Assembly (NCBI RefSeq): GCF_900176145.1
Contig: NZ_FWWY01000001.1
Location: 124,001-188,000 of the forward strand
Direction: 5' to 3'
DNA from: Sulfobacillus thermosulfidooxidans DSM 9293
Lineage (GTDB): Bacteria > Bacillota > Sulfobacillia > Sulfobacillales > Sulfobacillaceae
DNA: 64,000 nt
Positions 1 to 64,000 of this stretch are shown one piece after another. How positions within the stretch are numbered: the first letter of the stretch is position 1; the number at the start of each line of letters is the position of its first letter. The translations under genes were made by a program, and so were the position numbers. Under the pieces are notes generated by a model. That model was not told the DNA's origin. It did not search any database and was given only the letters and a program-made list of their open reading frames with translations.

Positions 1-233
1 CACCGATTACGAGCCACAAGGGCATTATTTGACTCCAATCTTTAACAGTTTGAATTCATTATAATAATAAGCTTGCAGGGATTCATCAGGAATCTAAAAT
101 CTAAATATACCTGATTTCCCCATTTAATGGTTGGTGGTCCATGATCGAATAGTCACAAACCCGCGAGTCCGTGTATCGGACTCAGTTTGTCATGACCATG
201 ACTTGTCGTGTTCACGATGGAAATCCACAACAA

Positions 234-274
234 AAACCCTTCTTCATGCCGTTACCTCATGAGAAGGGTTTTTT
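234..274 (-). terminator. Bidirectional hairpin terminator after the cytochrome c gene
   Basis: A stem of AAAACCCTTCT paired with AGAAGGGTTTT encloses a loop of about 17 nt and ends in a T-run on both strands. It lies 17 bases beyond the stop codon of the cytochrome c gene, so it most likely ends that transcript. Confidence 0.8.
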
Positions 275-290
275 CACCTGACAATCCCTG

Positions 291-749
291 TTATTTTTTA
301 GCCAGATTCCAAATGTATGCCGAAACATTACGCGATTGTGAACTCGATAATGACCCGGGATTAGTCGCGGGCATATTATGGGCTATAAACGCCTCCAATG
401 CCGTTTCCGTGCCAAACCGCGAGACCACGGTGGGGGAAGCCGCCAACTTGGGTCCTTGACTGGTTCCCGCTCCCGCTTTTCCATGGCACGATTGGCATGT
501 GGAGGCATAAAGTTTTGCGCCTTGCGTAAGACTCACCCCTGACGCATCGTTATGGGTGGTCGTATGCCCATTTGATGGATTATTGACTTTTCGATTCACC
601 GTTTTGGTGGCGTGACGCGTATTCGATTCGGTTTTACGTGCCCCGTGATTACTTTGATGTGCCGGAGAGCTAGACTGGCTCCCGCACCCGCCAAGAAAAC
701 CCGAAAAGATTGCCGACAACACCAAAAGGGTTACAAGTGACTTTTTCAT
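291..749 (-). CDS. Cytochrome c, lipoprotein-anchored
   Basis: A 152-residue small electron carrier. A lipoprotein signal peptide ends in the lipobox FLGGC near residue 22, so the mature protein should be anchored to the outer face of the membrane. A Thr/Asn/Ser-rich linker (about 30-70) leads to a single haem domain with CQSCH near residue 85 as the covalent haem site. The later Met in HNMPAT is the probable axial ligand. The start has a strong Shine-Dalgarno (AAGGGGGAG). Partner oxidase or reductase is not in the window. Confidence 0.9.
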   Translation of the reverse strand: MKKSLVTLLVLSAIFSGFLGGCGSQSSSPAHQSNHGARKTESNTRHATKTVNRKVNNPSNGHTTTHNDASGVSLTQGAKLYASTCQSCHGKAGAGTSQGPKLAASPTVVSRFGTETALEAFIAHNMPATNPGSLSSSQSRNVSAYIWNLAKK

Positions 750-874
750 GATTCTCCCCCTTTGCTTGTATGGCTAGCGTAGCCGCCTTCCTAAAGACTT
801 ATGCACTCAAGTGACGGGTCTTGGGAGAAATAAGAATCCGGGACAGTGGATTCGAATCGGTTAACTAAATCCGT

Positions 875-880
875 TATAAT
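875..880 (+). promoter_or_regulatory. Possible -10 box (TATAAT) upstream of the gene at 1055
   Basis: A consensus TATAAT sits in the 300 bp between the divergent cytochrome c gene and the gene at 1055. No good -35 is seen at 16-18 nt spacing, so this is a weak call. Confidence 0.3.
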
Positions 881-1054
881 AGTGGCCATACGCAGCATGT
901 CAGCCATAAAACCCTTGGGCCTTTTGTCATTATCCTCGCACAAGATTCAGTTGGTAGTCACGGAGAATATGGCCGAATGATATTTGGCATCAAGAGAACA
1001 AAAATAGAGAAGAGCCATCATGGAAAGCAAGAAAGAAAGAAAGGGAGGTCTTGA

Positions 1055-1615
1055 ATGGAAGAGAAGGCAGACTTGAACTTCGGACTGGACAATGAATTAA
1101 AATCGCAAATTGATACGCAGCACGTTACGGAGGGGGCCTTATTTGGAACAGTTCCTCAAAAGGTCCTCAGTCCCGATGACACAAGGCAACTCGAGCGACT
1201 AGGATGGGTAAAACGTGATTACCGCGATCATCCCGTCATGGAACCACCCCAAGCCACACTCGATTGGGATCATTTAAGTGAACGTCATCGTGATGAAGTC
1301 CTCCACGCACTCAGTCATCGCCTTGTTGGGGGGACACCTTGGGTGGGCAATCAGCATGCGATTTTGGAAGAACTCATCGATTCGATTTGGGAGCAACGCC
1401 AGGAAGAAATTCGGGTGTTATTAAATGCGTGGGCTTTTGCAGCGGCATGGGCAGGACATCCGGATCACAACGACCGAGTGGTAGAAAGTCGACAGACCTT
1501 CTACTTTTATTCAGCATCCATGCGCGATGCCGCAGAGAAAGCTGTGGAATTAGCCGTTGCTGCTCCGGGTGATGATGACGAGTTTTGGCAATACATACAG
1601 GCTTTAGGGAACTAA
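1055..1615 (+). CDS. Hypothetical protein, 186 aa
   Basis: Not recognised. A soluble, acidic, tryptophan-rich protein with no signal peptide or membrane segment. The start follows an excellent ribosome binding site (GGGAGG, 7 nt before ATG), so the gene is very probably real. It converges with the GNAT gene four bases downstream. Confidence 0.75.
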   Translation: MEEKADLNFGLDNELKSQIDTQHVTEGALFGTVPQKVLSPDDTRQLERLGWVKRDYRDHPVMEPPQATLDWDHLSERHRDEVLHALSHRLVGGTPWVGNQHAILEELIDSIWEQRQEEIRVLLNAWAFAAAWAGHPDHNDRVVESRQTFYFYSASMRDAAEKAVELAVAAPGDDDEFWQYIQALGN

Positions 1616-1619
1616 CCCC

Positions 1620-2159
1620 CTACTGGCCTATGTATTTAGCCATAAAGATTTCTGCTACCATTTTCCCGTCAATAACGAATTGATTAGGACGCCTGCCCTC
1701 CATCACAAATCCGTGGCGCTGGTAGAAATGCAAGGCTGAAACATTGGTTTCAAAAACGGAAATAGCAATTTTGGCGATCTCGTGCTGCCGCGCCCAGTGT
1801 TCAAGGACGTTAATCAGTCCCGTACCTCGCCCCTGACCACGAAATCCCGGACGAAGAACCATCCCCATAGTGGCCACATGTCGATTTTTCATGAATGTGC
1901 CCCGGATAGCTTCAAGGGTTCCAATCACGCGGTTATCGACTAACGCCACCAAAATTAGCTGAATCGCTGGATTCCGATTTTGTAGAATGTGGCGTTGTTG
2001 TTCGAGGGTGTAGTACTCTCCTTCGTTGGCAATAAAATGCCCTTCTTGCCCGACTTCCTTAATCACAGTGATAATATCTAATGCGTCCTCTTCAGTCGCT
2101 TCTCGAATCAGATAGGGACGACTATCGCGGTCGAAAAAAGTTACGGCGTCGACGGCCAT
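1620..2159 (-). CDS. GNAT-family N-acetyltransferase
   Basis: A 179-residue single-domain acetyltransferase that should move the acetyl group of acetyl-CoA to an amine. The acetyl-CoA binding motif A is visible as GFRGQGRGTGL near residue 105. It is followed by the typical late motif with NVSALHFYQRHGF (about 137-149), as in RimI/RimJ-like enzymes. The substrate cannot be told. Start chosen at ATG after AAGGAG with a spacing of about 11 nt. Confidence 0.88.
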   Translation of the reverse strand: MAVDAVTFFDRDSRPYLIREATEEDALDIITVIKEVGQEGHFIANEGEYYTLEQQRHILQNRNPAIQLILVALVDNRVIGTLEAIRGTFMKNRHVATMGMVLRPGFRGQGRGTGLINVLEHWARQHEIAKIAISVFETNVSALHFYQRHGFVMEGRRPNQFVIDGKMVAEIFMAKYIGQ

Positions 2160-2457
2160 ATGTTGTTAATCTCCTTCTATGCTGCTGTCTGACGCTTGTT
2201 TCGCCGTGGTCCCCACAATATCCTTCTTTATACTCTTTACAATAATGAGAATGTCGATAGCGTCTTGGCCGTGACCGTCTCGGTGAACTCCCTACAAATT
2301 CTATACTCTTTATCCATGCCAAAGGAATGAAATAAGAATGGGCTGTCCTCTGATCTGCCCACCGTCCCCAGACATGAATGCCATAGGCGTCCCACTGAAT
2401 ATGACTCGCGTAAAAAGTTTTGTCATTCTTGAGCATCATCACATATTCTGTACGCAT
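2122..2457 (-). CDS. Small hypothetical protein upstream of the GNAT gene
   Basis: 111 residues. The first 55 look like a folded small protein with alternating aromatic and charged residues. The last 50 are an Arg-rich tail that overlaps the start of the GNAT gene by 38 nt. The unusual tail could mean a frameshift near 2270 or an out-of-frame extension. No clear ribosome binding site. Real coding is likely for the first half only. Confidence 0.4.
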   Translation of the reverse strand: MRTEYVMMLKNDKTFYASHIQWDAYGIHVWGRWADQRTAHSYFIPLAWIKSIEFVGSSPRRSRPRRYRHSHYCKEYKEGYCGDHGETSVRQQHRRRLTTYGRRRRNFFRPR

Positions 2458-2491
2458 ACAGACAGGATGAACGACACCACGAAAATCTATA

Positions 2492-3628
2492 CTAATTCAC
2501 CATCGCATGAGACATTACTTGTAAAAATCGTCGTAATATCTTTCCCATGGGAACAATATCCACTAAGAAACTATCATGGCCCCAGGGAGAATGTAATGTT
2601 TCAAAGCGCACATTAATCCCGGCGTCCCGGAGGATGTTGGCATGTTGCCGGATCTCGTCATAGGGATACAATTGATCACTAGTAATACCTACCATCCAGA
2701 CAGGCACATTCCGGAGTTTTGACAGATCTCCCTCGCGCAAATCAAACCGGTCCATGGCTTCAGTAATTCGAATATAAGTATTCGCATCAAACCGTCGGAC
2801 CAGCTTCTGTCCTTGGTACCGAAGATACGACGTAATTTGGAATTCATCGCGTTCGGGCGTCTGATATAATCGGCCAAATTTTGTCTCCATAGATTTGGGG
2901 CTTTGATAGGAAATCATATCCGCCATCCGTGCCAGGGCTAATCCTTGACTGGGATAGGCACCAGTCAAATAATAGTTCCCACCATTAAAATATGGATCTG
3001 ACATAATAGCCTGACGTCCCACAGTGTGAAAGGCAATCGCCCACGGTGAATGCCAAATAGGGGAACCAATAGTCAAAATACCACGAAGGGTCTCTGGATA
3101 CAGCATGGCGTAGGCATACGCCATCATCCCCCCCATGGAACCACCAATCACTAGGGGTTTGTCACGATCGCCCAAAACAGCGTCTATCAGAATCTTGGCT
3201 GCACGGGCCATATCGAATAAGGAAAGTTTAGGAAAACGCCCTCCATAAGGATGTCCATCTTCCGCAGGAGAATGCGGTCCCGTGGATCCCATGGCTCCTC
3301 CCAACACATTTAAAGAAATGACATGATATTGGTGTAAATCAATGGGCTTCCCAAATCCGACTAAATTATCCCACCAACCTGCACTATCTTGATAGGTATG
3401 ACGGGTCACATGACTGTCGCCCGTTAAGGCATGAAAAATAATGATCGGGGTACCCTTTCCGATTTGTCCCCATTCCTCATAGGCGATGAGTAATTCCGGC
3501 AACACGTCGCCACTATCTAAGCGGAAAGGATCCGATGTTCGTAAAAACTGTAGGCGCGGCCATGGGAATCCTTGACTCAATTGCCAAGGCCATATAGGAT
3601 ACGGATATTTTGTCATTTTCATAGACAC
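2492..3628 (-). CDS. metX: Homoserine O-acetyltransferase (MetX-type alpha/beta hydrolase)
   Basis: Transfers acetyl from acetyl-CoA to L-homoserine in methionine synthesis. The 378-residue length fits the family. Family marks are HALTGDSH near residue 66, the conserved SLNVLGGAMGSTGP segment near 105, and the nucleophile elbow GGSMGGM with Ser164. The Asp of SDQLYP and His of GHDSFL complete the triad. The related succinyl- and serine-transferases share this fold, so the acyl donor is inferred. Divergent from the T-box/proC unit. Confidence 0.88.
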   Translation of the reverse strand: MSMKMTKYPYPIWPWQLSQGFPWPRLQFLRTSDPFRLDSGDVLPELLIAYEEWGQIGKGTPIIIFHALTGDSHVTRHTYQDSAGWWDNLVGFGKPIDLHQYHVISLNVLGGAMGSTGPHSPAEDGHPYGGRFPKLSLFDMARAAKILIDAVLGDRDKPLVIGGSMGGMMAYAYAMLYPETLRGILTIGSPIWHSPWAIAFHTVGRQAIMSDPYFNGGNYYLTGAYPSQGLALARMADMISYQSPKSMETKFGRLYQTPERDEFQITSYLRYQGQKLVRRFDANTYIRITEAMDRFDLREGDLSKLRNVPVWMVGITSDQLYPYDEIRQHANILRDAGINVRFETLHSPWGHDSFLVDIVPMGKILRRFLQVMSHAMVN

Positions 3629-3677
3629 TATGCTAACAAATTGCCGTTAGAAACCAAAGACTTGCCCACAAAAAATC

Positions 3678-3706
3678 TTGACAAGGAATATCTCACCCTT
3701 TAGAAT
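3678..3706 (+). promoter_or_regulatory. Sigma-A type promoter of the T-box/proC transcript
   Basis: TTGACA at 3678-3683 and TAGAAT at 3701-3706 are separated by 17 nt, close to the vegetative consensus. Transcription would start near 3713, giving the leader described next. Confidence 0.75.
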
Positions 3707-3712
3707 TTGTAT

Positions 3713-3944
3713 AAAATTTCATAGTATTAGCGATGACTGAGACTAAAGATTGCCTCTTACGTCCAGCGAACGGTAGTGAGTGCAAGGCCGTCGTAAAGCA
3801 GTCTGTCCCATCTCATGAGTTCCCAACCAGACGGTTCCCTCCCGTTATCGAGGTATGAGATACACACTCGTGTAACCTCTGAGTGTGTAACTAAGGTGGT
3901 ACCGCGACTCCCGTTCGTCCTTAGGACAATGGGGTTTTTTGTTT
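3713..3944 (+). promoter_or_regulatory. T-box riboswitch upstream of proC
   Basis: A tRNA-sensing leader. The conserved T-box AAGGTGGTACCGCG is at 3893-3906. A stem III hairpin (ACACACTC/GAGTGTGT, 3861-3888) precedes it. A terminator stem (3910-3934) followed by TTTTTTGTTTT overlaps the antiterminator half. In the stem I 3' side a CCC triplet at 3807-3809 followed by A is a candidate proline specifier, fitting the downstream proC; this reading is an inference. Uncharged tRNA would favour readthrough. Confidence 0.92.
3910..3944 (+). terminator. Regulated intrinsic terminator of the T-box leader
   Basis: A stem CCCGTTCGTCCT/AGGACAATGGGG with a two-base-apart loop is followed by six T residues, a G and four T residues. 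It competes with the T-box antiterminator. Confidence 0.85.
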
Positions 3945-4025
3945 TCTAAGCATTGTGCTCGGTATGACCTATTTTTCATCAGATAACCTTCGGGAATCTT
4001 GGAGTGGAAAGGCAGGAAAAACCGG

Positions 4026-4835
4026 ATGTCCAAAAAAATTGTTGTCGTAGGACCGGGCAATATCGCACATGCTATTGTCTCGAGATGGTTACGTGTAGCA
4101 CATGCTCATATTTATGTATTAGCTCGTTCCAAGACATATCTAACCAAAGGTTGGAGTGCTGAAGAACAAAAGGTTGTGACATTTGATCCGCAAGTGATTA
4201 TTGATGCGGATTTGGTCGTCTTTGCCGTAAAACCTAAGGACATGATCGCAACCATTGCCCAATTGAAACCCTTAATTTCTAAAACCACCACCGTGTTATC
4301 GGTCGCCGCAGGCATTGCTATTGCTCAAATTCGCCAATTATTGCCGGAACAGGGTATTGTTCGTACGATGCCCAATATCTGTTCAGAAATAGGCACCTCG
4401 GTAACGGGTATTAGTTTCGATCAGGTATCCGAAGACCGTAAAGAATGGATTTTGTCCCTTTTGAATCTCCTAGGGCATGTTGTGGAAATGCCCGAACATC
4501 TGTTAAACCCCATGACGGCCTTGTATGGAAGTGGCCCAGCTTACGTCTACGTGTTCTTACAATCAATTATCCATGCTGCCGAGGATCTTGGAATCCCTGC
4601 TGATCAAGCCCGTGAACTGGCTGCTTACATGGTGCAAGGTGCTTCGCAATTGGCCTTAGTCGATAGCGATAAAAGTTTACAACAATTGGTAGAGCAAGTT
4701 GTTTCCCCAGGTGGAACAACCGAAGCCATGCTGAAAGTCCTCGATCAATCCGGATGGCAGGATATCATGCATCAAGCCCTAAAAGCGGCCGGCGAGAGAG
4801 CCACCCAATTGGGCGGCATCCCTACTCGCGCTTAG
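4026..4835 (+). CDS. proC: Pyrroline-5-carboxylate reductase
   Basis: Last step of proline synthesis, NAD(P)H-dependent reduction of pyrroline-5-carboxylate. The 269-residue protein has an N-terminal Rossmann motif GPGNIAHA, the family signature around MPNICSEIG, and the C-terminal VSPGGTTEAMLKVL helix motif that forms the active site. ATG at 4026 is preferred over the upstream TTG because the Rossmann strand follows directly. Expression is likely controlled by the T-box leader. It converges with the ROK kinase, overlapping by 4 nt. Confidence 0.93.
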   Translation: MSKKIVVVGPGNIAHAIVSRWLRVAHAHIYVLARSKTYLTKGWSAEEQKVVTFDPQVIIDADLVVFAVKPKDMIATIAQLKPLISKTTTVLSVAAGIAIAQIRQLLPEQGIVRTMPNICSEIGTSVTGISFDQVSEDRKEWILSLLNLLGHVVEMPEHLLNPMTALYGSGPAYVYVFLQSIIHAAEDLGIPADQARELAAYMVQGASQLALVDSDKSLQQLVEQVVSPGGTTEAMLKVLDQSGWQDIMHQALKAAGERATQLGGIPTRA

Positions 4836-5767
4836 ACTTGACTCGTAATGGCCGTTGCTAAGGCACCTTGCAATCCCGAATCCTTTCCAAGTTGTGCTAA
4901 ATTTATGGAAACCGCTTGAAACAGCTCTTTCATACTATAGTCCGCCGTAAATGTTTTGATGGTGTCCAACCACTGAGGTTGGTTCACCACAACCCCTCCG
5001 CCAAGGATTATGGCTTGAGGATTAAAAAGATTCACGAGATATGACAATCCTAAGCCCAGATATTTTCCAGCCTCAAAAAGAATGGATTGACATGTCTCAT
5101 CACCTTGCCGTGCTCCCTCAAATACGGCGGACGTATTGATTACCGAAAGACTTTTCAGATAGCGGCTGTGGTTGGCTTGTTCTAATGCGGCTTTTTGTAT
5201 CGCCGTTCCCGAGGCCAATGTTTCCAGGCAGCCATGACGGCCGCAGCGGCATAACGGGCCATCGGGTTTCAAAACAATATGACCGAGTTCCCCAGCGTTC
5301 CCTTGGATTCCCGCATAACGGGATCCGTTAGCGACAATACCGGCACCAATTCCCGTCGACACGGTCACGTAAACAAAATGCTGTAGCCCCTGTCCGGCTC
5401 CAAAAAGCCATTCGCCAATAGCTGCTGCGGTCGCATCATTTTCTACCGCGGTAGGACGACCTGTGCGCAGTGTTAATCCAGCTTGTAAATCCAGACCTTC
5501 CCAAGAAGGCAAATTCGCCGTTTTTAATAGCTTTCCTCCATCAAGAGGTCCAGGCGATCCAACTCCCACACAGGAAATCGATTCTAATGCAATGTGTGCT
5601 TGATGACACAAATGTTGAATTTCCTGGGCTATGGCATCTAATGCATCACTGCCTGAATGCCAATCCGCTGTCACTAACCGACTTTCAAATAAAATTTTCC
5701 CTGTCTCTGTTCCAATTCCTATCGCAATTTTGGTGCCGCCAATATCGACACCAGCAAAGTATGCCAA
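4832..5767 (-). CDS. ROK-family sugar kinase (glucokinase-like)
   Basis: 311 residues, ATP-dependent phosphorylation of a hexose, probably glucose. The phosphate-1 motif DIGGTKIAIGIG lies near residue 7. The ROK zinc motif CRCGRHGCLE is near 178, and GTGIGAGIVANG near 138. It starts at TTG, seven bases after a perfect AAGGAGG. Its position next to the pentose-phosphate operon suggests it supplies glucose-6-phosphate, but N-acetylmannosamine or fructose kinases share these motifs. Confidence 0.88.
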   Translation of the reverse strand: MAYFAGVDIGGTKIAIGIGTETGKILFESRLVTADWHSGSDALDAIAQEIQHLCHQAHIALESISCVGVGSPGPLDGGKLLKTANLPSWEGLDLQAGLTLRTGRPTAVENDATAAAIGEWLFGAGQGLQHFVYVTVSTGIGAGIVANGSRYAGIQGNAGELGHIVLKPDGPLCRCGRHGCLETLASGTAIQKAALEQANHSRYLKSLSVINTSAVFEGARQGDETCQSILFEAGKYLGLGLSYLVNLFNPQAIILGGGVVVNQPQWLDTIKTFTADYSMKELFQAVSINLAQLGKDSGLQGALATAITSQV

Positions 5768-5873
5768 CAGGAAACCTCCTTAATTAAGCCATTAAACGAC
5801 TGAAAATCTTTGAAAAACACGTTGTCTATGCTCAAAGTGTGAACTGCTTCCAAGGTCTGATTATTTCATCATC

Positions 5874-5879
5874 TATAAT
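5874..5879 (+). promoter_or_regulatory. Possible -10 box of the pentose-phosphate operon
   Basis: TATAAT lies 127 bp before tkt in the gap after the divergent ROK kinase. No convincing -35 at the right distance. Offered only as the best promoter candidate. Confidence 0.35.
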
Positions 5880-6005
5880 GGGGCAAGTTGCCAATCCCTG
5901 CAAGGACTACTAAAATGATTAAAAGATGAACAGCCTACATACCGAGCCCATTGTCTTCACAAGTTCAGGCACACATCGCAACACCACTAATAAAGGAGCG
6001 TTGTC

Positions 6006-7997
6006 ATGACCCCCACGGAGTTAGACTTATTATCCATTAACACCATTCGAACTTTAGCGATCGATGCTGTTGAAAAGGCCAAATCTGGCCATCCTGGTTT
6101 ACCTATGGGTGCTGCGCCCATGGCTTATGTTTTATGGACAAAATTTCTTAAACATAATCCCCATAATCCCAAGTGGTTAAACCGGGATCGATTTATTTTG
6201 TCGGCCGGTCACGGTTCCATGCTACTTTATGCTCTCCTTCATTTAACGGGATATGACTTATCTTTGGACGAGCTGAAGCATTTTCGCCAATTAGGCTCAA
6301 AAACACCTGGCCACCCTGAATATGGTCACACGCCTGGGGTTGAAACCACTACCGGACCGTTGGGGCAAGGATTTGCCACAGGTGTCGGAATGGCGATGGC
6401 CGAACGGTATTTGGCAGCCCGTTATAATCGCCCAGACTTTCCGATAATAGACCACTATACCTATGCCATTGTATCCGACGGCGATTTAATGGAAGGCATC
6501 AGTTCCGAAGCAGGATCTCTTGCTGGCCATTTAAAACTGAACAAATTAATATATTTGTACGATGATAACCATATTTCTATTGAGGGCAATACAGATATTG
6601 CTTTCTCTGAGAATGTGTTAGAACGCTTCGATGCCTACGGCTGGTACACGGACCGTGTAGAAGACGGTACCGACGTTAATGCTATCGAACAAGCCATTAA
6701 GCGAGCCCAACAACAAGATCGTCCTTCTTTGATTGCTGTACGAACCCACATTGGTTACGGCAGTCCCCACAAGCAAGACAAAGCTTCAGCTCATGGATCA
6801 CCTCTGGGCGAAGAGGAAGTTAAACTGACTAAGGAAGCCTATGGTTGGCCTGAAGACAAGACGTTTTACATTCCTGATGAAGCCTTAAAACACTTCCGTG
6901 AAGCCGTGCCCAAGGGTCAACAAGAAGAGGCCCAGTGGAATCAACTATTTTCCGCCTATCAAGAACGTTTTCCAGAATTAGCTCGCGAATTAACGCAAGC
7001 ATTTGATCATATTCTTCCCGAAAATATTTTTGAAGATTTGCCCTCTTTCAATCCGGGTGAAATGATTGAAACTCGCGCCGCGTCTGGAAAAGTTATTAAT
7101 GCTATTGCTCCTCATTTCCCGAACTTAATCGGAGGATCGGCGGACCTGGGTCCCTCGAATAACACCACGATAAAAGATGGTGGCGATTTCTCGGCGGAAA
7201 ATCCCAGCGGCCGTAATTTACACTTCGGTGTGCGCGAACATGCGATGGGCGCCGCATTAAATGGTATGTCACTGCATGGCGGCTTACGCGTGTACGGAGG
7301 AACCTTCTTAATCTTCAGCGATTACATGAAGCCGGCTATACGGTTGTCCAGTCTTATGCATCAACCGGTCATTTATATCTTGACCCATGATTCTATCGGA
7401 TTAGGCGAAGACGGTCCTACCCATCAGCCTATCGAACAATTAGCTGCATTACGGGCCATGCCCAATATTCTGGTTATTCGTCCGGCGGATGCCAATGAGA
7501 CCAAAGAAGCCTGGAAAGTCGCATTAACCACGACGGATAAACCCATCGCCTTGGCCCTCACACGCCAAAAAGTTCCCACATTACCTGCAGACAAAACCGC
7601 CTCATTACGACAAGGTGGATATATCTTGGCCGAAAACTCGCCCCATCCCGAACTTATTCTTATGGCAACAGGTTCCGAAGTGGGTATTGCCTATGCCGCC
7701 TATGAAAAACTTGCTCAAGAAGGTATCTTAGTCCGCGTCGTCAGCCTGCCTTCATGGGAATTATTTGCTGCCCAGCCCAAAGATTACCAGGACCATGTTT
7801 TACCGCCTCATGTGACCAAACGCATTGCGATAGAAGCCGCATCAGCCTTTGGCTGGGAACGTTTTGTGGGTGCAGAGGGCAAAATTATTGCCATGACAAC
7901 TTTCGGAGCATCCGGCAAAATTGAAGACCTTATGGAGCACTTCGGCTTTACAACACAACACATTATCGACGAAGCGCATCAATTACTGCACCGTTAA
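6006..7997 (+). CDS. tkt: Transketolase
   Basis: 663 residues, thiamine-diphosphate enzyme that moves two-carbon units between sugar phosphates. The N-terminal signature [12 protein letters not shown] is near residue 30. The ThDP/Mg motif begins at GDGDLMEG (about 158) and includes a downstream NHISIEG. The central glutamate region [10 protein letters not shown] is near 413. Start follows AAAGGAG. It is first in a run tkt, tal-pgi, gnd, zwf, opcA, pgl with gaps of 0-65 nt. Confidence 0.96.
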
Positions 7998-8013
7998 ACT
8001 AAGGGGGATGGTT

Positions 8014-10815
8014 ATGACCACAGCAATTCACCGTCTCAACGAGTTGGGACAAAGTATTTGGTATGACAACATTCGGCGCGGCATCATTGATTCCGGAGAA
8101 CTAGCCCATCTCATCGCTCAAGGAATATCCGGCGTGACCTCTAACCCAACGATTTTTGAAAAGGCCATTAATGGGTCCAATGACTATGATGATGCCTTAC
8201 GAAAATTGGTGGCAGAACGCAAATCGCTTCAGGAAATTTATGACACACTCGTGCTCGAAGATATTGCACGGGGCGCCGATTTATTGCGACCGGTTTATGA
8301 CCGGACCCATGGTGTCGATGGTTACATTAGCGTGGAAGTCCCGCCGACAATGGCCCAAGACACTGACAAAACTATCGAAGAAGCCAGACGCCTCTTTCAC
8401 ACATTGGCACGGCCCAATGTGATGATTAAGGTGCCAGCGACTCCCGAAGGGATTCCCGCTATCAGGCAATTATTATCCGAAGGCATCAATATCAATGTGA
8501 CCCTGATTTTTAGTCTAGAAGCTTACGAAGAGGTCATGGATGCCTATTTATCCGGACTGGAAGACCGTTTAGCCCAGGGTCAACCGATTGACCGCATTGC
8601 ATCAGTGGCCAGCTTTTTCGTCAGTCGAGTGGATACCCTCGTCGATCGTTTAATAAAGGAAAAGGGGTTACCCGAATCCCTCTTAGGGAAAGCAGCCGTG
8701 GCAAATGCTAAACTGGCCTATGAGTTATTCTTAAAATACTTCAATAGTCCCCGCTTTGAAGCCTTAAAGAACCACGGGGCTATGGTTCAAAGGCCATTAT
8801 GGGCATCCACCAGTACCAAAAATCCTGCCTACCCCGATCTCTTATATGTCGACACGTTAATTGGTCCGGACACGGTTAATACCTTGCCTCCACAAACGGT
8901 TTCGGCAGTTCTCGATCATGTTAAAGTCGCACGCACTGTCGATAAAGATCTCGATGAAGCTCATCACGTTATTCAGGAACTTGAATCGCATGGTATCTCG
9001 ATGAAAGCTGTCACTGACCAACTCCTGCAAGAAGGGGTCGACAGTTTCTCCGCCTCATTTGTCACCCTATTCCAAGGTCTTCGCCGCAAACGGGCTGAAA
9101 TTACTGGAGAAGCTGAACCATTCGATTGGAATCAAAACATTCTGCGGTCGACGGCTTCGGAAACCGTATCCCATCTGAATCAACAAAAAGCTGTGCAACG
9201 GGTATGGCAACATGATGCTTCTTTGTGGAAATCAGAACCGGAACATCAAGCCATTATAAAGAATGCGTTAGGATGGCTCTCTGTCCCGGAAGCTGTAGCC
9301 AAAGACGCCAAGAATCTCAAAGCATTCACTAAACAATTAATCGACGAAGGATATACCGACGTTGTTGTGCTGGGAATGGGCGGCAGCAGTTTAATCTCCG
9401 ATGTACTCCGGCACATTTTCCCCGCCCCCGCTCCCTATTTAAAACTGCAGATTCTCGATTCGACCAACCCAGATGCAGTTCTCGCTTTGAAAAATAATTT
9501 ACCATTGGCCACAACCGTCTTTATTGTGGCCAGTAAGTCAGGCACGACCACTGAACCCCAGGAATATTTCCGTTACTTCTTTGACGCCGTGAGTCATGTT
9601 AGCAGCAAACCGGGAGAACACTTCATTGCCATTACCGATCCCGGTACAGCTCTCGTATCGGAAGCCGAACATTACCAGTTTCGTAAAATCTTTCTCAATC
9701 CAGCAGATATTGGCGGGCGCTATTCCGCCTTGTCATGGTTTGGCATGGTTCCTGCCGCCTTATCTGGTGTCGATATCGATGCCCTCTTGTTAAATGCGCA
9801 GGAGATGCAGCAAATGTGCAAGGTGGACGACGTCTTAGAAAATCCCGGCGCACTCTTAGGCGCTTTAATGGGTTCGTTTGCCAACAACGGACGGGACAAA
9901 ATGACCCTGCTCATGCCTAAAGCACTGAGTGCCTTCTCCGACTGGATTGAACAATTGCTTGCGGAGTCTACCGGTAAAGAAGGCAAAGGCCTATTACCTA
10001 TCGCCCACGAACCATGGCTACCCGTTGAAGACTATTCTTCTGATCGCTTGTTTATTGCTTATCAATTCGACAGTGAACCGGATAACGAATTAATGGAACA
10101 CGTTAACGAGCTACGTCAGCATGGTCATCCTGTGATTATTTTGCCTATGGCTAACCGCATTTCCTTGGGTGGTGAATTATTTAGGTGGGAATTTGCCACG
10201 GCCATTGCTGGCTCAGTCTTGGGAATTGATGCGTTTGATCAGCCCAATGTCCAGGAAAGCAAAGATAATACCAAACGTGTTCTAAAGCAGTTTGAAACGG
10301 AAAAAGTGTTACCAGCTGTGACAGAACTTGGCCAACTCGACCAAATGCGCTGGTCTGCTGCGCATTTGTCCACGAGTCAGTCAGCACTCGGCGATGTGCT
10401 CAAATCGCTGTTAAATACCCATCAAGCCGGTGATTATGTTGCCATCATGGCTTATGTCAATCCTACTGAAGAAAATTGGGCGCAGTTACAGGAAGTCCGC
10501 GCAATTATCGGTCGAAATTGGAAGCTTCCCACAACGTTAGGATTCGGCCCCCGCTTTCTCCACAGCACCGGACAACTGCATAAAGGCGGGAACGACCATG
10601 GTCTATTTATCCAACTCGTTGCGATGAAAGGTGAAAAGGTGTTGATACCTGGCGAACCCTTTGACTTTCTCACCTTAATGCAGGCGCAAGCTATTGGAGA
10701 CTACGAGGCGTTGCAAGCGCATGGAAGACGGGTTGTCCGAATTTTGTTTGACGGGGAATTGGCTCCAGGATTGGCGCAACTCGCCGAAGTTCTTCAAACC
10801 ATTAACGTAAAGTGA
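8014..10815 (+). CDS. Bifunctional transaldolase / glucose-6-phosphate isomerase
   Basis: A 933-residue fusion. Residues about 1-370 are transaldolase, with TSNPTIFEKAI near 40 and the Schiff-base Lys in VMIKVPATPEG near 137. Residues about 380-930 are phosphoglucose isomerase, with GMGGSSLISD near 456 and SKSGTTTEP near 510. Such fusions are known in several bacterial phyla. It links the non-oxidative pentose branch to fructose-6-phosphate in one polypeptide. ATG at 8014 is preferred because AAGGGGG lies six bases upstream; an in-frame ATG at 8008 is possible. Confidence 0.93.
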   Translation: MTTAIHRLNELGQSIWYDNIRRGIIDSGELAHLIAQGISGVTSNPTIFEKAINGSNDYDDALRKLVAERKSLQEIYDTLVLEDIARGADLLRPVYDRTHGVDGYISVEVPPTMAQDTDKTIEEARRLFHTLARPNVMIKVPATPEGIPAIRQLLSEGININVTLIFSLEAYEEVMDAYLSGLEDRLAQGQPIDRIASVASFFVSRVDTLVDRLIKEKGLPESLLGKAAVANAKLAYELFLKYFNSPRFEALKNHGAMVQRPLWASTSTKNPAYPDLLYVDTLIGPDTVNTLPPQTVSAVLDHVKVARTVDKDLDEAHHVIQELESHGISMKAVTDQLLQEGVDSFSASFVTLFQGLRRKRAEITGEAEPFDWNQNILRSTASETVSHLNQQKAVQRVWQHDASLWKSEPEHQAIIKNALGWLSVPEAVAKDAKNLKAFTKQLIDEGYTDVVVLGMGGSSLISDVLRHIFPAPAPYLKLQILDSTNPDAVLALKNNLPLATTVFIVASKSGTTTEPQEYFRYFFDAVSHVSSKPGEHFIAITDPGTALVSEAEHYQFRKIFLNPADIGGRYSALSWFGMVPAALSGVDIDALLLNAQEMQQMCKVDDVLENPGALLGALMGSFANNGRDKMTLLMPKALSAFSDWIEQLLAESTGKEGKGLLPIAHEPWLPVEDYSSDRLFIAYQFDSEPDNELMEHVNELRQHGHPVIILPMANRISLGGELFRWEFATAIAGSVLGIDAFDQPNVQESKDNTKRVLKQFETEKVLPAVTELGQLDQMRWSAAHLSTSQSALGDVLKSLLNTHQAGDYVAIMAYVNPTEENWAQLQEVRAIIGRNWKLPTTLGFGPRFLHSTGQLHKGGNDHGLFIQLVAMKGEKVLIPGEPFDFLTLMQAQAIGDYEALQAHGRRVVRILFDGELAPGLAQLAEVLQTINVK

Positions 10816-10819
10816 GGCG

Positions 10820-11725
10820 ATGAATATGAAAATTGGCATGATTGGATTGGGACGGATGGGCGGAAATATGGTAAAGCGGTTAGTACTAGGCGGCCACGAA
10901 GTGGTCGCCTACGACCGCAACCCTGAGCCCGTTAAAGAGTTACAGGAAGAAAATGATGTCCAAGGAGCTTCTTCAATTCCCGAACTCGTTAATTTTTTAG
11001 AACCGCGGCGCGTTGTATGGATGATGGTTCCAGCTGGTGATCCCACGGAGCAGACCCTCGAAACGCTGCTCAGTCTCTTATCACCGGGCGACATTATTAT
11101 TGACGGCGGAAATTCCAATTTCCGCGATTCCATGAGGCGAGCTAAACTCTGTCGTGCCCAGCAAATTGAATTCATTGATGCCGGAACCAGTGGAGGAATT
11201 TGGGGGCTCGCTAACGGCTATTGCCTTATGGTCGGGGGAGAAAACGATGCCGTCCATTATTGCGAGCCGGTCTTTAAGACATTAGCTCCCGAAAATGGCT
11301 ATCTTCACACCGGGCCAGTTGGTTCCGGCCACTTTGTTAAGATGGTTCATAACGGCATAGAATACGGGTTGTTGCAAGCGTACGGAGAAGGATTCGAGAT
11401 TCTTAAGGAAAGCCAATTCCCGTTAGATCTTCCCGCCATCGCCGCTTTGTGGAATCACGGTAGTGTGGTGCGCTCGTGGCTTTTGGAATTGCTCGAACAA
11501 GCTTATGCTCAAAATCCTGATTTGAAGAATATCCGCGGCTATATTGAAGATTCCGGGGAAGGAAGATGGACGGTGGAAGAAGCCATCAATGAGAATGTTC
11601 CGGCTCCTGTCATTACCGCCTCATTATTTGCTCGGTTTGCGTCACGACAAGAAGAATCCTACGGAGCCAAAGTGATCGCCGCTTTGCGAAACGCCTTTGG
11701 TGGTCATCCCGTTAAAACAGAATAA
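10820..11725 (+). CDS. gnd: 6-Phosphogluconate dehydrogenase, short form
   Basis: Oxidative decarboxylation of 6-phosphogluconate to ribulose-5-phosphate. At 301 residues it belongs to the short tetrameric class rather than the 470-residue class. The Rossmann motif GLGRMGGNMV is at residues 9-18. Substrate motifs are GNSNFRDS (about 95) and DAGTSGGIWGL (about 118), and HFVKMVHNGIEY (about 170) contains the catalytic Lys. Starts four bases after tal-pgi; a second in-frame ATG is at 10826. Confidence 0.94.
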   Translation: MNMKIGMIGLGRMGGNMVKRLVLGGHEVVAYDRNPEPVKELQEENDVQGASSIPELVNFLEPRRVVWMMVPAGDPTEQTLETLLSLLSPGDIIIDGGNSNFRDSMRRAKLCRAQQIEFIDAGTSGGIWGLANGYCLMVGGENDAVHYCEPVFKTLAPENGYLHTGPVGSGHFVKMVHNGIEYGLLQAYGEGFEILKESQFPLDLPAIAALWNHGSVVRSWLLELLEQAYAQNPDLKNIRGYIEDSGEGRWTVEEAINENVPAPVITASLFARFASRQEESYGAKVIAALRNAFGGHPVKTE

Positions 11726-11754
11726 TTTCCCGCGCGAAAGGATTGAATGCCCTC

Positions 11755-13296
11755 ATGACCGATGCTCACAGTGTGACAAATCCGCTACGCGAAGGACTCG
11801 TAGAAAGCCGTCGTCCCCAACCTTTCACCATGATTATTTTTGGTGCGGCGGGTGATTTAGCTCATCGCAAATTATTCCCGGCTCTTTACAATCTGATGGT
11901 TGATCATTGGCTCCCACATCAGGTCAATGTTGTAGGATTTTCCCGACAACCCTTTGATGACGATGCGTTTCGCGCTGAAGTGGAACAATCCATCAAGCAA
12001 TTTTCTCGCCAGCCACTGGACCCCAATATTTTTCAACACTTTGCCAAAGGCATGCATTATATCACCGCAAATTTCAATGATCCGGAAGCCTATGTCGAGT
12101 TGCGCAATGTCTTAACCCGGTTGAATGAAGAACAGCATCTACCGGGAAATTATCTCTTTTATTTAGCCACTCCCCCGGCATTTTATCCGATTATTGCAGA
12201 ACAGATTGGTCAAGTGGGTCTTAATGTCTCGCCTAGTCCCAACGGATGGGTTCGCATTATCGTTGAAAAGCCGTTTGGCCATGATCTGGCCTCCGCTTTA
12301 GAGCTGAATGCGCAACTGCACAAAGTCTTCGAGGAAAAACAAATTTTCCGTATTGACCATTATCTGGGCAAAGAAACCGTTCAAAATATCTTAGTCTTTC
12401 GGTTTGCTAATGGAATTTTCGAGCCCCTATGGAATCGTCAATATATTGACCACGTCCAAATTACCGTGGCGGAATCACTCGGCATTGAAGGACGCGGAAC
12501 GTATTATGACACAGCAGGAGCCCTACGAGACATTGTCCAAAATCACATGATGCAACTTTTGGCGATGATTGCCATGGAACCACCTGTGGCGTTTGAGGCC
12601 GATGCAGTCCGTGATGAAAAAGTCAAAGTGTTGCGCGCCATTAGGCCCTTATCCACCCGGGATATTGCTATGCACACTGTGAGAGCCCAATATGACGAAG
12701 GCTATATCGAAGGAATCAAGGTGCCTGGCTTCTTAGATGAACCAGATATTCCTTCAGATAGCCGAACCGAAACCTATATTGCCATGCGTCTTCTCATCGA
12801 TAATTGGCGTTGGGCCGGAGTCCCCTTCTATTTACGCACTGGAAAACGGCTCGCCAAACGCGCCACAGAAATTGCCATTCAGTTTAAAAAGGCGCCCCAC
12901 CGGTTCTTTAGTCAGACTGCTACACCAGATTTAGAACCCAACTTACTCACCTTGAAAATTCAACCCGACGAAGGCATTGCTCTCCGTTTTGGTGCCAAAG
13001 TGCCAGGACCGATTGTGCGTATTCGCACTGTCAACATGGATTTTCTTTATGGAACATCGTTTGCCGACCAGGCTCCAGAAGCCTATGAGCGTCTGTTGCT
13101 CGATGCGATGATTGGGGACTCCACCTTGTTCACCCGAAAAGATGAAGTCGAAGCCGCGTGGACCCTCGTCAATTCGATTCTTAACGGCTGGGCCCGCGCT
13201 AAAGGTCCAATCCCGACCTATGAGGCCGGGACATGGGGGCCTCCCGAGGCTGACGAATTGATCGCGCGCGACGGATTTCGTTGGCGTCGACCGTAA
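11755..13296 (+). CDS. zwf: Glucose-6-phosphate 1-dehydrogenase
   Basis: First oxidative pentose-phosphate step, NAD(P)+-dependent. It has the N-terminal nucleotide motif GAAGDLAHRK and the active-site motif RIDHYLGKE near residue 200, followed by a full-length C-terminal domain (513 residues). An in-frame TTG at 11743 sits one base after AAAGGA and is too close, so ATG 11755 is chosen. The next gene is an OpcA-like assembly protein, as in actinobacteria. Confidence 0.95.
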   Translation: MTDAHSVTNPLREGLVESRRPQPFTMIIFGAAGDLAHRKLFPALYNLMVDHWLPHQVNVVGFSRQPFDDDAFRAEVEQSIKQFSRQPLDPNIFQHFAKGMHYITANFNDPEAYVELRNVLTRLNEEQHLPGNYLFYLATPPAFYPIIAEQIGQVGLNVSPSPNGWVRIIVEKPFGHDLASALELNAQLHKVFEEKQIFRIDHYLGKETVQNILVFRFANGIFEPLWNRQYIDHVQITVAESLGIEGRGTYYDTAGALRDIVQNHMMQLLAMIAMEPPVAFEADAVRDEKVKVLRAIRPLSTRDIAMHTVRAQYDEGYIEGIKVPGFLDEPDIPSDSRTETYIAMRLLIDNWRWAGVPFYLRTGKRLAKRATEIAIQFKKAPHRFFSQTATPDLEPNLLTLKIQPDEGIALRFGAKVPGPIVRIRTVNMDFLYGTSFADQAPEAYERLLLDAMIGDSTLFTRKDEVEAAWTLVNSILNGWARAKGPIPTYEAGTWGPPEADELIARDGFRWRRP

Positions 13297-13320
13297 AATT
13301 TTCAATGTGGGGGAATTCTT

Positions 13321-14370
13321 GTGGAGAGTCAAACACTGCACTGGGATCATCCAAATATCAAAGGTCCTGAGCTTCTGGAACTGTTGCGCACCTCCGTCCC
13401 GCAATCACTAGGGGGCGTAATTCCGGTGACAGCGACCGTTCTGACCTTGGGACTCTATGTGAAGGGAATCCCAACCACGGACTGGATAGGCTTTGCCGGC
13501 AAAATTGCCCGGGTACATCCCGCACGGGTTTTAATTATTAATCCTATATCTGCGGACGGAGATGACACTTCTACCCAAGTAGACGCTCAACTTTCCGCCA
13601 CCATTACCTACCGCAGACCCAATGATCCGCCGATTTTATTCTCAGAGTGTGTGCAGATGAATCTGAAAGGAGGCTTGGCTAATCACTGGATTGATCTGGT
13701 GCAGTCGTTGATTAAATCAGATCTCCCAGCCTATCTCTTGTGGCTCGGGGTTCCTCCCCTGCCCGGATTTCGTTGGGATCTTTTGAGTACTGGGTTTACG
13801 CATTTGGTGATTGATACAGAGCAGACGGGTCTTGGTCCATGGAAAACGGCGATTCTCACGGGAAAACCGCTAGGAATGGTCGTGGATGATCTTTATTGGC
13901 AACGCCTGGGTTTATGGCGTGCCCATTGGGCTAACTTGACCGATTATCCCGAAGGGCTACGGACCCTAACACATCCGGACAAAATTGTGATTGAGTGGCC
14001 TGTGTCCAAGTCTACGGGTTGGCGCTTATTAGTGGGATGGCTCATGGATCGGCTGCATTGGCAGGTTGTCGATGTTGAACCTACTTATATGACTATAACA
14101 ACCGAGCATGGACAAATCATTCCGATCGAAATCCATAACGCGGATGATCCGGCCTTTTCTTTTTACCATGGCCCATATATCCTATCTTCGCAAGAAGTCG
14201 AGGATGAACTGCAATCAAAGCTCCATCAAGGTTCGGAAGTGTTATATGAAATGGTCGATCCCTGTAATATTGCCGATCCGGTTACAGACGTGGTCAAGTT
14301 GCTCAACCGCGGTCACGACCAATTATTCGATCAAGCCTTGACAGCATTAATTCTCAATGAACGGGTATAG
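13321..14370 (+). CDS. opcA: OpcA-like glucose-6-phosphate dehydrogenase assembly protein
   Basis: 349 residues. The position between zwf and pgl, the early ARVLIINPI strand, and the segment LPAYLLWLGVPPLPG near 135 fit the OpcA family. In cyanobacteria and actinobacteria that family activates or assembles glucose-6-phosphate dehydrogenase. GTG start, seven bases after GGGGGA. No catalytic motif is expected. Function is from family and context. Confidence 0.85.
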   Translation: MESQTLHWDHPNIKGPELLELLRTSVPQSLGGVIPVTATVLTLGLYVKGIPTTDWIGFAGKIARVHPARVLIINPISADGDDTSTQVDAQLSATITYRRPNDPPILFSECVQMNLKGGLANHWIDLVQSLIKSDLPAYLLWLGVPPLPGFRWDLLSTGFTHLVIDTEQTGLGPWKTAILTGKPLGMVVDDLYWQRLGLWRAHWANLTDYPEGLRTLTHPDKIVIEWPVSKSTGWRLLVGWLMDRLHWQVVDVEPTYMTITTEHGQIIPIEIHNADDPAFSFYHGPYILSSQEVEDELQSKLHQGSEVLYEMVDPCNIADPVTDVVKLLNRGHDQLFDQALTALILNERV

Positions 14371-14435
14371 ACTATTTCCATCATGTGCACGCCATAATGA
14401 TAACGGGTAATTTGTTAAAGGGAGACTAGATTACG

Positions 14436-15164
14436 ATGCCACGAGGCCATATCCATATTTCCCCTTCTCTTGAGGACGTTGTCGACAATCTGACGCATTG
14501 GCTCATTGAAGAAGCACACAATGCTATTCAAGATCACGGGCATTTTCGTCTTGCCCTATCAGGAGGCAGCACGCCTAAAGCACTCTATTCGTATCTCGCT
14601 CAGGAACCGTATCAAAGCCAAATCGATTGGTCACGGACCGAAATCTTCTTTAGCGATGAGCGCGATGTTCCCCCGACTCATCCAGATAGTAATTATCAAA
14701 TGGCTAATAAGGCTTTATTAGCCCGTCTCAAAACCCCACCATGGGCTATCCACCGCTGGTATACAGAATACTCGCCGCCCTTAGCCTTAGCAGATTACCG
14801 TGCCCATCTCACGGCGAATGGCACAGCATCCTATCCCCCGTCATTAGATGTGATCTTGCTCGGGCTCGGACCAGAAGGACACACGGCTTCGTTGTTTCCC
14901 GATCAACCTGTCCTTCAAAGCCACGATATTGTCGCGCATGTTTTTGTGCCAAGCCACCACTCGTGGCGTTATACCTTTACCCTGCCGCTTATTAACCACG
15001 CACATCAGATCGCGTTTTTAGTGACAGGAGAAAGCAAACAGGCGATTATTTCCGAACTCTTTTTGGAACACTGTGATGTTCCGGCGGCACGCGTAAACCC
15101 GGTTCATGGTGAACTGCACTGGTTTCTTGATAAGGCCAGTGCTAAAGCGATATCCCAGTCTTAA
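14436..15164 (+). CDS. pgl: 6-Phosphogluconolactonase
   Basis: Hydrolyses 6-phosphogluconolactone. The 242-residue DevB/SOL-type protein shows LALSGGSTPKALY near residue 41, IFFSDERDVPP near 70 and GLGPEGHTASLFP near 143, all family signatures. It closes the operon. Start follows AAAGGGAG with an 11 nt gap. Confidence 0.94.
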   Translation: MPRGHIHISPSLEDVVDNLTHWLIEEAHNAIQDHGHFRLALSGGSTPKALYSYLAQEPYQSQIDWSRTEIFFSDERDVPPTHPDSNYQMANKALLARLKTPPWAIHRWYTEYSPPLALADYRAHLTANGTASYPPSLDVILLGLGPEGHTASLFPDQPVLQSHDIVAHVFVPSHHSWRYTFTLPLINHAHQIAFLVTGESKQAIISELFLEHCDVPAARVNPVHGELHWFLDKASAKAISQS

Positions 15165-15214
15165 ACAGATATCGGGTTCTCGTAATCCGGGTCTTGGTGC
15201 CTAATTGATTTGAC

Positions 15215-15487
15215 CTACAGCACTCTTTTTGGGAATAAAGAGCGCGCATAACGGAGACGTCGTTCATATTCCTGGTCGTTCGGTACGACGGCCCAGCGCA
15301 CCAGGGAGAGATTGCTCGCTACCAACGGAGAAAAGGGAAATGGCTCCGATTGCGCCACTTTTCGCGAGTCTACAAAACGAAGGAATAAGCATCCCACAGT
15401 ATTCTTGGGTGGCAAAGAAATTTGGATCATTTCCTGATCAATATGTTCGAAGTGCATAAGCCACCGCCTTAATCCCCTGGATTCCAT
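15215..15487 (-). CDS. Small hypothetical protein, 90 aa
   Basis: Not recognised. A basic protein with a well-placed ribosome binding site (AGGGGAG, 9 nt before ATG). Lies tail to tail with pgl and next to the element junction. No membrane segment. Confidence 0.55.
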   Translation of the reverse strand: MESRGLRRWLMHFEHIDQEMIQISLPPKNTVGCLFLRFVDSRKVAQSEPFPFSPLVASNLSLVRWAVVPNDQEYERRLRYARSLFPKRVL

Positions 15488-15846
15488 AGCTGGAAACTCC
15501 CCTAAGCAACCATATGAATCCAGGACACCTCTTTCTCATCCTCCACACCCATTATACGCTGTATGCTTTGAGGGCGGCGCGATAAATCATATACCTATTG
15601 GCAGCTTTCGTATTCTAAATTATGAGAACCGCCAGAGGCTTGTCGTGTTCTCTACTCTTTAGATACGCCGACAATCTTACTCGTGAACTCAGAGTTAAGG
15701 TTTTCTTCCCATGACCGTTTTGGTTGTTCGCAATCATATCCCATATTCATGGTAAAAAATTGGGCAGGAATTCTCCCAAAAAATTCTGATATTCTTCAAG
15801 TGCCGCAATTTCCACGATGCGGCGCGATTTTAAAGGAGGGTCAGAT
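15488..15846. other. Intergenic stretch before the element junction
   Basis: About 360 bp without a supported gene. Only the strong ribosome binding site at its right end (AAAGGAGGG near 15833-15841) is notable. No tRNA, rRNA or repeat seen. Confidence 0.6.
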
Positions 15847-15963
15847 GTGAAACAATGGTGGAATACCCGGGGACAAAAACTCGTCGCCAAATTGAGAGAT
15901 CCAAAAGGAAACGTCTTTATCGAAAATGGTATCTGGATCATTATCGTAGTGCTCGCGTCGTAG
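15847..15963 (+). pseudogene. 5' fragment of a class III (Flp/TadE-type) prepilin gene, cut by the element
   Basis: GTG start six bases after AAAGGAGGG opens a 38-residue reading frame. Its basic leader ends in KG, followed by NVFIE and a run of hydrophobic residues. That is the class III prepilin pattern, with Gly at -1, Glu at +5 and a membrane helix. The frame stops at TAG in mid-helix, and the serine recombinase gene begins 77 bp further on the opposite strand. The simplest reading is that the element integrated inside this chromosomal gene. The 3' half should lie at the other end of the element, outside the window. Confidence 0.65.
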
Positions 15964-16040
15964 GTGATAATGCGAGAGCCTACGGATCGTCCGAGAAAGA
16001 CTCGTCCCAGGTGGCGCAATGGGATGTGCCAGGGACCGTC
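15930..16040. other. Probable attachment junction (att) of the integrated element
   Basis: Large serine integrases insert next to their own gene at a short core. Here the host-like prepilin frame ends and the integrase 3' end lies within 100 bp. The exact core cannot be set without the right junction. Confidence 0.45.
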
Positions 16041-17578
16041 TACTCGGATGGACGTTGGGCTGCCCCCACGGCCACTGGGCAGACTTCCTCTCCCGCGCTG
16101 CGCCACGTCACCGTAATGTGTCGGCCGGGATGACAGACAATGCGTTCGACCACCGACTGAATCCACGGCCGGGCGGTGGTGACGTCAGCGGTTAATGCCG
16201 CTTCCAATTGCGGAATCAGGGCCGCGACCCGCGCCGCCAGCCGTTGCGGATCGTCCAGTTGCGGCCAAGGCGCATGTAATACGGCTTCGCACTCGGCTTG
16301 TTCTGCGAGCAAGCGGGCTTTCGCCTGCTTATATTCGTCAATCGTATACGCTCCGGCGAGGGCCATCTCCTCGGCACGCGCCAGCATAGCTGGGATCGCC
16401 GCCAGCCGTTGCGCCGCCCGGTGCCGCGCGGCTTGGGCTTGAGCCATCACGGGATCATCCCCTAACCATCGGGCTACCTGCTCGGGCGTCGGAGCGGTTT
16501 GGACTTGCCGGAACTCCTCACGCAAAGCCCCCAAGACGGCGGCATCCAGATCGGCGACCGGGATTTTGGTCGCGGTGGAGCATTGTCCTTTCGTGTGATA
16601 GGCCCGACAACAATAGACCGGGGCCCGGCGACCGTCGGGTTGCCGCCGCCCGGTCCGCACCACCACCATCGAGGCGCCGCACGCCCCACACCGCACCAAC
16701 CCGGAGAACAAATACGGCGAATCATGGGTGCGTCGCCCCAGGCTCTGCCGAATTCGGAGACGATCTTGTGCCCGATTCCACGTCTCCCGATCAATAATCG
16801 CCGGGTGCGTGTCCCGAATGATTTGCGGCGTCTGGCGCCGGACATGCGTGTGCCCCTCCCGATCCGTCTCCTGAATCCATCGTCCATAGATGGTATCCCC
16901 CACATAGGCTTCCCGCCGCAAGAGGCGTTCCACGGTTCGGACATCCCACGTCCCTGTGCGCCCGCGTTGACCGGGAATTCCGGCCGCATTGAGGCGTTGC
17001 GCAATGGCCCGAAACCCCAATTGGTCCTGAAGATACCACTGAAAGATCTGTTGCACTACGGGCGCTTCCTGGGGATCGGGCACCCAGGAATCCCCATGCG
17101 GTCGATAGCCAAACGGCCGTTCTCCATGCCGTTTACCTTGTTTGGCGCGTTCGGCTTGGCCGCCCTTGACTTTGCGGGATAGCTGCCGTCGAAAGTAATG
17201 GGCAAACATTGCCAGCATCATCATTTTGAGTTCACCATCCGGCGTTGTGAGGTCGAGATCGTCTGACACACTGGCAAACCGACAGCCGACGCGCTGCAAT
17301 TCTTCCAAAAACAACATGGTCGATACCATGTCGCGGGTCAACCGATCCAATTCATTGACGACAATGCACTGGATCTGATCCCGTTGCACCCGCGCCAAAA
17401 TCTCGCGCAATTCCCGGCGATTCGATCCGCCGGATTGCACATATTCGACAATATCCACGAGGTCCCAGTGGCGGTCGTGGCAATAAGCCCGAATCCGCGT
17501 GCGCTGGGCGGCAAAACTATAATGGGCATCCGTGGCTTGTTCTTTCGTCGAGACCCGGACGACACCTAAGACTCGCAT
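16040..17578 (-). CDS. Large serine recombinase (integrase)
   Basis: 512 residues. The N-terminal resolvase domain has the nucleophile Ser in VVRVSTKEQ (residue 10) and the later NELDRLTRD motif near 76. The recombinase domain (about 150-260) includes GERPFGYR. A zinc ribbon follows with CGACG near 305 and a second Cys pair about 30 residues later. The C-terminal part (about 370-450) carries charged helices, probably the coiled-coil motif of large integrases. It should catalyse integration and excision of the element. The start has AGGAG eight bases upstream and overlaps the previous gene by 13 nt. Confidence 0.93.
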   Translation of the reverse strand: MRVLGVVRVSTKEQATDAHYSFAAQRTRIRAYCHDRHWDLVDIVEYVQSGGSNRRELREILARVQRDQIQCIVVNELDRLTRDMVSTMLFLEELQRVGCRFASVSDDLDLTTPDGELKMMMLAMFAHYFRRQLSRKVKGGQAERAKQGKRHGERPFGYRPHGDSWVPDPQEAPVVQQIFQWYLQDQLGFRAIAQRLNAAGIPGQRGRTGTWDVRTVERLLRREAYVGDTIYGRWIQETDREGHTHVRRQTPQIIRDTHPAIIDRETWNRAQDRLRIRQSLGRRTHDSPYLFSGLVRCGACGASMVVVRTGRRQPDGRRAPVYCCRAYHTKGQCSTATKIPVADLDAAVLGALREEFRQVQTAPTPEQVARWLGDDPVMAQAQAARHRAAQRLAAIPAMLARAEEMALAGAYTIDEYKQAKARLLAEQAECEAVLHAPWPQLDDPQRLAARVAALIPQLEAALTADVTTARPWIQSVVERIVCHPGRHITVTWRSAGEEVCPVAVGAAQRPSE

Positions 17579-17775
17579 GATGCATTCTCCTCCCCCTGCC
17601 CGGCATTATCGCGAGAACGCGCGTCCGGATCAAGACTGGGGATCGCCATCGGGGATTGTCGGGCGCGGGGCCAGAGCACATCGCGGAGCAACGCGTCCCA
17701 ATACTGATGAGCCTCAGCCCTCGTCAAATGATTGGTACAGTGCACAATGACTGGGAATCGGGATGATGTCGCCAC
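17566..17775 (-). CDS. Small protein coupled to the integrase gene
   Basis: 69 residues, not recognised. The GTG at 17775 is chosen because AAAGGAG lies 11 bases upstream. The longer frame starting at 17835 has no ribosome binding site. It overlaps the integrase start by 13 nt, so the two are probably translationally coupled. It could be a recombination directionality factor or regulator, but nothing in the sequence proves that. Confidence 0.5.
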   Translation of the reverse strand: MATSSRFPVIVHCTNHLTRAEAHQYWDALLRDVLWPRARQSPMAIPSLDPDARSRDNAGQGEENASCES

Positions 17776-17864
17776 GGAAGAATCGACTCCTTTCACACAT
17801 TTCGCCGTGTTGGTGTCTGATCGATCACAGAGCATTTCATCTCAGAACGGCGTCTCGGGAATAC

Positions 17865-17910
17865 GACCACGCCGGGCTCCCGTGCGTACACAGGGAAGAC
17901 CGGCGTGGTC
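17865..17910. repeat. 11-bp perfect inverted repeat with 24-nt loop
   Basis: GACCACGCCGG at 17865-17875 and its exact complement at 17900-17910. It lies between the translocase gene and the integrase unit. No T-run follows on the minus strand, so it is not a clear terminator. It could be an operator or a recombination/transfer site. Confidence 0.6.
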
Positions 17911-17968
17911 AGCTTTTCGGGGCCGTAGGCCGCCTATGCGGTAGCAGTGGATGGACGAGGTTCCGCTA

Positions 17969-19990
17969 TCAGGTGTTTTGTTGATTCTTCCAGGCCTCGA
18001 TAATATAGGTCCAAAGCGATTCTTGCGAAACAATGGGAGCTTGGATGCGAATGGGTTCAGTGGCATCAGCGGGTAGAAATAACGCATCACCTTTCCCCAA
18101 TAGGGTTTCCGCGCCCGGGCGATCCAAAATGACCTGAGAATCTGATGTGGAAGATGTCAGCAGGGCAATGCGAGTGGGCAAATTGGCTTTTAAGGGCGAA
18201 CTAATGATATTGGCTAACGGATGTTGGGTGGCAATCCACAGATAAAACCCGGCTCCTCGGGCTTTTTGCCCTAATCGGCCAATGTTCCGTTCAAACTCTT
18301 TCAGCGTCTCCTTGTCCAGATGGTCCTTGAGATCTTTGTATTCATCGATCACTAACAGACGATAGGGCAAGGATAAGATGCCTCGCTGCCGTGCAGTAAT
18401 TAAATCAGGGACTTTTAATTTGGCAAATTGTTTGTACCGGGTTTCTTGTTCATCGGCCCATTGTGCGACAAGGGCGACAACATCTTCCGGGTCAAGCAAC
18501 ACGGCATCAACATGCGGCATGTGATAAATCCAGGGAAAGGATGATCCCGCTTTGGGATCCACGACCGTAATCCGCAAATCCGACGGAGACATCGTAATCG
18601 TGATACTGGTGAGCATGGAGGAAATAACCGTCGTTTTGCCGCTATTCGTAGACCCTCCAATCAGGCAATGGGGCCATGTGGTAATATCCGACCACACAAC
18701 ACGGCCATTCGGAGTCACGCCCAAACAAATGGGAACCGCCATGCGTTGAATTTTCTGCCGATCATCGGGATCCGTTCGTGCCAACGCCGTCACCAGATCC
18801 ACAAATTGGCGATCCGGACGGGGACGTTCCACGGCAATGACCCCGGGTTCGCCATCCACATAGGTCATGCGCAAAGGCAGATTCCCATGCCCCAATTGCC
18901 CCGCGAGCGTGGCGGATTCCGCCAAAATGCGTTTGGCTAACGCCGCCGGGGGGCGAATCTTGGCGACATCGACCGTGAGACCCCGTTGCCCGCCGATGGC
19001 CTCCACATCAGGGAACCCTAAGTGCGCTAACACCTGCACGACTTCCTGCACCCGGTCCGCGGGAAGCGGCGTCGTCAACAAGGGCAGGGGATTCGGCGCG
19101 GCAGACCGAAGATCCTGCCACGTCAATCCCTGCGCACCCCATCGCGTGGTATCCGATAACCCATCCTGCGTCGTCCGGGAGGCCGGAGAGGGTAAGTCGC
19201 CAGAGACGACCTGTTGGGACGGTCCGTGTTGGGGATCCCGTCCCCGGTGCACCACGCCTTCATCCGAGACCGTCCACGATCCGGGGACTCCCGCGTGATG
19301 CAAAGCGATTTCCGCCCATTGCGTTGCCCATTGCATCCAGGCTTGCATCATCTCCGCATCAAAACCATGGGACCACGCCGGATGGACGCCGCCGCCGTCC
19401 GCGACAATCTGAATCCGGCGCACAGGGCCCCCGTCCGGCCCGGTCATCCAGATGGCGTCGCCCAAACTCCGAGCCAATCCCGCATCCAACACGTGGGCCA
19501 CCGTTTGCCACGTCGGATCGATGCCCGTGGAATTTCCCCCGGCCGTCCATGTCCGATGATACCGGTGAAAGGCTTCCGTCACCCATGATGGCTGATGAGT
19601 CAGCGTACCCAGCACAATCATTGGCCATCGCCAGAGCATCCAGTCCCGCCAGGTCTGGCCGTTGCGAACCGACGCCGGCGTGTGATAGAGCCATGCCAGT
19701 GTCCCGATGAGCACCCACAGGCCGCCGAGTCCCAAGCCCACGCCCCATCCGATGGCTCCCCACGCGATAGGAACATGATGTGAGGGCAACATGACTCCTC
19801 TCAGAGAAGAATGCCGTCCCGGAATCCGTCCCAATGTCCCGGGTGGCCGAGGGACGGAAAACGGTAACGGAGACCACAGGGCGTGCCAGGCCGCCGCGCC
19901 ATTCCACGGCACCGCCGGAACCCAATGATGGATGGCCGCCACATGCCACCCCAACCCGATCATCACCAACAAAATGAGCCACGCCCACAC
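17969..19990 (-). CDS. FtsK/SpoIIIE-type DNA translocase (TcpA-like coupling ATPase)
   Basis: 673 residues. Two or three N-terminal membrane segments (first about 3-20, next near 75-105) precede a cytoplasmic ATPase. Walker A is GGSTNSGKTT near 445, with VVDPKAGSSF soon after, Walker B as LLVIDEYKDL near 550, and the FtsK-type ATQHP motif near 590. Such proteins bring DNA to the transfer channel in Gram-positive conjugative elements, or pump double-stranded DNA themselves in actinomycete elements. GTG at 19990 is preferred: AAGGAGG lies ten bases upstream, while the TTG at 20023 has none. Confidence 0.9.
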   Translation of the reverse strand: MWAWLILLVMIGLGWHVAAIHHWVPAVPWNGAAAWHALWSPLPFSVPRPPGTLGRIPGRHSSLRGVMLPSHHVPIAWGAIGWGVGLGLGGLWVLIGTLAWLYHTPASVRNGQTWRDWMLWRWPMIVLGTLTHQPSWVTEAFHRYHRTWTAGGNSTGIDPTWQTVAHVLDAGLARSLGDAIWMTGPDGGPVRRIQIVADGGGVHPAWSHGFDAEMMQAWMQWATQWAEIALHHAGVPGSWTVSDEGVVHRGRDPQHGPSQQVVSGDLPSPASRTTQDGLSDTTRWGAQGLTWQDLRSAAPNPLPLLTTPLPADRVQEVVQVLAHLGFPDVEAIGGQRGLTVDVAKIRPPAALAKRILAESATLAGQLGHGNLPLRMTYVDGEPGVIAVERPRPDRQFVDLVTALARTDPDDRQKIQRMAVPICLGVTPNGRVVWSDITTWPHCLIGGSTNSGKTTVISSMLTSITITMSPSDLRITVVDPKAGSSFPWIYHMPHVDAVLLDPEDVVALVAQWADEQETRYKQFAKLKVPDLITARQRGILSLPYRLLVIDEYKDLKDHLDKETLKEFERNIGRLGQKARGAGFYLWIATQHPLANIISSPLKANLPTRIALLTSSTSDSQVILDRPGAETLLGKGDALFLPADATEPIRIQAPIVSQESLWTYIIEAWKNQQNT

Positions 19991-20182
19991 GATGGCAACG
20001 CCTCCTTGTTCATCGGGGCTCAACCCGAGCGTCCGCTGACCCTTGGGGATCTATCCTGGGCTGCTAGTCAAAGGCATCCCCGGAACCACCCAGGGCAGAC
20101 GGCACCCTCCGCAAAAGCAAGCGAGATGCCCCTGCATCAGGCATCTCGGCAATTTAACTCGGTTAACCTCGTTACAATGCAG

Positions 20183-20722
20183 TTACAAGTTCCGCAAGTG
20201 AGGCGACCATTGCATCCCTTCCACCAAATCGCGCCAATTCCACCGAACGCGCTGCTCATCCCCAATGAAATCTGGGAGGGCTTGGCGCACACGATGATAC
20301 AAAGTTTCCGGATCCAGTTGAGCCGCAATCATCTCCACATCATGTGAATCGTGCCCAATCCAACGTCCCAACTTACTAATAACCCAATCATACGGATCGA
20401 GCCATCCCACCCGCAAATGCCTAAATTCCCAATTGCTCCATTGAATCCGGTCTTCCCAATCTTCTGGCATCCACATAACACTACCCGCACGAAACGAAAT
20501 GCCAATTTGCTCGGCCATTTGAATCACTTGCTCCGAAGGAACCGAGGAAGTCAACAAAATCCCATCGAGATCATCGGTTTCTCGAATCGTTGTGGGATTA
20601 TAAAACGCTAATGCAGCGCCTCCAACCACAATAATGACCGCCTCAGCATCAGGTGGCCACGCTGAATGACTATCAAGCATTTTAAGAGCCTGATGAACAT
20701 TGTCCTGATTTGTTAAAAACAT
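20183..20722 (-). CDS. Nucleotidyltransferase-fold protein (DUF6036-like)
   Basis: 179 residues. GGAALAFYNPTT followed by ETDDLDG (about 34-54) is the pattern of minimal nucleotidyltransferases, with GG, then a TxDxD metal site. This class occurs in toxin-antitoxin and abortive infection loci. Start has AGGAGAC eight bases upstream. It follows a 194-residue unknown gene after 15 nt and the two probably form one unit. Confidence 0.68.
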   Translation of the reverse strand: MFLTNQDNVHQALKMLDSHSAWPPDAEAVIIVVGGAALAFYNPTTIRETDDLDGILLTSSVPSEQVIQMAEQIGISFRAGSVMWMPEDWEDRIQWSNWEFRHLRVGWLDPYDWVISKLGRWIGHDSHDVEMIAAQLDPETLYHRVRQALPDFIGDEQRVRWNWRDLVEGMQWSPHLRNL

Positions 20723-20737
20723 TTCTTCAAGTCTCCT

Positions 20738-21319
20738 CTAAATCGGTTCGGATCTCTCGATCCCGTTTGTATTCGGGATTAAGGGTCGGCAATCAATCCA
20801 GCCCTGCCCCCATCGTGTTTGAACACGGCCTTTGGCCGCGGCATCGATCGCGACGCGCAGATACATGACCCGGCGTTCGAGGCGCAACCAATCTCGCACC
20901 GGGCGGGATGGCCACTGCACGAGACTTTTCCAAAAGTCCGGCGGCCAAGTGGTCATCAAATAGGATGCGAGAGCCCACGTGGTGTCATTCGCATAATATC
21001 CCCAATGTAACGCCCCCCAAAACCATAACGCTTCCCGAATGGCCACCTGTTCATCGGGGGATGCTACCTCATATCCGGCCAAGACATCCGTGAACACCGC
21101 AGCATCACTCATCAGGAGCCACGGACCTTCCCAGACAGTGATCCGTGGGACAACCTGGGCCATCTGACGCAAGTGGTTCCAGGTCGCGCGGGTCCCGGGC
21201 AACGGGGTGCGCCATTGCTCGTCACGGGTCACCTTCGCAATTTCTTGTCCCATGACTTGGCGTAAGCCCGTTAACGACCAACGCACGGGAATCCATTGAT
21301 AAACATTATTCCCCGACAC
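20738..21319 (-). CDS. Hypothetical partner of the nucleotidyltransferase, 193 aa
   Basis: Not recognised. Trp-rich, mostly helical in appearance. GTG at 21319 is chosen because GGGAGGG lies six bases upstream. Sits 15 nt before the nucleotidyltransferase gene, so a two-gene module is likely. Confidence 0.6.
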   Translation of the reverse strand: MSGNNVYQWIPVRWSLTGLRQVMGQEIAKVTRDEQWRTPLPGTRATWNHLRQMAQVVPRITVWEGPWLLMSDAAVFTDVLAGYEVASPDEQVAIREALWFWGALHWGYYANDTTWALASYLMTTWPPDFWKSLVQWPSRPVRDWLRLERRVMYLRVAIDAAAKGRVQTRWGQGWIDCRPLIPNTNGIERSEPI

Positions 21320-21597
21320 CGCGGTCCCTCCCGATCCTGGTGTTAAGAACGTCACGTTTGAGCTGATTGTATCACGTCCGGCGCCCCCGATGCCTCAGTC
21401 CAATGAACTTGCTCACCGCCGAAACCTGACGGATTGAGGTCCTGGTTCGGCGTCCATTGTGTACTCACCACATCTTACGCCGATCGCTCTAGACGTGGTT
21501 TCGGACTGTTTCGACCCTATTTGCCGAAAAATCTGCTTTCATTTATGTGACGGGATCAGCAGTTCTATTGAAAGGCGAGGATTATCATGCAACAATT
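21320..21597. other. Intergenic stretch, 278 bp
   Basis: AT-richer than the flanks. No supported gene, terminator or repeat seen. Confidence 0.4.
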
Positions 21598-21726
21598 CTA
21601 AAGCTGGTATCGATCTAGCATATCGTCAATTAGCGCATAAGCAATTTTGGCAGTGTCATTGATATTGCGAAAGTCGTCTTTTGTGAGTTGCCAAAAGTAC
21701 TTCGGATTTTCTTCATGGCTCGCCAT
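21598..21726 (-). CDS. Microprotein, 42 aa, last of the MNT unit
   Basis: The ATG shares its A with the TGA stop of the gene before it, a 1-nt overlap typical of coupled translation. The peptide is charged and helical (ending LIDDMLDRYQL). No known family. Its coupling to the 60-residue gene and the nucleotidyltransferase suggests a common function. Confidence 0.55.
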   Translation of the reverse strand: MASHEENPKYFWQLTKDDFRNINDTAKIAYALIDDMLDRYQL

Positions 21727-21908
21727 CATGCTTCATCAATCATCATATTGATCTTATCGGCATTGGGTTTATACGATTCCATAACCTCGATAGCGTCGTT
21801 GTTGTAAATATCACCTTCACGAAAGTCCTCGCCAAATAACGCATAATGAGCAGCGGCCAAACCGAAAAGATGAGCGGCTTTTCGGAGAGAATCCTTACGA
21901 CTAGCCAT
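21726..21908 (-). CDS. Small helical protein, 60 aa, next to the MNT gene
   Basis: Begins ATG GCT AGT inside the 3' end of the nucleotidyltransferase frame (8-nt overlap) and ends on the start of the 42-residue gene. It contains KAAHLFGLAAAHYALFGED, a helix with two His residues. Function unknown. It could be half of a HEPN-like partner, but no complete HEPN motif (RxxxxxH) is present. Confidence 0.5.
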   Translation of the reverse strand: MASRKDSLRKAAHLFGLAAAHYALFGEDFREGDIYNNDAIEVMESYKPNADKINMMIDEA

Positions 21909-22576
21909 GAACGGTAGACTCCAGCATACGATCTCCTGCATTGGCTGTCGAATGGCGCGCTTGCCATATAACCTGTTCGGTCCGCCGCTTCAGAAGGCCC
22001 CCAACGTCTGGCGATTCCATAATGTGTTGAACTTCTCGTGACAGTTTTTGACTATTGGCGGTGCCGTTTAACGTTTGTTCCAGCACAACGAGCCTCTTAG
22101 CCAACTGACGGTATTCCCGCCCATCGTCCCCCCCACGGATCGTCCCACTGTTGCAGATCTTCCAGCTCGACCATGACATCTTGTGCCGCTCCCAGAACAC
22201 TGAGAATCGGGGTGGGAACCGGTTCGCCCAATAGCGTCACATCTCCGAGCACGTACCCAGTTTTCATGATCCAATTCAGCGTAGGGTTGATGAGCCGATT
22301 GGCTCTTGCCCCTTTGATCGAAAGCCAATGCCAATCAACGTCAGGCCACCCCGTCTTTATGGACCGCCTTAATTCGACAATCTCTTGATCCCTCAACGGT
22401 TTGTCCCCGATCAGCATCATGTCATAGTCGCTTGACGGGCGAGGTATTCCATTCCATCGGGAACCATAGCAAATAACGATGCGACAAGAAGGCAATAGCG
22501 CAAGCACATCCGCCAAGCGAATGCGCCACGCCTGGGGAAGGACGTTCAAGTCGCTCAACTGTACTGGTTGACCCAT
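21901..22576 (-). pseudogene. MNT-type nucleotidyltransferase with a frameshift at a G7 run
   Basis: The first frame (22576 to 22097) has the nucleotidyltransferase signature CYGSRWNGIPRPSSDYDMMLI split as GS...SDYD near residues 36-50. After DDPWG a run of seven G residues (plus-strand C run 22128-22134) shifts the frame. Removing one G joins it to a helical C-terminal frame that continues to the TAG at 21901 and overlaps the next start. The full protein would be about 225 residues. Either a sequencing error, a recent mutation, or a slip site that switches expression. Confidence 0.62.
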
Positions 22577-23006
22577 AGGTTATCCGTCCTTTTTGTGACG
22601 CGTTATTAATATAAAGTATAACCCAAACAATGCCTCCTTTGACCTTGATTGCCGAACCGTTGGTCCGCGCTGGCATCCCACCCTTAACCATCCCGTTTTC
22701 CAATCCAATTTAACGTAGGCAAATCAAACATAGACTCCACCATAAGAATTATCCGAATTGGGGAAACATCTGGGAGTTTCTAAATGCAATTGGGGAATGG
22801 TCATCGTAAGGTTAGAACAGACTCGCAAATCATCCCACCCGTCAGCATCAGAACTAGCTGAGAAGTTCTCCTCCGACAAGCTCCCCAATTCCACTTCATG
22901 ATTGATCCCGCAAAACTTTTCAGGCATGGCCCAACATTGGAAGACTTCGGACCATGCCTGAACCACACGGAATAATCGTTACTGGACCACTGGCGAAAAT
23001 GCTGGC

Positions 23007-23525
23007 TTAGAGGTTATCAATGGCCATGTCATGAATAATTTCGACCGTGCGACGATAATGGACATCCCGAGAGCACCGCACTACGAGATCCCATGCCTTT
23101 AAGATCGCGGGATCACGCTGAATCCCTGTATTCCACGTCATCAGCAGTCCCGGATAGGGATGATGAACAACAGCATGCAAAATCTCCGAACCATCACCTT
23201 CGTGATCAATGATCACGTAATCAGGGGATATTGTCTGTACGAGATCGAGAGTAGACATCGTAAGCGGTCCGGTGATGCGCAGATCTCGTGCCCCTGGCAA
23301 CGATGGCCACTCGTTCAGTGGTTGGACAATCACCACCGATTGATCGGGCATCAAACTTTCGTGGAGAAGAGCTCGCAAGAGCGTCGTTTTACCGGTTCCT
23401 GATGATCCAGTCACCAGCAAGCGATGGTGTTGCCGAACATGGGTTACGAGCCGATAGGCCGTCTCTGCGCTTAATATCTGCTGATCCACCAAATCCCACA
23501 TGGATAACGAAACTGTTGTGGTCAT
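23007..23525 (-). CDS. Mini VirB11/TadA-like secretion ATPase
   Basis: 172 residues. RLLVTGSSGTGKTTLLRALL near residue 35 is Walker A. After about 60 residues follows DYVIIDHEGDGSEILHAVVHH, the equivalent of the Walker B region of VirB11/TadA ATPases. The large N-terminal domain of that family is missing, as is the usual second His box. Start at ATG 23525 has GGAGGG nine bases upstream. It may assist the transfer apparatus encoded further right; this is inference. Confidence 0.65.
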   Translation of the reverse strand: MTTTVSLSMWDLVDQQILSAETAYRLVTHVRQHHRLLVTGSSGTGKTTLLRALLHESLMPDQSVVIVQPLNEWPSLPGARDLRITGPLTMSTLDLVQTISPDYVIIDHEGDGSEILHAVVHHPYPGLLMTWNTGIQRDPAILKAWDLVVRCSRDVHYRRTVEIIHDMAIDNL

Positions 23526-23809
23526 CCGAGTGATCCCTCCATTGTTCACTACATTGTCGATAAATCCCAGCCCGGACCATACGGGATTCTTTTTTGAAAC
23601 ATTCGTTATCCCGACGTTCACCGGCCTAAAAAAGCCGAGTCCTACGCGGACTCGGTCTGAACGATGAGCTTTGTGACAATGCTCGATTAAAGATACACTT
23701 CCGCTCCCAAGATTCCGTATGGACTGAACCGTTCGGAGCTTTACGGTACGACAAAGCCTTTAACGCGCCCAATATTTCTCCCTGCTAGAGATAACACAGA
23801 AAATGTTAG
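23526..23809. other. Non-coding gap holding a terminator
   Basis: No supported gene. Contains the hairpin described at 23629-23657. Confidence 0.5.
23629..23657 (-). terminator. Intrinsic terminator
   Basis: On the minus strand ACCGAGTCC, loop GCGTA, GGACTCGGC, then TTTTTT. Ends the transcript of the zinc-ribbon/small-gene run that comes from 24.9 kb. Confidence 0.85.
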
Positions 23810-24040
23810 TCACACTTCCCTCTCACCGTTATGCTCCGCAAAATCAAGTAATGCGGCTTGCGTAGCTTCATACGCTTCCATTACCCAGTTTTTCCACTGT
23901 TCTTCCGTAAACACATATTTGTCAGGATATCGGAATTGACTAGGAAAATCCCCTAGTTCTGGCACATAACCATCGAGATCGGCATATGATAACACATGTT
24001 GGCTATATCCCGGCGGCAGTTGGGTATAAATGAATGCCAT
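23810..24040 (-). CDS. Small hypothetical acidic protein, 76 aa
   Basis: Not recognised. Tyr-rich N-terminus and an acidic helix at the C-terminus. ATG at 24040 follows AAGGATG at seven bases. One of a row of small genes typical of plasmids and phages. Confidence 0.6.
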   Translation of the reverse strand: MAFIYTQLPPGYSQHVLSYADLDGYVPELGDFPSQFRYPDKYVFTEEQWKNWVMEAYEATQAALLDFAEHNGEREV

Positions 24041-24094
24041 GTTCACTCATCCTTCCAGTTTCTTGGATTTTGACGCTGTGAACCTGTTGAACCG

Positions 24095-24217
24095 TTAATT
24101 CTTCTGATCGGAACAAAAATAATACGATGTCTCGTGGTCTGCATACGCATTAGCCCACCCGCTTTCGTACCGGGCGGTAGTATGATGAATAGATGTTCCG
24201 CAAATATGACATACCAT
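24095..24217 (-). CDS. Small zinc-finger-like protein, 40 aa
   Basis: Starts MVCHICGTS with a CxxC pair and ends with a Cys in YYFCSDQ, so one metal site is plausible. Start follows GGGGGA closely. Function unknown. Confidence 0.5.
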   Translation of the reverse strand: MVCHICGTSIHHTTARYESGWANAYADHETSYYFCSDQKN

Positions 24218-24255
24218 TTTATCCCCCAGGATCCTAAGCATTTTCGATGGGATAC

Positions 24256-24471
24256 TCAGTCCCCGTACAGTTCCGGCATCTCCTGACGGCATGCGTCACA
24301 CACTAAATCGCCTAGGGCATCGGATTCTCCGTGGGCCTCACAAACATACTTGTGACAGACCACACACACCGCATCGGGGTCTCCGTGGATCTCACAAAAA
24401 GACTTGATACAGACCCCACACTGATAGATCCCGGGCCGCCGACAGCGCCAACATTGTAGCATCTCGTCCAT
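24256..24471 (-). CDS. Cys-rich zinc-binding protein, 71 aa
   Basis: Four CxxC-type pairs: CWRC, CGVC, CVVC and CDAC, with interspersed His (FCEIHGD, CEAHGE). This gives two B-box or treble-clef like zinc sites in tandem. GGAGGAG lies six bases before ATG. Probably a nucleic-acid or protein adaptor; no direct evidence. Confidence 0.7.
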   Translation of the reverse strand: MDEMLQCWRCRRPGIYQCGVCIKSFCEIHGDPDAVCVVCHKYVCEAHGESDALGDLVCDACRQEMPELYGD

Positions 24472-24514
24472 GATGTCTCCTCCGTTCCCCCAACACGCGG
24501 GTCATCTTCGGCGT

Positions 24515-24676
24515 CTAATGGTCTTCCTCATACCCATCAAACCACACGACTTGCCCTTGCTCGTCAATCTTATGCGTATCCTCTCGCCGGCAATGCGCTT
24601 GCGCGTCCTCTAGCGTTAATCCCCGTTGAATGACGCGCCGATGCCCATCCCGATAAAAGCGCACGATCCGATACAT
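24515..24676 (-). CDS. Microprotein of the [11 protein letters not shown] type, 53 aa
   Basis: GGGAGGT eight bases before ATG. Contains [21 protein letters not shown] followed by a segment ending in [10 protein letters not shown] degraded relative with the same core ([15 protein letters not shown]) lies at 55096-55260. Small proteins like this are common on mobile elements; function unknown. Confidence 0.72.
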
Positions 24677-24725
24677 CTGGATCGACCTCCCGTAAAGACA
24701 TGATTGCGGGCCATGACGCCCATAA

Positions 24726-24755
24726 AAATCCCCACCTTCTTAACCGAAGGCGGGG
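24726..24755 (-). terminator. Intrinsic terminator
   Basis: Minus strand CCCCGCCTTC, loop, GAAGGTGGGG, then ATTTTT. It follows the 44-residue gene at 24799. Confidence 0.75.
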
Positions 24756-24798
24756 GACGACGGGGGGCATATGCCAAGGAGTGGCCGGCTCAGAGTCT

Positions 24799-24933
24799 TC
24801 AACAGGAATATTGATTTCCGTTAAGGCGGAATAGGTCGGCGGCACGCCACAGGCTTTTTGCGCCCACCCCCCAGTCCACCGTCCGCAGAAAGGGCGTGCG
24901 TGGTTGGGCGATGGAAAACAGGATGACACTCAT
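24799..24933 (-). CDS. Microprotein, 44 aa
   Basis: AAGGAGAGG ends six bases before ATG, a strong ribosome binding site. The peptide starts MSVILFSIAQPRTPFLRTV. No known family. It lies divergent to the AbrB operon. Confidence 0.5.
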   Translation of the reverse strand: MSVILFSIAQPRTPFLRTVDWGVGAKSLWRAADLFRLNGNQYSC

Positions 24934-25043
24934 AGCACACCTCTCCTTTGTCAGATATTTACGTTTGCTGAGGGATCCTCGGCTTCCCATTCGGCATTCG
25001 ATCTCCCACAATGACCGGATTTTTCAGGCATTCCCCCAGGTTC

Positions 25044-25072
25044 TTGCTTGTGATTGGCACACATGATACAAT
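25044..25072 (+). promoter_or_regulatory. Promoter of the AbrB/ParB-like/GMK-like operon
   Basis: TTGCTT (25044-25049) and TACAAT (25067-25072) with 17-nt spacing. The only plus-strand operon in this part of the element starts 55 bp downstream. Confidence 0.55.
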
Positions 25073-25127
25073 AAACAATCATGATAGTTCTGAGTATCAG
25101 GATAATGATGCCCGGAGGGATGCAGAT

Positions 25128-25316
25128 ATGATAACCGTGACTACACGGGTAAATGGCCCGCGTTATCAAACAACCGTTCCACGGGCCATCCGGGAAAAAT
25201 TACACATTGATCGAGGGTCCGTTCTGATATGGACGATTCAATCTGACGGTCACGTGATCGTTTCGACCCTTCCCGAAGATTTTTCGATACCGTTCGAGAA
25301 GGAGTCTTCCTCATGA
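25128..25316 (+). CDS. AbrB/MazE-type (SpoVT-AbrB) DNA-binding protein
   Basis: 62 residues. A swapped-hairpin domain with the family pattern TTRVNGPRYQTTVPRAIREKL followed by RGSVLIW is clear. Start at ATG 25128 follows GGAGGG at eight bases. Such proteins act as antitoxins or transition regulators and usually repress their own operon. Ends with an ATGA overlap on the next gene. Confidence 0.85.
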   Translation: MITVTTRVNGPRYQTTVPRAIREKLHIDRGSVLIWTIQSDGHVIVSTLPEDFSIPFEKESSS

Positions 25317-25633
25317 AATGGATTGATCCTCGTCAACTGATCCCTACTCAAGAATTAGCGACTATGATTGGGCAAATTCGTACACTGGTTCCGATTATGC
25401 AAGAACATGGATATGATGTGTCATTTCCGATTGAGGTACTGGAATTTCAAAATCGTTATTATGTTTTGGAGGGTCATCATCGGTTGGCTGCCGCAATGTT
25501 ATTGGGCATTAACCCCGTACCGATTGTCACGCGAGCCGATCTGCCTGGAAACATGCCCCCAGACATCTTTGTTCAGGATATTCCCGTTTCAGCACGGTAT
25601 GATTTTGAAGAACTATGGGGAAAAGAATTATGA
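25313..25633 (+). CDS. ParB/sulfiredoxin-fold protein
   Basis: 106 residues. EGHHRLAAAMLLG near residue 50 is the ParB N-terminal nucleotide-binding motif (GxxHR). No HTH or C-terminal ParB part follows. Stand-alone ParB/Srx domains can be nucleases, CTPases or kinases. It overlaps the genes on both sides by 4 nt, so translation is coupled. Confidence 0.75.
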   Translation: MKWIDPRQLIPTQELATMIGQIRTLVPIMQEHGYDVSFPIEVLEFQNRYYVLEGHHRLAAAMLLGINPVPIVTRADLPGNMPPDIFVQDIPVSARYDFEELWGKEL

Positions 25634-26196
25634 AAGGACATATTTTTATCCTGATAGGCCCTAGCGGAGCAGGTAAAACGACTTTAGCGAACACCCTTCA
25701 TCAGGAAGGATTGGCCCATCGCATCGTGACATGGACAACACGATCCCCTCGACCGGGCGAAGCGCCTGGACGAGATTACATTTTTGTAACTCCAGGGCAA
25801 TTTGACGCAGCCTTTCATCAAGGGGACTTATTAGAGCGTGAATATCTTTACGGAACATGGTACGGGACCCCCATTCAAGCATTATCGGATGCTTTGCATC
25901 AAAATCACATTGTTCTTATCTCTATGGGACTTCAAGGCGCTCGAACTATCAAACAACGCTGGCCATCCCAGTCAACTATCGTGGCCGTACTCCCCCCCAA
26001 TCCAGAAACCTTGTATCAACGTTTACTCAATCGTGGGATTTCCGATCACGATTTAGCTGTACGATGGCCGGTTATGCAGCAAGAAGTGAACGAAGCCCAA
26101 CAATTGGCAGATTATCTTATTATAAATGATGCTCTGCCTCGTGCAATTGCTGAACTCAAACACATTATTTCACAACAAACCTCTAAGATCCTTTAA
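25630..26196 (+). CDS. Guanylate-kinase-like protein
   Basis: 188 residues. Walker A IGPSGAGKTTLA at residues 9-20, then TTRSPRPGEAPGRDY (about 37-51), which matches the GMP-binding loop of guanylate kinase. YLYGTWYGTP near 75 is also typical. The housekeeping enzyme is usually about 200 residues, so this is near full length. In a mobile cassette it may act on a modified nucleotide or oligo end rather than in GTP synthesis. Confidence 0.85.
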   Translation: MKGHIFILIGPSGAGKTTLANTLHQEGLAHRIVTWTTRSPRPGEAPGRDYIFVTPGQFDAAFHQGDLLEREYLYGTWYGTPIQALSDALHQNHIVLISMGLQGARTIKQRWPSQSTIVAVLPPNPETLYQRLLNRGISDHDLAVRWPVMQQEVNEAQQLADYLIINDALPRAIAELKHIISQQTSKIL

Positions 26197-26520
26197 TCGT
26201 CTTTTTGGCCTCTTCTTTTTGTTGATCCAAAGCGTGCAAAAGTTGTTCGGCACTCTCCGGCGAGGAGGCATTGACGTTCTCCCCAGCGCTAAAGCGCGGG
26301 GATTCTTTCTCGCTCTGCGCGAGCTACGCGGACGTGCTGGTGGGGATGCCACTGCACGCCCGTGGGGGACGCCATCGCCCCAACTACGGGGCCGAAGCCC
26401 CGATACTTGGATGGCTGCACCCTCCGCGAACGGGGTGGAGCTTAAGGATATTCTATCACAACCGGGCGGCTTATCCCCAGCGCTCAAGCGCGGGGCTTGC
26501 GCCGCCGGGGTTTCGGTCAT
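26183..26520 (-). pseudogene. Microgene interrupted by an IS200/IS605-type relic
   Basis: AGGAGGGG lies six bases before ATG 26520, which overlaps the stop of the P-loop kinase. Only MTET can be read before the GC-rich insertion. On the far side a coherent tail, ESAEQLLHALDQQKEE... to TAG at 26183, resumes. The intact gene would have coded for about 35-40 residues with a charged helix. Confidence 0.5.
26271..26512 (-). mobile_element. Palindrome-ended IS200/IS605 (TnpB) relic, about 240 bp
   Basis: Two nearly identical hairpins, CCCCAGCGCTAAAGCGCGGGG at 26281-26301 and one with a single change at 26475-26495, bound the insert. Read on the minus strand, the last part encodes ESPRFSAGENVN, like the C-terminus of many TnpB proteins, followed by the hairpin and GTCAA. 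No intact transposase or nuclease remains. The TnpB guide-RNA scaffold normally overlaps this end, so a fossil RNA may be retained. Confidence 0.6.
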
Positions 26521-27032
26521 TTTATACCCCTCCTACAGCGACTAATAATCAAATCGACCACATCCTCAACGGGCATCGTCGCCGTATTGACCTGTAAATC
26601 CGTCGGCCACGGCAAGGGGACCGCCGCGCTATCGTACCGCAGAAACCTTTCCAACAAGTCCGCCGCCGTGTCCTGATACGGCCAATATCCCTCATTCCCC
26701 GTCTGACGAACCGAAAATCGTTGCCGCAACACCGTGACGGGGGCGGTTAGCCACACGCGGAAGACATACCGAGGGGCATGGCGTTCCCAGGCGACAAGTT
26801 CTCGCCAATTCAGCCCCGTGGACACCCAAATTCCGGTCCGCCCGGGAATGAGGAACGGTGAATCCCATGCACGCCAGAGACGTGGCACCACCTCGGCCCA
26901 CACGCGATCCTCATCCTGCACCGTGTTGCGCAAGCGGCCGACGGAGACGACGGGCCATCCCGCGCGCGCTTGCATCGCGTGGGCCGTCGTGGTTTTGCCC
27001 GCTCCGAGATTGCCACAGAGATGGACAATCAT
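26517..27032 (-). CDS. P-loop NTPase / small-molecule kinase-like protein
   Basis: 171 residues. It begins MIVHLCGNLGAGKTTTAHAM, a Walker A of the shikimate/adenylate kinase class. A lid-like Arg segment (VLRQRFSVRQTG, about 105-116) follows. GGAAGGG lies seven bases before ATG. Substrate unknown. Confidence 0.75.
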   Translation of the reverse strand: MIVHLCGNLGAGKTTTAHAMQARAGWPVVSVGRLRNTVQDEDRVWAEVVPRLWRAWDSPFLIPGRTGIWVSTGLNWRELVAWERHAPRYVFRVWLTAPVTVLRQRFSVRQTGNEGYWPYQDTAADLLERFLRYDSAAVPLPWPTDLQVNTATMPVEDVVDLIISRCRRGIK

Positions 27033-27138
27033 GCACCGACCCTTCCTTTACGAAACGTGCTCACGATTGTGGGCTGATCACCGGATTGATCAGGTTCCAA
27101 ATCATCCGGTATGGAATATCCGAGCCGGTCGTGACGGC

Positions 27139-27375
27139 TTATAAGGTTCCCGGCTTTCCGAGTGTCCAACTCCAGTGACGATACTCTGGAAACGTCTCGC
27201 GTGTTGCGTGCGCCAGAGCGGTGATTGCCTCGGGCACCATTGTTCCAGCCCGCAACCGCACGTCCAAAAAGATCCAATGATGATCCAGATCGAGCCATAT
27301 CTGTCGGCCCCCTAACTCACAATACGAATCTAAGATCACGTGCAAATTGGATGGGATATCGATACGAATTATCAT
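27139..27375 (-). CDS. Hypothetical protein, 78 aa
   Basis: Not recognised. AGGGG eight bases before ATG. A compact mixed sequence with WLDLDHHWIFLDVRL, likely a small beta-rich fold. Confidence 0.55.
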   Translation of the reverse strand: MIIRIDIPSNLHVILDSYCELGGRQIWLDLDHHWIFLDVRLRAGTMVPEAITALAHATRETFPEYRHWSWTLGKPGTL

Positions 27376-27483
27376 CTTTAAGTCCCCTCAAACACCGCTT
27401 CGCAAAACAAAACCCCGACGGCCCGCCGTAAACGATGTCAGTGAGCGTGCCTTCGGGTAACACCTACTTTTACAGTACATGAT

Positions 27484-27765
27484 TTATGAGTCCATCAACT
27501 GGTGAATGGTAATGGGTTTGCTTTCCACATAGAGAACACCCGGATCCACATCCAAACCATTCGGCCAGACAATCGAAATCTGGTCCTCGTCAACTTGGAC
27601 TTGCCGAAAGAATGCCCATTGTTTCAGAGGCTCAAACAATTCCCCGCTCCGCTCAACCTCCGCACGGAAATCCGCGATCCGATATTCCCCTGTGTCAAAC
27701 TCTAACAACAGGTAAGTCGGATAGATCGGAAACACCCGTTGAACCCGATGGATCGGAGGATGCAT
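27484..27765 (-). CDS. DUF2442-type protein
   Basis: 93 residues. YLLLEFDTGEYRIADFRAEV near residue 18 and VDEDQISIVWPNGLDVDPGVLY near 58 match the DUF2442 pattern. This family is usually found next to DUF4160, as here (14 nt downstream of it). The pair is thought to be a toxin-antitoxin-like unit; that is family context, not shown here. Confidence 0.75.
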   Translation of the reverse strand: MHPPIHRVQRVFPIYPTYLLLEFDTGEYRIADFRAEVERSGELFEPLKQWAFFRQVQVDEDQISIVWPNGLDVDPGVLYVESKPITIHQLMDS

Positions 27766-27779
27766 ATCAATCACCTCAT

Positions 27780-28034
27780 TTAATCCTGAATCCACGGCGG
27801 CATGTGTCCATTGCGGACCGCAGTCCACGCTCTCAAGACATCTTCGCGATGAACGGCTAACCACCGTTGCACTTCACGCAATGTTTTGCCGGGGAGTTGC
27901 CCTTCTAAAAGCTCGCCCGTCATAATATTGATTGATACTGACTGTCCCGCCTTACGTAAGTGAAAGTGAGGCAACGAATGATCTTTTCCATAAATATACG
28001 CCCGCCAACCCATAATCTCGGCAAACGGCGGCAT
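27780..28034 (-). CDS. DUF4160-type protein
   Basis: 84 residues. GWRAYIYGKDHSLPHFHLR near the N-terminus is the DUF4160 signature (KDH..PHFH). The second half matches a WL/REVxRW helix. GAGGTG eight bases before ATG. Forms a unit with the DUF2442 gene. Confidence 0.78.
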   Translation of the reverse strand: MPPFAEIMGWRAYIYGKDHSLPHFHLRKAGQSVSINIMTGELLEGQLPGKTLREVQRWLAVHREDVLRAWTAVRNGHMPPWIQD

Positions 28035-28375
28035 CGAAACTTCACCTCTATTATAGAACTCATAACCCCATATGATTCATCACTAGCGATGTCATGAGGA
28101 CTTGATTCTAAAAAGTCGATAGATCCTTACGGTGTTCGGGGTCGTCATCATCAACTGCTCCGCCGCCGCTCCGCACAATAAAAAACCGAAGACCCTTTGC
28201 CAGAGACTTCTCGCGAATGCCTTCGGTTGACACTCTCAAGACCTGCCTGAACAGTCAAGACATGTACGCATGAGCTATCTTTGTTAGCGGCTTTTGTATT
28301 CTTGCGGATCGATCACCACGGAGTCTTTTCGCTCCGAGAGATCGATGCCCCCACGTCTCGTATCCAGCCTGTTCG
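28035..28375. other. Gap of 340 bp with a terminator
   Basis: No supported gene. Contains the hairpin at 28181-28228. Confidence 0.5.
28178..28228 (-). terminator. Intrinsic terminator
   Basis: Minus strand AACCGAAG and CTTCGGTT arms followed by TTTTATT. The loop is long (about 29 nt) and may fold further. It ends the transcript of the zinc-ribbon gene at 28376. Confidence 0.65.
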
Positions 28376-28579
28376 TTATTCGGCTCGAAGACTGCGCCGG
28401 TGACTCACCCACTCGTCCATCAGCGAATCGATGCAATCCCCGCACACGCCATCCCAGGCATGGATCGGCTCCCCTTGACCGGATGCGTGCGGAAAGGTTG
28501 TGTTGTGCGAGACGACAATCGCGTAGGCCTGTTCGTCTTCACGCATCACGTGACCGCACAATGCACACCGATAATGCAA
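28376..28579 (-). CDS. Small zinc-ribbon protein, 67 aa
   Basis: CALCGHV near the start and CGDC near residue 50 make a four-Cys zinc ribbon. TTG at 28579 is preferred because GGAGG lies eight bases upstream; the GTG at 28588 overlaps that site. Function unknown. Confidence 0.6.
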   Translation of the reverse strand: MHYRCALCGHVMREDEQAYAIVVSHNTTFPHASGQGEPIHAWDGVCGDCIDSLMDEWVSHRRSLRAE

Positions 28580-28775
28580 CGCCCTCACCTCCTTGCCTTC
28601 GCAGGCATCACAGCGCGGCTTTCACTCCGTAACGCGCCACCGCCGACGCGCTGTTCAGGACGAGCACGTCCTGCCCACCTGATCGGAGCCCAGCGCCGCC
28701 AGACCAAGACGGATCATGGCCCGAGCGTTTACAAGTACCGACCTTTAAGCCGAGGAAATTGACAGATGGCGGCAA

Positions 28776-29627
28776 CTAGGCCGCCAAAGCCGCCCCCGCT
28801 TCTTCCAGCAAGGCATCGAGTTCTCCCACGAGGGAATCCGACGCGACTCCCGGCGTGCTGGCGACGGTCGGAAAGAAGTTGGGCAAGCTGGATGGCAACG
28901 CCAATTCCATCTGCCAGGTCGCCACATGCCGCATGGTGGCCACCACTTGATCAACGTATCCGGTCATGGTGAGTCCGGCATTAGCGGCATCGCACGCGGC
29001 AAAGCCTAGTCCGCCCGGACAAGGCACTACCGCGAGGGCAGGCGCCGCGACGGACCATGGGGCATCATAGCTAACCCGTGGCGTCACAAAGCCCGTCCCT
29101 CCATAATATGCGGCCGTCGCCAAGAGCCAATTGCCCGTCGCCTGTTTGTTTTCTGCGAGCAGTTCCGCTCCCAAGATGAGGTTTTCGCCCGGATTCGCGC
29201 GCGCCCCAGGATACCACCCCGGCAGACTTTGCGCCGTGCTCGGAATAATCTGCATGAGGCCGTAGGCGCCGGCGGGCGACCCGGCATTGGGCACACCGCC
29301 CGACTCATGCAACATGATTGCGGCAATGAGGATCGGAGGCACTTTCGTTTGTTGCGCCGCAATGAGAATGTCCGGCCACCAGCGAAACACCCGTTCTTCC
29401 GCATTGGCGGGGAGCGTAAAAGGCGCCGTGGCGGACGTTTGGAGGGCCTCCTGTTCTTGAAAACCCTGCCACCATTGCGCGGACGGCATGGCTTGCACAA
29501 AGAGCCACGGTAAGAGCATCAACGCCACCACGAGGATCACGCGCCCCCATCGACTCGGATGGGAACGCCATCGCATTCCTACTCCGAACCCCGCCGTCGT
29601 CTGCCGAACCGTGATCTTACGGAGCAT
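28776..29627 (-). CDS. Lytic transglycosylase (VirB1-like)
   Basis: 283 residues. A membrane anchor (about 28-46) precedes an SLT domain with the catalytic Glu in IMLHESGG (about 105), AYGLMQIIPSTA and later AAYYGG. This locally opens peptidoglycan for the transfer channel. Its start overlaps the stop of the gene before it (TAATG). The C-terminal 80 residues are Pro/Ala rich and unrecognised. Confidence 0.88.
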   Translation of the reverse strand: MLRKITVRQTTAGFGVGMRWRSHPSRWGRVILVVALMLLPWLFVQAMPSAQWWQGFQEQEALQTSATAPFTLPANAEERVFRWWPDILIAAQQTKVPPILIAAIMLHESGGVPNAGSPAGAYGLMQIIPSTAQSLPGWYPGARANPGENLILGAELLAENKQATGNWLLATAAYYGGTGFVTPRVSYDAPWSVAAPALAVVPCPGGLGFAACDAANAGLTMTGYVDQVVATMRHVATWQMELALPSSLPNFFPTVASTPGVASDSLVGELDALLEEAGAALAA

Positions 29628-29827
29628 TAGGGTCGGCCCCCTTCGGGGGGTTCTACCATCACAGACCAGACGACGCGCCAATCCGTGGCGGGGAATCCGT
29701 GTTGCTGGAGCCAGGTGCGAATCGCGTCTTGTCCCCCGGTCACGATGGACACAGGCACGGGCACCATGACCATAAGGCCGTGGGCATCAGGCGTCCACAC
29801 GCCGACACGGGATTCGGTCTCGGCCAT
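29627..29827 (-). CDS. Small hypothetical protein between VirB4 and the transglycosylase
   Basis: 66 residues, not recognised. AAGGAG lies 11 bases before ATG 29827. Linked to the transglycosylase by a TAATG overlap. Confidence 0.5.
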   Translation of the reverse strand: MAETESRVGVWTPDAHGLMVMVPVPVSIVTGGQDAIRTWLQQHGFPATDWRVVWSVMVEPPEGGRP

Positions 29828-29853
29828 CACGATGATCACTCCTTTTGACTGGA

Positions 29854-31746
29854 TTATGAGGTGCGCCGGGCGCGGGTCCGATACCAGGCTTCTTCTTCAG
29901 GCGGGACAATCGCCCGCACTTGGGTCCAGGCATCGTGAAAGCCGTCACGCATGCGCAATAACACCTGTTGCGGGGGCAAGGCTTGTAATGCCGTGGCCAC
30001 CCGTTGGGGCATGTGCAAGGCGTCCGCCGTCGCGCGAACATCTTGTTGCGATTCCAAGCGGAGAAAGGCTTTGATGGGGGCGGCATTCCACATGCCTTGC
30101 CCCGCGGGCGTATCCCATAAGGCTTGGGGTTGATTCGTCGCCAAGGCGAGCACACCATTCCATTTGCGAATCGTCGTCGCTAAATCGACAAGCGCGGGGC
30201 CTAACACCGATTGCGCCAACAAGCGTTGCCCTTCATCCGCCAACACGACGGTCCACTGGTTCTGCATTTTGCGCACCCGCAACCACGCCCACGTGGTTTG
30301 CATGACGAGCCAATACCGCGCCGCCGTCGCGGCCGGTAATTTAGTCGTCCCCCACGCGCCCTGGGTCGCAATATTGCCCAAATGCCACACCACCAGGGAT
30401 CCGGGCATCGTCGGCCAATTTCCCGTCGCGTGGGCCAAGACGTGTTGATCCGCCCCCCGCCAATACGTCCACAGGCGGGCTCGTGCATCTTGTGCTGCGG
30501 CGTCCGGCATCGTCTCTAGGGCCGCCCAGACATCCGCCATTGTCGGCGGATCCGAATCCCGCTCCCAACTGAGAGGATCTTCGAGCGTGACGCCACGTGT
30601 GGCCCACGCTTGCAGAATCGCCTGTTGCACGGCGGCATCCGTCACCGCATCCCACGATCCTAACAAACGCAAAACCGTGCTGGCCGTCCGCAACATCGTC
30701 GGCATCCGCATAGCGTCGGTCGGGCCGTGGCCCGTCCGGGCGGGCAACGCAAACGGATTGGGCACCGTCCCCGCTTGTTGATCTGAAATGTCGATCCACG
30801 TTCCTCCCACGGCGTCACACAAAGCGCGATATTCCCCGTCCACGTCGAGAATGACCACGCCCCAGTCTTGGGCCAACCAGCCCTGGGTCAAGGTTTTCAA
30901 CCAAAAACTTTTGCCGTTGCCGGTGGCGCCCACGACCAATAAATTGGCCGCCAGTCCGTTGACGTCCTGAAAAAAATCGACAAAGACGGGCTGATTTTGC
31001 GGCGTATGCCCTACGTAGACGCCACGTGCGGGATCATCCGTCACATGCCCCCATCCCGGCCACACGATTTGCCCCACGCGATCCGTGGGCACCACGCGAG
31101 GATTCCACCAGATGTCCTGGGATCCCATCAGCCACCGCCACCATCCCGGGCGATCCGCAGATCCTCGACTAGTCAGGCCCGTCCACATGCGCTGGAGCAT
31201 TCGGGCCTGTTCCCACGTCAGAGGCACCGCATGAATGCCCAAGGATTCCCATCGCGCCTGCAACAGAGCGACATCCGCGTCCAGCGCGTCCGGCGTACTG
31301 GTCACGACCACGAAGGCATCGAGGGTGACCAGCGTATCCGCGGCAAACACGATGCGGTCCCGCAATTGCCGCAAGCCTTGGAGCGTCACCCATTCATCCC
31401 GACGGGGACCTAATTCGCCTTGATCCCGATCCCGGACAGCCCATTCCAGCCGACGAATTTTGCGTTCCAGATCGCCATTGAGCACTAAGCCCCCGGGATC
31501 GAGTCGCCAAAACCACGTGACCAACGGCCACGCATCGGGACGCAAGGGACTCAAGAGCGGCGCCACGTGGTCCCCCGTCAAGCGGGGCGGCCATTGATCA
31601 ATGCCCCACGCTTGATGCGCGACCGTCAGCGACCCGCCCGCAAATTGCACGGTCTCGGGCGTCTCAAACCACAATCCCCCCATCTGCGCGGTTTCGGATC
31701 GCGGCTCTGTCATGGAGCGTCGCGCCCGTGCGGACCACCAAGCCAT
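29854..31746 (-). CDS. VirB4-type conjugation ATPase
   Basis: 630 residues. Energises assembly of a type IV secretion channel. VVGATGNGKSFWLKTL near residue 270 is Walker A, and ILDVDGEYRALC follows as in VirB4/TraU ATPases. VVLADEGQRLL near 535 is Walker B, followed by an ATNQPQAL motif. ATG 31746 follows AAAGGAGG by nine bases; the longer upstream frame is rejected. Sits directly after the PrgI-like gene, the usual order in Gram-positive elements. Confidence 0.92.
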   Translation of the reverse strand: MAWWSARARRSMTEPRSETAQMGGLWFETPETVQFAGGSLTVAHQAWGIDQWPPRLTGDHVAPLLSPLRPDAWPLVTWFWRLDPGGLVLNGDLERKIRRLEWAVRDRDQGELGPRRDEWVTLQGLRQLRDRIVFAADTLVTLDAFVVVTSTPDALDADVALLQARWESLGIHAVPLTWEQARMLQRMWTGLTSRGSADRPGWWRWLMGSQDIWWNPRVVPTDRVGQIVWPGWGHVTDDPARGVYVGHTPQNQPVFVDFFQDVNGLAANLLVVGATGNGKSFWLKTLTQGWLAQDWGVVILDVDGEYRALCDAVGGTWIDISDQQAGTVPNPFALPARTGHGPTDAMRMPTMLRTASTVLRLLGSWDAVTDAAVQQAILQAWATRGVTLEDPLSWERDSDPPTMADVWAALETMPDAAAQDARARLWTYWRGADQHVLAHATGNWPTMPGSLVVWHLGNIATQGAWGTTKLPAATAARYWLVMQTTWAWLRVRKMQNQWTVVLADEGQRLLAQSVLGPALVDLATTIRKWNGVLALATNQPQALWDTPAGQGMWNAAPIKAFLRLESQQDVRATADALHMPQRVATALQALPPQQVLLRMRDGFHDAWTQVRAIVPPEEEAWYRTRARRTS

Positions 31747-31772
31747 TGGATGATGCCTCCTTTCTCCTCGCC

Positions 31773-32624
31773 TTAGCGGATCGACGGTCCTTGCCGTCGA
31801 ATCACGACGGGCCCTTGAACCCGTTCCAAGGCGACCGCCTGCCATTGTGCATAATCCGCCCCGGGATGGCCCAGCCCCTGCAACATCCGTTCGGCGGCGG
31901 ATGCACTGAGCCAGTGCCACGTGCCCGGTCCCGCTAAACTCTGCCACGTTTGTTCGGCCGCGAGCAAGTGTGGCACCGCCTCATCCCGGTGCGTTCCCGG
32001 CACGCTGAGCCGCACCCACACGCCCGAGGCAATACTTTTGGCCGCGACGCGCTCAATCCACCATTGCCATCGGCGCCGCAACACCGGCGGGAGGTGCGGA
32101 GGCGGTACGTCCCGCATCCCCGGGCCTTGCACGCTCCCAATCTCCACCGTACATCGATGCCACGCCGCTGTCCGCACCACTGTCGCCAATCGCCGATGCC
32201 AAGCGTCCAGATCCTCCGGATCGAGAAAGGCCACGGGTGGGATGGTGAGCCAGGCCATCGCCCACACGCGATCTCCCATGACCCAAAAGGGGTCCTCCCG
32301 TTGATAGGCTGGCACCGACCAGCCGCCACCTGGCCACGTAGCCCATTGCCGAGGACGCCGCCGAAATTGCCGACGGATAGCCCACTGATGGGGGCCGTCG
32401 ATAGCCCCCCACGCCATTAGTCCCCCCGTGCCGATCAGCCCCATCATCAGCGCGGGGGTCGTCCAGCCGATTGCACTCCCTACGAGTAGCGCGATCACCA
32501 ACGCGACACTTCCGATACCCAAAAACGTGATGAACTGTCCCCACGTCAGATGCCCAATGAGATGGGCATCCACTCGCGGGTCGAGATCCGGAATGTCCAG
32601 CGGCGTTAACGGATCGTCGGCCAT
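31773..32624 (-). CDS. PrgI-like (VirB3-type) membrane protein
   Basis: 283 residues. Two close membrane helices (about 30-50 and 55-75) follow an N-terminal segment with DIPDLDPRVDAHL and GHLTWGQF, the hallmark of PrgI/VirB3 proteins. A longer soluble C-terminal domain (about 100-283) is added, as in SCO6880-type proteins. Acts with VirB4 at the inner face of the channel. Confidence 0.75.
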   Translation of the reverse strand: MADDPLTPLDIPDLDPRVDAHLIGHLTWGQFITFLGIGSVALVIALLVGSAIGWTTPALMMGLIGTGGLMAWGAIDGPHQWAIRRQFRRRPRQWATWPGGGWSVPAYQREDPFWVMGDRVWAMAWLTIPPVAFLDPEDLDAWHRRLATVVRTAAWHRCTVEIGSVQGPGMRDVPPPHLPPVLRRRWQWWIERVAAKSIASGVWVRLSVPGTHRDEAVPHLLAAEQTWQSLAGPGTWHWLSASAAERMLQGLGHPGADYAQWQAVALERVQGPVVIRRQGPSIR

Positions 32625-32667
32625 CTCCCATCAGTCCTTTCGTCCGATATCCAAGTGATCGGTGCGT

Positions 32668-34797
32668 TTAAGAGCTGGACGGGGGGCGGGATGAAGGCGA
32701 GGATCGCGTCGCCATCGACGCGGACGATTCGTCGTCGCCTCCCCACCACCGACGCACTGTCCAAACCCCTTGCCGATATTCTTCAGTCATGCCCTGGCGC
32801 GTGCGCTGAGTCCCGGCGCTACCGGATGCCCCCGTTCCCGCTTTCCACGATGCCGGAACCGCCACCGGTCGCGGGAGTTCGGATGGCCACGGCCGATCTC
32901 CCGCGACCCACGCCTGCACCCGATCTCCGATCACGCGCAGGCGCCGGGCCGCGTGATCCGCGGCACTCTCACCGGGCTGCGGCGGCACGTCGCCAATCTC
33001 CGTTGCGGCCCGATCCCACCACGTTTGATAATCCGTCAATCGCGCCGCCGCCACAAAGGTTTGATCGCCCCGTTGCCAAACCACCGGTACTAAACTGTGG
33101 GGCGGCGGTGTATGACTTTGTTGCGCTGTCTGCAATAACTGCTGCGTGCGTCGCGTCACCCAGTCTTGACGCTCGTGCCACGGAATCTGGCGGGTGTCCG
33201 CTTCCTGCCAGGCGTCTTGCGTCAGGGCATCCTGCCACGCCTGTTTGGTTAATTGCGCTTGCCACGCCGCCGCGTTCTCAATCCCCATTACCCGCCAGAC
33301 GTGCTCAGCCGGGCCCGGCACCCAAATGCCGGACGTCGCCCCCGATGCTGACGACAGCATGGCGGGCAGGGGATTCCATTCTGGCGCGGTCGTGGTTCCC
33401 CATCGCGCCGCCTGCCCTGCGGCAATCTCCGCCGAAGACCACGCGGTCCGCTGGCGTAGCCCGTCGGCGGCTGCGCGCCGATCCGTCCCCCACTGTTGCA
33501 CGGTCTCCCCGGTAGTGCGCACAGCCGCCGCCGTCTCCCCCGACCATCCCGATGCCGCCCGGATCAATCCCCCACCGACCCATTCTGACACCGCCCCGAT
33601 CTGCTGTTGCCATTGGCTCCACGCGCCGACCACGGCAATTTCGCCTTCTCGCACCCACAACTTCAACGGGATCAAAACCCAGCGCCACGCCACCACCACG
33701 ATGACCGCCGTGACCAGACCCGCGACCCATGGAGTTAATCCCGTCAAAACCTTGGGCAATCCGAGGGGACCATGCGCATCGCCCCCATCCAACACAACGA
33801 TCAAGGCGGTCCACACCCAGGCCGCCACTTGCAAGAGCACCACCCGGATGGTCAATCCGGCCATCCGGCGTGTCGTCTCCAACGTCCACGGGTCAAACGC
33901 AATCACCCAAATCCACAACGGACTTAGGCCCAACCACAAGGCGCCGAGCAACAAGATCAACGTCCAAAGCGTTTGCACCACGGTGAGGGCCACGGTCAAC
34001 GCCACCCCGACATGAAAGACCGCATAGAGCCACGATCCGACCGCCCCGGGCACCGACAAATTTCCGCCTGCCACGCTCATCAAACTGACCAGGGTTTTTG
34101 CCAAATCCGCCGCGATCGCCACGGTCAATGGCGTACCAAGCAGATATGGCATTTTGCTGACGTAGGCCAACCCATGACTCCCCGACAATCCCCATAACGC
34201 CCCCCAGAGCCAAAATGGGTTCGTCAACCATTGGGCGCTTTGCGCAGGAGTCAATCCAATCATCTGCCCAATCGCCGGAATCAGGCTCCGCACGCTGAGC
34301 ACATGCCACGTCTGCGTCAGGAACCACGGCAGCGCACGCGGCGTAACAAACAGCACCGCCCCCGTGATCAGCGGGACACCGAGCGTCGTCGCGGAGATCC
34401 CCCGATGGCCCGCCATCATCCGGGCAATGCCGCCCAACACCCCAAGCGTCCAAATCATGCCCACGAGCACGGCCCACGCGGGAGACCAGCCCATCGTCAG
34501 GGGGACGGCGGATCCCACCGCCCCCGGCGTCCACAAGGAATACGCCAGCGTCGCATGCGGAGCCGCCCGCACAATCGTCTGCACTTGATGGAGTTGTGTG
34601 GGTGTCGCTTGCACCCAGGCCCCCAAATCCTGCAACATGACGCCCCACTGCATCCCAAATTGCGCTACAAGCCATAACGTCGCCGGAATCAAAAACAACC
34701 AGACATCCACTTCATGATTCAGTCCGGTAAAGCCGCCTTGAATCCCTTTACTGATCGCGGAAGTGATCGACGGTAAGAATTGGAGCAATTGTCCCAT
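32668..34797 (-). CDS. TrbL/VirB6-like polytopic membrane protein
   Basis: 709 residues. At least seven hydrophobic helices lie between about 25 and 390, followed by a long soluble tail with Gln- and Trp-rich helices. This layout fits the TrbL/VirB6 channel component. Start ATG follows AGGAGG by six bases. Position between the PrgI-like and coiled-coil genes supports a channel role. Confidence 0.75.
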   Translation of the reverse strand: MGQLLQFLPSITSAISKGIQGGFTGLNHEVDVWLFLIPATLWLVAQFGMQWGVMLQDLGAWVQATPTQLHQVQTIVRAAPHATLAYSLWTPGAVGSAVPLTMGWSPAWAVLVGMIWTLGVLGGIARMMAGHRGISATTLGVPLITGAVLFVTPRALPWFLTQTWHVLSVRSLIPAIGQMIGLTPAQSAQWLTNPFWLWGALWGLSGSHGLAYVSKMPYLLGTPLTVAIAADLAKTLVSLMSVAGGNLSVPGAVGSWLYAVFHVGVALTVALTVVQTLWTLILLLGALWLGLSPLWIWVIAFDPWTLETTRRMAGLTIRVVLLQVAAWVWTALIVVLDGGDAHGPLGLPKVLTGLTPWVAGLVTAVIVVVAWRWVLIPLKLWVREGEIAVVGAWSQWQQQIGAVSEWVGGGLIRAASGWSGETAAAVRTTGETVQQWGTDRRAAADGLRQRTAWSSAEIAAGQAARWGTTTAPEWNPLPAMLSSASGATSGIWVPGPAEHVWRVMGIENAAAWQAQLTKQAWQDALTQDAWQEADTRQIPWHERQDWVTRRTQQLLQTAQQSHTPPPHSLVPVVWQRGDQTFVAAARLTDYQTWWDRAATEIGDVPPQPGESAADHAARRLRVIGDRVQAWVAGDRPWPSELPRPVAVPASWKAGTGASGSAGTQRTRQGMTEEYRQGVWTVRRWWGGDDESSASMATRSSPSSRPPSSS

Positions 34798-34823
34798 GAT
34801 AGTCCTCCTTGATTCGGCCCGCG

Positions 34824-37025
34824 CTACGACACCGGAGCGGAATCCGACCTCATACCGTTCATGGACTCCCGACCCGGCCATGGGACAGCCTGCCAAGCGG
34901 GGCCTCCCACGCCATCCCATCCCAAGGGTTCGGAGGGCAACACCAGATCACCGGATCGGGCTCCCGCCCCATGACGCCACGCCCGTGTCGTGCCCGTGGG
35001 CACCACAGGAGCCACCATGCCCTCGATCACACACATCCCGATCAATCCCCCGGTCGGGGGCGGCATCACACCCCCGTCGATCACCACGACGGGTACATCC
35101 GGCAACCGCTGAAGCACCCGACGCCATCGTTCGGCTTCCCGGGGCACGCGCACCGGCAACGCCATTGCCCAGACGGTTAACGTCTCCCGGATCAGGGCTT
35201 GGGGCGGTTCACACCACGGCTGGCCCGCAATCCATTGTGCATCCCATCCCAATCCGGGGCGAATCGGGGCGTCGTCCCCCGGAAAGAAGATTTTGAGGAT
35301 GCCGGGATGCGCTAAATGGCCGTCAAGCAACAGCACCCGTTGCCCGAATTGAGCCCAAAATCGAGCCAACGCTACCGCCGTCGTCGTAGCCCCGGCCCGC
35401 CGCTGATTGCCCCAGACCCAATACCGCAGATCAGCCGACAAGGATTCTCCCTGTTGGACAAGATGCGAGGAGACTCCCCCTGACCCTGATGGCCCGAAGA
35501 CGGGCTCAGGATGCTGACGTCCGGTTTCGGACGGTTCCGGTCGGTGATCCAACGCGGGCGGCGAAATCGGAGCGGCGGGCTTTTCCTCCCCGGATGATGA
35601 CGATGCGACGGACTCTGGTGACATACGCAACGGACCTCCGGATGACGGGATAAGACGACGCGGTGGCGTCACCGGTTTGGGCGCATCCCACTGAGGCGGG
35701 GGCGCCGTGCGCCACGGGCCCGGAGGCACCCACAGTTCCGGATTCGATGCCGCTCGTTCCAACGCATTCGGGGATGGCGAGACCTGCGGTGAGTCTTCAC
35801 CAGGATTCTCAGGATTCTTAGGATCTTCGACCACGTTTGTCAGCGGTAGCGTCTCGTTCTGGGGTGAAGCCGGAATCGGCTCCACCGGAGTTGGCGTCTC
35901 GTCCAGCCTCACATCCGCCGCTTGGGATGCCGTCGGCTGAGGGGCAGACGGTCGTGCGGGTTCGGCATCCGGCACGCCAACCTCGGACGCCCCCTTGTCG
36001 GATGCCGGTGAGGATGCTTCGGGCGCTGACGCTCGTTCACGCTCCCATACTTGTTGGCGCAAAGCGGCGACTTCTTGCGCTAATTGGGCCACGCGGGCCT
36101 GCGCTTGCGCCCGCTCTTGTTCCCGCAAATTCGCCAAAGTGCGTTCTAATTCCCACTTTTCCGCCTGCAAGCGCGCTTCTTCCTCGGCCGCGGCCGCCGC
36201 GGCGCGCTCGGCTTCGTGTTGGGCCGCCTGATGCCGTTGCACGGCATCGCGACGTTGCCGATGTTCTGCGGTAATGGATTGCATGCGGGCCTGAACCGCC
36301 TGTTGCACCTGTTGGGCGGCCTCGGGACTCAATCCTTTGACCCGCGTCGTCGGCTTAGCACTTTTCGCATTTTGGGCTTGGCGCCAACTCCGCTCCCACT
36401 GTTGCGGGTCCCCTGTGACCAAGCTCGTCCCCACCGTGATGGCACCCAGCGTCGCCCACATCTGCCGCTGCCATTCCGCTCCCGATAACGCCGCCACGGT
36501 GCGCGGCCATGCACACCACCATTCCGTCGGACTCACCCGCACCCGTGCCGCATCAGGCGGCAACAACGCCGTGAGAGCCGCTACGATGTCTTCGGGCGTG
36601 CCGGACCAATCCGGACCCATGTGCACCACGCCAATGACCCACGGCCCAGTCCCCGTTTGGCGTTGCCACCACACCGCACCAGCTTCGGACGTCAAACACG
36701 CGGTGTCCGCATCCCAAGCCCCCGGCGTCGTCCACGGCCACTGCATGGGATTCCCCGTGGGCCATTGCAACCGTAAAGGCGTCGTGGGATCCCAGACTGT
36801 CTCGTCAATCCAGATGCGTGTTCCGTGATCCGTCAAGGTGCGACACGCCTGCTCCCATTGATCACGGATCGCGGGATCAGTGGGAAGCTGCTCCCCGGGA
36901 ATCCGAAGGGTTTCCGGCCATAACGCGACTCGTTCCGCCATGTACACGACGGCCATCGGCGTGCGGTAGTCTTCTTCCGGATTCCCCGTTTCGGCATCGG
37001 CCACAATGCGACATTGCCACGCCAT
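34824..37025 (-). CDS. Long fusion: unknown N-domain, coiled coil, linker, degenerate ParA/MinD-like domain
   Basis: 733 residues. An N-terminal domain (1-220) of unknown fold is followed by a strong Ala/Glu/Arg coiled coil (about 240-340). A Pro/Ser/Glu linker runs from 345 to 540. The C-terminal 190 residues have RRAGATTTAVALARF and VLLLDGHLAHPG, like ParA/MinD/TadZ ATPases, but the Walker Lys is missing. It may be a non-hydrolysing TadZ-like scaffold that places the apparatus. The fusion is unfamiliar. Confidence 0.7.
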   Translation of the reverse strand: MAWQCRIVADAETGNPEEDYRTPMAVVYMAERVALWPETLRIPGEQLPTDPAIRDQWEQACRTLTDHGTRIWIDETVWDPTTPLRLQWPTGNPMQWPWTTPGAWDADTACLTSEAGAVWWQRQTGTGPWVIGVVHMGPDWSGTPEDIVAALTALLPPDAARVRVSPTEWWCAWPRTVAALSGAEWQRQMWATLGAITVGTSLVTGDPQQWERSWRQAQNAKSAKPTTRVKGLSPEAAQQVQQAVQARMQSITAEHRQRRDAVQRHQAAQHEAERAAAAAAEEEARLQAEKWELERTLANLREQERAQAQARVAQLAQEVAALRQQVWERERASAPEASSPASDKGASEVGVPDAEPARPSAPQPTASQAADVRLDETPTPVEPIPASPQNETLPLTNVVEDPKNPENPGEDSPQVSPSPNALERAASNPELWVPPGPWRTAPPPQWDAPKPVTPPRRLIPSSGGPLRMSPESVASSSSGEEKPAAPISPPALDHRPEPSETGRQHPEPVFGPSGSGGVSSHLVQQGESLSADLRYWVWGNQRRAGATTTAVALARFWAQFGQRVLLLDGHLAHPGILKIFFPGDDAPIRPGLGWDAQWIAGQPWCEPPQALIRETLTVWAMALPVRVPREAERWRRVLQRLPDVPVVVIDGGVMPPPTGGLIGMCVIEGMVAPVVPTGTTRAWRHGAGARSGDLVLPSEPLGWDGVGGPAWQAVPWPGRESMNGMRSDSAPVS

Positions 37026-37040
37026 TGATCGGTCACCTCT

Positions 37041-37658
37041 TTAGATCCAATGAATACTCTGGTAAATCCCCCAACTGCTCGCCACGACGAGGATGCCTAA
37101 CTCCGGCCGCCAGAGAATCAAAGCGCCTTGAATCCCCCATCGAATCAGCGTCTCGGGCCACGTCCCGACGAGAATGTTGGGCACTGGACTGTGGACCCAC
37201 AGACGTACGGGCCAAAACCACTGCACGCCCGTCGTATTCCAGGTATCGATCAGCATGTGGGAGAGATATCCAGCCCCCCATCCCCAATCACTCCCCGATC
37301 CCCACAGGTGGCGGAGCCACGTGACGCTCTCGGGATGTCCCAATCCGACCCCCACGGCCCAGAGACCATGCAGCATCAGACGTCCCAGCACGGGCACGAG
37401 GATCAGCGTCCCCATCCAAAAGAGCAGAGAATGCCACAACCCGCGATGCCGCCACCACCCGGCCGCTTGCCCCATCCGCACGACCCAGGATATCCCGGGA
37501 ACATGGCGGGTTAACAAGGCTTCGGGATGATCGAGATCCGGGGCCAGACCGCCGATCCCACCACAGACGATGAGGGCCGGTGTGAGGGAATGATGCGTGA
37601 TCGTGGCCACGACGGCCGCCGCCGCCACTCCTGCGACAATATGCGTCTGTCCCGTCAT
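37041..37658 (-). CDS. YdjM-type membrane metal-dependent hydrolase
   Basis: 205 residues. The family pattern of LexA-regulated YdjM proteins is visible: GGLAPDLDHPEAL near 36, HRGLWHSLLFW near 69 and the later YLSHMLIDTWNTTG, which together give a His/Asp metal site. About five membrane helices. GGAGGG precedes the start, which overlaps the preceding gene by 4 nt. The reason it sits in a transfer cluster is unknown. Confidence 0.85.
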   Translation of the reverse strand: MTGQTHIVAGVAAAAVVATITHHSLTPALIVCGGIGGLAPDLDHPEALLTRHVPGISWVVRMGQAAGWWRHRGLWHSLLFWMGTLILVPVLGRLMLHGLWAVGVGLGHPESVTWLRHLWGSGSDWGWGAGYLSHMLIDTWNTTGVQWFWPVRLWVHSPVPNILVGTWPETLIRWGIQGALILWRPELGILVVASSWGIYQSIHWI

Positions 37659-37954
37659 GATCGCCCTCCTGGCAAGTGCCATCGCGCACTCCATCGCACA
37701 AGGCCGGTAATCAGCGTTTCCCAACCTCCGCCCACCATCATGCCGACGAGAATCAGCCCGAACGTAATCAGGAGCACGTGACGCACGACTGGAGCCCCGT
37801 CAGCGACCCCCTTGATCGGAGCGACGCGCATCCGCTCCGGGCTCTGATAGGCATGCCAGAGGGTGAGGGCAAGATGCGCCATGCCCCAGGCAATGACGCC
37901 TAATCCCATGATCCCAATCACGGCATTCGCCAATCGCGCTACCACATCGAGCAT
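37655..37954 (-). CDS. Small two-helix membrane protein (VirB2-like position)
   Basis: 99 residues with a hydrophobic helix at about 8-30 and a second at about 60-80. It resembles VirB2/TrbC-like subunits in size and topology only. Coupled to the YdjM-type gene by ATGA overlap. Confidence 0.6.
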   Translation of the reverse strand: MLDVVARLANAVIGIMGLGVIAWGMAHLALTLWHAYQSPERMRVAPIKGVADGAPVVRHVLLITFGLILVGMMVGGGWETLITGLVRWSARWHLPGGRS

Positions 37955-38025
37955 GATCCCCACCCCCTGGCTCTCGTCGTCTTACGCACATCAGATTTCG
38001 CGCACGTCTTACGGTTCCGGTCGCC

Positions 38026-38433
38026 TTACGGCGCATTTTGCAAATGCTGGCCAATCGTGTTCCCTGCGTTGGCACCAATGTGCAGCAATCCATTGACAAT
38101 CGACACCCAATCGCCATTCAGAAAAATGCCCGCGAGCACAAGCCCCGCTAAAATGTCCACACCGGCGGCCACCACTTTCGGCATCTTCGAGATTCCGGAT
38201 CCCAAAATCCCATTCGTATACCCACTATCGCCGCCCCGATAATGCGCGATGAGGATCTGTACAAAGCGCCAGACCCCCGCAACAATGATGATCAGCCCCA
38301 TGAGTCCGAGAAACCAGCCAAACCCCTGGATGATTACTTGTCCAAAGGCTGTTTGCGCGGGATTGGTCACGGGTACGTTCGGCACCGTAAATCCACTCCC
38401 CGTGCCCGTCGTGTTGCCACTCGCAAACCACAT
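38026..38433 (-). CDS. Two-helix membrane protein, VirB2-like
   Basis: 135 residues: a Gly/Thr-rich N-terminus, a long hydrophobic segment about 35-60 and a second about 90-110. Topology fits a conjugative pilin or inner channel subunit. GGAGG lies nine bases before ATG 38433. Assignment is from size, topology and place. Confidence 0.55.
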   Translation of the reverse strand: MWFASGNTTGTGSGFTVPNVPVTNPAQTAFGQVIIQGFGWFLGLMGLIIIVAGVWRFVQILIAHYRGGDSGYTNGILGSGISKMPKVVAAGVDILAGLVLAGIFLNGDWVSIVNGLLHIGANAGNTIGQHLQNAP

Positions 38434-38479
38434 ATGCCATTCCTCCTTGTTCAATCTTCACGACGCGATCTCCGTCTCC

Positions 38480-39163
38480 TTATCCTTTGGACTTGGACTG
38501 GGTAGACGACGCCGACGCTGACGATGATCCCGACGGAGCCGATGATGTCGTCACGGATGCCGTCGGCACACTGCCCCCGGCGTACCAGACGGGAGCCGCT
38601 TGCGTCGTCTGCGGGGCCAACACCAGCGTTTGGCCTACCAGACTCGCCCCCACGGAGACGGGTACCGCCAAAACCACCACTTCATCCGTTTGCGGATTGG
38701 GCGTGCCCGGCGGTGCCAAGACCTGCAACACCGGCACGTTGGCACCTAAGAGTTCTCCCGCGCTCGCGCCGCCCACGCTGGTCCGATAGACGGCGACCCG
38801 ACCGCCCACTACGACGCCGGTGGCCGCCCCTTCTTGCAGCGTCACCGGCAGCGCGACGACACCGGGCGGTAAATGAAATCCCGCGCGGGCCGCGGCCGGA
38901 ATCGGCACCCCGGCAGGCAACGGCATCCGTGCCTTAAACCCAATGACTTGCGTCGGCGTTAACAAATGCTCTTGACTGGCCCACGACGCCGGGACCGATT
39001 CCGACGCCACCTCACTGGCCCCCACGGGCGTATTGGCCGGTACCGCTTGCCGGAGCACCGCAACGGAGACCATGTGGGGCGGATGCGCTGCCGCGGTCGC
39101 AATCACGACGCCCACAATCCCCAACGTACTGGCTAATCCAATGCGTAACCATTGTGCGTTCAT
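38480..39163 (-). CDS. cpaB: CpaB/RcpC-like SAF-domain pilus assembly protein
   Basis: 227 residues: one N-terminal membrane helix, an SAF domain (VAVLRQAVPANTPVGASEV, about 34-52, and VASESVPASW), then GARVAVYRT-like and VPVLQVLAPPG strands typical of RcpC/CpaB. The C-terminal 25 residues are Ser-rich. The Shine-Dalgarno AAAGGAGGG is 22 bases from ATG with a perfect 14-nt palindrome between them. Confidence 0.8.
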   Translation of the reverse strand: MNAQWLRIGLASTLGIVGVVIATAAAHPPHMVSVAVLRQAVPANTPVGASEVASESVPASWASQEHLLTPTQVIGFKARMPLPAGVPIPAAARAGFHLPPGVVALPVTLQEGAATGVVVGGRVAVYRTSVGGASAGELLGANVPVLQVLAPPGTPNPQTDEVVVLAVPVSVGASLVGQTLVLAPQTTQAAPVWYAGGSVPTASVTTSSAPSGSSSASASSTQSKSKG

Positions 39164-39168
39164 CCTCT

Positions 39169-39193
39169 GGCCCCGAGGGGCCTTCCCTCCTTT
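39169..39193 (-). promoter_or_regulatory. Ribosome binding site set apart from the start by a hairpin
   Basis: AAAGGAGGG (39185-39193) is followed by the palindrome GGCCCCTCGGGGCC (39169-39182) and then AGAGG-ATG. Folding the palindrome brings the effective spacing to about 7 nt. No other start codon lies at a usual distance. Confidence 0.6.
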
Positions 39194-39224
39194 ATGATGG
39201 GATTGTTCACCACTGTCCCGGACG

Positions 39225-39839
39225 CTAGGGCATCATGCCGTTACTCAGGCCGCCGGGCATCATGCTGCCCCCGCTGCCGTTGCCGGACGATTGCTGTTGG
39301 ACGGAGGTGCTATTCCCCAAATTGATCGTGGCCACTTGGGACGATCCCAAGGGCGCCTGAATGCCCCACACCGGCGGGGGGTTCAACACCAGCGCCACCG
39401 TAAACTGTCCCGATCCCGACGGCGCGACGCCGAGATCCACCACCCCGTTTTGCGCTAATTGCGTGGCGACAGGAATCCCCACCCACGTGGCGCCGTTGGC
39501 GGTGGAACACGTCGCCGGAACGCCCGGTACGGGCACACATCCCGTCACGGACGATGCCGTACTCAGTTCGCTCAAGGCAGCTTGTTCGAGATCTTGCGTA
39601 AATTGGGATGTACTGACTTGCAACGATGACGCCGATTCGGAAGCATAACTATAGGCCACCGCCGTGCGCACCGCCGACGTGAGGGCGACGTGGAGTTGGG
39701 ATTCCACGCTTTGCCATCGAGCGGCCACGGTGGTGATAAATACCGCCACGGCCAGAATCAGACTAAAGCCGACCGAGAGAATCCAAATGGCGATACCATC
39801 CGGCCCTCGGGATCGGGGTTGCCCCATCCACGACTGCAT
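39225..39839 (-). CDS. TadG-like pilus protein
   Basis: 204 residues: an N-terminal membrane helix (about 16-40, AIWILSVGFSLILAVAVF), then an extracellular Ser/Thr-rich domain with two Cys, ending Gly/Met rich. GAGGAGG precedes the ATG at 39839. Fits TadE/TadG pseudopilins by topology and neighbours; no Glu at the usual +5 position. Confidence 0.62.
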   Translation of the reverse strand: MQSWMGQPRSRGPDGIAIWILSVGFSLILAVAVFITTVAARWQSVESQLHVALTSAVRTAVAYSYASESASSLQVSTSQFTQDLEQAALSELSTASSVTGCVPVPGVPATCSTANGATWVGIPVATQLAQNGVVDLGVAPSGSGQFTVALVLNPPPVWGIQAPLGSSQVATINLGNSTSVQQQSSGNGSGGSMMPGGLSNGMMP

Positions 39840-39868
39840 GCGGTTCCTCCTCTCTGTCCGATCAGTGC

Positions 39869-40390
39869 CTATTGATATCCCGGCGGCGTCTGACAACTGG
39901 TGTTGAGATCGACCGTCGGGGCCAAACTCACCGCTTGCCGCATCGCCCGCCACGTGATCGTCGGCGATCCCGCCGCGCTATCGCCCCACCAAAACGGGAC
40001 GGCCACCTGGGCATCCACCGTCACCGCTTGGCCATACCCGGTGTACGTCAACGTGGTGGCGGGCATGAACTGGATCTGCTGCGCCACGGTACTCAACGGA
40101 TACACGGCCACGGCCCGCGTCCAGTCTTGGTTCACCGTACTGTCCCAACACCCTTCTGACGCCATCGCGTGCGTGGCGATTTGAACGGCTTGTTGGAGTT
40201 CGATCTCCACCAGGATCGTGCGAGCGGTCCATACCATCGCGGTCAGAAACACCACCACCACACTGAGGATGAGCAGATTGGGGATATTGACGCTGCCTTG
40301 CGTGGCAAGCCATCCCGCGCCCCTAGCCCTGCGGCGTCGTACAGCTCGCGCTCCCCGCTGGGAGATTCGCTTGCGCGTTATAATACGCAT
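39869..40390 (-). CDS. TadE-like pseudopilin, second copy
   Basis: 173 residues. A basic leader ends in QG, then SVNIPNLLILSVVVVFL as membrane helix. Its extracellular part shares the pattern AxEGCWDSTV with the copy upstream (AAYGCWTSTV). The start overlaps the preceding gene by 68 nt; GGAGG lies nine bases before it. Confidence 0.65.
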   Translation of the reverse strand: MRIITRKRISQRGARAVRRRRARGAGWLATQGSVNIPNLLILSVVVVFLTAMVWTARTILVEIELQQAVQIATHAMASEGCWDSTVNQDWTRAVAVYPLSTVAQQIQFMPATTLTYTGYGQAVTVDAQVAVPFWWGDSAAGSPTITWRAMRQAVSLAPTVDLNTSCQTPPGYQ

Positions 40391-40850
40391 CACTGGTCAC
40401 CTCCGCCCGCCCTTGCATGGTGATCGATAACACGGGAATCCCCATCCATCCCCCGATTTGAATGGGCACATCCACTGTGACCACCATCGCGGGATCATAT
40501 CCCGAGGTTAATCCGCCGCCGCCCGAGGAGACAAAGAGCACTTGTTGCGTAATCGGCGCCCCTTGGGGCGTCGTCAACGCCACGGTCACGCCCCGACCCG
40601 GCGCCAGCGTCAGGCCGGCAACATCCTGTTGCACGACCTGCGTCACCGTCGAGGTCCAACATCCGTAGGCGGCCACGCCTTGGGCCGCATCATACGCCGC
40701 TTCTTGGGCCACCGCCCATCCCCGACCGACTTGGACGAGATCCACCAGAACAAAGAACACCGCGATCCAAAAGAGCAACACCGCGCCGAGATCCAAGGTG
40801 GAACTGATCCCGCCACGTGCGATTCCCCGACGGGGCTGCTGTCGTCGCAT
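40323..40850 (-). CDS. TadE-like pseudopilin, first copy
   Basis: 175 residues: leader with RRG, hydrophobic helix (LGAVLLFWIAVFFVLVDLV, about 21-39), then an extracellular domain with a conserved GCWTST motif and late Cys. Probably a minor pilin that primes the Tad pilus. A tandem duplicate follows directly. Confidence 0.68.
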   Translation of the reverse strand: MRRQQPRRGIARGGISSTLDLGAVLLFWIAVFFVLVDLVQVGRGWAVAQEAAYDAAQGVAAYGCWTSTVTQVVQQDVAGLTLAPGRGVTVALTTPQGAPITQQVLFVSSGGGGLTSGYDPAMVVTVDVPIQIGGWMGIPVLSITMQGRAEVTSDAYYNAQANLPAGSASCTTPQG

Positions 40851-40902
40851 GGATGCTCATCTCCCTTTTTGTTCTCAGTCCGCGGGGACCTGGAGAGGGG
40901 TG

Positions 40903-41346
40903 TCAACAATGCCGACAGCCCTCGACAGGCTCCCACCCGAACAAGGCGCCCATCGCGTTGTAGGCGTCTTCTTGATAGTAGCCACCATCACTATCCAAAA
41001 CGGATTCCCACTCCGGCATTCCGGCAATGGCCATGCGAATGCAAAATTGGACTTTACCGCGAAAGCAGGAGATGCCGCGTCCGTTCTCCACCTTTTGGCG
41101 CCACCAGTCCCGGTAATGCACCATATCTTCACGCAACGCCACATCTCCTTTGGGTTCGCCCCATTGAGATGCTGTCGTCCCGTCTTTGAGCAGCCCCATC
41201 GCCTGCGCAGTCTCAAAGGTGAGATAGGCCGCCAATCCCGCGCGAAATTCGCCAAACAGATCCATCGGAGCAATCCGATCAAACAACGCCCGGATCTCAG
41301 CTTGAGTGAGAATCACCCGAGCCGTGTCGATAGTATATTTAGCCAT
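40903..41346 (-). CDS. Hypothetical protein within the Tad cluster, 147 aa
   Basis: Not recognised. Soluble, with AGGAG before the ATG at 41346. Two Cys near residue 92 and 100 and a final CRHC. No export signal. May be a cytoplasmic accessory factor. Confidence 0.6.
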   Translation of the reverse strand: MAKYTIDTARVILTQAEIRALFDRIAPMDLFGEFRAGLAAYLTFETAQAMGLLKDGTTASQWGEPKGDVALREDMVHYRDWWRQKVENGRGISCFRGKVQFCIRMAIAGMPEWESVLDSDGGYYQEDAYNAMGALFGWEPVEGCRHC

Positions 41347-41375
41347 GTGCCATCTCCTCAGCGACAAAATCATCA

Positions 41376-41474
41376 TCACAACCGGGGCCAAATCCCGTGG
41401 GTGAGGACCAACCAAACGATGTCCACCGAGAGAAAAAGCAACCCGAACAAAATCATCCATTCTAGGCGGCCCAT
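41376..41474 (-). CDS. Single-helix membrane microprotein, 32 aa
   Basis: MGRLEWMILFGLLFLSVDIV begins a one-helix peptide. It lies between the Flp gene terminator and the 147-residue gene. The ribosome binding site is only moderate (AGAGGGA). Could be a small accessory of the pilus. Confidence 0.5.
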   Translation of the reverse strand: MGRLEWMILFGLLFLSVDIVWLVLTHGIWPRL

Positions 41475-41495
41475 GTTGTGGTCCCTCTCTCTCAC

Positions 41496-41544
41496 AAAAA
41501 AATCCTCGGTTCGGATCAGAACGATTCCGATCTAAACCGAGGAT
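41496..41544 (-). terminator. Terminator directly after the Flp pilin gene
   Basis: Minus strand ATCCTCGGTTTAGATC paired with GATCCGAACCGAGGAT (one mismatch) and followed by TTTTTTT. A strong terminator here would allow high pilin expression with lower expression of the genes after it. Confidence 0.85.
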
Positions 41545-41556
41545 GACCGCTGCGTC

Positions 41557-41763
41557 TTAGAGCGTTTGGGCTTGGGTGTTGAAGAAGTTGGTAACGTTCG
41601 TGAGCAAGTTCTTAATCGCGGTGATGCCGCCGCCGGCGGTCAACCACAGCACAGTGCCGCCGGCAACCAAGACGCCGATCACGATCCAGATAATGGTCGT
41701 GAAGTTCACCGATCCGCGAGCGTGGGTGCGGTGCACCATCCACCATGCCATCAGATTCGCCAT
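41557..41763 (-). CDS. flp: Flp-type major pilin
   Basis: 68 residues: short leader ending ARG, then SVNFTTIIWIVIGVLVAGG helix, then a short Gly/Asn-rich tail with NLLTNVTNFF. Size, place before tadC/tadB/tadA, own strong ribosome binding site (AAAGGAG) and own terminator fit the major subunit. The usual Glu at +5 and Tyr at +6 of Flp are absent. Confidence 0.75.
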   Translation of the reverse strand: MANLMAWWMVHRTHARGSVNFTTIIWIVIGVLVAGGTVLWLTAGGGITAIKNLLTNVTNFFNTQAQTL

Positions 41764-41845
41764 GACGAGTCTCCTTTCTCGAATTCTAGAATCCTGCGTG
41801 TGCGCGACACGAGGATCTCACACCGAGATCCCATAAAACACACAC

Positions 41846-41872
41846 GCCCTGCCGACCACAGCCAGCAGGGCA
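41846..41872 (-). terminator. Weak terminator or attenuator before flp
   Basis: GCCCTGC/GCAGGGC stem with a 12-nt loop followed by GTGTGTGTTTTATG on the minus strand. It lies between the 257-residue gene and flp, so flp may be transcribed mostly from its own promoter. Confidence 0.5.
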
Positions 41873-41874
41873 TA

Positions 41875-42648
41875 TCATGATGACGGGATCTCCGACGGGG
41901 ACGATGCGGGACAGCCAAACTCCGTGTGCACGCAATTCGGAGGATGGGGCATGTGCTGCAGGGGCAACCACACCACCCACCATTGCGCGGGATCCCCGAC
42001 ATCATGACCGGGCCGGAGCGGGACCGCATCGCCAAACATGATTGCTTGCATCCATGGCAACTCGCGCACTTCCCGACGGGGAAGGGCCGCAAACGGCGTT
42101 CCTTGACGGGTCCGTCCCCGTCGGAGCCCAATGCCCCCAATCGTCGAAAACGTATGACTGATGAGAATGCCGTGCACAGGGGCTCCCACCGGCGCTTCCG
42201 CATCGGCTAACGCCTGCCACTCACGGCGCCGGGTCCTCTGAAAGGCGTGGGCCGCATCCTGTGGCGAGGTGCCAGCCCATGGCGTCACAATGGTATGCCG
42301 TTCCCAATGGGGCACGGCAGGACAGGGATCCACCCCCAAAACCTGGGCCGTCTGACGCCAGACCGCCCAACTCGTCGGCATCCAAAACACCGTCTGCCAT
42401 CCCACCCGTTGCGCCCGTCGCATCCCGATCCGATTGATCTGGATGATGGCGATCTGCGCCCCCACCGCCGTGACGATCATGCCGATCATCGCCCCGGACA
42501 TGCCCCCCAGGACGTCCCCGAGTCCGGCGGCCGGAATCAGGGCGGTCAGGCCCATCATGCCCAGCACGCCCCAGAATCCCAAACGATCACGTTCCAAATT
42601 GGACCAGATCCAGGCCCACGGTTGCAGATACCAGCGATCCCAGATCAT
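41875..42648 (-). CDS. Hypothetical membrane protein between tadC and flp, 257 aa
   Basis: Two hydrophobic helices (about 25-45 and 48-68, the second Gly/Met rich) and a soluble C-terminal part. Its layout is like the PrgI-type protein of this element, but no sequence signature is shared. Coupled to tadC by ATGA overlap. Confidence 0.6.
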   Translation of the reverse strand: MIWDRWYLQPWAWIWSNLERDRLGFWGVLGMMGLTALIPAAGLGDVLGGMSGAMIGMIVTAVGAQIAIIQINRIGMRRAQRVGWQTVFWMPTSWAVWRQTAQVLGVDPCPAVPHWERHTIVTPWAGTSPQDAAHAFQRTRRREWQALADAEAPVGAPVHGILISHTFSTIGGIGLRRGRTRQGTPFAALPRREVRELPWMQAIMFGDAVPLRPGHDVGDPAQWWVVWLPLQHMPHPPNCVHTEFGCPASSPSEIPSS

Positions 42649-43469
42649 AATTGCAGTCCATGCAAGCCACTCAAGGCTTGCGCTAACAAGAAGTAGAGAC
42701 CCATGACCATCCCACTAAACACCGCCAAAATCGGAATCGTGCTCATCGTCTGATCCACTTGCCCCGTAATGCGTTCTTCCTCGCGGTACTGAATGGCATT
42801 GAGCATCGTCACCAGCGGTTCCAACGCCTTGCCGGATAAGCGTCGTCCGGCCGTGGTCCCCAAAATGGCGGCGAGCACCACCGCTTCCATGCGCCGCACC
42901 CGCGTCGCCATCTGGCCAAATGCCGCCGCAACCGGCAGACCCCGTTGCAAGTCAAACAGCACCCGATCCAACTGATCCCCTAACGGCCCCCGCACCCGCT
43001 GACGGCCGGCTTCAATGGCGGGAATCAGCGGCAAACCCAAGTCCAACAAAATCTGTAAATGATGTAAAAAGGCCGGTAAGCCTGCGACCACCCGGCGTTG
43101 CCACCGCGCAAAACGTCGGCGAATCACCACATTCGGCAAGCCTAACACCGTCCCGATCACACCGAGCGCCACGATGGGCCAAGGAATCCCGGATAATCCG
43201 AGCACCAGCCCAATCCCCCCGGCCAGGACCAGGACCGTCAAAAACCATTGCGTCACGTTGATGCGCATGGTCACCGCGTCTTGCCGTATCCGTTCCATCG
43301 TGACTCGCCGCCACACCCATTGGCCCGCGAACCGCAGCCGGTCTTCCCATCCCGGACGGGCTGGGGCAAAGTACGACAAGGGGCGGGGTTTGGGGCCCAG
43401 CATCCATCCGGTCCAGAGTCCGACTCCACCCAATAATCCTAATGCCACCCATCGCCACAGCGTCGTCAT
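42645..43469 (-). CDS. tadC: TadC-like platform protein (T2SF domain)
   Basis: 274 residues. Membrane helices near the start, in the middle (about 68-105) and at the C-terminus enclose a type II secretion F domain. GLPAFLHHLQILLDLGLPLIPAIEAG (about 130-155) and later GKALEPLVTMLNAIQYREEERI are typical. Works with TadB as the membrane platform on which the pilus is built. Confidence 0.82.
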   Translation of the reverse strand: MTTLWRWVALGLLGGVGLWTGWMLGPKPRPLSYFAPARPGWEDRLRFAGQWVWRRVTMERIRQDAVTMRINVTQWFLTVLVLAGGIGLVLGLSGIPWPIVALGVIGTVLGLPNVVIRRRFARWQRRVVAGLPAFLHHLQILLDLGLPLIPAIEAGRQRVRGPLGDQLDRVLFDLQRGLPVAAAFGQMATRVRRMEAVVLAAILGTTAGRRLSGKALEPLVTMLNAIQYREEERITGQVDQTMSTIPILAVFSGMVMGLYFLLAQALSGLHGLQL

Positions 43470-43508
43470 CTGTCAACCTCCCATCTGCCAAGTGGTCACC
43501 TATGGACC

Positions 43509-43820
43509 CTACCGGGGAGCCCGCCGCAATGACGTGTCCGGGTGTGCAGTCGGAGATCGGGCCAATTTCAGTCCAGCGATCCCGTCCTCGATGCCGTGAT
43601 AGGCTCCGACACCAGCCGATGTGAGGAACGCGATCCCCACGACAAGCCACACCACAGGATGCCACCAGCGGAAGCGAATTTTCCACCGTTGATAATCGAG
43701 ATACCACTCGGTGGCCCCAACATAATACAGCCCCCGTCCTACCCACGACACTTGCCGTCGCCAGGCGGCCACGGAATAAAACCGGGGATCTCCTGAAGGC
43801 CGATTCATGAGCCTCACCAT
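43509..43820 (-). CDS. Hypothetical one-helix membrane protein between tadB and tadC
   Basis: 103 residues; basic, aromatic N-terminus and one helix (about 56-76, HPVVWLVVGIAFLTSAGVG). ATG 43820 chosen as AGAAAGG lies seven bases upstream. No known family. Confidence 0.55.
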   Translation of the reverse strand: MVRLMNRPSGDPRFYSVAAWRRQVSWVGRGLYYVGATEWYLDYQRWKIRFRWWHPVVWLVVGIAFLTSAGVGAYHGIEDGIAGLKLARSPTAHPDTSLRRAPR

Positions 43821-43890
43821 CCATTGCTGAACCTTTCTCAGAGACTTCACCCTAGTCCAGACGTCCTGGCGGAATCGTTCCGCGGTCAGC

Positions 43891-44715
43891 CTACGCCACT
43901 TTTTGCGTCTGATTCATCAAAATCGTGAACGCCCCAAACGTAATTCCACTGGCTACCGCCCCAAACACCGCCGCGATAATGCCCCGATCCAAAGTCGCCA
44001 CCGTCTGCGAGACGAGCGGCCACCCCAACTGGATCAGGATTGTGATGCCCAACATGATCAGCCCCAACCGTTGGCTCCCCGTGATTTTTCCGGCGCGCTT
44101 TTGTTCGGTTTGGAGCCGGTCCCCCCACATCATTGTCAAATTCGTGAGCAGATCACTGGCTTGCACCGTCTGCGTGCGGACTTGTGTGAGCACATCCCCC
44201 AACAACTCCACTTCGCCCAAGCCCAGATCCCGCCCGACATCGCGAATAAACTCGGTCGCGGCTCCCGTCTGCCGGGTTTCGCGCCGTAGCGCGGCCGTGA
44301 GAACATCCGCCAAGGGCGATTCCGCCGTCTCCCGGGCATCCCGCAACGCAATGACGAGATTCGCCGTAATAGGCAAGAGGAGACGCAAGGTATTCGCCAA
44401 GGTGTAAAACTGGGTATCGAGGAGCACATGCCGTCGGCGGCGTAGCAGCAATCGGATCCATCCGGGAATCATGCTGGCCGTCAATCCGAGTCCGAGAACT
44501 TCCCCCACATTATGGGTAATCGTCCACACGAGGCCGCCACCAATCAGTCCGGCGCCTAGTGGCGCGAGCGATTGCACACTAGCCGGCCACGTGGGACCGA
44601 GATCCCAGACCGGCGCATTCGGAGCGGATCCCTGACGTGCGATCCGCATCCCCCCGAGCATCCACCCCATCCATCCCAAACTGATCGCCAGGATTACTAT
44701 CGCGATGAAGAGCAT
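43891..44715 (-). CDS. tadB: TadB-like platform protein (T2SF domain)
   Basis: 274 residues: N-terminal helix, two helices about 50-90, the T2SF domain (FYTLANTLRLLLPITANLVIALRDA), and two C-terminal helices. AAGGAGG precedes ATG 44715. Follows tadA as in other tad operons. Confidence 0.82.
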   Translation of the reverse strand: MLFIAIVILAISLGWMGWMLGGMRIARQGSAPNAPVWDLGPTWPASVQSLAPLGAGLIGGGLVWTITHNVGEVLGLGLTASMIPGWIRLLLRRRRHVLLDTQFYTLANTLRLLLPITANLVIALRDARETAESPLADVLTAALRRETRQTGAATEFIRDVGRDLGLGEVELLGDVLTQVRTQTVQASDLLTNLTMMWGDRLQTEQKRAGKITGSQRLGLIMLGITILIQLGWPLVSQTVATLDRGIIAAVFGAVASGITFGAFTILMNQTQKVA

Positions 44716-44726
44716 GTCGTTCCTCC

Positions 44727-46046
44727 TTATGACCCGTGATGCGCATATCGGCGAATTTGCGCCATGAGTGTCGGAGACGGATCGTGCACGGGAATCCAAT
44801 CGGCGCCATCCCAATCCCAGAGCGAGACAATCTCACCGGATTCCAAAATCTCGGAAATGTTCGTAATGCGGCGCACAAGTTCGCCATCCGCATTCACCCA
44901 CCGCGTAATGTGCACAATCACATTAAAGGCGGCTTTCACTTGCTGGACCACCGTGTCCCACGGCATCTCTAAGCCCGCTCCCAGCAGCATCCAATAAAAC
45001 CGCCCGAAGAGCATGGACGGATCTTTCAAGTGCACCGTGAGCAAGAGTCCTCCAGCTTCCGTCACGCCCGCTTCGAGGACATCCTTGGTTTCGGCTCCCC
45101 GAATCTCTCCCACGATAATGCGATCAGGTGTCATCCGCAACGCATTGACAAACAGGGCGTGCAATGACACATCGACGTCCGCCGCATCCGCATCCGACTT
45201 TTCGTGCCCGATCATCGACACGGCATCGGGGAAAAAGTCCACCAATTGCAACTCGTCAATGTCTTCAATGGTAACAATGCGTTCCGTGGGCGGAATCGCC
45301 GCCCGCGCCACCGCGCGCAAAATCGTGGTTTTACCGGTGTTGGTGGCCCCGGCAATCACAATGTTGGCCCGCCCCCGCACGGCTTGAATCAAAAAGTCCT
45401 CCATTTCCGCATTGAGCATCCCGCGGTCAATCAGGTCGCTCAAATCCATCGCTTGGCCCCGGGAGCGTTTGCGAATCGTTAACAACGGGCCATCGTTGCC
45501 CGAAATGCTTTCGTGCACCACGTTGATGCGGGCTCCGTTGGAGGGCCACATAATGGTTTGCAAGGGCCGCACCGGCTGATACCGGGCCCCGGCGCGGGTA
45601 CACAAAAAGTCGGCGAGTTGCGAGGCTTCCTGCGGACTGCGGAGCACGCCGGGCACCACATCCCATCGCGGGCCCTCCGGCGTCTGATGCAAAATCCGCA
45701 CCCGCGTTCCGCTGACCGTAATCTCCGTGACAGTCGGATCGTTCATCCACGGATCAATCGCCCCCGCTCCAATAATGCGACTTTGGAGTTTTTCGACAAT
45801 CGCTTGACGAATCTTGGGGGCGGCAATGTTGAGCTGCGCGACGGCGCGCGCCACGACATCCGCCACCTGTCCCGCATCCACATACGTCGCGGAGGCGGAC
45901 ATGAGCGCCGGATAATGCTGTTCAATCCAGTCCCACGCGGCATTTTCATACGCATCAATCTGCGGATCTCGCGTATCCTGTTGCAAATTCGCCCGGAGGG
46001 CCGCTCGTTCCGTCCCCCGCCGCAAATATTGATCAATGTTGGCCAT
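44727..46046 (-). CDS. tadA: TadA/CpaF-type secretion ATPase
   Basis: 439 residues. Hexameric ATPase that drives assembly and perhaps retraction of the Tad pilus. GATNTGKTTILRAVAR near residue 233 is Walker A, VTIEDIDELQL the Asp box, and RMTPDRIIVGEIRGAET the Walker B region. LTVHLKDPS provides the His box. Full length for CpaF. Could also serve as VirB11 for the co-encoded VirB4 system. Confidence 0.93.
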   Translation of the reverse strand: MANIDQYLRRGTERAALRANLQQDTRDPQIDAYENAAWDWIEQHYPALMSASATYVDAGQVADVVARAVAQLNIAAPKIRQAIVEKLQSRIIGAGAIDPWMNDPTVTEITVSGTRVRILHQTPEGPRWDVVPGVLRSPQEASQLADFLCTRAGARYQPVRPLQTIMWPSNGARINVVHESISGNDGPLLTIRKRSRGQAMDLSDLIDRGMLNAEMEDFLIQAVRGRANIVIAGATNTGKTTILRAVARAAIPPTERIVTIEDIDELQLVDFFPDAVSMIGHEKSDADAADVDVSLHALFVNALRMTPDRIIVGEIRGAETKDVLEAGVTEAGGLLLTVHLKDPSMLFGRFYWMLLGAGLEMPWDTVVQQVKAAFNVIVHITRWVNADGELVRRITNISEILESGEIVSLWDWDGADWIPVHDPSPTLMAQIRRYAHHGS

Positions 46047-46070
46047 GTGTCCTCCTTTCGACGCTACGCA

Positions 46071-47567
46071 TTACTGACGCCCCACCACCCGGCTCTCGCG
46101 GCGTTTGCGCGCATGCCGATCCGGTTGCCGTCCCGTCAACGCCACCAAGATGTGATCCCACCGCACTTTGCGCGGCCATGGAATCGCACGCTGATGCATC
46201 AACGCGGCATTCGCCGCTTTCGGCACCCACGGAAGATTGCCGACGAGTTCTAAGTTCGGCAAATGCACGGTGCGAATGTCTTTCAGAGATACGGCGTCGT
46301 GTGGGGATCCCCGGTGATTCACCAGCAACACAATGCGCTCATCCGGAATCCCCAACCCTTGCACCATCTGTTGCCGCACCCGGTCGGCTTCGGCCAGGGC
46401 ATCGTACTCCGGCGTCGTCACCAGCACAATGACTCCATCTTGTCCCGCCCGCGTCAGGGCCGTTTCGGCTGCTTCATCGAGCGCAGGATCGGTATCCACG
46501 ACGACGACGGGATCCGATTGCGCCAGGGCCCAATCCAGTACGTAACCCGGGGTCCGTTCGGGGGGCAAGGACACCCGCAACCGCCGGGTCGGCCCCGGAA
46601 TCACAAACACCCCGGGTTCGGGGGGGCGCAAGCGTTCGATCCACTCCCCCACCATCCGGCGTTCGGTATCCTCGTCAATGCCCCGTTCCCGAATCGCGGT
46701 GCGGGCAATCTCGATACTGTCAAAGAGTTCATCAATATTCGGCATCCGGGCATCGATGGGCCAAAAATGGAGGGCGAGATTGGGCTTGAGATAGTCAAAA
46801 TCAATGCCCATCGCACTGCCGTACCGCTGCGCGGCTTGTCGTAATAACGACGCCGCCACCGTGGTTTTGCCGACGCCCCCTTTGCCCCCTACCACCACAA
46901 TCAGCCGACTGGCCGGAAGCACCGCCCGCACCACACGGGGTTCGTAGGCATCCAGAGCCTCCGCGCCCGGAGCAGACGGCGGAGTCTTCGCCCGCCCCCA
47001 CCAGCGCCGTTTGACCGGACGAGACGACGGAGACGGGGCCGAGGCGGCGTGATCCGGAATGTCTGGGGCGGATGCAGGCGCCGAAGCTGAGCCCGGCATC
47101 GCCCGAGTCACCTCGACCGATGGTCCTGACGCCGGGGGCACAACCGGCGCGGCGGATCCCCACAAGGCATCCCCAATGGCCGCATAGTCATAGATCAATT
47201 CCCCTGTGTCCGGTTGCGTCTGCCCCTCAAACACCGTCGCCGCCGTCGCCAACGGCGTCGCCGCCAAACTGCCTAAGGACCCCGCCACGCCATCCGGCGT
47301 CCCCTCCGCGAGAAGCACAATGCGCGTGGGCGCCGTGCGATGCTGAATGAGCGTCATAATCACCTGGGCCCATTGCGGTAAATCCGGACAAATGGTCGAG
47401 AGCCACAACGCAATCGGTTGATCCGACCGCAGCGTGAGCACATTCGGAATCTGGGAGGCGTGCGCCACTTCGAGCACTTCTTGCACGGCATCGCGCCCTT
47501 GATCCCGCACCCATTCCAATAAACTCGTATTGGCATTGGGATCGACTGCCACAATGACTGTCCACAT
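46071..47567 (-). CDS. tadZ: TadZ/CpaE-like ParA ATPase
   Basis: 498 residues: an N-terminal receiver-like domain (1-140), a Pro/Ala/Ser linker (140-205) and a MinD/ParA domain with VVVGGKGGVGKTTVAASLL near 225. Later comes VVVDTDPALDEAAETALTRA, the Walker B-like part. TadZ proteins set the cell-pole position of the pilus machine. AAAGGAG precedes the start. Confidence 0.88.
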   Translation of the reverse strand: MWTVIVAVDPNANTSLLEWVRDQGRDAVQEVLEVAHASQIPNVLTLRSDQPIALWLSTICPDLPQWAQVIMTLIQHRTAPTRIVLLAEGTPDGVAGSLGSLAATPLATAATVFEGQTQPDTGELIYDYAAIGDALWGSAAPVVPPASGPSVEVTRAMPGSASAPASAPDIPDHAASAPSPSSRPVKRRWWGRAKTPPSAPGAEALDAYEPRVVRAVLPASRLIVVVGGKGGVGKTTVAASLLRQAAQRYGSAMGIDFDYLKPNLALHFWPIDARMPNIDELFDSIEIARTAIRERGIDEDTERRMVGEWIERLRPPEPGVFVIPGPTRRLRVSLPPERTPGYVLDWALAQSDPVVVVDTDPALDEAAETALTRAGQDGVIVLVTTPEYDALAEADRVRQQMVQGLGIPDERIVLLVNHRGSPHDAVSLKDIRTVHLPNLELVGNLPWVPKAANAALMHQRAIPWPRKVRWDHILVALTGRQPDRHARKRRESRVVGRQ

Positions 47568-47595
47568 AGTGAAACTCCTTTAGCACAAATTTGTC

Positions 47596-47961
47596 CTACC
47601 GTTCTTCGTCCGTCTCGGGACGGAGGGATGCCCAAAACGCGGAGACTGTCGCGGTATCCCAAGCCACCGACGCGCCCTCCGGATCCGATGGTGGGGCATC
47701 ACCCTGGGCGGCTTCCAAGGCCGCAACCCGGCGCGTCAAGACCTGAATCGCCTCCTGAAGGGCAGGTAGCGTCGCGGCATCCCCTGGGGCGGGCGGTTCC
47801 GAATCGCGCGTTTGCTCCGTCCGCATCATGGCATCCCGGAGACAGGCTTTGATCCACGCACTCCGTTGACCTAGCGGGACGTGGGTTTGGATCCACGTCA
47901 CGAGATCGGCATCCCGGGCATCCCAATACAGATAGATGGTCCAATGCGGACGCCGGGCCAT
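47596..47961 (-). CDS. ParR/StbB-like adaptor (probable)
   Basis: 121 residues directly after the ParM-like gene (6 nt). The N-terminus (TIYLYWDARDADLVTWIQ, then RSAWIKACLRDAM) has the strand-helix-helix look of ribbon-helix-helix ParR adaptors. The rest is Pro-rich with a short coiled coil. Partition assignment rests on the ParM neighbour. Confidence 0.6.
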   Translation of the reverse strand: MARRPHWTIYLYWDARDADLVTWIQTHVPLGQRSAWIKACLRDAMMRTEQTRDSEPPAPGDAATLPALQEAIQVLTRRVAALEAAQGDAPPSDPEGASVAWDTATVSAFWASLRPETDEER

Positions 47962-47967
47962 GAGCGA

Positions 47968-48933
47968 TTAGGCTCCTTCCGCCTGGATCGCCGCGTAATA
48001 CCCGAGCACGTTGGCCCACTGCGGATCGGCTGCCACCGTCAAGGGCATCCCTGCCACGACCACGTCCCGGAGAGCCGTGGCTCCGCCTCCGATCACCCAA
48101 CACCGGCGCATTCGGGGCAAAACCGCCGACCACGCGGCGTCGAGATAATCCCGCATCGTGGCTTGCCACGCCCGTAACGCCCGCGCTTGATACCGGGCCA
48201 AGTCTACGTCTCGGCCTCGAATCACGATCTGGGTTTGGTGATCCACATCTTCGGGCCACAACGCCACGCCCGTTTCGGCCCGAACTTGCGCGGCCACGTG
48301 CAGGGCCAAGTTCCGCGTGCCAATGTCCCACGTGCCTGCCGGATCCGCCGTGACCCGCAATCCCTGCCGACTCCATTCGACGACCACATATTCCGTCGTC
48401 CCGTACCCAACATCCACAATGCCATACAGTCCTGGCTCCGATGCGGGCGTCATGAGACTCAGCGCCGCCGCCATGCCTTGGGGATAGACGACCACGCGGG
48501 AGATCGTCAACGGGATGCCGTTCACCGATCCCGTGCCGTGGAGCTGCTGTTGCAGTGCCTGTCGCTCCGCCTGATACCACCCGAGCGGCACGCCCACCGC
48601 TAACGTCCAGGGCTCCGCATCCCCGCGCAGGCCGTCGGCCGCCACGGTAGACGCTAAGGCCAGGAGCGTCAGATCCCGCGTGCCCGTGCTCATCCCTTTC
48701 TCGTGACCCAATACTGTCCGGGCTTGACGCGGGGCATCCGTCCCCCACCAGTAGGCTTGGCTATCCGATCCCCACGTCACGATCACCGGGCGGGCACTCG
48801 CCACCGCGATCATGTCCTGCCCGGCATTCTCGCCCACCGCGGGCACAATCCAACTGGGCCCTTTCCATCGTCCGCCCCGCGGACCTAATCCTTTACAAAA
48901 TCCATGTCCGACATCGATGGCCACAATGCCCAC
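47968..48933 (-). CDS. ParM/StbA-like actin-type segregation protein
   Basis: 321 residues. AIDVGHGFCKGLG at the start is phosphate-1 of the actin fold, GIVDVGYGTTEYVVVEW near 172 is phosphate-2, and WVIGGGATAL near 284 is the adenosine motif. The 320-residue size fits plasmid ParM/Alp proteins. Together with the next gene it would move copies of an excised, plasmid-like form of the element. GTG start. Confidence 0.85.
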   Translation of the reverse strand: MGIVAIDVGHGFCKGLGPRGGRWKGPSWIVPAVGENAGQDMIAVASARPVIVTWGSDSQAYWWGTDAPRQARTVLGHEKGMSTGTRDLTLLALASTVAADGLRGDAEPWTLAVGVPLGWYQAERQALQQQLHGTGSVNGIPLTISRVVVYPQGMAAALSLMTPASEPGLYGIVDVGYGTTEYVVVEWSRQGLRVTADPAGTWDIGTRNLALHVAAQVRAETGVALWPEDVDHQTQIVIRGRDVDLARYQARALRAWQATMRDYLDAAWSAVLPRMRRCWVIGGGATALRDVVVAGMPLTVAADPQWANVLGYYAAIQAEGA

Positions 48934-48949
48934 ACACTCGCTTCCTTTC

Positions 48950-48967
48950 CATAACCCTCCAGGGTTA
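48950..48967. repeat. Short palindrome before the parM-like gene
   Basis: AACCCTCCAGGGTT lies just upstream of parM. It could be part of a centromere or operator; only one copy is visible. Confidence 0.3.
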
Positions 48968-49207
48968 GTTCACGACCCACGCGTGAATTTGGAGACGCTT
49001 CCCGGTGTCCGTTCGACCGTCCATCGTCCAGAGTGTCCGTCCGCCCGAGAGGGGAACGGGCACGAGATCCGCCACGACGCCATAGCGCGCGGCCAAGGCC
49101 CGGCATACCGCTACGGCATCCTCCACGGGATCAGATCCGGTGTCTTGTACGACGGCGGATTCCGCCGTATTCCCATCATCCAGCCGATAAATGCGCCATA
49201 ACACCAT
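48965..49207 (-). CDS. Hypothetical protein, 80 aa
   Basis: Not recognised. Acidic, small. GGAGGG seven bases before ATG. Lies at the right border of the IscB element. Confidence 0.55.
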   Translation of the reverse strand: MVLWRIYRLDDGNTAESAVVQDTGSDPVEDAVAVCRALAARYGVVADLVPVPLSGGRTLWTMDGRTDTGKRLQIHAWVVN

Positions 49208-49230
49208 GAGTCATCCCTCCATCATAGGTT

Positions 49231-49272
49231 GGCGGCTTCCTCTCCGTCCTGCAGGACGGAGAGGAAGCCGCC
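49231..49272. repeat. Perfect 42-bp palindrome at the right end of the IscB element
   Basis: GGCGGCTTCCTCTCCGTCCT, two bases, and its exact complement. It lies 10 bp beyond the iscB stop codon. IS200/IS605-related elements have such subterminal hairpins, recognised by a TnpA transposase. It may also stop transcription. Confidence 0.85.
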
Positions 49273-49282
49273 TGACTGCTTG

Positions 49283-50563
49283 CTAACTGGCAAGTTTTTG
49301 CGTGATCTGCCAGCCGTTGCCCCGTTGCAAAATCCGGCAGACGGTATGGAAAATTTCTGCGCGGTTTCCGTCGACCGTTGTCACCACAAAGGATCCTCGG
49401 GCTCGGACGGTCACACGCCCCACCCAGGTTCCGGCGAATTTCCCTGTTTTCCTCTCGGCGCGCACCCAATCTCCGGTCTGAAAGCCGAAGTGAACCTTTT
49501 GTCGTGACCGATGTCGAATCGGGAAGCCGTACGCATTGGCTCCACACAGTTGTCGGGTACCGCGTCCCTTGGCGGTCCAAATCTGCACATACGCCGGAAG
49601 GCTCGTGAACCGATCCGGGGTGCTGGCACCCACACAGAGCGCATCGTAATAATGCGCTTTGGGCAAGCCCTGATGGAGTCGCTGCTTCTTGGTCCGTCCG
49701 CCCGATCCCCCTTCCACCGGCAATCCCGTGGCTTGGAGTTGCTCATAGAGCCGCCACCGGGTGGCGTTCATCATCGCTGCATCCCGCAATGGCTTTCGGG
49801 CTTGCATCTGGATGTCGGGGAATCCGAACTCGTCGGCTGTCCGACTCCCCTTAGTCTGGTTGCAGGCGTGGCACGCCAAGGCTAAGTTGCTAACCCGATC
49901 CGTCCCCCCGCGGCTCTTCGGCACGATGTGCTCCACCTCCAGTGGCACATCGGTGGCCCCGCAGTAGACACAGGCCCGCCCCCACTTCTCCAGCAGGTAC
50001 TCCCGCACTTCATAGCCCAACAGGGTTCCTTGCTGATACGCCACCCCCGAGATTTCCGGGTTGTCGAGCTTCTGCGTGTCGAAGCGCACATGTTCTACGC
50101 TGAGATCCGTGACGGGGGCGCCCTGCCGGATCTTCGCCATGGCATGGAGCGTCTGATCCACCCGGGCTTCCAGAGATGGTGGTAGCCAGCCCTCTTTCCG
50201 CTTGCGGTTCTGAAACCGTGCCTGGCGATAACGGGTCTTGCGATACCGTCGCCCTCTACGGAGAGCGCGTCGGGCATCCAGCTTGGCTTTGATACCTGCT
50301 TTGTGGACAATCTCCCCAAAGAAAACGACCTTGGATCCTTTGGCCCCCTTCAGAACGATGGCCATGCCGGTCGTTTTGCTACCGGGATCGAACTTCACCC
50401 GCAGCGGCTGCAACACAGATTCTGCCGCCGTCCGATCCTTTAGGCGAATCGTAAATGGCGCTATTTTATGAACCATGGCCCGACCCCGTTCCAGCAACTG
50501 ACGCGCACGCTTTTCGGTGCAGGGCATCAGCGGATTCTTCTGTCGGTCTAGGACAAAAACCAT
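49283..50563 (-). CDS. iscB: IscB RNA-guided nuclease (RuvC + HNH)
   Basis: 426 residues. PLMP domain (NPLMPC, residues 10-15); RuvC-I with Asp59 in [10 protein letters not shown]; Arg-rich bridge helix 97-123; RuvC-II with Glu157 in SVEHVRF. The HNH domain has CVYCG (198-202), [10 protein letters not shown] (His212) and CHACN (231-235). RuvC-III is HYYDALCVG with Asp307, and a C-terminal domain of about 110 residues binds RNA or the target motif. All catalytic residues are present, so it is probably active. ATG 50563 follows GGAGG; a longer upstream frame runs through the RNA region. Confidence 0.93.
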
Positions 50564-50823
50564 GAGACGGCCTCCGTATTGTTCCCGTAAGGGACTCGTA
50601 ACGCTTCCTTGCGGAAGTCTCTCCTCGCCAAAGTTATTCAGGCTTTTTACACTAAAGGCACCGCTTGCCCTACCCCCAGCTCGCTGTTTAACCTTTAGCG
50701 ACAGAGCCCGGAACTGGAGAAGCATTCCGGGGTGTCATGACCCCAATAACGTAGTGCCGAATGCACTGAGGCTGGTCAACCCGGGAGCTTTCGACACGCT
50801 CCGACCTTCAGGCCGGGGTGGTT
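50564..50823 (-). ncRNA. Putative omega-RNA of IscB with guide at its far end
   Basis: About 260 nt without a supported gene, rich in short stems (for example CCGGCC...GGTCGG and AGTGCATTCGGCACT), between the interrupted gene and iscB. In studied IscB loci the omega-RNA lies exactly here and its guide is the host sequence just outside the left end. The guide would therefore come from minus-strand bases about 50824-50845. Boundaries are inferred. Confidence 0.65.
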
Positions 50824-50978
50824 AACACGGTATCATAGTCCCCGTCTCCCACCGTGACGATGACCGCACTGACGGATCCGATCAGATCCGGTCGATGAAT
50901 GGCTCCAAGAATCTCCTCGACTTCCCAAAAGTCGGTTATCAATTGCCCCTCAATGGTGTGTGCCGGACGCACGTCCAT
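50808..50978 (-). pseudogene. Small gene (56 aa) entered by the IscB element at its 3' end
   Basis: ATG 50978 after GAAGGGG. The protein starts MDVRPAHTIEGQLITDFWEV and ends VLTTPA, where the last codons already lie in or at the insertion. Joining across the element, the frame would continue into TYDGGM. Probably a truncated small gene rather than a native end. Confidence 0.5.
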
Positions 50979-51008
50979 CAGATCCCCTTCTTTCGTCGAC
51001 CTGCCGTC

Positions 51009-51230
51009 TCAACCCATATCATGATATTGCGCGATCTTGTCATGCACCGCGGCGATAACCTCATCAAGGCTGACGTGATTTTGCGCGCTTCTGACATTGA
51101 AAAAATCCATTTCGTCTCCGCTATCTCGATACACATGCACCCCGTGCCCCCCGAACCAGGCAAAGGTCAGGTCGGTGTCGGCATCATACTGCACCCACCG
51201 GGCACCGCTGAGCTGTTCACGCAACGACAT
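51009..51230 (-). CDS. Small hypothetical protein, 73 aa
   Basis: Not recognised. GGGGGG five to six bases before ATG 51230. Resembles KTSC-type or other beta-rich small domains in pattern (WVQYDADTDLTFAWF) but this is not certain. Confidence 0.55.
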   Translation of the reverse strand: MSLREQLSGARWVQYDADTDLTFAWFGGHGVHVYRDSGDEMDFFNVRSAQNHVSLDEVIAAVHDKIAQYHDMG

Positions 51231-51247
51231 CAAATCCCCCCCTTGTG

Positions 51248-51550
51248 CTACGATGCCGATGTTCGATGCCCCCCACGATGATCCAATTCCCTCATTCTCC
51301 GATTTTTTTGATCCAATAAGGTTCGGAGAAGCGTGATAATCTCCTCATCCGTTGTCGGATTCTCTCCCGCATCGAGCGTCAGTTGATAGCACGCACCGGA
51401 GGTCCGATCCGTGATAATCAGCGAACGGTCCTTGTCTGACTGCGCAAATCGGAAGCGCCCATCGGCCGATTCCCAGGTGTGGGAATAGACGGCATCCACG
51501 ATGCCCGGCATTGTTGCCATCGGCCAGAAATACATGTTTACCGTGGCCAT
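51248..51550 (-). CDS. Small hypothetical protein, 100 aa
   Basis: Not recognised. AAAGGAG seven bases before ATG 51550. Soluble, acidic in the second half. Part of the series of short co-directional genes. Confidence 0.6.
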   Translation of the reverse strand: MATVNMYFWPMATMPGIVDAVYSHTWESADGRFRFAQSDKDRSLIITDRTSGACYQLTLDAGENPTTDEEIITLLRTLLDQKNRRMRELDHRGGHRTSAS

Positions 51551-51584
51551 CCGTGGTCTCCTTTCTTCGATCACCGGTCGGTAC

Positions 51585-51854
51585 TCACACCTGATCGGAC
51601 GGGATCAACAGCCCGGGATAGGGCGTCGTCGCTCCCCGCTCCGCGAGTTCTTGTCGCGCCCGTTGGACCCGGCGGCGCAAATCCTCGCGGGCTTCCGCCA
51701 AGGTCGCGAAATGGCGCCCCGCCGTATACGTATCGGTGACGCCCTCGTACCAATATGTGCCATAGGGCAACGCCGCACCCTCCTCGATGCCCAACGCAAA
51801 CAGCCAAATATGCTGTTGGGCATTGGGCACGGGAATGATGTCCAGAATGGTCAT
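51585..51854 (-). CDS. Small hypothetical protein, 89 aa, downstream of isrB
   Basis: ATG 51854 overlaps the isrB stop (ATGA). Contains YGTYWYEGVTDTYTAGRHF then a basic helix. The normal ribosome binding site seems to have been displaced by the insertion of the IsrB element; GGGGAGGAG lies about 20 bases away in the hairpin. Confidence 0.5.
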   Translation of the reverse strand: MTILDIIPVPNAQQHIWLFALGIEEGAALPYGTYWYEGVTDTYTAGRHFATLAEAREDLRRRVQRARQELAERGATTPYPGLLIPSDQV

Positions 51855-52942
51855 CGGACACTCGCGGTGCTCCTCCCCACGGCTGAAGCCGGGGGAAGGA
51901 GTGCCGCACCCCTCCTTTCCCATGTGAACCCGCCGGAACGGGCGAGCAGGCGAACCTGCCGGATACCGAACTGGCCGATGCGCCGGCCAGCTGGCCCAGC
52001 GACCCCCACCTTGCGAGTGACGGTCGTCGGTAGCCCGCAGACCCAGCCGCGCAGCCTGCCACGACGTGTTGTCACCTCCACCCAGTCACCCTTGCGAAAG
52101 AACGTCCCATTAGCCGTCCCGCCGTAAGGTAGCCGTGCCCTGCCCTTCTGCGGATTCTGCCGGTGGAGCGAGCGCCGGTGGTGACGAAGCGCCGTGAACA
52201 CATAGAACGACCGGTTGCCGAAGGCGCACCGCGTTATCCCCATGAGCATCGCCACAGCATCGACCGCCTGAGTCTCGAAGACCTCTGGCCGGTTCGGACC
52301 CTGGATCTTTGTAAGCCTGAACTGCTGTCTCCACGTCGCCGTGTCGGTAGATTCCACAACCGTCACCGGCGCCAGCTTCTGCAGTTCCCGAAGCGTGACG
52401 GTCTTGCCGATCTCGGTGGTGGAGAAGAAGTGCGCCTGCTTGCCGATCTTCGGATCGTGACGTACGTTCTCGACGATGATTTGCTGGATTGGATAGATCC
52501 TGCACAGTTCCCGAACCGCCTTAAGCCTGGCTTGCACCTTTGAGAGTTGGCTTGGCGCAAGCCAGTAGCTTCTGCCGTGGCGACGGTTGTCGAAGCGCTT
52601 GGGACGGCGCGGTGTCTTGCGGTATCGCCTCGCCCGCCGCAGGTTGCGGCGCGTCTCCATTTTCTTGTGTGTCTGGTCCGGCAGGTTCACCTGCGCCGTG
52701 ACTTCGATCTGCTTGTGCGAAGCGACGGCTACCCCTTCGTGTTTTGAGCCGGGATCGAGCGCGAGAACCATCGGCTGCGTCGCCGTTCCCAGGGGAATGA
52801 GCATCTGGATGTAGAAGAATCCGAGCTTGTTGCGTCGCGCTCTGGCGACTCCATCGCGGAGCATGATCCGTGCATGCGCCGGCGTCGTCGGCATGAGCGG
52901 TGTGCCGTCCCGCGCAACTACGGGAACTCTCGGTTGCTGCAT
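51851..52942 (-). CDS. isrB: IsrB-type OMEGA protein (RuvC, no HNH)
   Basis: 363 residues. PLMP at 15-18; RuvC-I with Asp63 in LDPGSKHEG; Arg-rich bridge helix (ETRRNLRRARRYRKTPRRP, 96-114); RuvC-II with Glu158 in IVENVRHD; RuvC-III with Asp228 in TQAVDAVAM. Only about 65 residues separate RuvC-II and RuvC-III and no Cys or His pairs occur there, so the HNH domain is absent. This is the IsrB layout, expected to nick DNA. ATG 52942 follows AAGGAG at nine bases. Confidence 0.88.
   Translation of the reverse strand: MQQPRVPVVARDGTPLMPTTPAHARIMLRDGVARARRNKLGFFYIQMLIPLGTATQPMVLALDPGSKHEGVAVASHKQIEVTAQVNLPDQTHKKMETRRNLRRARRYRKTPRRPKRFDNRRHGRSYWLAPSQLSKVQARLKAVRELCRIYPIQQIIVENVRHDPKIGKQAHFFSTTEIGKTVTLRELQKLAPVTVVESTDTATWRQQFRLTKIQGPNRPEVFETQAVDAVAMLMGITRCAFGNRSFYVFTALRHHRRSLHRQNPQKGRARLPYGGTANGTFFRKGDWVEVTTRRGRLRGWVCGLPTTVTRKVGVAGPAGRRIGQFGIRQVRLLARSGGFTWERRGAALLPPASAVGRSTASVR
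51864..51907. repeat. Hairpin at the right end of the IsrB element
   Basis: GCGGTGCTCCTCCCC and GGGGGAAGGAGTGCCGC form an imperfect stem with GGCTGAAGCC in the loop. The same GGCTGAAGCC motif is found at the other end (near 53190), as expected for element ends. Confidence 0.65.
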
Positions 52943-53210
52943 GGGTGGATACTCCTTTCGCGGGCCTTGCGGCCCGGTGATTGTCGCCTCGACGATGCCC
53001 AGGGAGCATAGGCTCTGAAAAGCCGTGGCATTCAGTGGTTCTGCCGAAGATAGCCCGAACTGGCGAAACATTCGGTAGTTCTTGGTAGCTCCCTGGAGCC
53101 GCTGCTCAGGACATGTCTGGGCCGTCTAGTGCATAGCCCTGGCGGAGATCGCCGCCAGAGTCACTGGCCGCCACCAGCAAGCCCCAGGCTTCAGCCATGG
53201 GGTCTATGAC
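52943..53210 (-). ncRNA. Putative omega-RNA of IsrB
   Basis: About 270 nt before isrB, with several stems. On the minus strand GGCGGCGATCTCCGCC and the pair GGCTCCAGGGAGCT and TGCTCCCTGGGCA are clear. IsrB omega-RNAs are about 300 nt and occupy this place, with the guide just outside the left end (about 53205-53225). Inferred from gene order. Confidence 0.6.
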
Positions 53211-53246
53211 GCCTCATTCTCCTCTCCTGTACCCCGCACCCCGTCG

Positions 53247-53450
53247 TTAGTCTCCTGCCCACAATCCCCCGGTCTCGGGATCATAGGTCGCGCCATAAAC
53301 CACTTCGCCCAAGCGTCCCCCCGGACAGAGTTGGGCACAAATGACGTGGGGATCTTGATCGTCATACACCGTCACACTGTCTTCCCGACCATCCGGGTAG
53401 TGCACACGAAAAATGCGATAACCCCGGGGACGGGAGATCTGTTGCGCCAT
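53247..53450 (-). CDS. Small hypothetical protein, 67 aa
   Basis: Not recognised. AAGGAGG nine bases before ATG 53450. Contains RIFRVHYPDGREDSVTVYDD, a beta-hairpin-like segment. Confidence 0.6.
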   Translation of the reverse strand: MAQQISRPRGYRIFRVHYPDGREDSVTVYDDQDPHVICAQLCPGGRLGEVVYGATYDPETGGLWAGD

Positions 53451-53507
53451 GATCATCAGCCTCCTTTGTCGTCCGTGAGTGAAAGATCCTCCGGTCGGAC
53501 CCAGTCA

Positions 53508-53696
53508 TTAAATAAAGAGCCGTCCGCACCGCTCGCATCGGGGAAGCACGTCAGGCGGATTCACCCATTCCACCCGATGCGGCCCGTCTAATCGTCCTGC
53601 GGGCACCTCCGCGGCGCACCGCGCACAGAGAATCCACACGCCATCCACGTAATACATGGGAACTCCGGTTTGGGGATCCCGCGCGAGTAATTGCAT
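53508..53696 (-). CDS. Small zinc-ribbon protein, 62 aa
   Basis: CARC near residue 24 and CERC near 54 define a zinc ribbon. GGAGG lies before the start. Function unknown; possibly nucleic-acid binding. Confidence 0.65.
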   Translation of the reverse strand: MQLLARDPQTGVPMYYVDGVWILCARCAAEVPAGRLDGPHRVEWVNPPDVLPRCERCGRLFI

Positions 53697-54006
53697 GATG
53701 TGACCTCCTCCTGATAAATGAATGGGGATATCACGGACCCAACATCCGACGAGGGCCCGGGCTTGACAGACACCGAGGCCAGACCGCAGGGAAACAATTG
53801 TGAGATCTCAATGGGGGTCTCCGTCAATGACAACGCATCGAAAACACGTTGACAGGGCATAAGGATGGCGATGAGGAACCGTCTTATGGCAAGCGTGGAG
53901 GCAAAACTTAGAACAGGGATTGGCGTTGCATTTGCTCCGGCGTCATCCGGAATTGACGACGGCGCAATTGGTCGGTCAGTTTGCGATGCACGGATGGGTA
54001 GAGGCG

Positions 54007-54150
54007 CTACCGGCGTTGCCAGTCCCGACGCGCGGCGTGAGCGAGGAGGCTGGGCATATCCTCTAGAAAGTCACCTTCGTCTTCTAAGACGGTTGCGTAG
54101 CGCGCAACCATGTCATCGAGCCATAGCAGTTCGCGGTCGATGAAGCGCAT
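54007..54150 (-). CDS. Microprotein, 47 aa
   Basis: MRFIDRELLWLDDMVARYAT begins an acidic amphipathic helix. AAAGGG nine bases before ATG 54150. No family known. Confidence 0.55.
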   Translation of the reverse strand: MRFIDRELLWLDDMVARYATVLEDEGDFLEDMPSLLAHAARRDWQRR

Positions 54151-54272
54151 GGTCAACAGCCCTTTCGAGCACAGAATAAGCACGGGGTAAAGCGGGGTGT
54201 TGGGGAAAGAGAGTTTGCGATGATCATCCCCGGATGTTGCATCGTGAGATGCATGAGAAGGGTGTCGCGGGG

Positions 54273-54521
54273 CTACCGCCCGTCACCGGATGAATGCACG
54301 TCCCCGATCTGCGTCATCGGCACAATAACCCAGTGCCCGTGGCGGACGATCAGTCCCGCCAGCACATTCCCGGTGATGCCATCGAGAATCATGACATGAT
54401 CCCCCGGATCCGGGGACCACGGCACCTGTGCCAGCCATTGCTCTGGCGTCATGGCCGCAACCTGTTGCCGCACGGAATCCCAACCCCGCCGATGTACAAG
54501 GCGATACTCCACAAGGGGCAT
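54273..54521 (-). CDS. Small hypothetical protein, 82 aa
   Basis: Not recognised. AAAGGAG then ATG. C-terminal half has GDHVMILDGITGNVLAGLIV, a beta-rich pattern. Confidence 0.55.
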   Translation of the reverse strand: MPLVEYRLVHRRGWDSVRQQVAAMTPEQWLAQVPWSPDPGDHVMILDGITGNVLAGLIVRHGHWVIVPMTQIGDVHSSGDGR

Positions 54522-54536
54522 ATCCTTTCTCTCCTT

Positions 54537-54689
54537 TCAGCGTGGACGTCCCCAATCCGTAACCGATTCTCCCACGGGCTGCTGAGAGGCTTCACGGGAC
54601 GCTCGGTCATGCTGCCCGTGCTGATGCACCGCCCCCATCACAATGCTGGTGATCCAGATGATCCATGCCCACGTCCACAGTACTTTCAT
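54537..54689 (-). CDS. Single-helix membrane microprotein, 50 aa
   Basis: MKVLWTWAWIIWITSIVMGA is an N-terminal membrane helix, followed by a His/Gln-rich polar tail. Looks like the small membrane peptides common on conjugative elements. Ribosome binding site GAGG is close to the ATG. Confidence 0.5.
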   Translation of the reverse strand: MKVLWTWAWIIWITSIVMGAVHQHGQHDRASREASQQPVGESVTDWGRPR

Positions 54690-54718
54690 CAGTCCTCATG
54701 CCTCGTGTTGGCACGACA

Positions 54719-55099
54719 CTAGTACCACAGCCGGTTCCATAACGTGCGCAATTGCCCCATCAGGGAATGATCGATGCCCCGGTGGGCATAATAGCGTTCT
54801 TGAAATTCCTTGAAGCACTCCCCATATTCCTGCCGCTGCCGCCGATCCTTCTGAATATCCCGAATGCCTTCTCCCGCTTGGAGAACGATCCCATCCCGAA
54901 CTAACACGTAGGCCGCCCACATTGCGTCCAGAATAATGTTCGGATCGTGGGCATCCCCGGCTCCTTCCGCCGTTGCTTGGGCCCCGAAGCGCAGAGCGCG
55001 CGCGCCTTGATCAGCCACCTCGTTGTGATGCTCATACCAGGCATCCATTTCTGCCTGAAACTTTAGATACTGTTCTTCTCCGCATCTTTCTTCTGTCAT
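54719..55099 (-). CDS. Hypothetical protein, 126 aa
   Basis: Not recognised. Highly charged and helical. Start overlaps the end of the degraded microprotein gene by 4 nt (ATGA), so the two were once translationally coupled. Confidence 0.6.
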   Translation of the reverse strand: MTEERCGEEQYLKFQAEMDAWYEHHNEVADQGARALRFGAQATAEGAGDAHDPNIILDAMWAAYVLVRDGIVLQAGEGIRDIQKDRRQRQEYGECFKEFQERYYAHRGIDHSLMGQLRTLWNRLWY

Positions 55100-55260
55100 A
55101 CGTAAGCTCCTTTTCCGAAATCACTTGTTCGAGAATTCGCCCAATGCGCGCGGGCTTCTTCTAACGTCAGACCGCGCTGGATGACAGGGGCCGGGAAAAA
55201 GTGACATCCCTCGTCCGCCCGCCGATTTGCGTAATAGCGCACAATGTGCTAGGTCGGCAT
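55096..55260 (-). pseudogene. Relative of the 24515-24676 microprotein with an amber codon at position 4
   Basis: The frame ATG CCG ACC TAG then continues HIVRYYANRRADEGC and later [15 protein letters not shown], which matches the intact paralogue. Either a dead gene, a start at the internal GTG after the TAG, or recoding. The stop overlaps the next start. Confidence 0.55.
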
Positions 55261-55289
55261 GCGTGGGCCTCCTCACCGCAAAACAAAAA

Positions 55290-55320
55290 CTCCTACGATT
55301 CCTTGATAGAATCGTAGGAC
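55290..55320 (-). terminator. Intrinsic terminator
   Basis: Perfect 11-bp stem TCCTACGATTC/GAATCGTAGGA with a 7-nt loop. On the minus strand it is followed by GTTTTTGTTTT. It ends transcripts coming from the 55.6-57.4 kb genes. Confidence 0.88.
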
Positions 55321-55378
55321 TCAAAAAAAACACCCCGACAGAACTCCCTGACAACAAAAAATCCCACCAAACTTCATC

Positions 55379-55455
55379 GGGGGATGCCACTTTTTTGCGG
55401 TTTTTTGCACTCTCTTGGGAAGGGGGATGCCGGTTTTTGCGGGTTTTTGACACTC
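55379..55455. repeat. Two imperfect 34-bp direct repeats
   Basis: Copies at 55379-55412 and 55422-55455 both begin GGGGGATGCC, carry two TTTTTGCGG-like blocks and end CACTC, spaced 43 bp start to start. They lie in a 320-bp gap between two minus-strand units. Could be iterons or an operator region. Confidence 0.6.
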
Positions 55456-55643
55456 CATCGCGGAGACCGCGGCCTCATTTGTTGGTATTATACCGAACAT
55501 CCCCGTCCGCGTCAACACATGATACGCATCCCCAACGCCTGATTAAGCAACAGCCGATGTTACCACGCTACACGGAACGTCTTGCCGCTTGTGCGCAAAA
55601 CAGGGGCGGTCTAATTGAAACACGGGCTCCAGGCGGAATCCCT

Positions 55644-55898
55644 TTATCCCTGCTCCCGCACTTGTTGCAAGGCCCGTTTCGCCAACGTGGTGATGTGGGC
55701 ATCGGTACAGCCATACCGATCATAAAGACCACAAATATAGTTCGTACCCATAATGGCCACTAAGCAATCCCATGCCAGCCGGGTCTCAAAATCGTCATAC
55801 CCGCCCTGACGCTGGAGATCGTCGGCATAGCGCTCAATGGCGTCCCGATGCAGGCGATACTGCGCCACGACACGATCCAATTCCGGTGCCAATTTCAT
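55644..55898 (-). CDS. Hypothetical protein, 84 aa
   Basis: Not recognised. All-helical, AAGGAGG nine bases before ATG. Reminiscent of small phage regulators in size only. Confidence 0.55.
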   Translation of the reverse strand: MKLAPELDRVVAQYRLHRDAIERYADDLQRQGGYDDFETRLAWDCLVAIMGTNYICGLYDRYGCTDAHITTLAKRALQQVREQG

Positions 55899-55942
55899 GC
55901 TTGCTTCCTCCTTCGGTTGTGTCGCGAGGATCTCACCTCACG

Positions 55943-56362
55943 TCAGGACTCTATCTTTTGTGCCGCATTCGACCCCATGACCGTCAACGTGATGGCGATC
56001 CGAGGATGCTGACGATCCCAACCGAAATCCATAACGCGGGGTAATAACCACTGATCGTCCACAATCAGGACCCCCTTCATCGCATCCGCCACTTCTTTGA
56101 TGAGATTCCCCGGATCATGCGTTCGGTGATCCGGCCACCAGATCATAAGGGCGGCAATCACCTTCTGCCCCCGGGCGGGCACCGTCCATCCCGTTGTGCG
56201 TTGCCAGATTTTCATGGTCCATTGAGCCTCGGTGCGCCACGTTCGCGCTGCGGTCGTCAAGATCATGCGGGGATGCCCGTGCACGCGGGCTATGCGATGC
56301 GCGTGATTATCTGATGGCGGGATCGTCAGAATGAGGGGCGGCCAGGGCACGAGGGCAGACAT
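55943..56362 (-). CDS. RusA-family Holliday junction resolvase
   Basis: 139 residues. The RusA pattern HDPGNLIKEVADAMKGVLIVDDQWL (about 81-105) gives the acidic residues that bind metal. RusA enzymes cut four-way junctions and are usual in phages and mobile elements. ATG 56362 is preferred over the GTG nine bases earlier, which lies too close to AGGAAGG. Confidence 0.82.
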   Translation of the reverse strand: MSALVPWPPLILTIPPSDNHAHRIARVHGHPRMILTTAARTWRTEAQWTMKIWQRTTGWTVPARGQKVIAALMIWWPDHRTHDPGNLIKEVADAMKGVLIVDDQWLLPRVMDFGWDRQHPRIAITLTVMGSNAAQKIES

Positions 56363-56469
56363 TCGGGGCACATCCTTCCTGCTTTGTCATAGGATTGTTT
56401 CGCACAAGACCGATGCCGACACGCGATAAATACGTTGGAGCCTAAACAGATAATCGGTTCCTTATTCAT
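56326..56469 (-). CDS. Cys-rich microprotein overlapping rusA start
   Basis: 47 residues with CRHRSC and CPEC, a plausible zinc site. ATG overlaps the stop of the 33-residue gene. Overlaps the RusA gene in another frame by 37 nt. Doubtful but coherent. Confidence 0.4.
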   Translation of the reverse strand: MNKEPIICLGSNVFIACRHRSCAKQSYDKAGRMCPECLPSCPGRPSF

Positions 56470-56563
56470 GGCCGTTTTCCCACAGTTGACGGGTGAGTTC
56501 ACCGAAAAGACCGCTCACCCAACCAGTCTCGCCCCGTGCCAAAAAATTCGTCCAACGACTCAT
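56462..56563 (-). CDS. Microprotein, 33 aa
   Basis: MSRWTNFLARGETGWVSGLF begins a short peptide between rusA and the Gp37/Gp68-type gene. No clear ribosome binding site. Coupled to the next small frame. Confidence 0.4.
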   Translation of the reverse strand: MSRWTNFLARGETGWVSGLFGELTRQLWENGHE

Positions 56564-56603
56564 CAGTTGAACCCGGGACCAGTGTCAGTGTTTCAGCTTT
56601 CCT

Positions 56604-57389
56604 TCAAACGGGATGGAGATCCCCCGCTGACGCGGTCCGTGGCCACATGTGCCAAGTTCGCCCATCGAGCTGCGGATGAAGCTGCTTGTGTCCCTGGGCA
56701 TCGGCTCGTTGCTTAAACCAGAACGCGACGCCGGCTGTCAGACATTGATCCCGCAGGGACCGTACCCAGTCATCATCCATCGGTCGCGCACCAGGACCGG
56801 ATTCCGCCCCGACGATGACCCAGTCCAGATCGGGAAGCCACGACGTGAGATCCAACGGCGCTAGTAACGGCTCGCCGGACACAAAGCGAATCGCCGCTGG
56901 CGTCGTCACCAGCAGCGGGATCCGCTCATCGGCCCACCGCTGGTCTTCGACGGAGACGCCGAGCCAGAGATTGGGCGGGGGCCAGCCTTGACCATCCCGT
57001 CGCAAAAGGGATCGCGGCGGATCGAGCATCCACGCTCGCATCCGGGCGGGCCGCTTGGTCAGGACCTGAAAGATGTGGCGGGGCGCACTTTGGATCGTGG
57101 TAAAGACCTCGATCAAAAACGCATCCGGCACCTGGTCATGGAACAGGTCACCCATGCTGTTGACGAAGATCCGCCGGGGTTTGCGCCAGTGCAAAGGCTG
57201 CATCACGCGCAGCCGATCCCACCGCACGTTTTCCGCCGCGTGCGGTGCCGTCCACGGTTGGGTCGTCCATCCGAAGCGATGACTCAGGCGTTCGGCATAA
57301 CAATGCTGGCACCCGGGGGAGACCTTGGAACACCCCGTCACAGGATTCCATGTCGCGTCGGTCCAATCAATGCGCGAATGATCGGCCAT
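56604..57389 (-). CDS. Phage Gp37/Gp68-type protein (DUF5131)
   Basis: 261 residues. TWNPVTGCSKVSPGCQHCYAE near residue 14 holds three Cys spaced as in radical-SAM-like Gp37/Gp68 proteins, and FVNSMGDLFHD and VLTKRPARM further on are family motifs. Molecular function is not established. AGAGGAG eight bases before ATG. Confidence 0.88.
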   Translation of the reverse strand: MADHSRIDWTDATWNPVTGCSKVSPGCQHCYAERLSHRFGWTTQPWTAPHAAENVRWDRLRVMQPLHWRKPRRIFVNSMGDLFHDQVPDAFLIEVFTTIQSAPRHIFQVLTKRPARMRAWMLDPPRSLLRRDGQGWPPPNLWLGVSVEDQRWADERIPLLVTTPAAIRFVSGEPLLAPLDLTSWLPDLDWVIVGAESGPGARPMDDDWVRSLRDQCLTAGVAFWFKQRADAQGHKQLHPQLDGRTWHMWPRTASAGDLHPV

Positions 57390-57530
57390 GATGTATTCTC
57401 CTCTCTCCGGTCATCTAACGCCCAGAATCCCTTTCTCGTCGCGGGTTCGTCCGAATTAGCGGACTCATGTAAGCACTCCGCGCATTCGCCTTTTTTTGAG
57501 ACGGAATCGGACAGCCCGTCGATTATTCGG

Positions 57531-57536
57531 TATACT
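57531..57536 (+). promoter_or_regulatory. -10 box eight bases before the ATG of the NUDIX-like gene
   Basis: TATACT ends eight bases before ATG 57544 and there is no Shine-Dalgarno. If used, the mRNA would start at or next to the ATG, that is, be leaderless. The -35 region is weak. Confidence 0.35.
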
Positions 57537-57543
57537 TACCATC

Positions 57544-58596
57544 ATGAATGCATTTTGGACCGCGGTACTGGAAGATATCTTGGCAAACTTGATCACAACC
57601 CTTCTGATTGCAATGGGAGTGGTTGGATTTTGGTTATGGCGGTTTACGGGGCGAGAACAGCGTGTTCGCCAATGGATCCCACCGGAACGACGGGTTTTTC
57701 GTGTTTCGGCAACCGAACCGACGCATTGGCTTGTTCATGCGACCTCCTTTGTTTCGATACTGAGACCCGATGAGAAACTTCGGCTCATTGATTGGCACAG
57801 CCAACGACTGCATCGTCGGCCGCATAATGGTCACGTCGTGCGCGTTGAAGGAATCGATCCGTGGAGATTTTCGACTGTCAATTTTTATGATTTTCTTACC
57901 ACCAATTTGACGGCTTTTCCTGCCAATTGGCCGCGACCGACTGGACGAGGATGGTATTCCACATGGGTCCATTGGCGATCTGTCTTTCCGCTCATCCGCC
58001 GGATCCGTGAAGTGATCGGCACGCCTCAGTCCGGAGAGGAAGCGCTGATGAACTCCCATTTGGCTAATCCCCTCGCCATCAGCTTCTTGATCCAAGATGC
58101 CACGGGACGATGGGGAGTTGTGGCCCGATCTCAATGGGTGGCCGTGTCATCGGGTCAATGGGGGGCAACGGTGGCAGGTACCGTGACACCAGAAGACTTG
58201 ACACAGTTTCCCGAGCACCCCATTGCAGTCTGCGCCCGACGAGAAGCCCAAGAAGAATTGAATCTGATTATCGACACCATCACGTGGGATGGTCTGGTGA
58301 TTTCCCGCCAAAAAATGCAGCCCGTAGCGCTCGTGTCAGCCCGCATTGCCCGCCGATGGGAAGATGTTATGCCCTTGATTGCCCAGGCCCGCGACTGGTC
58401 ATTTGAAAATACCGCCCTCTATGCGATTCCCCCGGAATCCATTGCATCTGTCATTCGACAAGCCCCCTTAACCGATGCGGCGGCTTATCATTTATCGTTG
58501 CACATCCCATCCCATCGTTCCATCTTGCGACGGATTCCCCTCAATCGTTATCGAATCTCCGCCGGGCCCATCAAAAACAATCCGGGTGATTCCTAA
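57544..58596 (+). CDS. Membrane-anchored NUDIX-like protein
   Basis: 350 residues, one of few plus-strand genes in the element. A membrane helix at about 11-32 is followed by an unknown middle domain. A C-terminal part has GTVTPEDL and CARREAQEELNLI (about 245-258), matching the REAxxEE core of the NUDIX box, though the leading G/E part is poor. NUDIX proteins cleave nucleoside diphosphates linked to other groups; membrane NUDIX-like effectors occur in nucleotide-signal defence systems. Its 3' end overlaps the opposite gene by 105 nt. Confidence 0.55.
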   Translation: MNAFWTAVLEDILANLITTLLIAMGVVGFWLWRFTGREQRVRQWIPPERRVFRVSATEPTHWLVHATSFVSILRPDEKLRLIDWHSQRLHRRPHNGHVVRVEGIDPWRFSTVNFYDFLTTNLTAFPANWPRPTGRGWYSTWVHWRSVFPLIRRIREVIGTPQSGEEALMNSHLANPLAISFLIQDATGRWGVVARSQWVAVSSGQWGATVAGTVTPEDLTQFPEHPIAVCARREAQEELNLIIDTITWDGLVISRQKMQPVALVSARIARRWEDVMPLIAQARDWSFENTALYAIPPESIASVIRQAPLTDAAAYHLSLHIPSHRSILRRIPLNRYRISAGPIKNNPGDS

Positions 58597-58764
58597 TAAT
58601 GCCAATTGGGACCCGAAGCACCGAATCCACCCCGTTAACCATTGGCGACGCAAATACGTGTCGATCTCGGTCACGACGGTTTCCGTAGGGATTTGGGCGC
58701 GATGCAACAACCGATAAAGGTTCCAAATCTCATCGAGATCCCCAATATCAGATGTCGTGTTCAT
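58492..58764 (-). CDS. Hypothetical protein, 90 aa, antisense to the NUDIX-like gene end
   Basis: Not recognised. AAAGGAGG precedes ATG 58764, so it is probably real. Its last 105 nt are complementary to the end of the NUDIX-like gene, so the two transcripts can pair. Confidence 0.6.
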   Translation of the reverse strand: MNTTSDIGDLDEIWNLYRLLHRAQIPTETVVTEIDTYLRRQWLTGWIRCFGSQLALLGITRIVFDGPGGDSITIEGNPSQDGTMGWDVQR

Positions 58765-59084
58765 CCGTCCTATCGCCTCCTTTCTCATCGCGGATTCGTC
58801 CGGGGGAACGGGTGCCCCCCTCCCCCCGTCGTGGCGGCATTCGCGCCATCTCGTTTCGATTTCGTCCACGAAAACACCACCCCTTCGTCATCTGCCTTAA
58901 ATCCCTAACGCCGCGTTTCCGATAACGACATTGTTCCGACTCGGATCATAGGTCGTCCCGCAGGTCAAGCACCAACCATATTCGTAGGGCTATTGCGGAA
59001 AGGGACGCCCTGGGATCCGCCCCTATTAAATACGGAATAAAAAAGAAAGGCCCCGGCGACCCGAGGCCTAATGGTTACGGTTCA
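58765..59084. other. Gap with a terminator
   Basis: No supported gene in 320 bp. The hairpin at 59040-59070 lies at its right end. Confidence 0.5.
59040..59070 (-). terminator. Intrinsic terminator after the long ImmA-type gene
   Basis: Minus strand AGGCCTCGGGTCGCCGGGGCCT stem-loop followed by TTCTTTTTT. Confidence 0.8.
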
Positions 59085-60542
59085 TCAAATGATAGCCAGC
59101 CAATAAAGGCTATAGACCGCGCTGTAGTCAAAGCGTTCTACCCTGATCACGAGGTCCCCAGGATCTTCACGCGAGTCTACGATGGACCGAGCAGAAACAT
59201 ATCCATTGCAAGAAACTATCGCGTCGGGAACCGGCGATTCCCGTCCAACGTGAAGCCGAGGGAATTGGGATCCCGTCCATACCCAGTGAATGAACCCATT
59301 TTTTACATTAATGAGGGCATACCGTTGCACCGCCTCAATTACTGCAATAGCCGCGGCCTGTCGTGATACCTTGTACCGATCGGCCAATTGCTCGACATCG
59401 GACCATGACCAATCTTTTTGCCGTTGGACGACGCGGATAGGCACCAGCAATCGACTGGCAAAGCGGTTGACCTCTCGCTCGTCCGATTGACCAAACATGT
59501 CCCACTCATTTTCAGCCGTTCCCCACGGCAACAGGCGCCCCAACCAAAGATGCCCCAGTTCGTGAGCTAAGGTAAATCGCTCGCGAGCTTCTAATTGGGG
59601 CCTCAGGACGACAGCAGGGCAAAGATAAAGGCTATCCCAAAAAATCATCCCCCACCAATCGCCCACTTCCACCTCGCTGTCGTAGCGATAAACCGGCACG
59701 CCTAACCGTTGGGCCAAGAGCCAAACATCAACCGGGGCTTCTTCCGAAGGACGTAAGCGATCGTCGTCAAGTGCATTGAATTTCATAAGAGGATCTGACC
59801 AAAGATTTAAACTGTCCGGGGAAGGCTCTCTCATAAGAACCATCTTGCTGATGTCGAGGTCTATTTGAGGGGTTCCTCGCGCCGCCAAAACTGCAACATC
59901 GGTTAATTTTCGAGCCATTTGACGTCGAACAAACCGTTGAATGCCTGGCGGCAAGCGATAAACAATCCGAGAATCCTCCCGAACGACCGCCTCAAACAAG
60001 CCAGGATACGTCATCACTTCGCGAGCCCACCCCGAAACCACGGGATCATTCGAACGACAACACTTAGCTATCAGTGCTGCAATCGTCTGGCGATCTTCCT
60101 TCGACCCATGGTCAAAATGATGCAACACGCCCGTATGAAATAGACTCCGCTCATACGCAGAACGATCCTTCAAAATCACAGCCAAAGTGATGTCAGGATT
60201 AGAATCTGACAAAAGAACCTTTTTCCACTGGTCATCATCATACGTTATAGACGGAAGATCACTAATCAAGTCTGCCATCAACCAGCGGGCAGTTTCGAAA
60301 AAGTCTGGCGCAATCTTCTCCAAGAGTGCCTTTACGTTTGAACGATTTTTTTCGTCTTTAGGCGTTGTCCGTAACCACAATAGCACGGAACCGTAAACCA
60401 CCGCTGCATCATCCGCAGTCACTAGTTGGCTCCAATCAAAAGACGCACGAATCCCCTCATCCCACAGTTCCTGTGTTGTTCCGCCGTCGCAAAATGCGAG
60501 CCATGTTTTCGTGGCCAGATCTTTCGCTTCAACTACCGTCAT
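59085..60542 (-). CDS. Long ImmA/IrrE-type zinc metallopeptidase
   Basis: 485 residues. The metallopeptidase domain with FTLAHELGHLWLG (HExxH, about residue 336) and a following Glu/Asn helix EREVNRFASRLL is preceded by about 270 residues of helical sequence of unknown fold. ImmA proteases cut repressors of mobile elements. Start at ATG 60542, ten bases after the upstream small gene. The long N-terminal part is unusual. Confidence 0.75.
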   Translation of the reverse strand: MTVVEAKDLATKTWLAFCDGGTTQELWDEGIRASFDWSQLVTADDAAVVYGSVLLWLRTTPKDEKNRSNVKALLEKIAPDFFETARWLMADLISDLPSITYDDDQWKKVLLSDSNPDITLAVILKDRSAYERSLFHTGVLHHFDHGSKEDRQTIAALIAKCCRSNDPVVSGWAREVMTYPGLFEAVVREDSRIVYRLPPGIQRFVRRQMARKLTDVAVLAARGTPQIDLDISKMVLMREPSPDSLNLWSDPLMKFNALDDDRLRPSEEAPVDVWLLAQRLGVPVYRYDSEVEVGDWWGMIFWDSLYLCPAVVLRPQLEARERFTLAHELGHLWLGRLLPWGTAENEWDMFGQSDEREVNRFASRLLVPIRVVQRQKDWSWSDVEQLADRYKVSRQAAAIAVIEAVQRYALINVKNGFIHWVWTGSQFPRLHVGRESPVPDAIVSCNGYVSARSIVDSREDPGDLVIRVERFDYSAVYSLYWLAII

Positions 60543-60552
60543 GACAAGGTAC

Positions 60553-60804
60553 CTACTTTCTCGAAGAACCATCCCATTTCTCAACACGGAGAACCTTAAT
60601 TTCTGGACAACCCAGAAAAATTAACTCATTTTGTTTCACAGGAGATCCAGGCTCAACAAAACCTACACCCGCTGTTTGCAACACCCGAACCCAGGTCCTT
60701 GCCATCGATCGAATTTCAATTACTGCTCGGTATGGTCGACGACTGACCGAACGCCCATGATTCCGTTGCACCTCAGAATGGGATTGGTTCAAAGAGGCTG
60801 ACAC
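60553..60804 (-). CDS. Small protein upstream of the long ImmA-type gene
   Basis: 83 residues, basic, not recognised. Ends ten bases before the protease gene. Start uncertain (GTG 60804 has no good ribosome binding site). Could be a regulator or a cleaved antitoxin. Confidence 0.45.
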   Translation of the reverse strand: MSASLNQSHSEVQRNHGRSVSRRPYRAVIEIRSMARTWVRVLQTAGVGFVEPGSPVKQNELIFLGCPEIKVLRVEKWDGSSRK

Positions 60805-61095
60805 CCCATCGGCCCCGCTACGCAGAGCACGATGCGGTGTTAAACCCCATCAATTTATAGGCCACGGCGGGCACGCCGTGGCACCATGAACAGCTGACGG
60901 AACGGACGAAGATAGCCGGATTCTTAGGGCCCCACAGGGAACGCCTGACGCCGATGATCCATCCAGGCTGCGACTTAGGCCATGAGGTCGATGATCTGAG
61001 CTTCGGCGTTGGGTTGATGGGGTTGAATGCGTTTCAGTCGTTGAGATAAGGGAATAACCGCATAATCCATATTGACTAATTAGTCCAAGAAGTTG
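60805..61095. other. Gap with a GC-rich palindrome
   Basis: GCCACGGCGGGCACGCCGTGGC at about 60870-60891 is a strong hairpin without T-run. A 31-codon frame (61072 to about 60978, minus) reads like the start or end of a lost gene. No intact gene seen. Confidence 0.4.
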
Positions 61096-61692
61096 TTAGA
61101 TTCGATGAAGAGCACTGTGAAGCTCTGGATGATCGAGATAGTACTGAATCGCTTCTTCGGCCGTAGAACAGGGAAGTCGTCGGCGTTTTTTGATCATCTC
61201 TTGCCAAAATTTTTCGGCGTCTTCCTGCGATAGCGTGTCGCGATTGAGCACGGCCTCTGCAATGATGGCACGAATTGTCATTAAAGGTAAATGGTGATTG
61301 TAGCAGTAACGATAGACGTCTTTTAAGTTATTACTTGCAACCGTGCCTCCATGGTATCGAACCCAAGCCATCACCGCGGCCTCACCGCGGCCTAAAGGAG
61401 AGGGTGTTCTGGCGTTACTGATGAGTGCGGCATATTCTTGCGCGGCCTGCCCAGATGTATCGAACATTTCTTTTTTTAACCAACCGCTGTGTAAGAGAGG
61501 ATCGAGGCGATTCCGAAGATCGGGTCGTTGTTGGATTTCGGTGTACACGACATCTAGAACAATCGCCTGGGGATACAGGCGGACCAATAATCCTTCCTGA
61601 GCGGTCAAAAGAAAACAGGACAACACATCCGTATCCAGAACTAAAGGCTTGTCAATCGACCAGGTCGTGTGGGTCACCTCCAGAGTCCCCAA
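61096..61692 (-). CDS. PIN-domain protein (probable toxin ribonuclease)
   Basis: 198 residues. LVLDTDVLSCFLL near residue 17 gives the first Asp of the PIN fold. EIQQRPDL (about 53) gives the Glu, and GRGEAAVMAWV (about 101) with SNNLKDV (about 120) gives the later acids. Overlaps the end of the protease gene by 41 nt. Probably the effector of an XRE-ImmA-PIN module. Confidence 0.78.
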   Translation of the reverse strand: MGTLEVTHTTWSIDKPLVLDTDVLSCFLLTAQEGLLVRLYPQAIVLDVVYTEIQQRPDLRNRLDPLLHSGWLKKEMFDTSGQAAQEYAALISNARTPSPLGRGEAAVMAWVRYHGGTVASNNLKDVYRYCYNHHLPLMTIRAIIAEAVLNRDTLSQEDAEKFWQEMIKKRRRLPCSTAEEAIQYYLDHPELHSALHRI

Positions 61693-62398
61693 GAACTTGT
61701 TCCCAGAGACCTATATCCGCAAGGAGCTCTTCGTAACGGGAAAAGGAGATGACCTCTTTTTCTAACGCCCATTGCGCTTGTTCAAGGTACCGGCTATAGA
61801 TTCTTTCGGCATGGGTTGGTAAGTACAGTTGTTCGTCATAACCCCATTGGCGGGCTGCTGCGCGAACCCCATGCTCCCATTCCTTGGCTTGCCGCACGTC
61901 AATATAGGTGAGTCGTTTGAGTTGGCGCAGCATGGCCTGATGACTGACCCCAAAAAGTTGCTCTAAATACAAAACGTCCGAGAGAGCGATAGCACGACGA
62001 CCAGCGAGGCGTAATTTCAGATAATGGGCTATTCCCTCAGGCGGCATGAGGAAGAACGCGGCAAATTCATCAGCCGCGTGTTCATTGGCTCCGTCATTGT
62101 TAACGCCCACATGGCAAGCCTGAACGGCTAATCCTTTGTCGTAGTCAGCATGATACAGTTCGTGCGCTAACGTAAAGTTTTGATGTCCCAAAGATTTTGC
62201 TGAGTTTAAGAGAATTGTGCGGGCGCTTCCCGCACGGACATAGATCCCGGATAAATTACTTTCTAAAGGGCGCACCACACAGGCGATGTTTGATAGTGTA
62301 ATCACCTTCCAGATATCAATGGGCTCTATCGCATTAAATCCCAACGCATTGCGAGCGTGAGTCGCCATGACGGCACTTTCGCTGAAAATGTCTGCCAT
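61652..62398 (-). CDS. ImmA/IrrE-family metallopeptidase
   Basis: 248 residues. FTLAHELYHADYD near residue 76 is the HExxH zinc site, and NEHAADEFAAFFLMP the third ligand helix. Lies 2 nt after the XRE gene. In known systems the protease cuts its paired repressor after a signal. Confidence 0.88.
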   Translation of the reverse strand: MADIFSESAVMATHARNALGFNAIEPIDIWKVITLSNIACVVRPLESNLSGIYVRAGSARTILLNSAKSLGHQNFTLAHELYHADYDKGLAVQACHVGVNNDGANEHAADEFAAFFLMPPEGIAHYLKLRLAGRRAIALSDVLYLEQLFGVSHQAMLRQLKRLTYIDVRQAKEWEHGVRAAARQWGYDEQLYLPTHAERIYSRYLEQAQWALEKEVISFSRYEELLADIGLWEQVLGDSGGDPHDLVD

Positions 62399-62400
62399 AC

Positions 62401-62763
62401 TTACTCTCCGTTCTCTTCCAACAGTCGATTTAAGGAATCCAGATTCATTGTGAATCGTTTAACCCAGCGAATGGTTTCCAAATCCTTGGAGGTGATATGG
62501 GCAGTGCGAAATGCCGCGATAACAGTCGGAGAGATCTCCGATTCAGGCATAGGGTCTTCTTGGAGAAAATAACTCAACTCATACCCATAGAGGTCTGCCA
62601 AGCGTTGCAATGTGGGAATATCTATGGGCCGTTGTCCTGTCTCAATATAAGAGACTTGTTCGCGTTTGAGATCTAAATAGGCCGCTACGTGCTGTTGCGT
62701 GAGACCGGCGTGATGACGGGCCTGAGCTAATCGTTGCCCAATAATTTCTCGAGTTAATGCCAT
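62401..62763 (-). CDS. XRE-family transcriptional regulator
   Basis: 120 residues. Helix-turn-helix GLTQQHVAAYLDLKREQVSYIE (about 19-40) is the XRE/Cro type. A short C-terminal domain follows. ATG 62763 has AAGGAGGG upstream. Probably represses its own operon through the palindrome at 62807-62826. Confidence 0.92.
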   Translation of the reverse strand: MALTREIIGQRLAQARHHAGLTQQHVAAYLDLKREQVSYIETGQRPIDIPTLQRLADLYGYELSYFLQEDPMPESEISPTVIAAFRTAHITSKDLETIRWVKRFTMNLDSLNRLLEENGE

Positions 62764-62806
62764 GAGATATCCCTCCTTGTTTAGAGTGATGGAACTGACA
62801 GCCTTA

Positions 62807-62826
62807 CTGTAACACATAAGTTACAG
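62807..62826. promoter_or_regulatory. Palindromic operator of the XRE-ImmA-PIN operon
   Basis: CTGTAACACATAAGTTACAG, 7-bp perfect arms around six bases, lies 44 bp before the regulator start. A second similar half site TTACCGTAAC is 40 bp further up. A fair promoter (TTGAGC, 16 nt, TATCAT, minus strand) overlaps the second site. Confidence 0.7.
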
Positions 62827-62974
62827 AAGATAAAGATGATAACGATTACCGTAACATGCTCAAAGAAATTTTTGGGGAAGAGAAGTTGCGTGAATTGTGT
62901 GAGGATATTGCGGGAAGATTCTAATTGGAGGACACTGTGGAATGAGCGAGCATCCATCTGTCGGAGGAAATGAT

Positions 62975-63215
62975 AATCATGGCAGCCGGTCCTGCCCCGG
63001 CTCACGCTCCAGGTGTTCGCGAGGAACCCCGCTGCAGCGTGGCCGACGGCGGAGGCGCTCAACACGGGGAGCCGCTCCGTCGCCGCGTCCGTCATCTCGC
63101 CGGACGGTGCCATGAGGGTGGTTATGAGGATCATATCGCGTTGGGTAGGCGGCATAACAGGGGAGATGGCAAAAGCATTATGAGAATCATCATGGTGGCC
63201 GGTCCTGCTCCGGCT
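62975..63215. repeat. Pair of 28-31 bp direct repeats, each with a start codon and hairpin
   Basis: Copies at 62975-63002 and 63185-63215 share AATCAT, ATGG, GCCGGTCCTGC and CCGGCT, with one 3-nt insertion. Each follows a GGAGG or GGGGAG site on the plus strand, so each could start a short peptide MxxAGPAPA. No intact gene between is certain. Confidence 0.5.
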
Positions 63216-63283
63216 GGCCTGCTTGACCAGGCAGTTTTACAAATGAGGCAACGGGCAGATTCTCCGCAAGAACCCTGCTTCGA

Positions 63284-63553
63284 TCAACGTGGCACATATT
63301 GGGGACAATCCACGGGCGTTTGATCCACCAACACGATGCCGTCGCGCCAATGGGTCGGAGTGCCGGTGTCGGGATACGCGTCGGCGGCAAATCCGACGGC
63401 AACGTTTCCGACAGCACGGGGGGCCAACGCTGCTAAAGAGGCATCCGTGCCGTTCCATTGGCGAGTCCAGGCCACACAGCCCACATAGCCCGGTGATTGG
63501 GCCCGTCGAGCATGACGGCACGAGGTGCAGGCGGGGCGTTTGAGAGATGTCAT
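63284..63553 (-). CDS. Small Cys-containing protein, 89 aa
   Basis: CTSCRHAR near residue 9 and a Cys about 12 further on could bind zinc. Start overlaps the gene before it by 4 nt (ATGA). Function unknown. Confidence 0.55.
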   Translation of the reverse strand: MTSLKRPACTSCRHARRAQSPGYVGCVAWTRQWNGTDASLAALAPRAVGNVAVGFAADAYPDTGTPTHWRDGIVLVDQTPVDCPQYVPR

Positions 63554-63804
63554 AGTGAGATCACCACATCCTTGGGAATTGGGAATAACGTACGCGAGGA
63601 AATCCACATCGAATGATTCGGTCCGAAAGAAATCGACCGCTCATTGGCGGTGTAGATCACCGCGATGGCTTCGGAAAACGACGGATCGATGCTAGTGAAA
63701 GACTCCCTCATAACCTTCAGTACCCGTTGATAGGGACCAGCGAGATATAACATGCGGGAATGATCGGAACATAACGCATCCATCGACCACCCATGTTGCA
63801 ACAT
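63550..63804 (-). CDS. Hypothetical protein, 84 aa
   Basis: Not recognised. Directly follows the stop of the partial gene at the window edge and is coupled to the next gene by ATGA. Start could also be the ATG eight codons in. Confidence 0.5.
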   Translation of the reverse strand: MLQHGWSMDALCSDHSRMLYLAGPYQRVLKVMRESFTSIDPSFSEAIAVIYTANERSISFGPNHSMWISSRTLFPIPKDVVISL

Positions 63805-64000
63805 TCAGTCTTTGAGAAACAAATCAACATCTGCCCGCGATGGAATTGTCACCGGAGGAAAATCGCACGGATGATCTTTATCGCGCGCGAAAAGAACCGT
63901 AACGGGATTTCCACCATGCCCGAATCTCCGCCGCCGTCAGTGCCCATCCATCATAGGGGAGCCGAGCAATAATCTCGGCTTTGAAGACCTGATGCGCCCG
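63805..64000 (-). CDS. Partial, probably frameshifted gene at the window edge
   Basis: From the edge one frame reads AEIIARLPYDGWALTAAEIR and stops at 63878. A second frame supplies VTVLFARDKDHPCDFPPVTI and stops at 63805. Both look coding, so either a frameshift lies near 63915 or two overlapping genes exist. Not recognised. Confidence 0.4.

Follow-up and report, generated by a model that had tools for sequence, protein, structure and literature searches.

A prepilin gene is split by an integrated element

A 154,854-bp integrative conjugative (plasmid-like) element has very probably (probability about 0.93) split a 64-codon prepilin gene by means of its own integrase, at what appears to be a preferred docking site. 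The window, i.e., the whole stretch of 64,000 nucleotides analysed, corresponds to C1:124001-188000 of Sulfobacillus thermosulfidooxidans DSM 9293 (genome G000; 3.86 Mb, two contigs). The features at the junctions are as follows:

15847..15963, + strand: 5' half of the class III prepilin gene (33 native codons, continued by codons that the element supplies, up to TAG)
15946..15947: attL core GT, positions 1 and 2 of codon 34
15948..64000: left 48 kb of the element, the remainder lying beyond the window, to C1:294799
15953..15963, - strand: attP arm, 11-bp inverted repeat CTACGACGCGA, with its partner at L053:6784 (attR)
16040..17578, - strand: large serine integrase, 512 aa (Resolvase, Recombinase, Zn_ribbon_recom)
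C1:294800-294801 (window numbering 170800): attR core GT, beyond the window, pairing with the attL core

The 5' half starts with GTG at 15847 on the + strand behind AAAGGAGG and reads through 38 codons, VKQWWNTRGQKLVAKLRDPKGNVFIENGIWIIIVVLAS, to the stop codon TAG at 15961-15963. Its leader (K-G|NVFIE followed by a hydrophobic helix) shows the class III prepilin pattern, and its native codons end at the core, at codon 33; the frame is thereby broken in mid-helix, where the intact relatives run on with ...IIIVVLAMILPIEALRNALVGAFNQITSNLNSIP. The GC content is 47-49% in the left flank and climbs to 57% where the junction lies, and 77 bases separate the stop codon from that of the opposite-strand serine integrase, which itself lies ~94 bp from the GT core. 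The original prediction started from just such a prepilin-type frame ending in mid-helix beside a serine integrase, and this frame is indeed present (GTG 15847 to TAG 15963); its end had been placed at 16040, which is the stop of the integrase on the - strand, the frame itself ending at 15963 and the exchange point lying at 15946-15947.

A 28-aa C-terminal query taken from the relatives gave a single match in the same genome, at C1:294809-294892 on the same strand (E = 2.1e-12), within a right half that spans C1:294794-294892, placing the missing half 155 kb downstream of the 5' half on the same contig and strand. The alignment of this right half with the full protein starts at codon 32-34, GT is common to both halves, and the attL and attR cores lie 154,854 bp apart. 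Joining the outer ends yields VKQWWNTRGQKLVAKLRDPKGNVFIENGIWIIIVVLAMILPIEALRNALVGAFNQITSNLNAIP, a single frame encoding a 64-aa prepilin, and joining the inner ends rebuilds an attP with perfect 11-bp arms and 13 of 17 positions symmetric about GT. Of 200,000 GT pairs drawn at random from the same 179 kb, 3 were equally symmetric, a chance figure to be relaxed about tenfold because the core was picked by eye among a few shared dinucleotides. The right flank, on which the original prediction was to be tested, therefore carries the prepilin frame onward from C1:294800, and relatives lacking the element possess one continuous gene of 63-64 codons; both observations bear out the proposed insertion inside a chromosomal prepilin gene. 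The element shows the following features of the large serine integrase type: an integrase with Resolvase, Recombinase, and zinc-ribbon domains at its end, attL and attR with a common short core, a dinucleotide-symmetric attP, and an empty attB in the relatives. With skin-type elements it shares the in-frame split of a gene that rejoining restores.

Viewed alone, a truncated 38-aa frame would look the same if it were a pseudogene decayed by chance beside the element or a fragment brought in by it. This reading has a negligible chance of being right: the complementary half begins at the same dinucleotide 155 kb away, ~90 bp 5' of the prepilin start align with the intact relatives (window 15757-15956 against G007 and others), and the mature codons are unmutated. 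A 38-codon frame followed by the same stop, the outcome that would have refuted the original prediction, was not seen in the relatives, the gene being full-length in 22 of the 34 genomes searched in the window's family.

According to the proposed mechanism, the large serine integrase would have recombined the element into codon 34 of the 64-codon class III prepilin gene, which heads a pilin/TadE-like/Tad-like operon. The insertion cuts the TadE-like and Tad-like genes downstream off from the half that is next to the promoter, and plausibly switches off the pilin. If the element excised with the help of a directionality factor, the gene would be restored, the pilin presumably being off with the element in place and on once the element leaves. 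The surroundings add a complication. In the intact relatives, the operon is oriented toward the neighbouring gene at 14436-15164, which we take from its reading to be a 6-phosphogluconolactonase (sugar-phosphate) gene, whereas the 5' half in G000 and G003 has the opposite orientation, facing away from this gene, so that an inversion outside the element must be assumed. Past the operon end, G000 carries an IS and then a stretch whose counterpart in G003 belongs to another contig.

The split gene encodes a Tad-type prepilin

Alignment of the intact copies (n = 18) revealed 27 invariant columns, including GNVFIENGIWII. The intact 64-aa protein matched nothing in Pfam (0 families at E up to 1) or NCBIfam, and it was therefore assigned as a prepilin from its K/E-G|NVFIE cleavage pattern, its helix, and its gene neighbours. 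The protein has the short charged leader, the G|xxxxE motif, the hydrophobic helix, and the TadE neighbour of class III (Tad-type) prepilins. It resembles the Flp/Fap pilins (PF04964) in being a short prepilin with G|xxxxE and a hydrophobic helix that adjoins a TadE-like gene, but differs from them in lacking any Pfam or NCBIfam match, and membership of the Flp/Fap family itself was ruled out by the absent model match. A profile search with the intact pilins against solved structures gave nothing useful, with one match at E = 1.6.

The restored prepilin is followed downstream by TadE-like and Tad-like genes, the gene 3' of the C half matching TadE at 23.3 bits (cut-off 22.9). In the homologous operons, TadE scored 21.6 bits in G013 and 26.6 bits in G019, and the Tad-like matches were weak. 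The prepilin operon is thus Tad-type, though it is not the main Tad operon of the host, which has a separate locus with CpaB, MinD, CpaF, and TadB-like genes at C1:2085-2089 kb and its own Flp-type pilin. Comparison of both halves between G000 and G003 uncovered nine synonymous and no non-synonymous differing codons in the mature part (codons 21-64), and two synonymous and four non-synonymous ones in the leader (codons 1-20). The excess of synonymous changes in the mature codons therefore indicates that the prepilin was under selection until recently.

Element genes resemble a plasmid conjugation backbone

Besides the integrase, the following genes were assigned in the part of the element within the window:

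17969..20023, - strand: FtsK/SpoIIIE-type ATPase, a relative of which adjoins the different integrase of the G003 element
28776..29681, - strand: lytic transglycosylase (SLT), by domain match
29854..31947, - strand: VirB4/TraG-type P-loop ATPase for conjugation (TraG_P-loop/DUF87 match)
38480..39163, - strand: SAF-domain protein, CpaB-like, by domain match
42645..43469, - strand: TadC-like protein (T2SSF, below the Pfam cut-off)
43891..44814, - strand: TadB-like protein, by position and reading only, the Pfam match being absent
44727..46046, - strand: TadA/CpaF-like ATPase (T2SSE)
46071..47567, - strand: MinD/ParA-type ATPase, TadZ-like (Pfam)
47968..48933, - strand: actin-like protein of plasmid-segregation type (ALP_N, MreB-like_C)

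According to PMC6803676, plasmids pL15 and pY0017 and a plasmid-like region of S. thermotolerans Kr1 share a common conjugation backbone of MinD-, CpaF/TadA-, and TadB/TadC-like proteins, StbA, relaxase, TraG, and a VirB4-like protein. The element resembles pL15, pY0017, and the 83-kb Kr1 region in its MinD-, TadA-, TadB/C-, and actin/StbA-like genes, in a putative VirB4-like gene, and in a GC content above that of the chromosome, and the Kr1 region is likewise integrated in the chromosome (PMC6803676). It differs from them in its length of 154.9 kb and in having been inserted into a pilin gene by a serine integrase; the prepilin gene of Kr1 is intact, whereas that of G000 is split. No mention of an integrase, a recombinase, or a pilin was found in the text of PMC6803676. 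At the protein level, the TadA/CpaF-like ATPase belongs to this backbone, with pL15 and pY0017 the two best plasmids among the matches listed (36.6 and 37.6%, respectively). The MinD-like and StbA/actin-like proteins were assigned to the backbone by their Pfam matches; for the putative VirB4-like ATPase, with its TraG_P-loop/DUF87 match, the 12 plasmid records listed (of 35) include neither pL15 nor pY0017. No relaxase family was detected among the 31 element proteins scanned, which are a minority of the element genes.

The original prediction went further and held that the element, by inserting here, would shut off the host pilus and supply its own Tad pilus. The CpaB-, TadA-, TadC-, and MinD-like genes in the element would fit such a replacement, but a motif scan that recovered the known pilins as a control found no class III prepilin in the element; a stricter scan found nothing, and another found one implausible frame at region position 122687. 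Furthermore, the Tad-type genes are the ones that make up the conjugation backbone in Sulfobacillus plasmids (PMC6803676), and Tad genes at this site are known from the window's element alone. This part of the prediction was accordingly given up as very improbable, the replacement pilus being ruled out for want of an element-encoded prepilin in the motif scans.

In the remaining element, the right end (L053:1-6415, C1:288001-294415) encodes an ApeA-type HEPN protein (PDC-S58 and Cas13-ApeA models) and a type III restriction-modification pair. The interior contains transposases, a UvrD helicase, a LexA-like repressor, and others, together with a 1114-aa ResIII-type helicase (L050:13450-16791) that has a HINT/intein-like stretch inside its helicase domain. 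Beyond the window the element comprises five 20-kb blocks; two of them were compared with 12 relatives for core-genome content, and the matches were IS copies and patches, plus a 3.9-kb stretch 84% identical to Kr1. In addition, two RRXRR proteins were observed within the window (49283-50725 and 51851-53071), one of them with an HNH domain.

Elements have entered the same gene repeatedly in the family

To survey the gene, the 64-aa protein was compared with 101 genomes, 34 of them in the window's family, and matches above E 1e-3 were dropped. On the authors' reading, the prepilin is full-length in 22 of the 34 family genomes, five of which (G001, G002, G017, G018, and G045) also hold half copies, and only halves occur in seven (G000, G003, G005, G006, G021, G023, and G024). 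As for the rest, G010 has the first 28 codons only, two genomes gave weak matches only, and two gave none. A DNA search with window positions 14900-15970 against 41 genomes gave matches in 22, many of which stop near window position 15957; at the matching loci, the gene runs on to its 63-64 codons. In G007, G001, and G004, the upstream flank is joined to the downstream TadE/Tad genes through one intact pilin.

In nine of the 34 genomes, half-pilins that run into foreign DNA were firmly identified, the break lying at either of two cores spaced 12 bp from each other. Base-level alignment placed the class 1 cuts at the GT core in codon 34 (G000, G021, and G024) and the class 2 cuts at a TG core in codon 30, 12 bp upstream (G003 and G023; G001, G002, G005, and G017). 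The class 2 arms are of the AATCACACGATGA type in G003 and G023 and of the CCTTACGCGATCA type in G001, G002, G005, and G017; in the sequence stretches examined, the arms were found at the halves and not elsewhere, save for scattered one-mismatch matches. Three further genomes are probably cut, namely G045 (degraded) and G006 and G018 (contig ends only), and the half-like copies of G010 (first 28 codons only), G025, and G029 were left uncounted. Symmetry about the TG core reached 18 of 20 positions in G003, 17 of 20 in G023, and 18 of 20 in G005, with the frame restored on rejoining in each. Overall, the rejoined frame encodes a 64-aa pilin in four of the five genomes in which both halves were found (G000, G003, G005, and, with its upstream codons, G023); in the fifth, G024, the C half is frame-damaged and the core symmetry is only 7 of 20.

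An integrase lies directly beside a half in five genomes (G000, G021, G024, G003, and G023). Identity to the window's integrase is 71% in G021, 45% in G024, and 29-30% in G003 and G023, and the latter two are 57% identical to each other; compared by sequence, the integrases beside the cuts thus fall into two diverged lineages. Beside the CCTTACGCGATCA-type halves (class 2b: G001, G002, G005, and G017), no integrase was detected in the stretches examined, where the contigs partly end, and G005 has an integrase of the G003 kind on another contig. The G021 integrase (L071:2816-4432) adjoins the C half and that of G000 the N half, a reversed layout. Three of eight class 1 integrases sit in the pilin gene (G000, G021, and G024; the others number five to six). 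No pilin half was found near the class 1 integrases of L098, L099, and L101-L104 (48-52% identical) in the stretches examined, so targeting of the pilin gene does not hold for the clade at large; L105 (26% identical) was excluded from the class 1 group. At L104, in S. thermotolerans Kr1, a 52%-identical integrase is located at the edge of the published plasmid-like region, and, as the Kr1 prepilin is intact, this integrase must use another site. Among viral contigs, no relative of the window integrase was found and the pilin DNA pattern was unmatched.

The best NCBIfam match of the window integrase was XisF, the recombinase of the fdxN element (NF041201, 163 bits). XisF excises a gene-splitting element. 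Membership of the XisF family was ruled out, the score lying far below the cut-off of 375 bits.

In G003, patches similar to the window element keep their order when followed from the pilin half of that genome (C1:607-582 kb and ~517 kb), and the two FtsK proteins are ~63% identical; by these resemblances, the gene in G003 is occupied by a relative of the window element that has another integrase. The halves of G003 lie 478 kb apart (C1:192671-671397; L055, L056, and L142), which is too far for a window-type element alone. Its 400-420 kb block (20 kb sampled) matches the second contig of G000 rather than the core genome and looks accessory. The G003 insert may therefore be a larger cointegrate of a relative of the window element with DNA like the second contig of G000.

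Probable coexistence of occupied and empty alleles in draft genomes

The contig ends of three drafts bear on whether both states of the site occur together. In G002, the contig with the intact gene (C118) and that with the C half and a class 2 arm (C187) have a common end base and identical last 127 bases, and their last 203 bases contain one mismatch, 128 bases from the common end, as expected if both enter one node of a 127-base assembly graph. In G006, the two contigs with N halves (C66 and C27) stop at the same TGGA, beyond which attL and attB no longer agree, and a near-identical contig of G005 (99.8% over 13.5 kb) runs on from there into attL. In G018, C40 starts exactly at the GT core, and 141 identical bases overlap the end of the intact-gene contig. 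We infer that these ends, which fall at the predicted cores, are branch points of the assembly graphs, which suggests that occupied and empty alleles coexist in the three draft samples; more broadly, occupied and empty states appear to coexist in several sampled populations.

A mixture of strains is enough to explain the contig-end pattern. That the half copies in drafts with a full copy reflect binning or strain mixtures, and no biological switch, is somewhat favoured, given that full and half copies occur together in G001, G002, G017, G018, and G045 and that the contig ends in G006 and G002 are shared or diverged, as is typical of mixed populations. A mixture is nevertheless compatible with the main claim, since occupied and empty strains side by side are the expected look of a polymorphic site, and it weakens any claim of excision within a strain.

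A proposed docking site, ranked above a selected switch

The element resembles SP-beta in spsM (PMC4191935), gin in gerE (PMC5595907), and skin in sigK in that it lies inside a coding gene, its precise excision would restore the frame, and a site-specific recombinase is present. Unlike these three, whose targets are sporulation genes, it occupies a Tad-type prepilin gene, is of conjugative type, and is only predicted to excise. By analogy with them, the interruption could be a programmed or selected switch, in which regulated excision phase-varies the pilin. This would accord with the exact restoration of the frame at the core, the recurrence of the gene as a target, the two states suggested by the contig ends in three drafts, and the nine synonymous and no non-synonymous codon differences, which imply a gene functional until recently or still; a recent insertion, however, accounts equally well for this purifying pattern. 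The C half of G002 contains a stop codon absent from its intact copy and that of G024 is damaged, so interrupted copies also decay; the N half of G045 is likewise degraded. As the switch further depends on a postulated excision, regulator, and directionality factor, it is considered distinctly unlikely. A bolder reading would make the Tad-type prepilin gene a reversible switch at which different elements dock, with several integrase lineages converged on the same 12-bp stretch, populations carrying both alleles, and conjugative elements toggling the pilin as they come and go; it is tentative and rather unlikely.

Docking at a conserved, dispensable gene is our main reading and is ranked above the selected switch: the gene would offer the elements a safe place to dock, since the sequence around codons 21-39 is nearly invariant and loss of the gene is tolerated, and the on/off effect would be a consequence and not the purpose.

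Splitting by removable elements has mainly been described for sporulation, heterocyst, and competence genes. Here, the split gene is that of a surface pilin, and elements whose integrases have diverged cut it at two cores separated by 12 bp. In the literature searched on Sulfobacillus integrative elements, Tad/Flp pili, and pilin-targeting recombinases (subscription journals and preprints lying outside the search), the site is undescribed. It can now be asked whether conjugative elements control a host surface structure by occupying its gene, and also whether a conserved sequence that codes for a helix just happens to be ideal for landing. Moreover, integrases from heat- and acid-tolerant hosts with predicted attP/attB pairs are testable tools.

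A second interrupted pilin was observed in the host. The Flp-type pilin of the main Tad locus is broken by an IS (L145:5160-6860, G000:C1 ~2083.2-2084.9 kb) with a DDE transposase and terminal repeats agreeing at 17 of 18 bases, and its counterpart in G003 is intact (93%). With the prepilin split by the element and the Flp-type pilin broken by the IS, both Tad pilin genes of G000 are thus interrupted.

What the first reader, a model, noticed from the sequence alone, without database searches (positions are those of the whole stretch)
49231..50978. Intact IscB locus whose guide would come from the small gene it interrupted
All RuvC and HNH residues are present, the element has a perfect terminal palindrome, and a structured 260-nt stretch lies where the omega-RNA belongs. 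The reading frame of a 56-residue gene runs straight into the left end, so the predicted guide (minus strand, about 50824-50845) is a piece of that gene. That fits the idea that the nuclease cuts the empty site and helps the element persist.
Basis: partly seen in the sequence, partly recalled or inferred. Interest (0 to 1): 0.68.

Follow-up and report, generated by a model that had tools for sequence, protein, structure and literature searches.

The report
Intact IscB element inside a gene
A small jumping element carrying an intact RNA-guided DNA cutter (IscB, a relative of Cas9's ancestor) and its guide RNA has landed inside a small gene of a Sulfobacillus-like bacterium's conjugative island, so its guide reads that gene; this is a well-preserved example of a known kind of element.

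Summary
The 426-aa ORF is a true IscB with all catalytic residues, and a full-length HEARO/omega-RNA (147 bits; gathering score 83) lies directly upstream. Aligned copies from relatives, and two sets of empty orthologous sites, fix the element at 49223-50826: no target duplication, inserted just 5' of an RTGRA motif (here ATGGA). A same-genus genome has the uninterrupted gene in synteny, reading GT|GTGGA, a good TAM, at the equivalent position.

Corrections: the "perfect terminal palindrome" is not the terminus, and it is abnormal: 15 related copies have a bulged hairpin (uninterrupted stem 3-9 bp), this copy 21 bp. The gene is not simply split: about 150 nt of its 3' part plus spacer, present in the relative, are missing. 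No TnpA lies in the element. No second copy of the guide target exists in the genome.

The retention idea fits published work on TnpB and IscB elements; cleavage was not tested. New member of a known kind, with two local oddities.

The parts
49223..50826 (-). IscB (ISC/HEARO-type, IS200/IS605-like) element, 1604 bp, no TnpA
   Evidence: end comparison of 16 copies and two sets of empty sites
49283..50563 (-). iscB, 426 aa, PLMP + RuvC I-III + bridge helix + HNH, intact
   Evidence: NF040563 435.6 bits, PF14239, PF01844; alignment to solved IscBs; dN/dS about 0.07-0.14 against relatives
50613..50826 (-). omega-RNA scaffold (HEARO RNA), full length
   Evidence: RF02033 147.2 bits, model 1-211/211
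50827..50842 (-). predicted guide (about 16 nt; GGGACTATGATACCGT), coding sequence of the small gene
   Evidence: adjacent to the mapped left end; guide length from known IscBs is an inference (PMC13180657)
49218..49222 (-). ATGGA: insertion-site motif and predicted TAM in the right flank
   Evidence: RTGRA at this position in nearly all of 16 copies; GTGGA at the matching position of the uninterrupted G003 gene
49231..49272 (.). 42-bp perfect palindrome in the position of the family's right-end hairpin
   Evidence: 21-bp uninterrupted stem against 3-9 bp in 15 related copies
50827..50978 (-). 5' two-thirds of the interrupted small gene (codons 1-50 plus 2 bases of codon 51)
   Evidence: ortholog L088:1498-1737 in G003, 52% identity; weak PHROG 21991 match of the ortholog
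48965..49207 (-). 80-aa gene downstream of the element, syntenic with the 94-aa gene in G003
   Evidence: BLASTP E=2e-8
47968..48933 (-). ParM-like segregation gene, syntenic in G003
   Evidence: 51% identity to the G003 protein; PHROG partition protein

Best explanation
A TnpA-less IscB (ISC/HEARO, IS200/IS605-like) transposable element inserted without target duplication immediately 5' of an ATGGA motif, inside a small gene next to a ParM-type segregation gene of an integrated conjugative element. A transcript entering the left end would carry about 16 nt of that gene as guide, followed by the omega-RNA scaffold, and load IscB. IscB would then cut DNA that has the guide sequence followed by an RTGRA TAM: the same gene without the element, for instance a sister chromosome after excision or an incoming island lacking the insertion. 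Repair from the occupied copy would restore the element. The element itself is spared because the guide is followed there by GTTAA, not RTGRA. Shown: intact protein, full-length omega-RNA, both ends, target motif, guide origin, intact ortholog in a relative. Inferred: transcription, guide processing, cleavage and retention.
For: IscB family and residues; omega-RNA. Ends: copies in relatives begin at GTCAAC or GTCATAG after unrelated flanks and are followed by R-T-G-R-A (16/16 T, 15/16 G, 15/16 A; purine at positions 1 and 4 in all). The G001 copy in front of tyrA has relatives in which the two flanks meet with RTGR at exactly that point (10 of 12 aligned loci); a GTCAAC-type copy in G016 has an empty counterpart reading |ATGAA in G013. 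The uninterrupted small gene in G003 reads GGCGGT|GTGGATGACC at the insertion point. dN/dS against four relatives is 0.07-0.14. Retention by TnpB after excision, with the TAM identical to the TnpA site, is described in PMC11870625.
Against: No expression or cleavage data. No empty allele with a matching guide target was found: no other exact match in the own genome, the two closest sites have 2 mismatches and no RTGRA, none in viral contigs, and G003 matches only about 11 of 17 guide positions. No transposase of this element was identified, and the right-end hairpin is atypical, so excision may no longer happen in this copy.
Confidence: 0.86

Rival explanations
1. Immobilised but nuclease-competent copy: the right-end hairpin has been turned into a perfect palindrome and the transposase-side cleavage motif altered (TTGAC to TTAAC on the opposite strand), so the element can no longer be excised by TnpA. 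IscB then acts only against element-free copies of the island arriving from outside.
For: 21-bp perfect stem against 3-9 bp in 15 relatives; GTTAAC instead of the GTCAA- start seen in the other strictly matched copies of this end type; no Y1 transposase in the element, and none of the ten fetched Y1 loci of the genome carries matching ends.
Against: TnpA recognition rules for this clade are unknown; a perfect hairpin might still be cut; both ends are present and the ORF is under purifying selection family-wide.
Confidence: 0.4
2. Dead passenger: the locus is a recent but unexpressed insertion; the guide-gene relation is just the automatic outcome of where it landed and has no consequence.
For: No matching target anywhere else in the genome; no expression evidence; the interrupted gene has also lost its 3' part.
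Against: Every part needed for function is intact in a family with many decayed copies; omega-RNA scores 147 bits and the first-stem change C-to-T keeps pairing as G-U.
Confidence: 0.25
3. The insertion did not interrupt an intact gene: the small gene had already lost its 3' end and the element landed in the remnant.
For: About 150 nt (27 codons plus spacer) present in G003 between the insertion point and the next gene are absent from the window, although insertions of this family are clean in the tyrA case.
Against: The right flank begins with a correct ATGGA directly at the end; a later deletion starting just beyond it would look the same. G003 is only 52% identical, so its gene may differ in length.
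Confidence: 0.45

Closest known systems
IscB/omega-RNA (OMEGA) elements: KraIscB-1, OgeuIscB, OrufIscB; HEARO RNA RF02033
   Same: PLMP, RuvC and HNH architecture, omega-RNA 5' of iscB, guide from the left flank, TAM 3' of the target, frequent lack of TnpA (PMC9755519)
   Different: distant from the solved IscBs (best PDB hit E=1e-48); inferred TAM RTGRA against NWRGNA or NTAAA reported for OgeuIscB/NovaIscB (PMC13180657)
TnpB of IS200/IS605 elements (ISDra2 and relatives)
   Same: RNA-guided nuclease that reads its guide from the flank and recognises a motif that is also the insertion site; proposed retention function (PMC11870625)
   Different: TnpB has no HNH, its RNA lies at the right end and its TAM is 5' of the target (established knowledge)
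IsrB (neighbouring ORF 51851-53071)
   Same: PLMP/RuvC protein with a HEARO-like RNA upstream, in the same island
   Different: lacks HNH; its RNA scores 43.7 bits, below the gathering score
Cas9
   Same: HNH inserted in RuvC, guide 5' of the scaffold, motif 3' of the target
   Different: here no CRISPR array, no REC lobe, one fixed flank-derived guide

Membership tests
IscB (OMEGA nuclease) | PLMP N-terminus, split RuvC with D/E/H-D, arginine-rich bridge helix, HNH | tested here: met
IscB (OMEGA nuclease) | HEARO/omega-RNA directly 5' of the gene on the same strand | tested here: met
   RF02033 50613-50826 (-), 147.2 bits
IscB (OMEGA nuclease) | guide taken from the flank at the left end, TAM in the right flank | tested here: met
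   geometry only: ends mapped by comparison and empty sites; RTGRA in the right flank
IscB (OMEGA nuclease) | RNA-guided, TAM-dependent DNA cleavage | not testable with these tools
   needs purified protein and RNA or an in-cell assay
IS200/IS605-like transposon | no target-site duplication, insertion next to a fixed short motif, subterminal hairpin | tested here: met
   the hairpin of this copy is an atypical perfect palindrome
IS200/IS605-like transposon | encodes Y1 transposase TnpA | tested here: not met
   none inside 49223-50826; Y1 genes elsewhere in the genome do not carry matching ends in the fetched loci. TnpA-less IscB loci are common (PMC9755519)

The most novel reading that the evidence does not exclude
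The element has lost mobility (perfect-palindrome end, altered cleavage motif, no transposase) but keeps an active IscB whose fixed guide targets the segregation region of conjugative islands of the same family, so it now works as an anti-competitor or island-homing nuclease rather than as a transposon-retention factor.
Probability: 0.1. Interest if true: 0.6.

Novelty: new member of a known kind. Interest (0 to 1): 0.33.

Why it matters
It is a clean natural test case: a complete IscB/omega-RNA unit with mapped ends, an inferred RTGRA TAM, a known guide, and an uninterrupted ortholog of the target gene in a sister genome, inside a conjugative island. It adds a well-supported insertion motif for a Sulfobacillus-family clade of IscB. 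It also raises a concrete question: does RNA-guided retention remain active after the transposon ends have decayed?

Tried and rejected
Taking the palindrome as the terminus was rejected by end alignment and empty sites. Taking the 56-aa ORF as the natural gene was rejected: its last 6 codons are element sequence and the ortholog is 79 aa. A guide-matched second target in the own genome or in viral contigs was not found. More orthologs of the small gene were not found beyond G003: 154 genomes of the class gave only weak partial hits, plasmids none, viral contigs none, genome contigs none; three contigs found with a degenerate GDYDTVW pattern are unrelated. A local TnpA element with the same ends was not found. 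Two key papers (Altae-Tran 2021, Meers 2023) are not in the library, so statements about them are from memory. Structure prediction was not run because sequence homology is decisive.

Full report
What is there. The minus-strand ORF 49283-50563 encodes a 426-aa protein that matches the NCBI model for RNA-guided endonuclease IscB with 435.6 bits (cut-off 175) and the Pfam RRXRR and HNH families. Aligned with solved IscB proteins it has the PLMP start, the RuvC residues D59, E157, H304 and D307, the arginine-rich bridge, and the HNH residues H212 and N226. Against four relatives at 74-78% identity the nonsynonymous/synonymous ratio is 0.07-0.14 (synonymous sites are close to saturation, so these are rough). 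Directly upstream, 50613-50826 on the same strand, lies a complete HEARO (omega-RNA) match of 147.2 bits with all 211 model positions. One first-stem base differs from the other copies (GTTAAC for GTCAAC) but still pairs as G-U.

Where the ends are. Copies of the element are abundant in related genomes (43 of 61 genomes have a match); named relatives are Sulfobacillus and unclassified Bacillota. DNA similarity to these copies begins at 50826/50827. GTCAAC-type and GTCATAG-type copies start at that base after unrelated flanks. On the right, similarity runs about 8 bases past the hairpin and is then followed by R-T-G-R-A (16 copies: T 16/16, G 15/16, A 15/16, purines at positions 1 and 4 in all; beyond position 5 no clear preference). 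That the motif belongs to the target and not to the element is shown by empty sites. A copy in G001 lies between an upstream coding region and tyrA, and in 10 of 12 aligned orthologous loci the two flanks meet exactly there, with GTGA or ATGA following. A second copy, with the same end type as the window, lies at the start codon of a gene in G016, and G013 has the joined site reading |ATGAA (the left flank there is less conserved). So the window element is 49223-50826, 1604 bp, with ATGGA (49222-49218) as the adjoining motif and, by analogy with known IscBs, the TAM.

The guide and the interrupted gene. The base before the scaffold is 50827, so the guide reads GGGACTATGATACCGT (50842-50827) for a 16-nt guide. 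This is coding sequence: the ORF from 50978 is 52% identical to a 79-aa protein in G003, a genome of the same genus. In both genomes the small gene is followed by a small gene of the same family (E=2e-8) and a ParM-like protein (51% identity). In G003 the gene is uninterrupted, and at the aligned insertion point it reads GGCGGT|GTGGATGACC, again RTGRA; the joined window site reads ACCGT|ATGGA. Both keep Val-Trp codons. A chance RTGRA at a given position has probability about 1/256 with equal base frequencies.

What does not fit a simple interruption. In G003 about 170 nt separate this point from the aligned start of the next gene; in the window only 15 nt remain. The last 27 or so codons of the small gene and the spacer are missing. 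Insertion in the tyrA case is clean, so there was a separate deletion before or after, or the gene was shorter in this lineage. The evidence cannot tell which. A perfect excision would therefore not restore the ancestral gene, although it would recreate the guide-TAM site.

The palindrome. The 42-bp perfect palindrome (49231-49272) occupies the place of the family's right-end hairpin, but the 15 other copies compared have a hairpin with an internal loop and at most 9 uninterrupted pairs, against 21 here. The right arm looks as if rewritten from the left arm, as known for quasi-palindrome correction (inference). Together with the altered end base and the absence of a transposase in the element or of matching ends at the fetched Y1 genes of the genome, this copy may be immobile.

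Setting. The window carries a serine recombinase at 16040-17578, FtsK/SpoIIIE at 17969-20023, a TraG/HerA-like ATPase at 29854-31947, a T2SSE-type ATPase, and ParA- and ParM-like genes: most likely an integrated conjugative element next to glucose-6-phosphate dehydrogenase (inference from gene content). About 1 kb upstream lies a second OMEGA unit, an IsrB-like ORF (51851-53071) with its own HEARO-like RNA (52977-53210, 43.7 bits), inserted at an ATGAC that appears to be the start codon of a downstream ORF.

How it likely works. As in published TnpB and IscB systems, the omega-RNA would carry the flank as guide, and the nuclease would cut the empty site, with the element copied back by repair (PMC11870625 for TnpB; IscB guide and TAM features from PMC9755519 and PMC13180657). 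The occupied site is spared because the guide is followed by GTTAA. No guide-matched target with an RTGRA exists elsewhere in the genome, and none was found in viral contigs. Expression and cleavage were not tested.

Verdict. It is a good new member of a known kind.

Noticed in passing
window 51855-53210 (-): Second OMEGA element: IsrB-like ORF (no HNH) with a HEARO-like RNA at 52977-53210; its right flank is ATGAC, which looks like the start codon of the ORF beginning MTILDIIPVP, and the IsrB stop codon TGA is supplied by that target motif.
   Followed up: partly
window 49231-49272: Perfect 42-bp palindrome where 15 related copies have a bulged hairpin; possibly a quasi-palindrome correction event.
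   Followed up: partly
right flanks in L089-L099: Related IscB elements often sit immediately in front of start codons (for example GTGAAA of tyrA in L096), because the insertion motif RTGRA overlaps common start-codon contexts.
   Followed up: partly
L003 (G000:C1:218519-218759): A HEARO RNA over the cut-off (128 bits) in the own genome is followed by only a 22-residue iscB start: an element with RNA but apparently no full nuclease ORF, which may be mobilised or used in trans.
   Followed up: no
window about 16000-62000: Probable integrated conjugative element with serine recombinase, FtsK, TraG/HerA-like and T2SSE-type ATPases and ParA/ParM-like genes beside the glucose-6-phosphate dehydrogenase gene.
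   Followed up: partly
L017, L018, L020, L021 (own genome): Several near-identical IS200/IS605-type tnpA copies indicating recent transposition.
   Followed up: no
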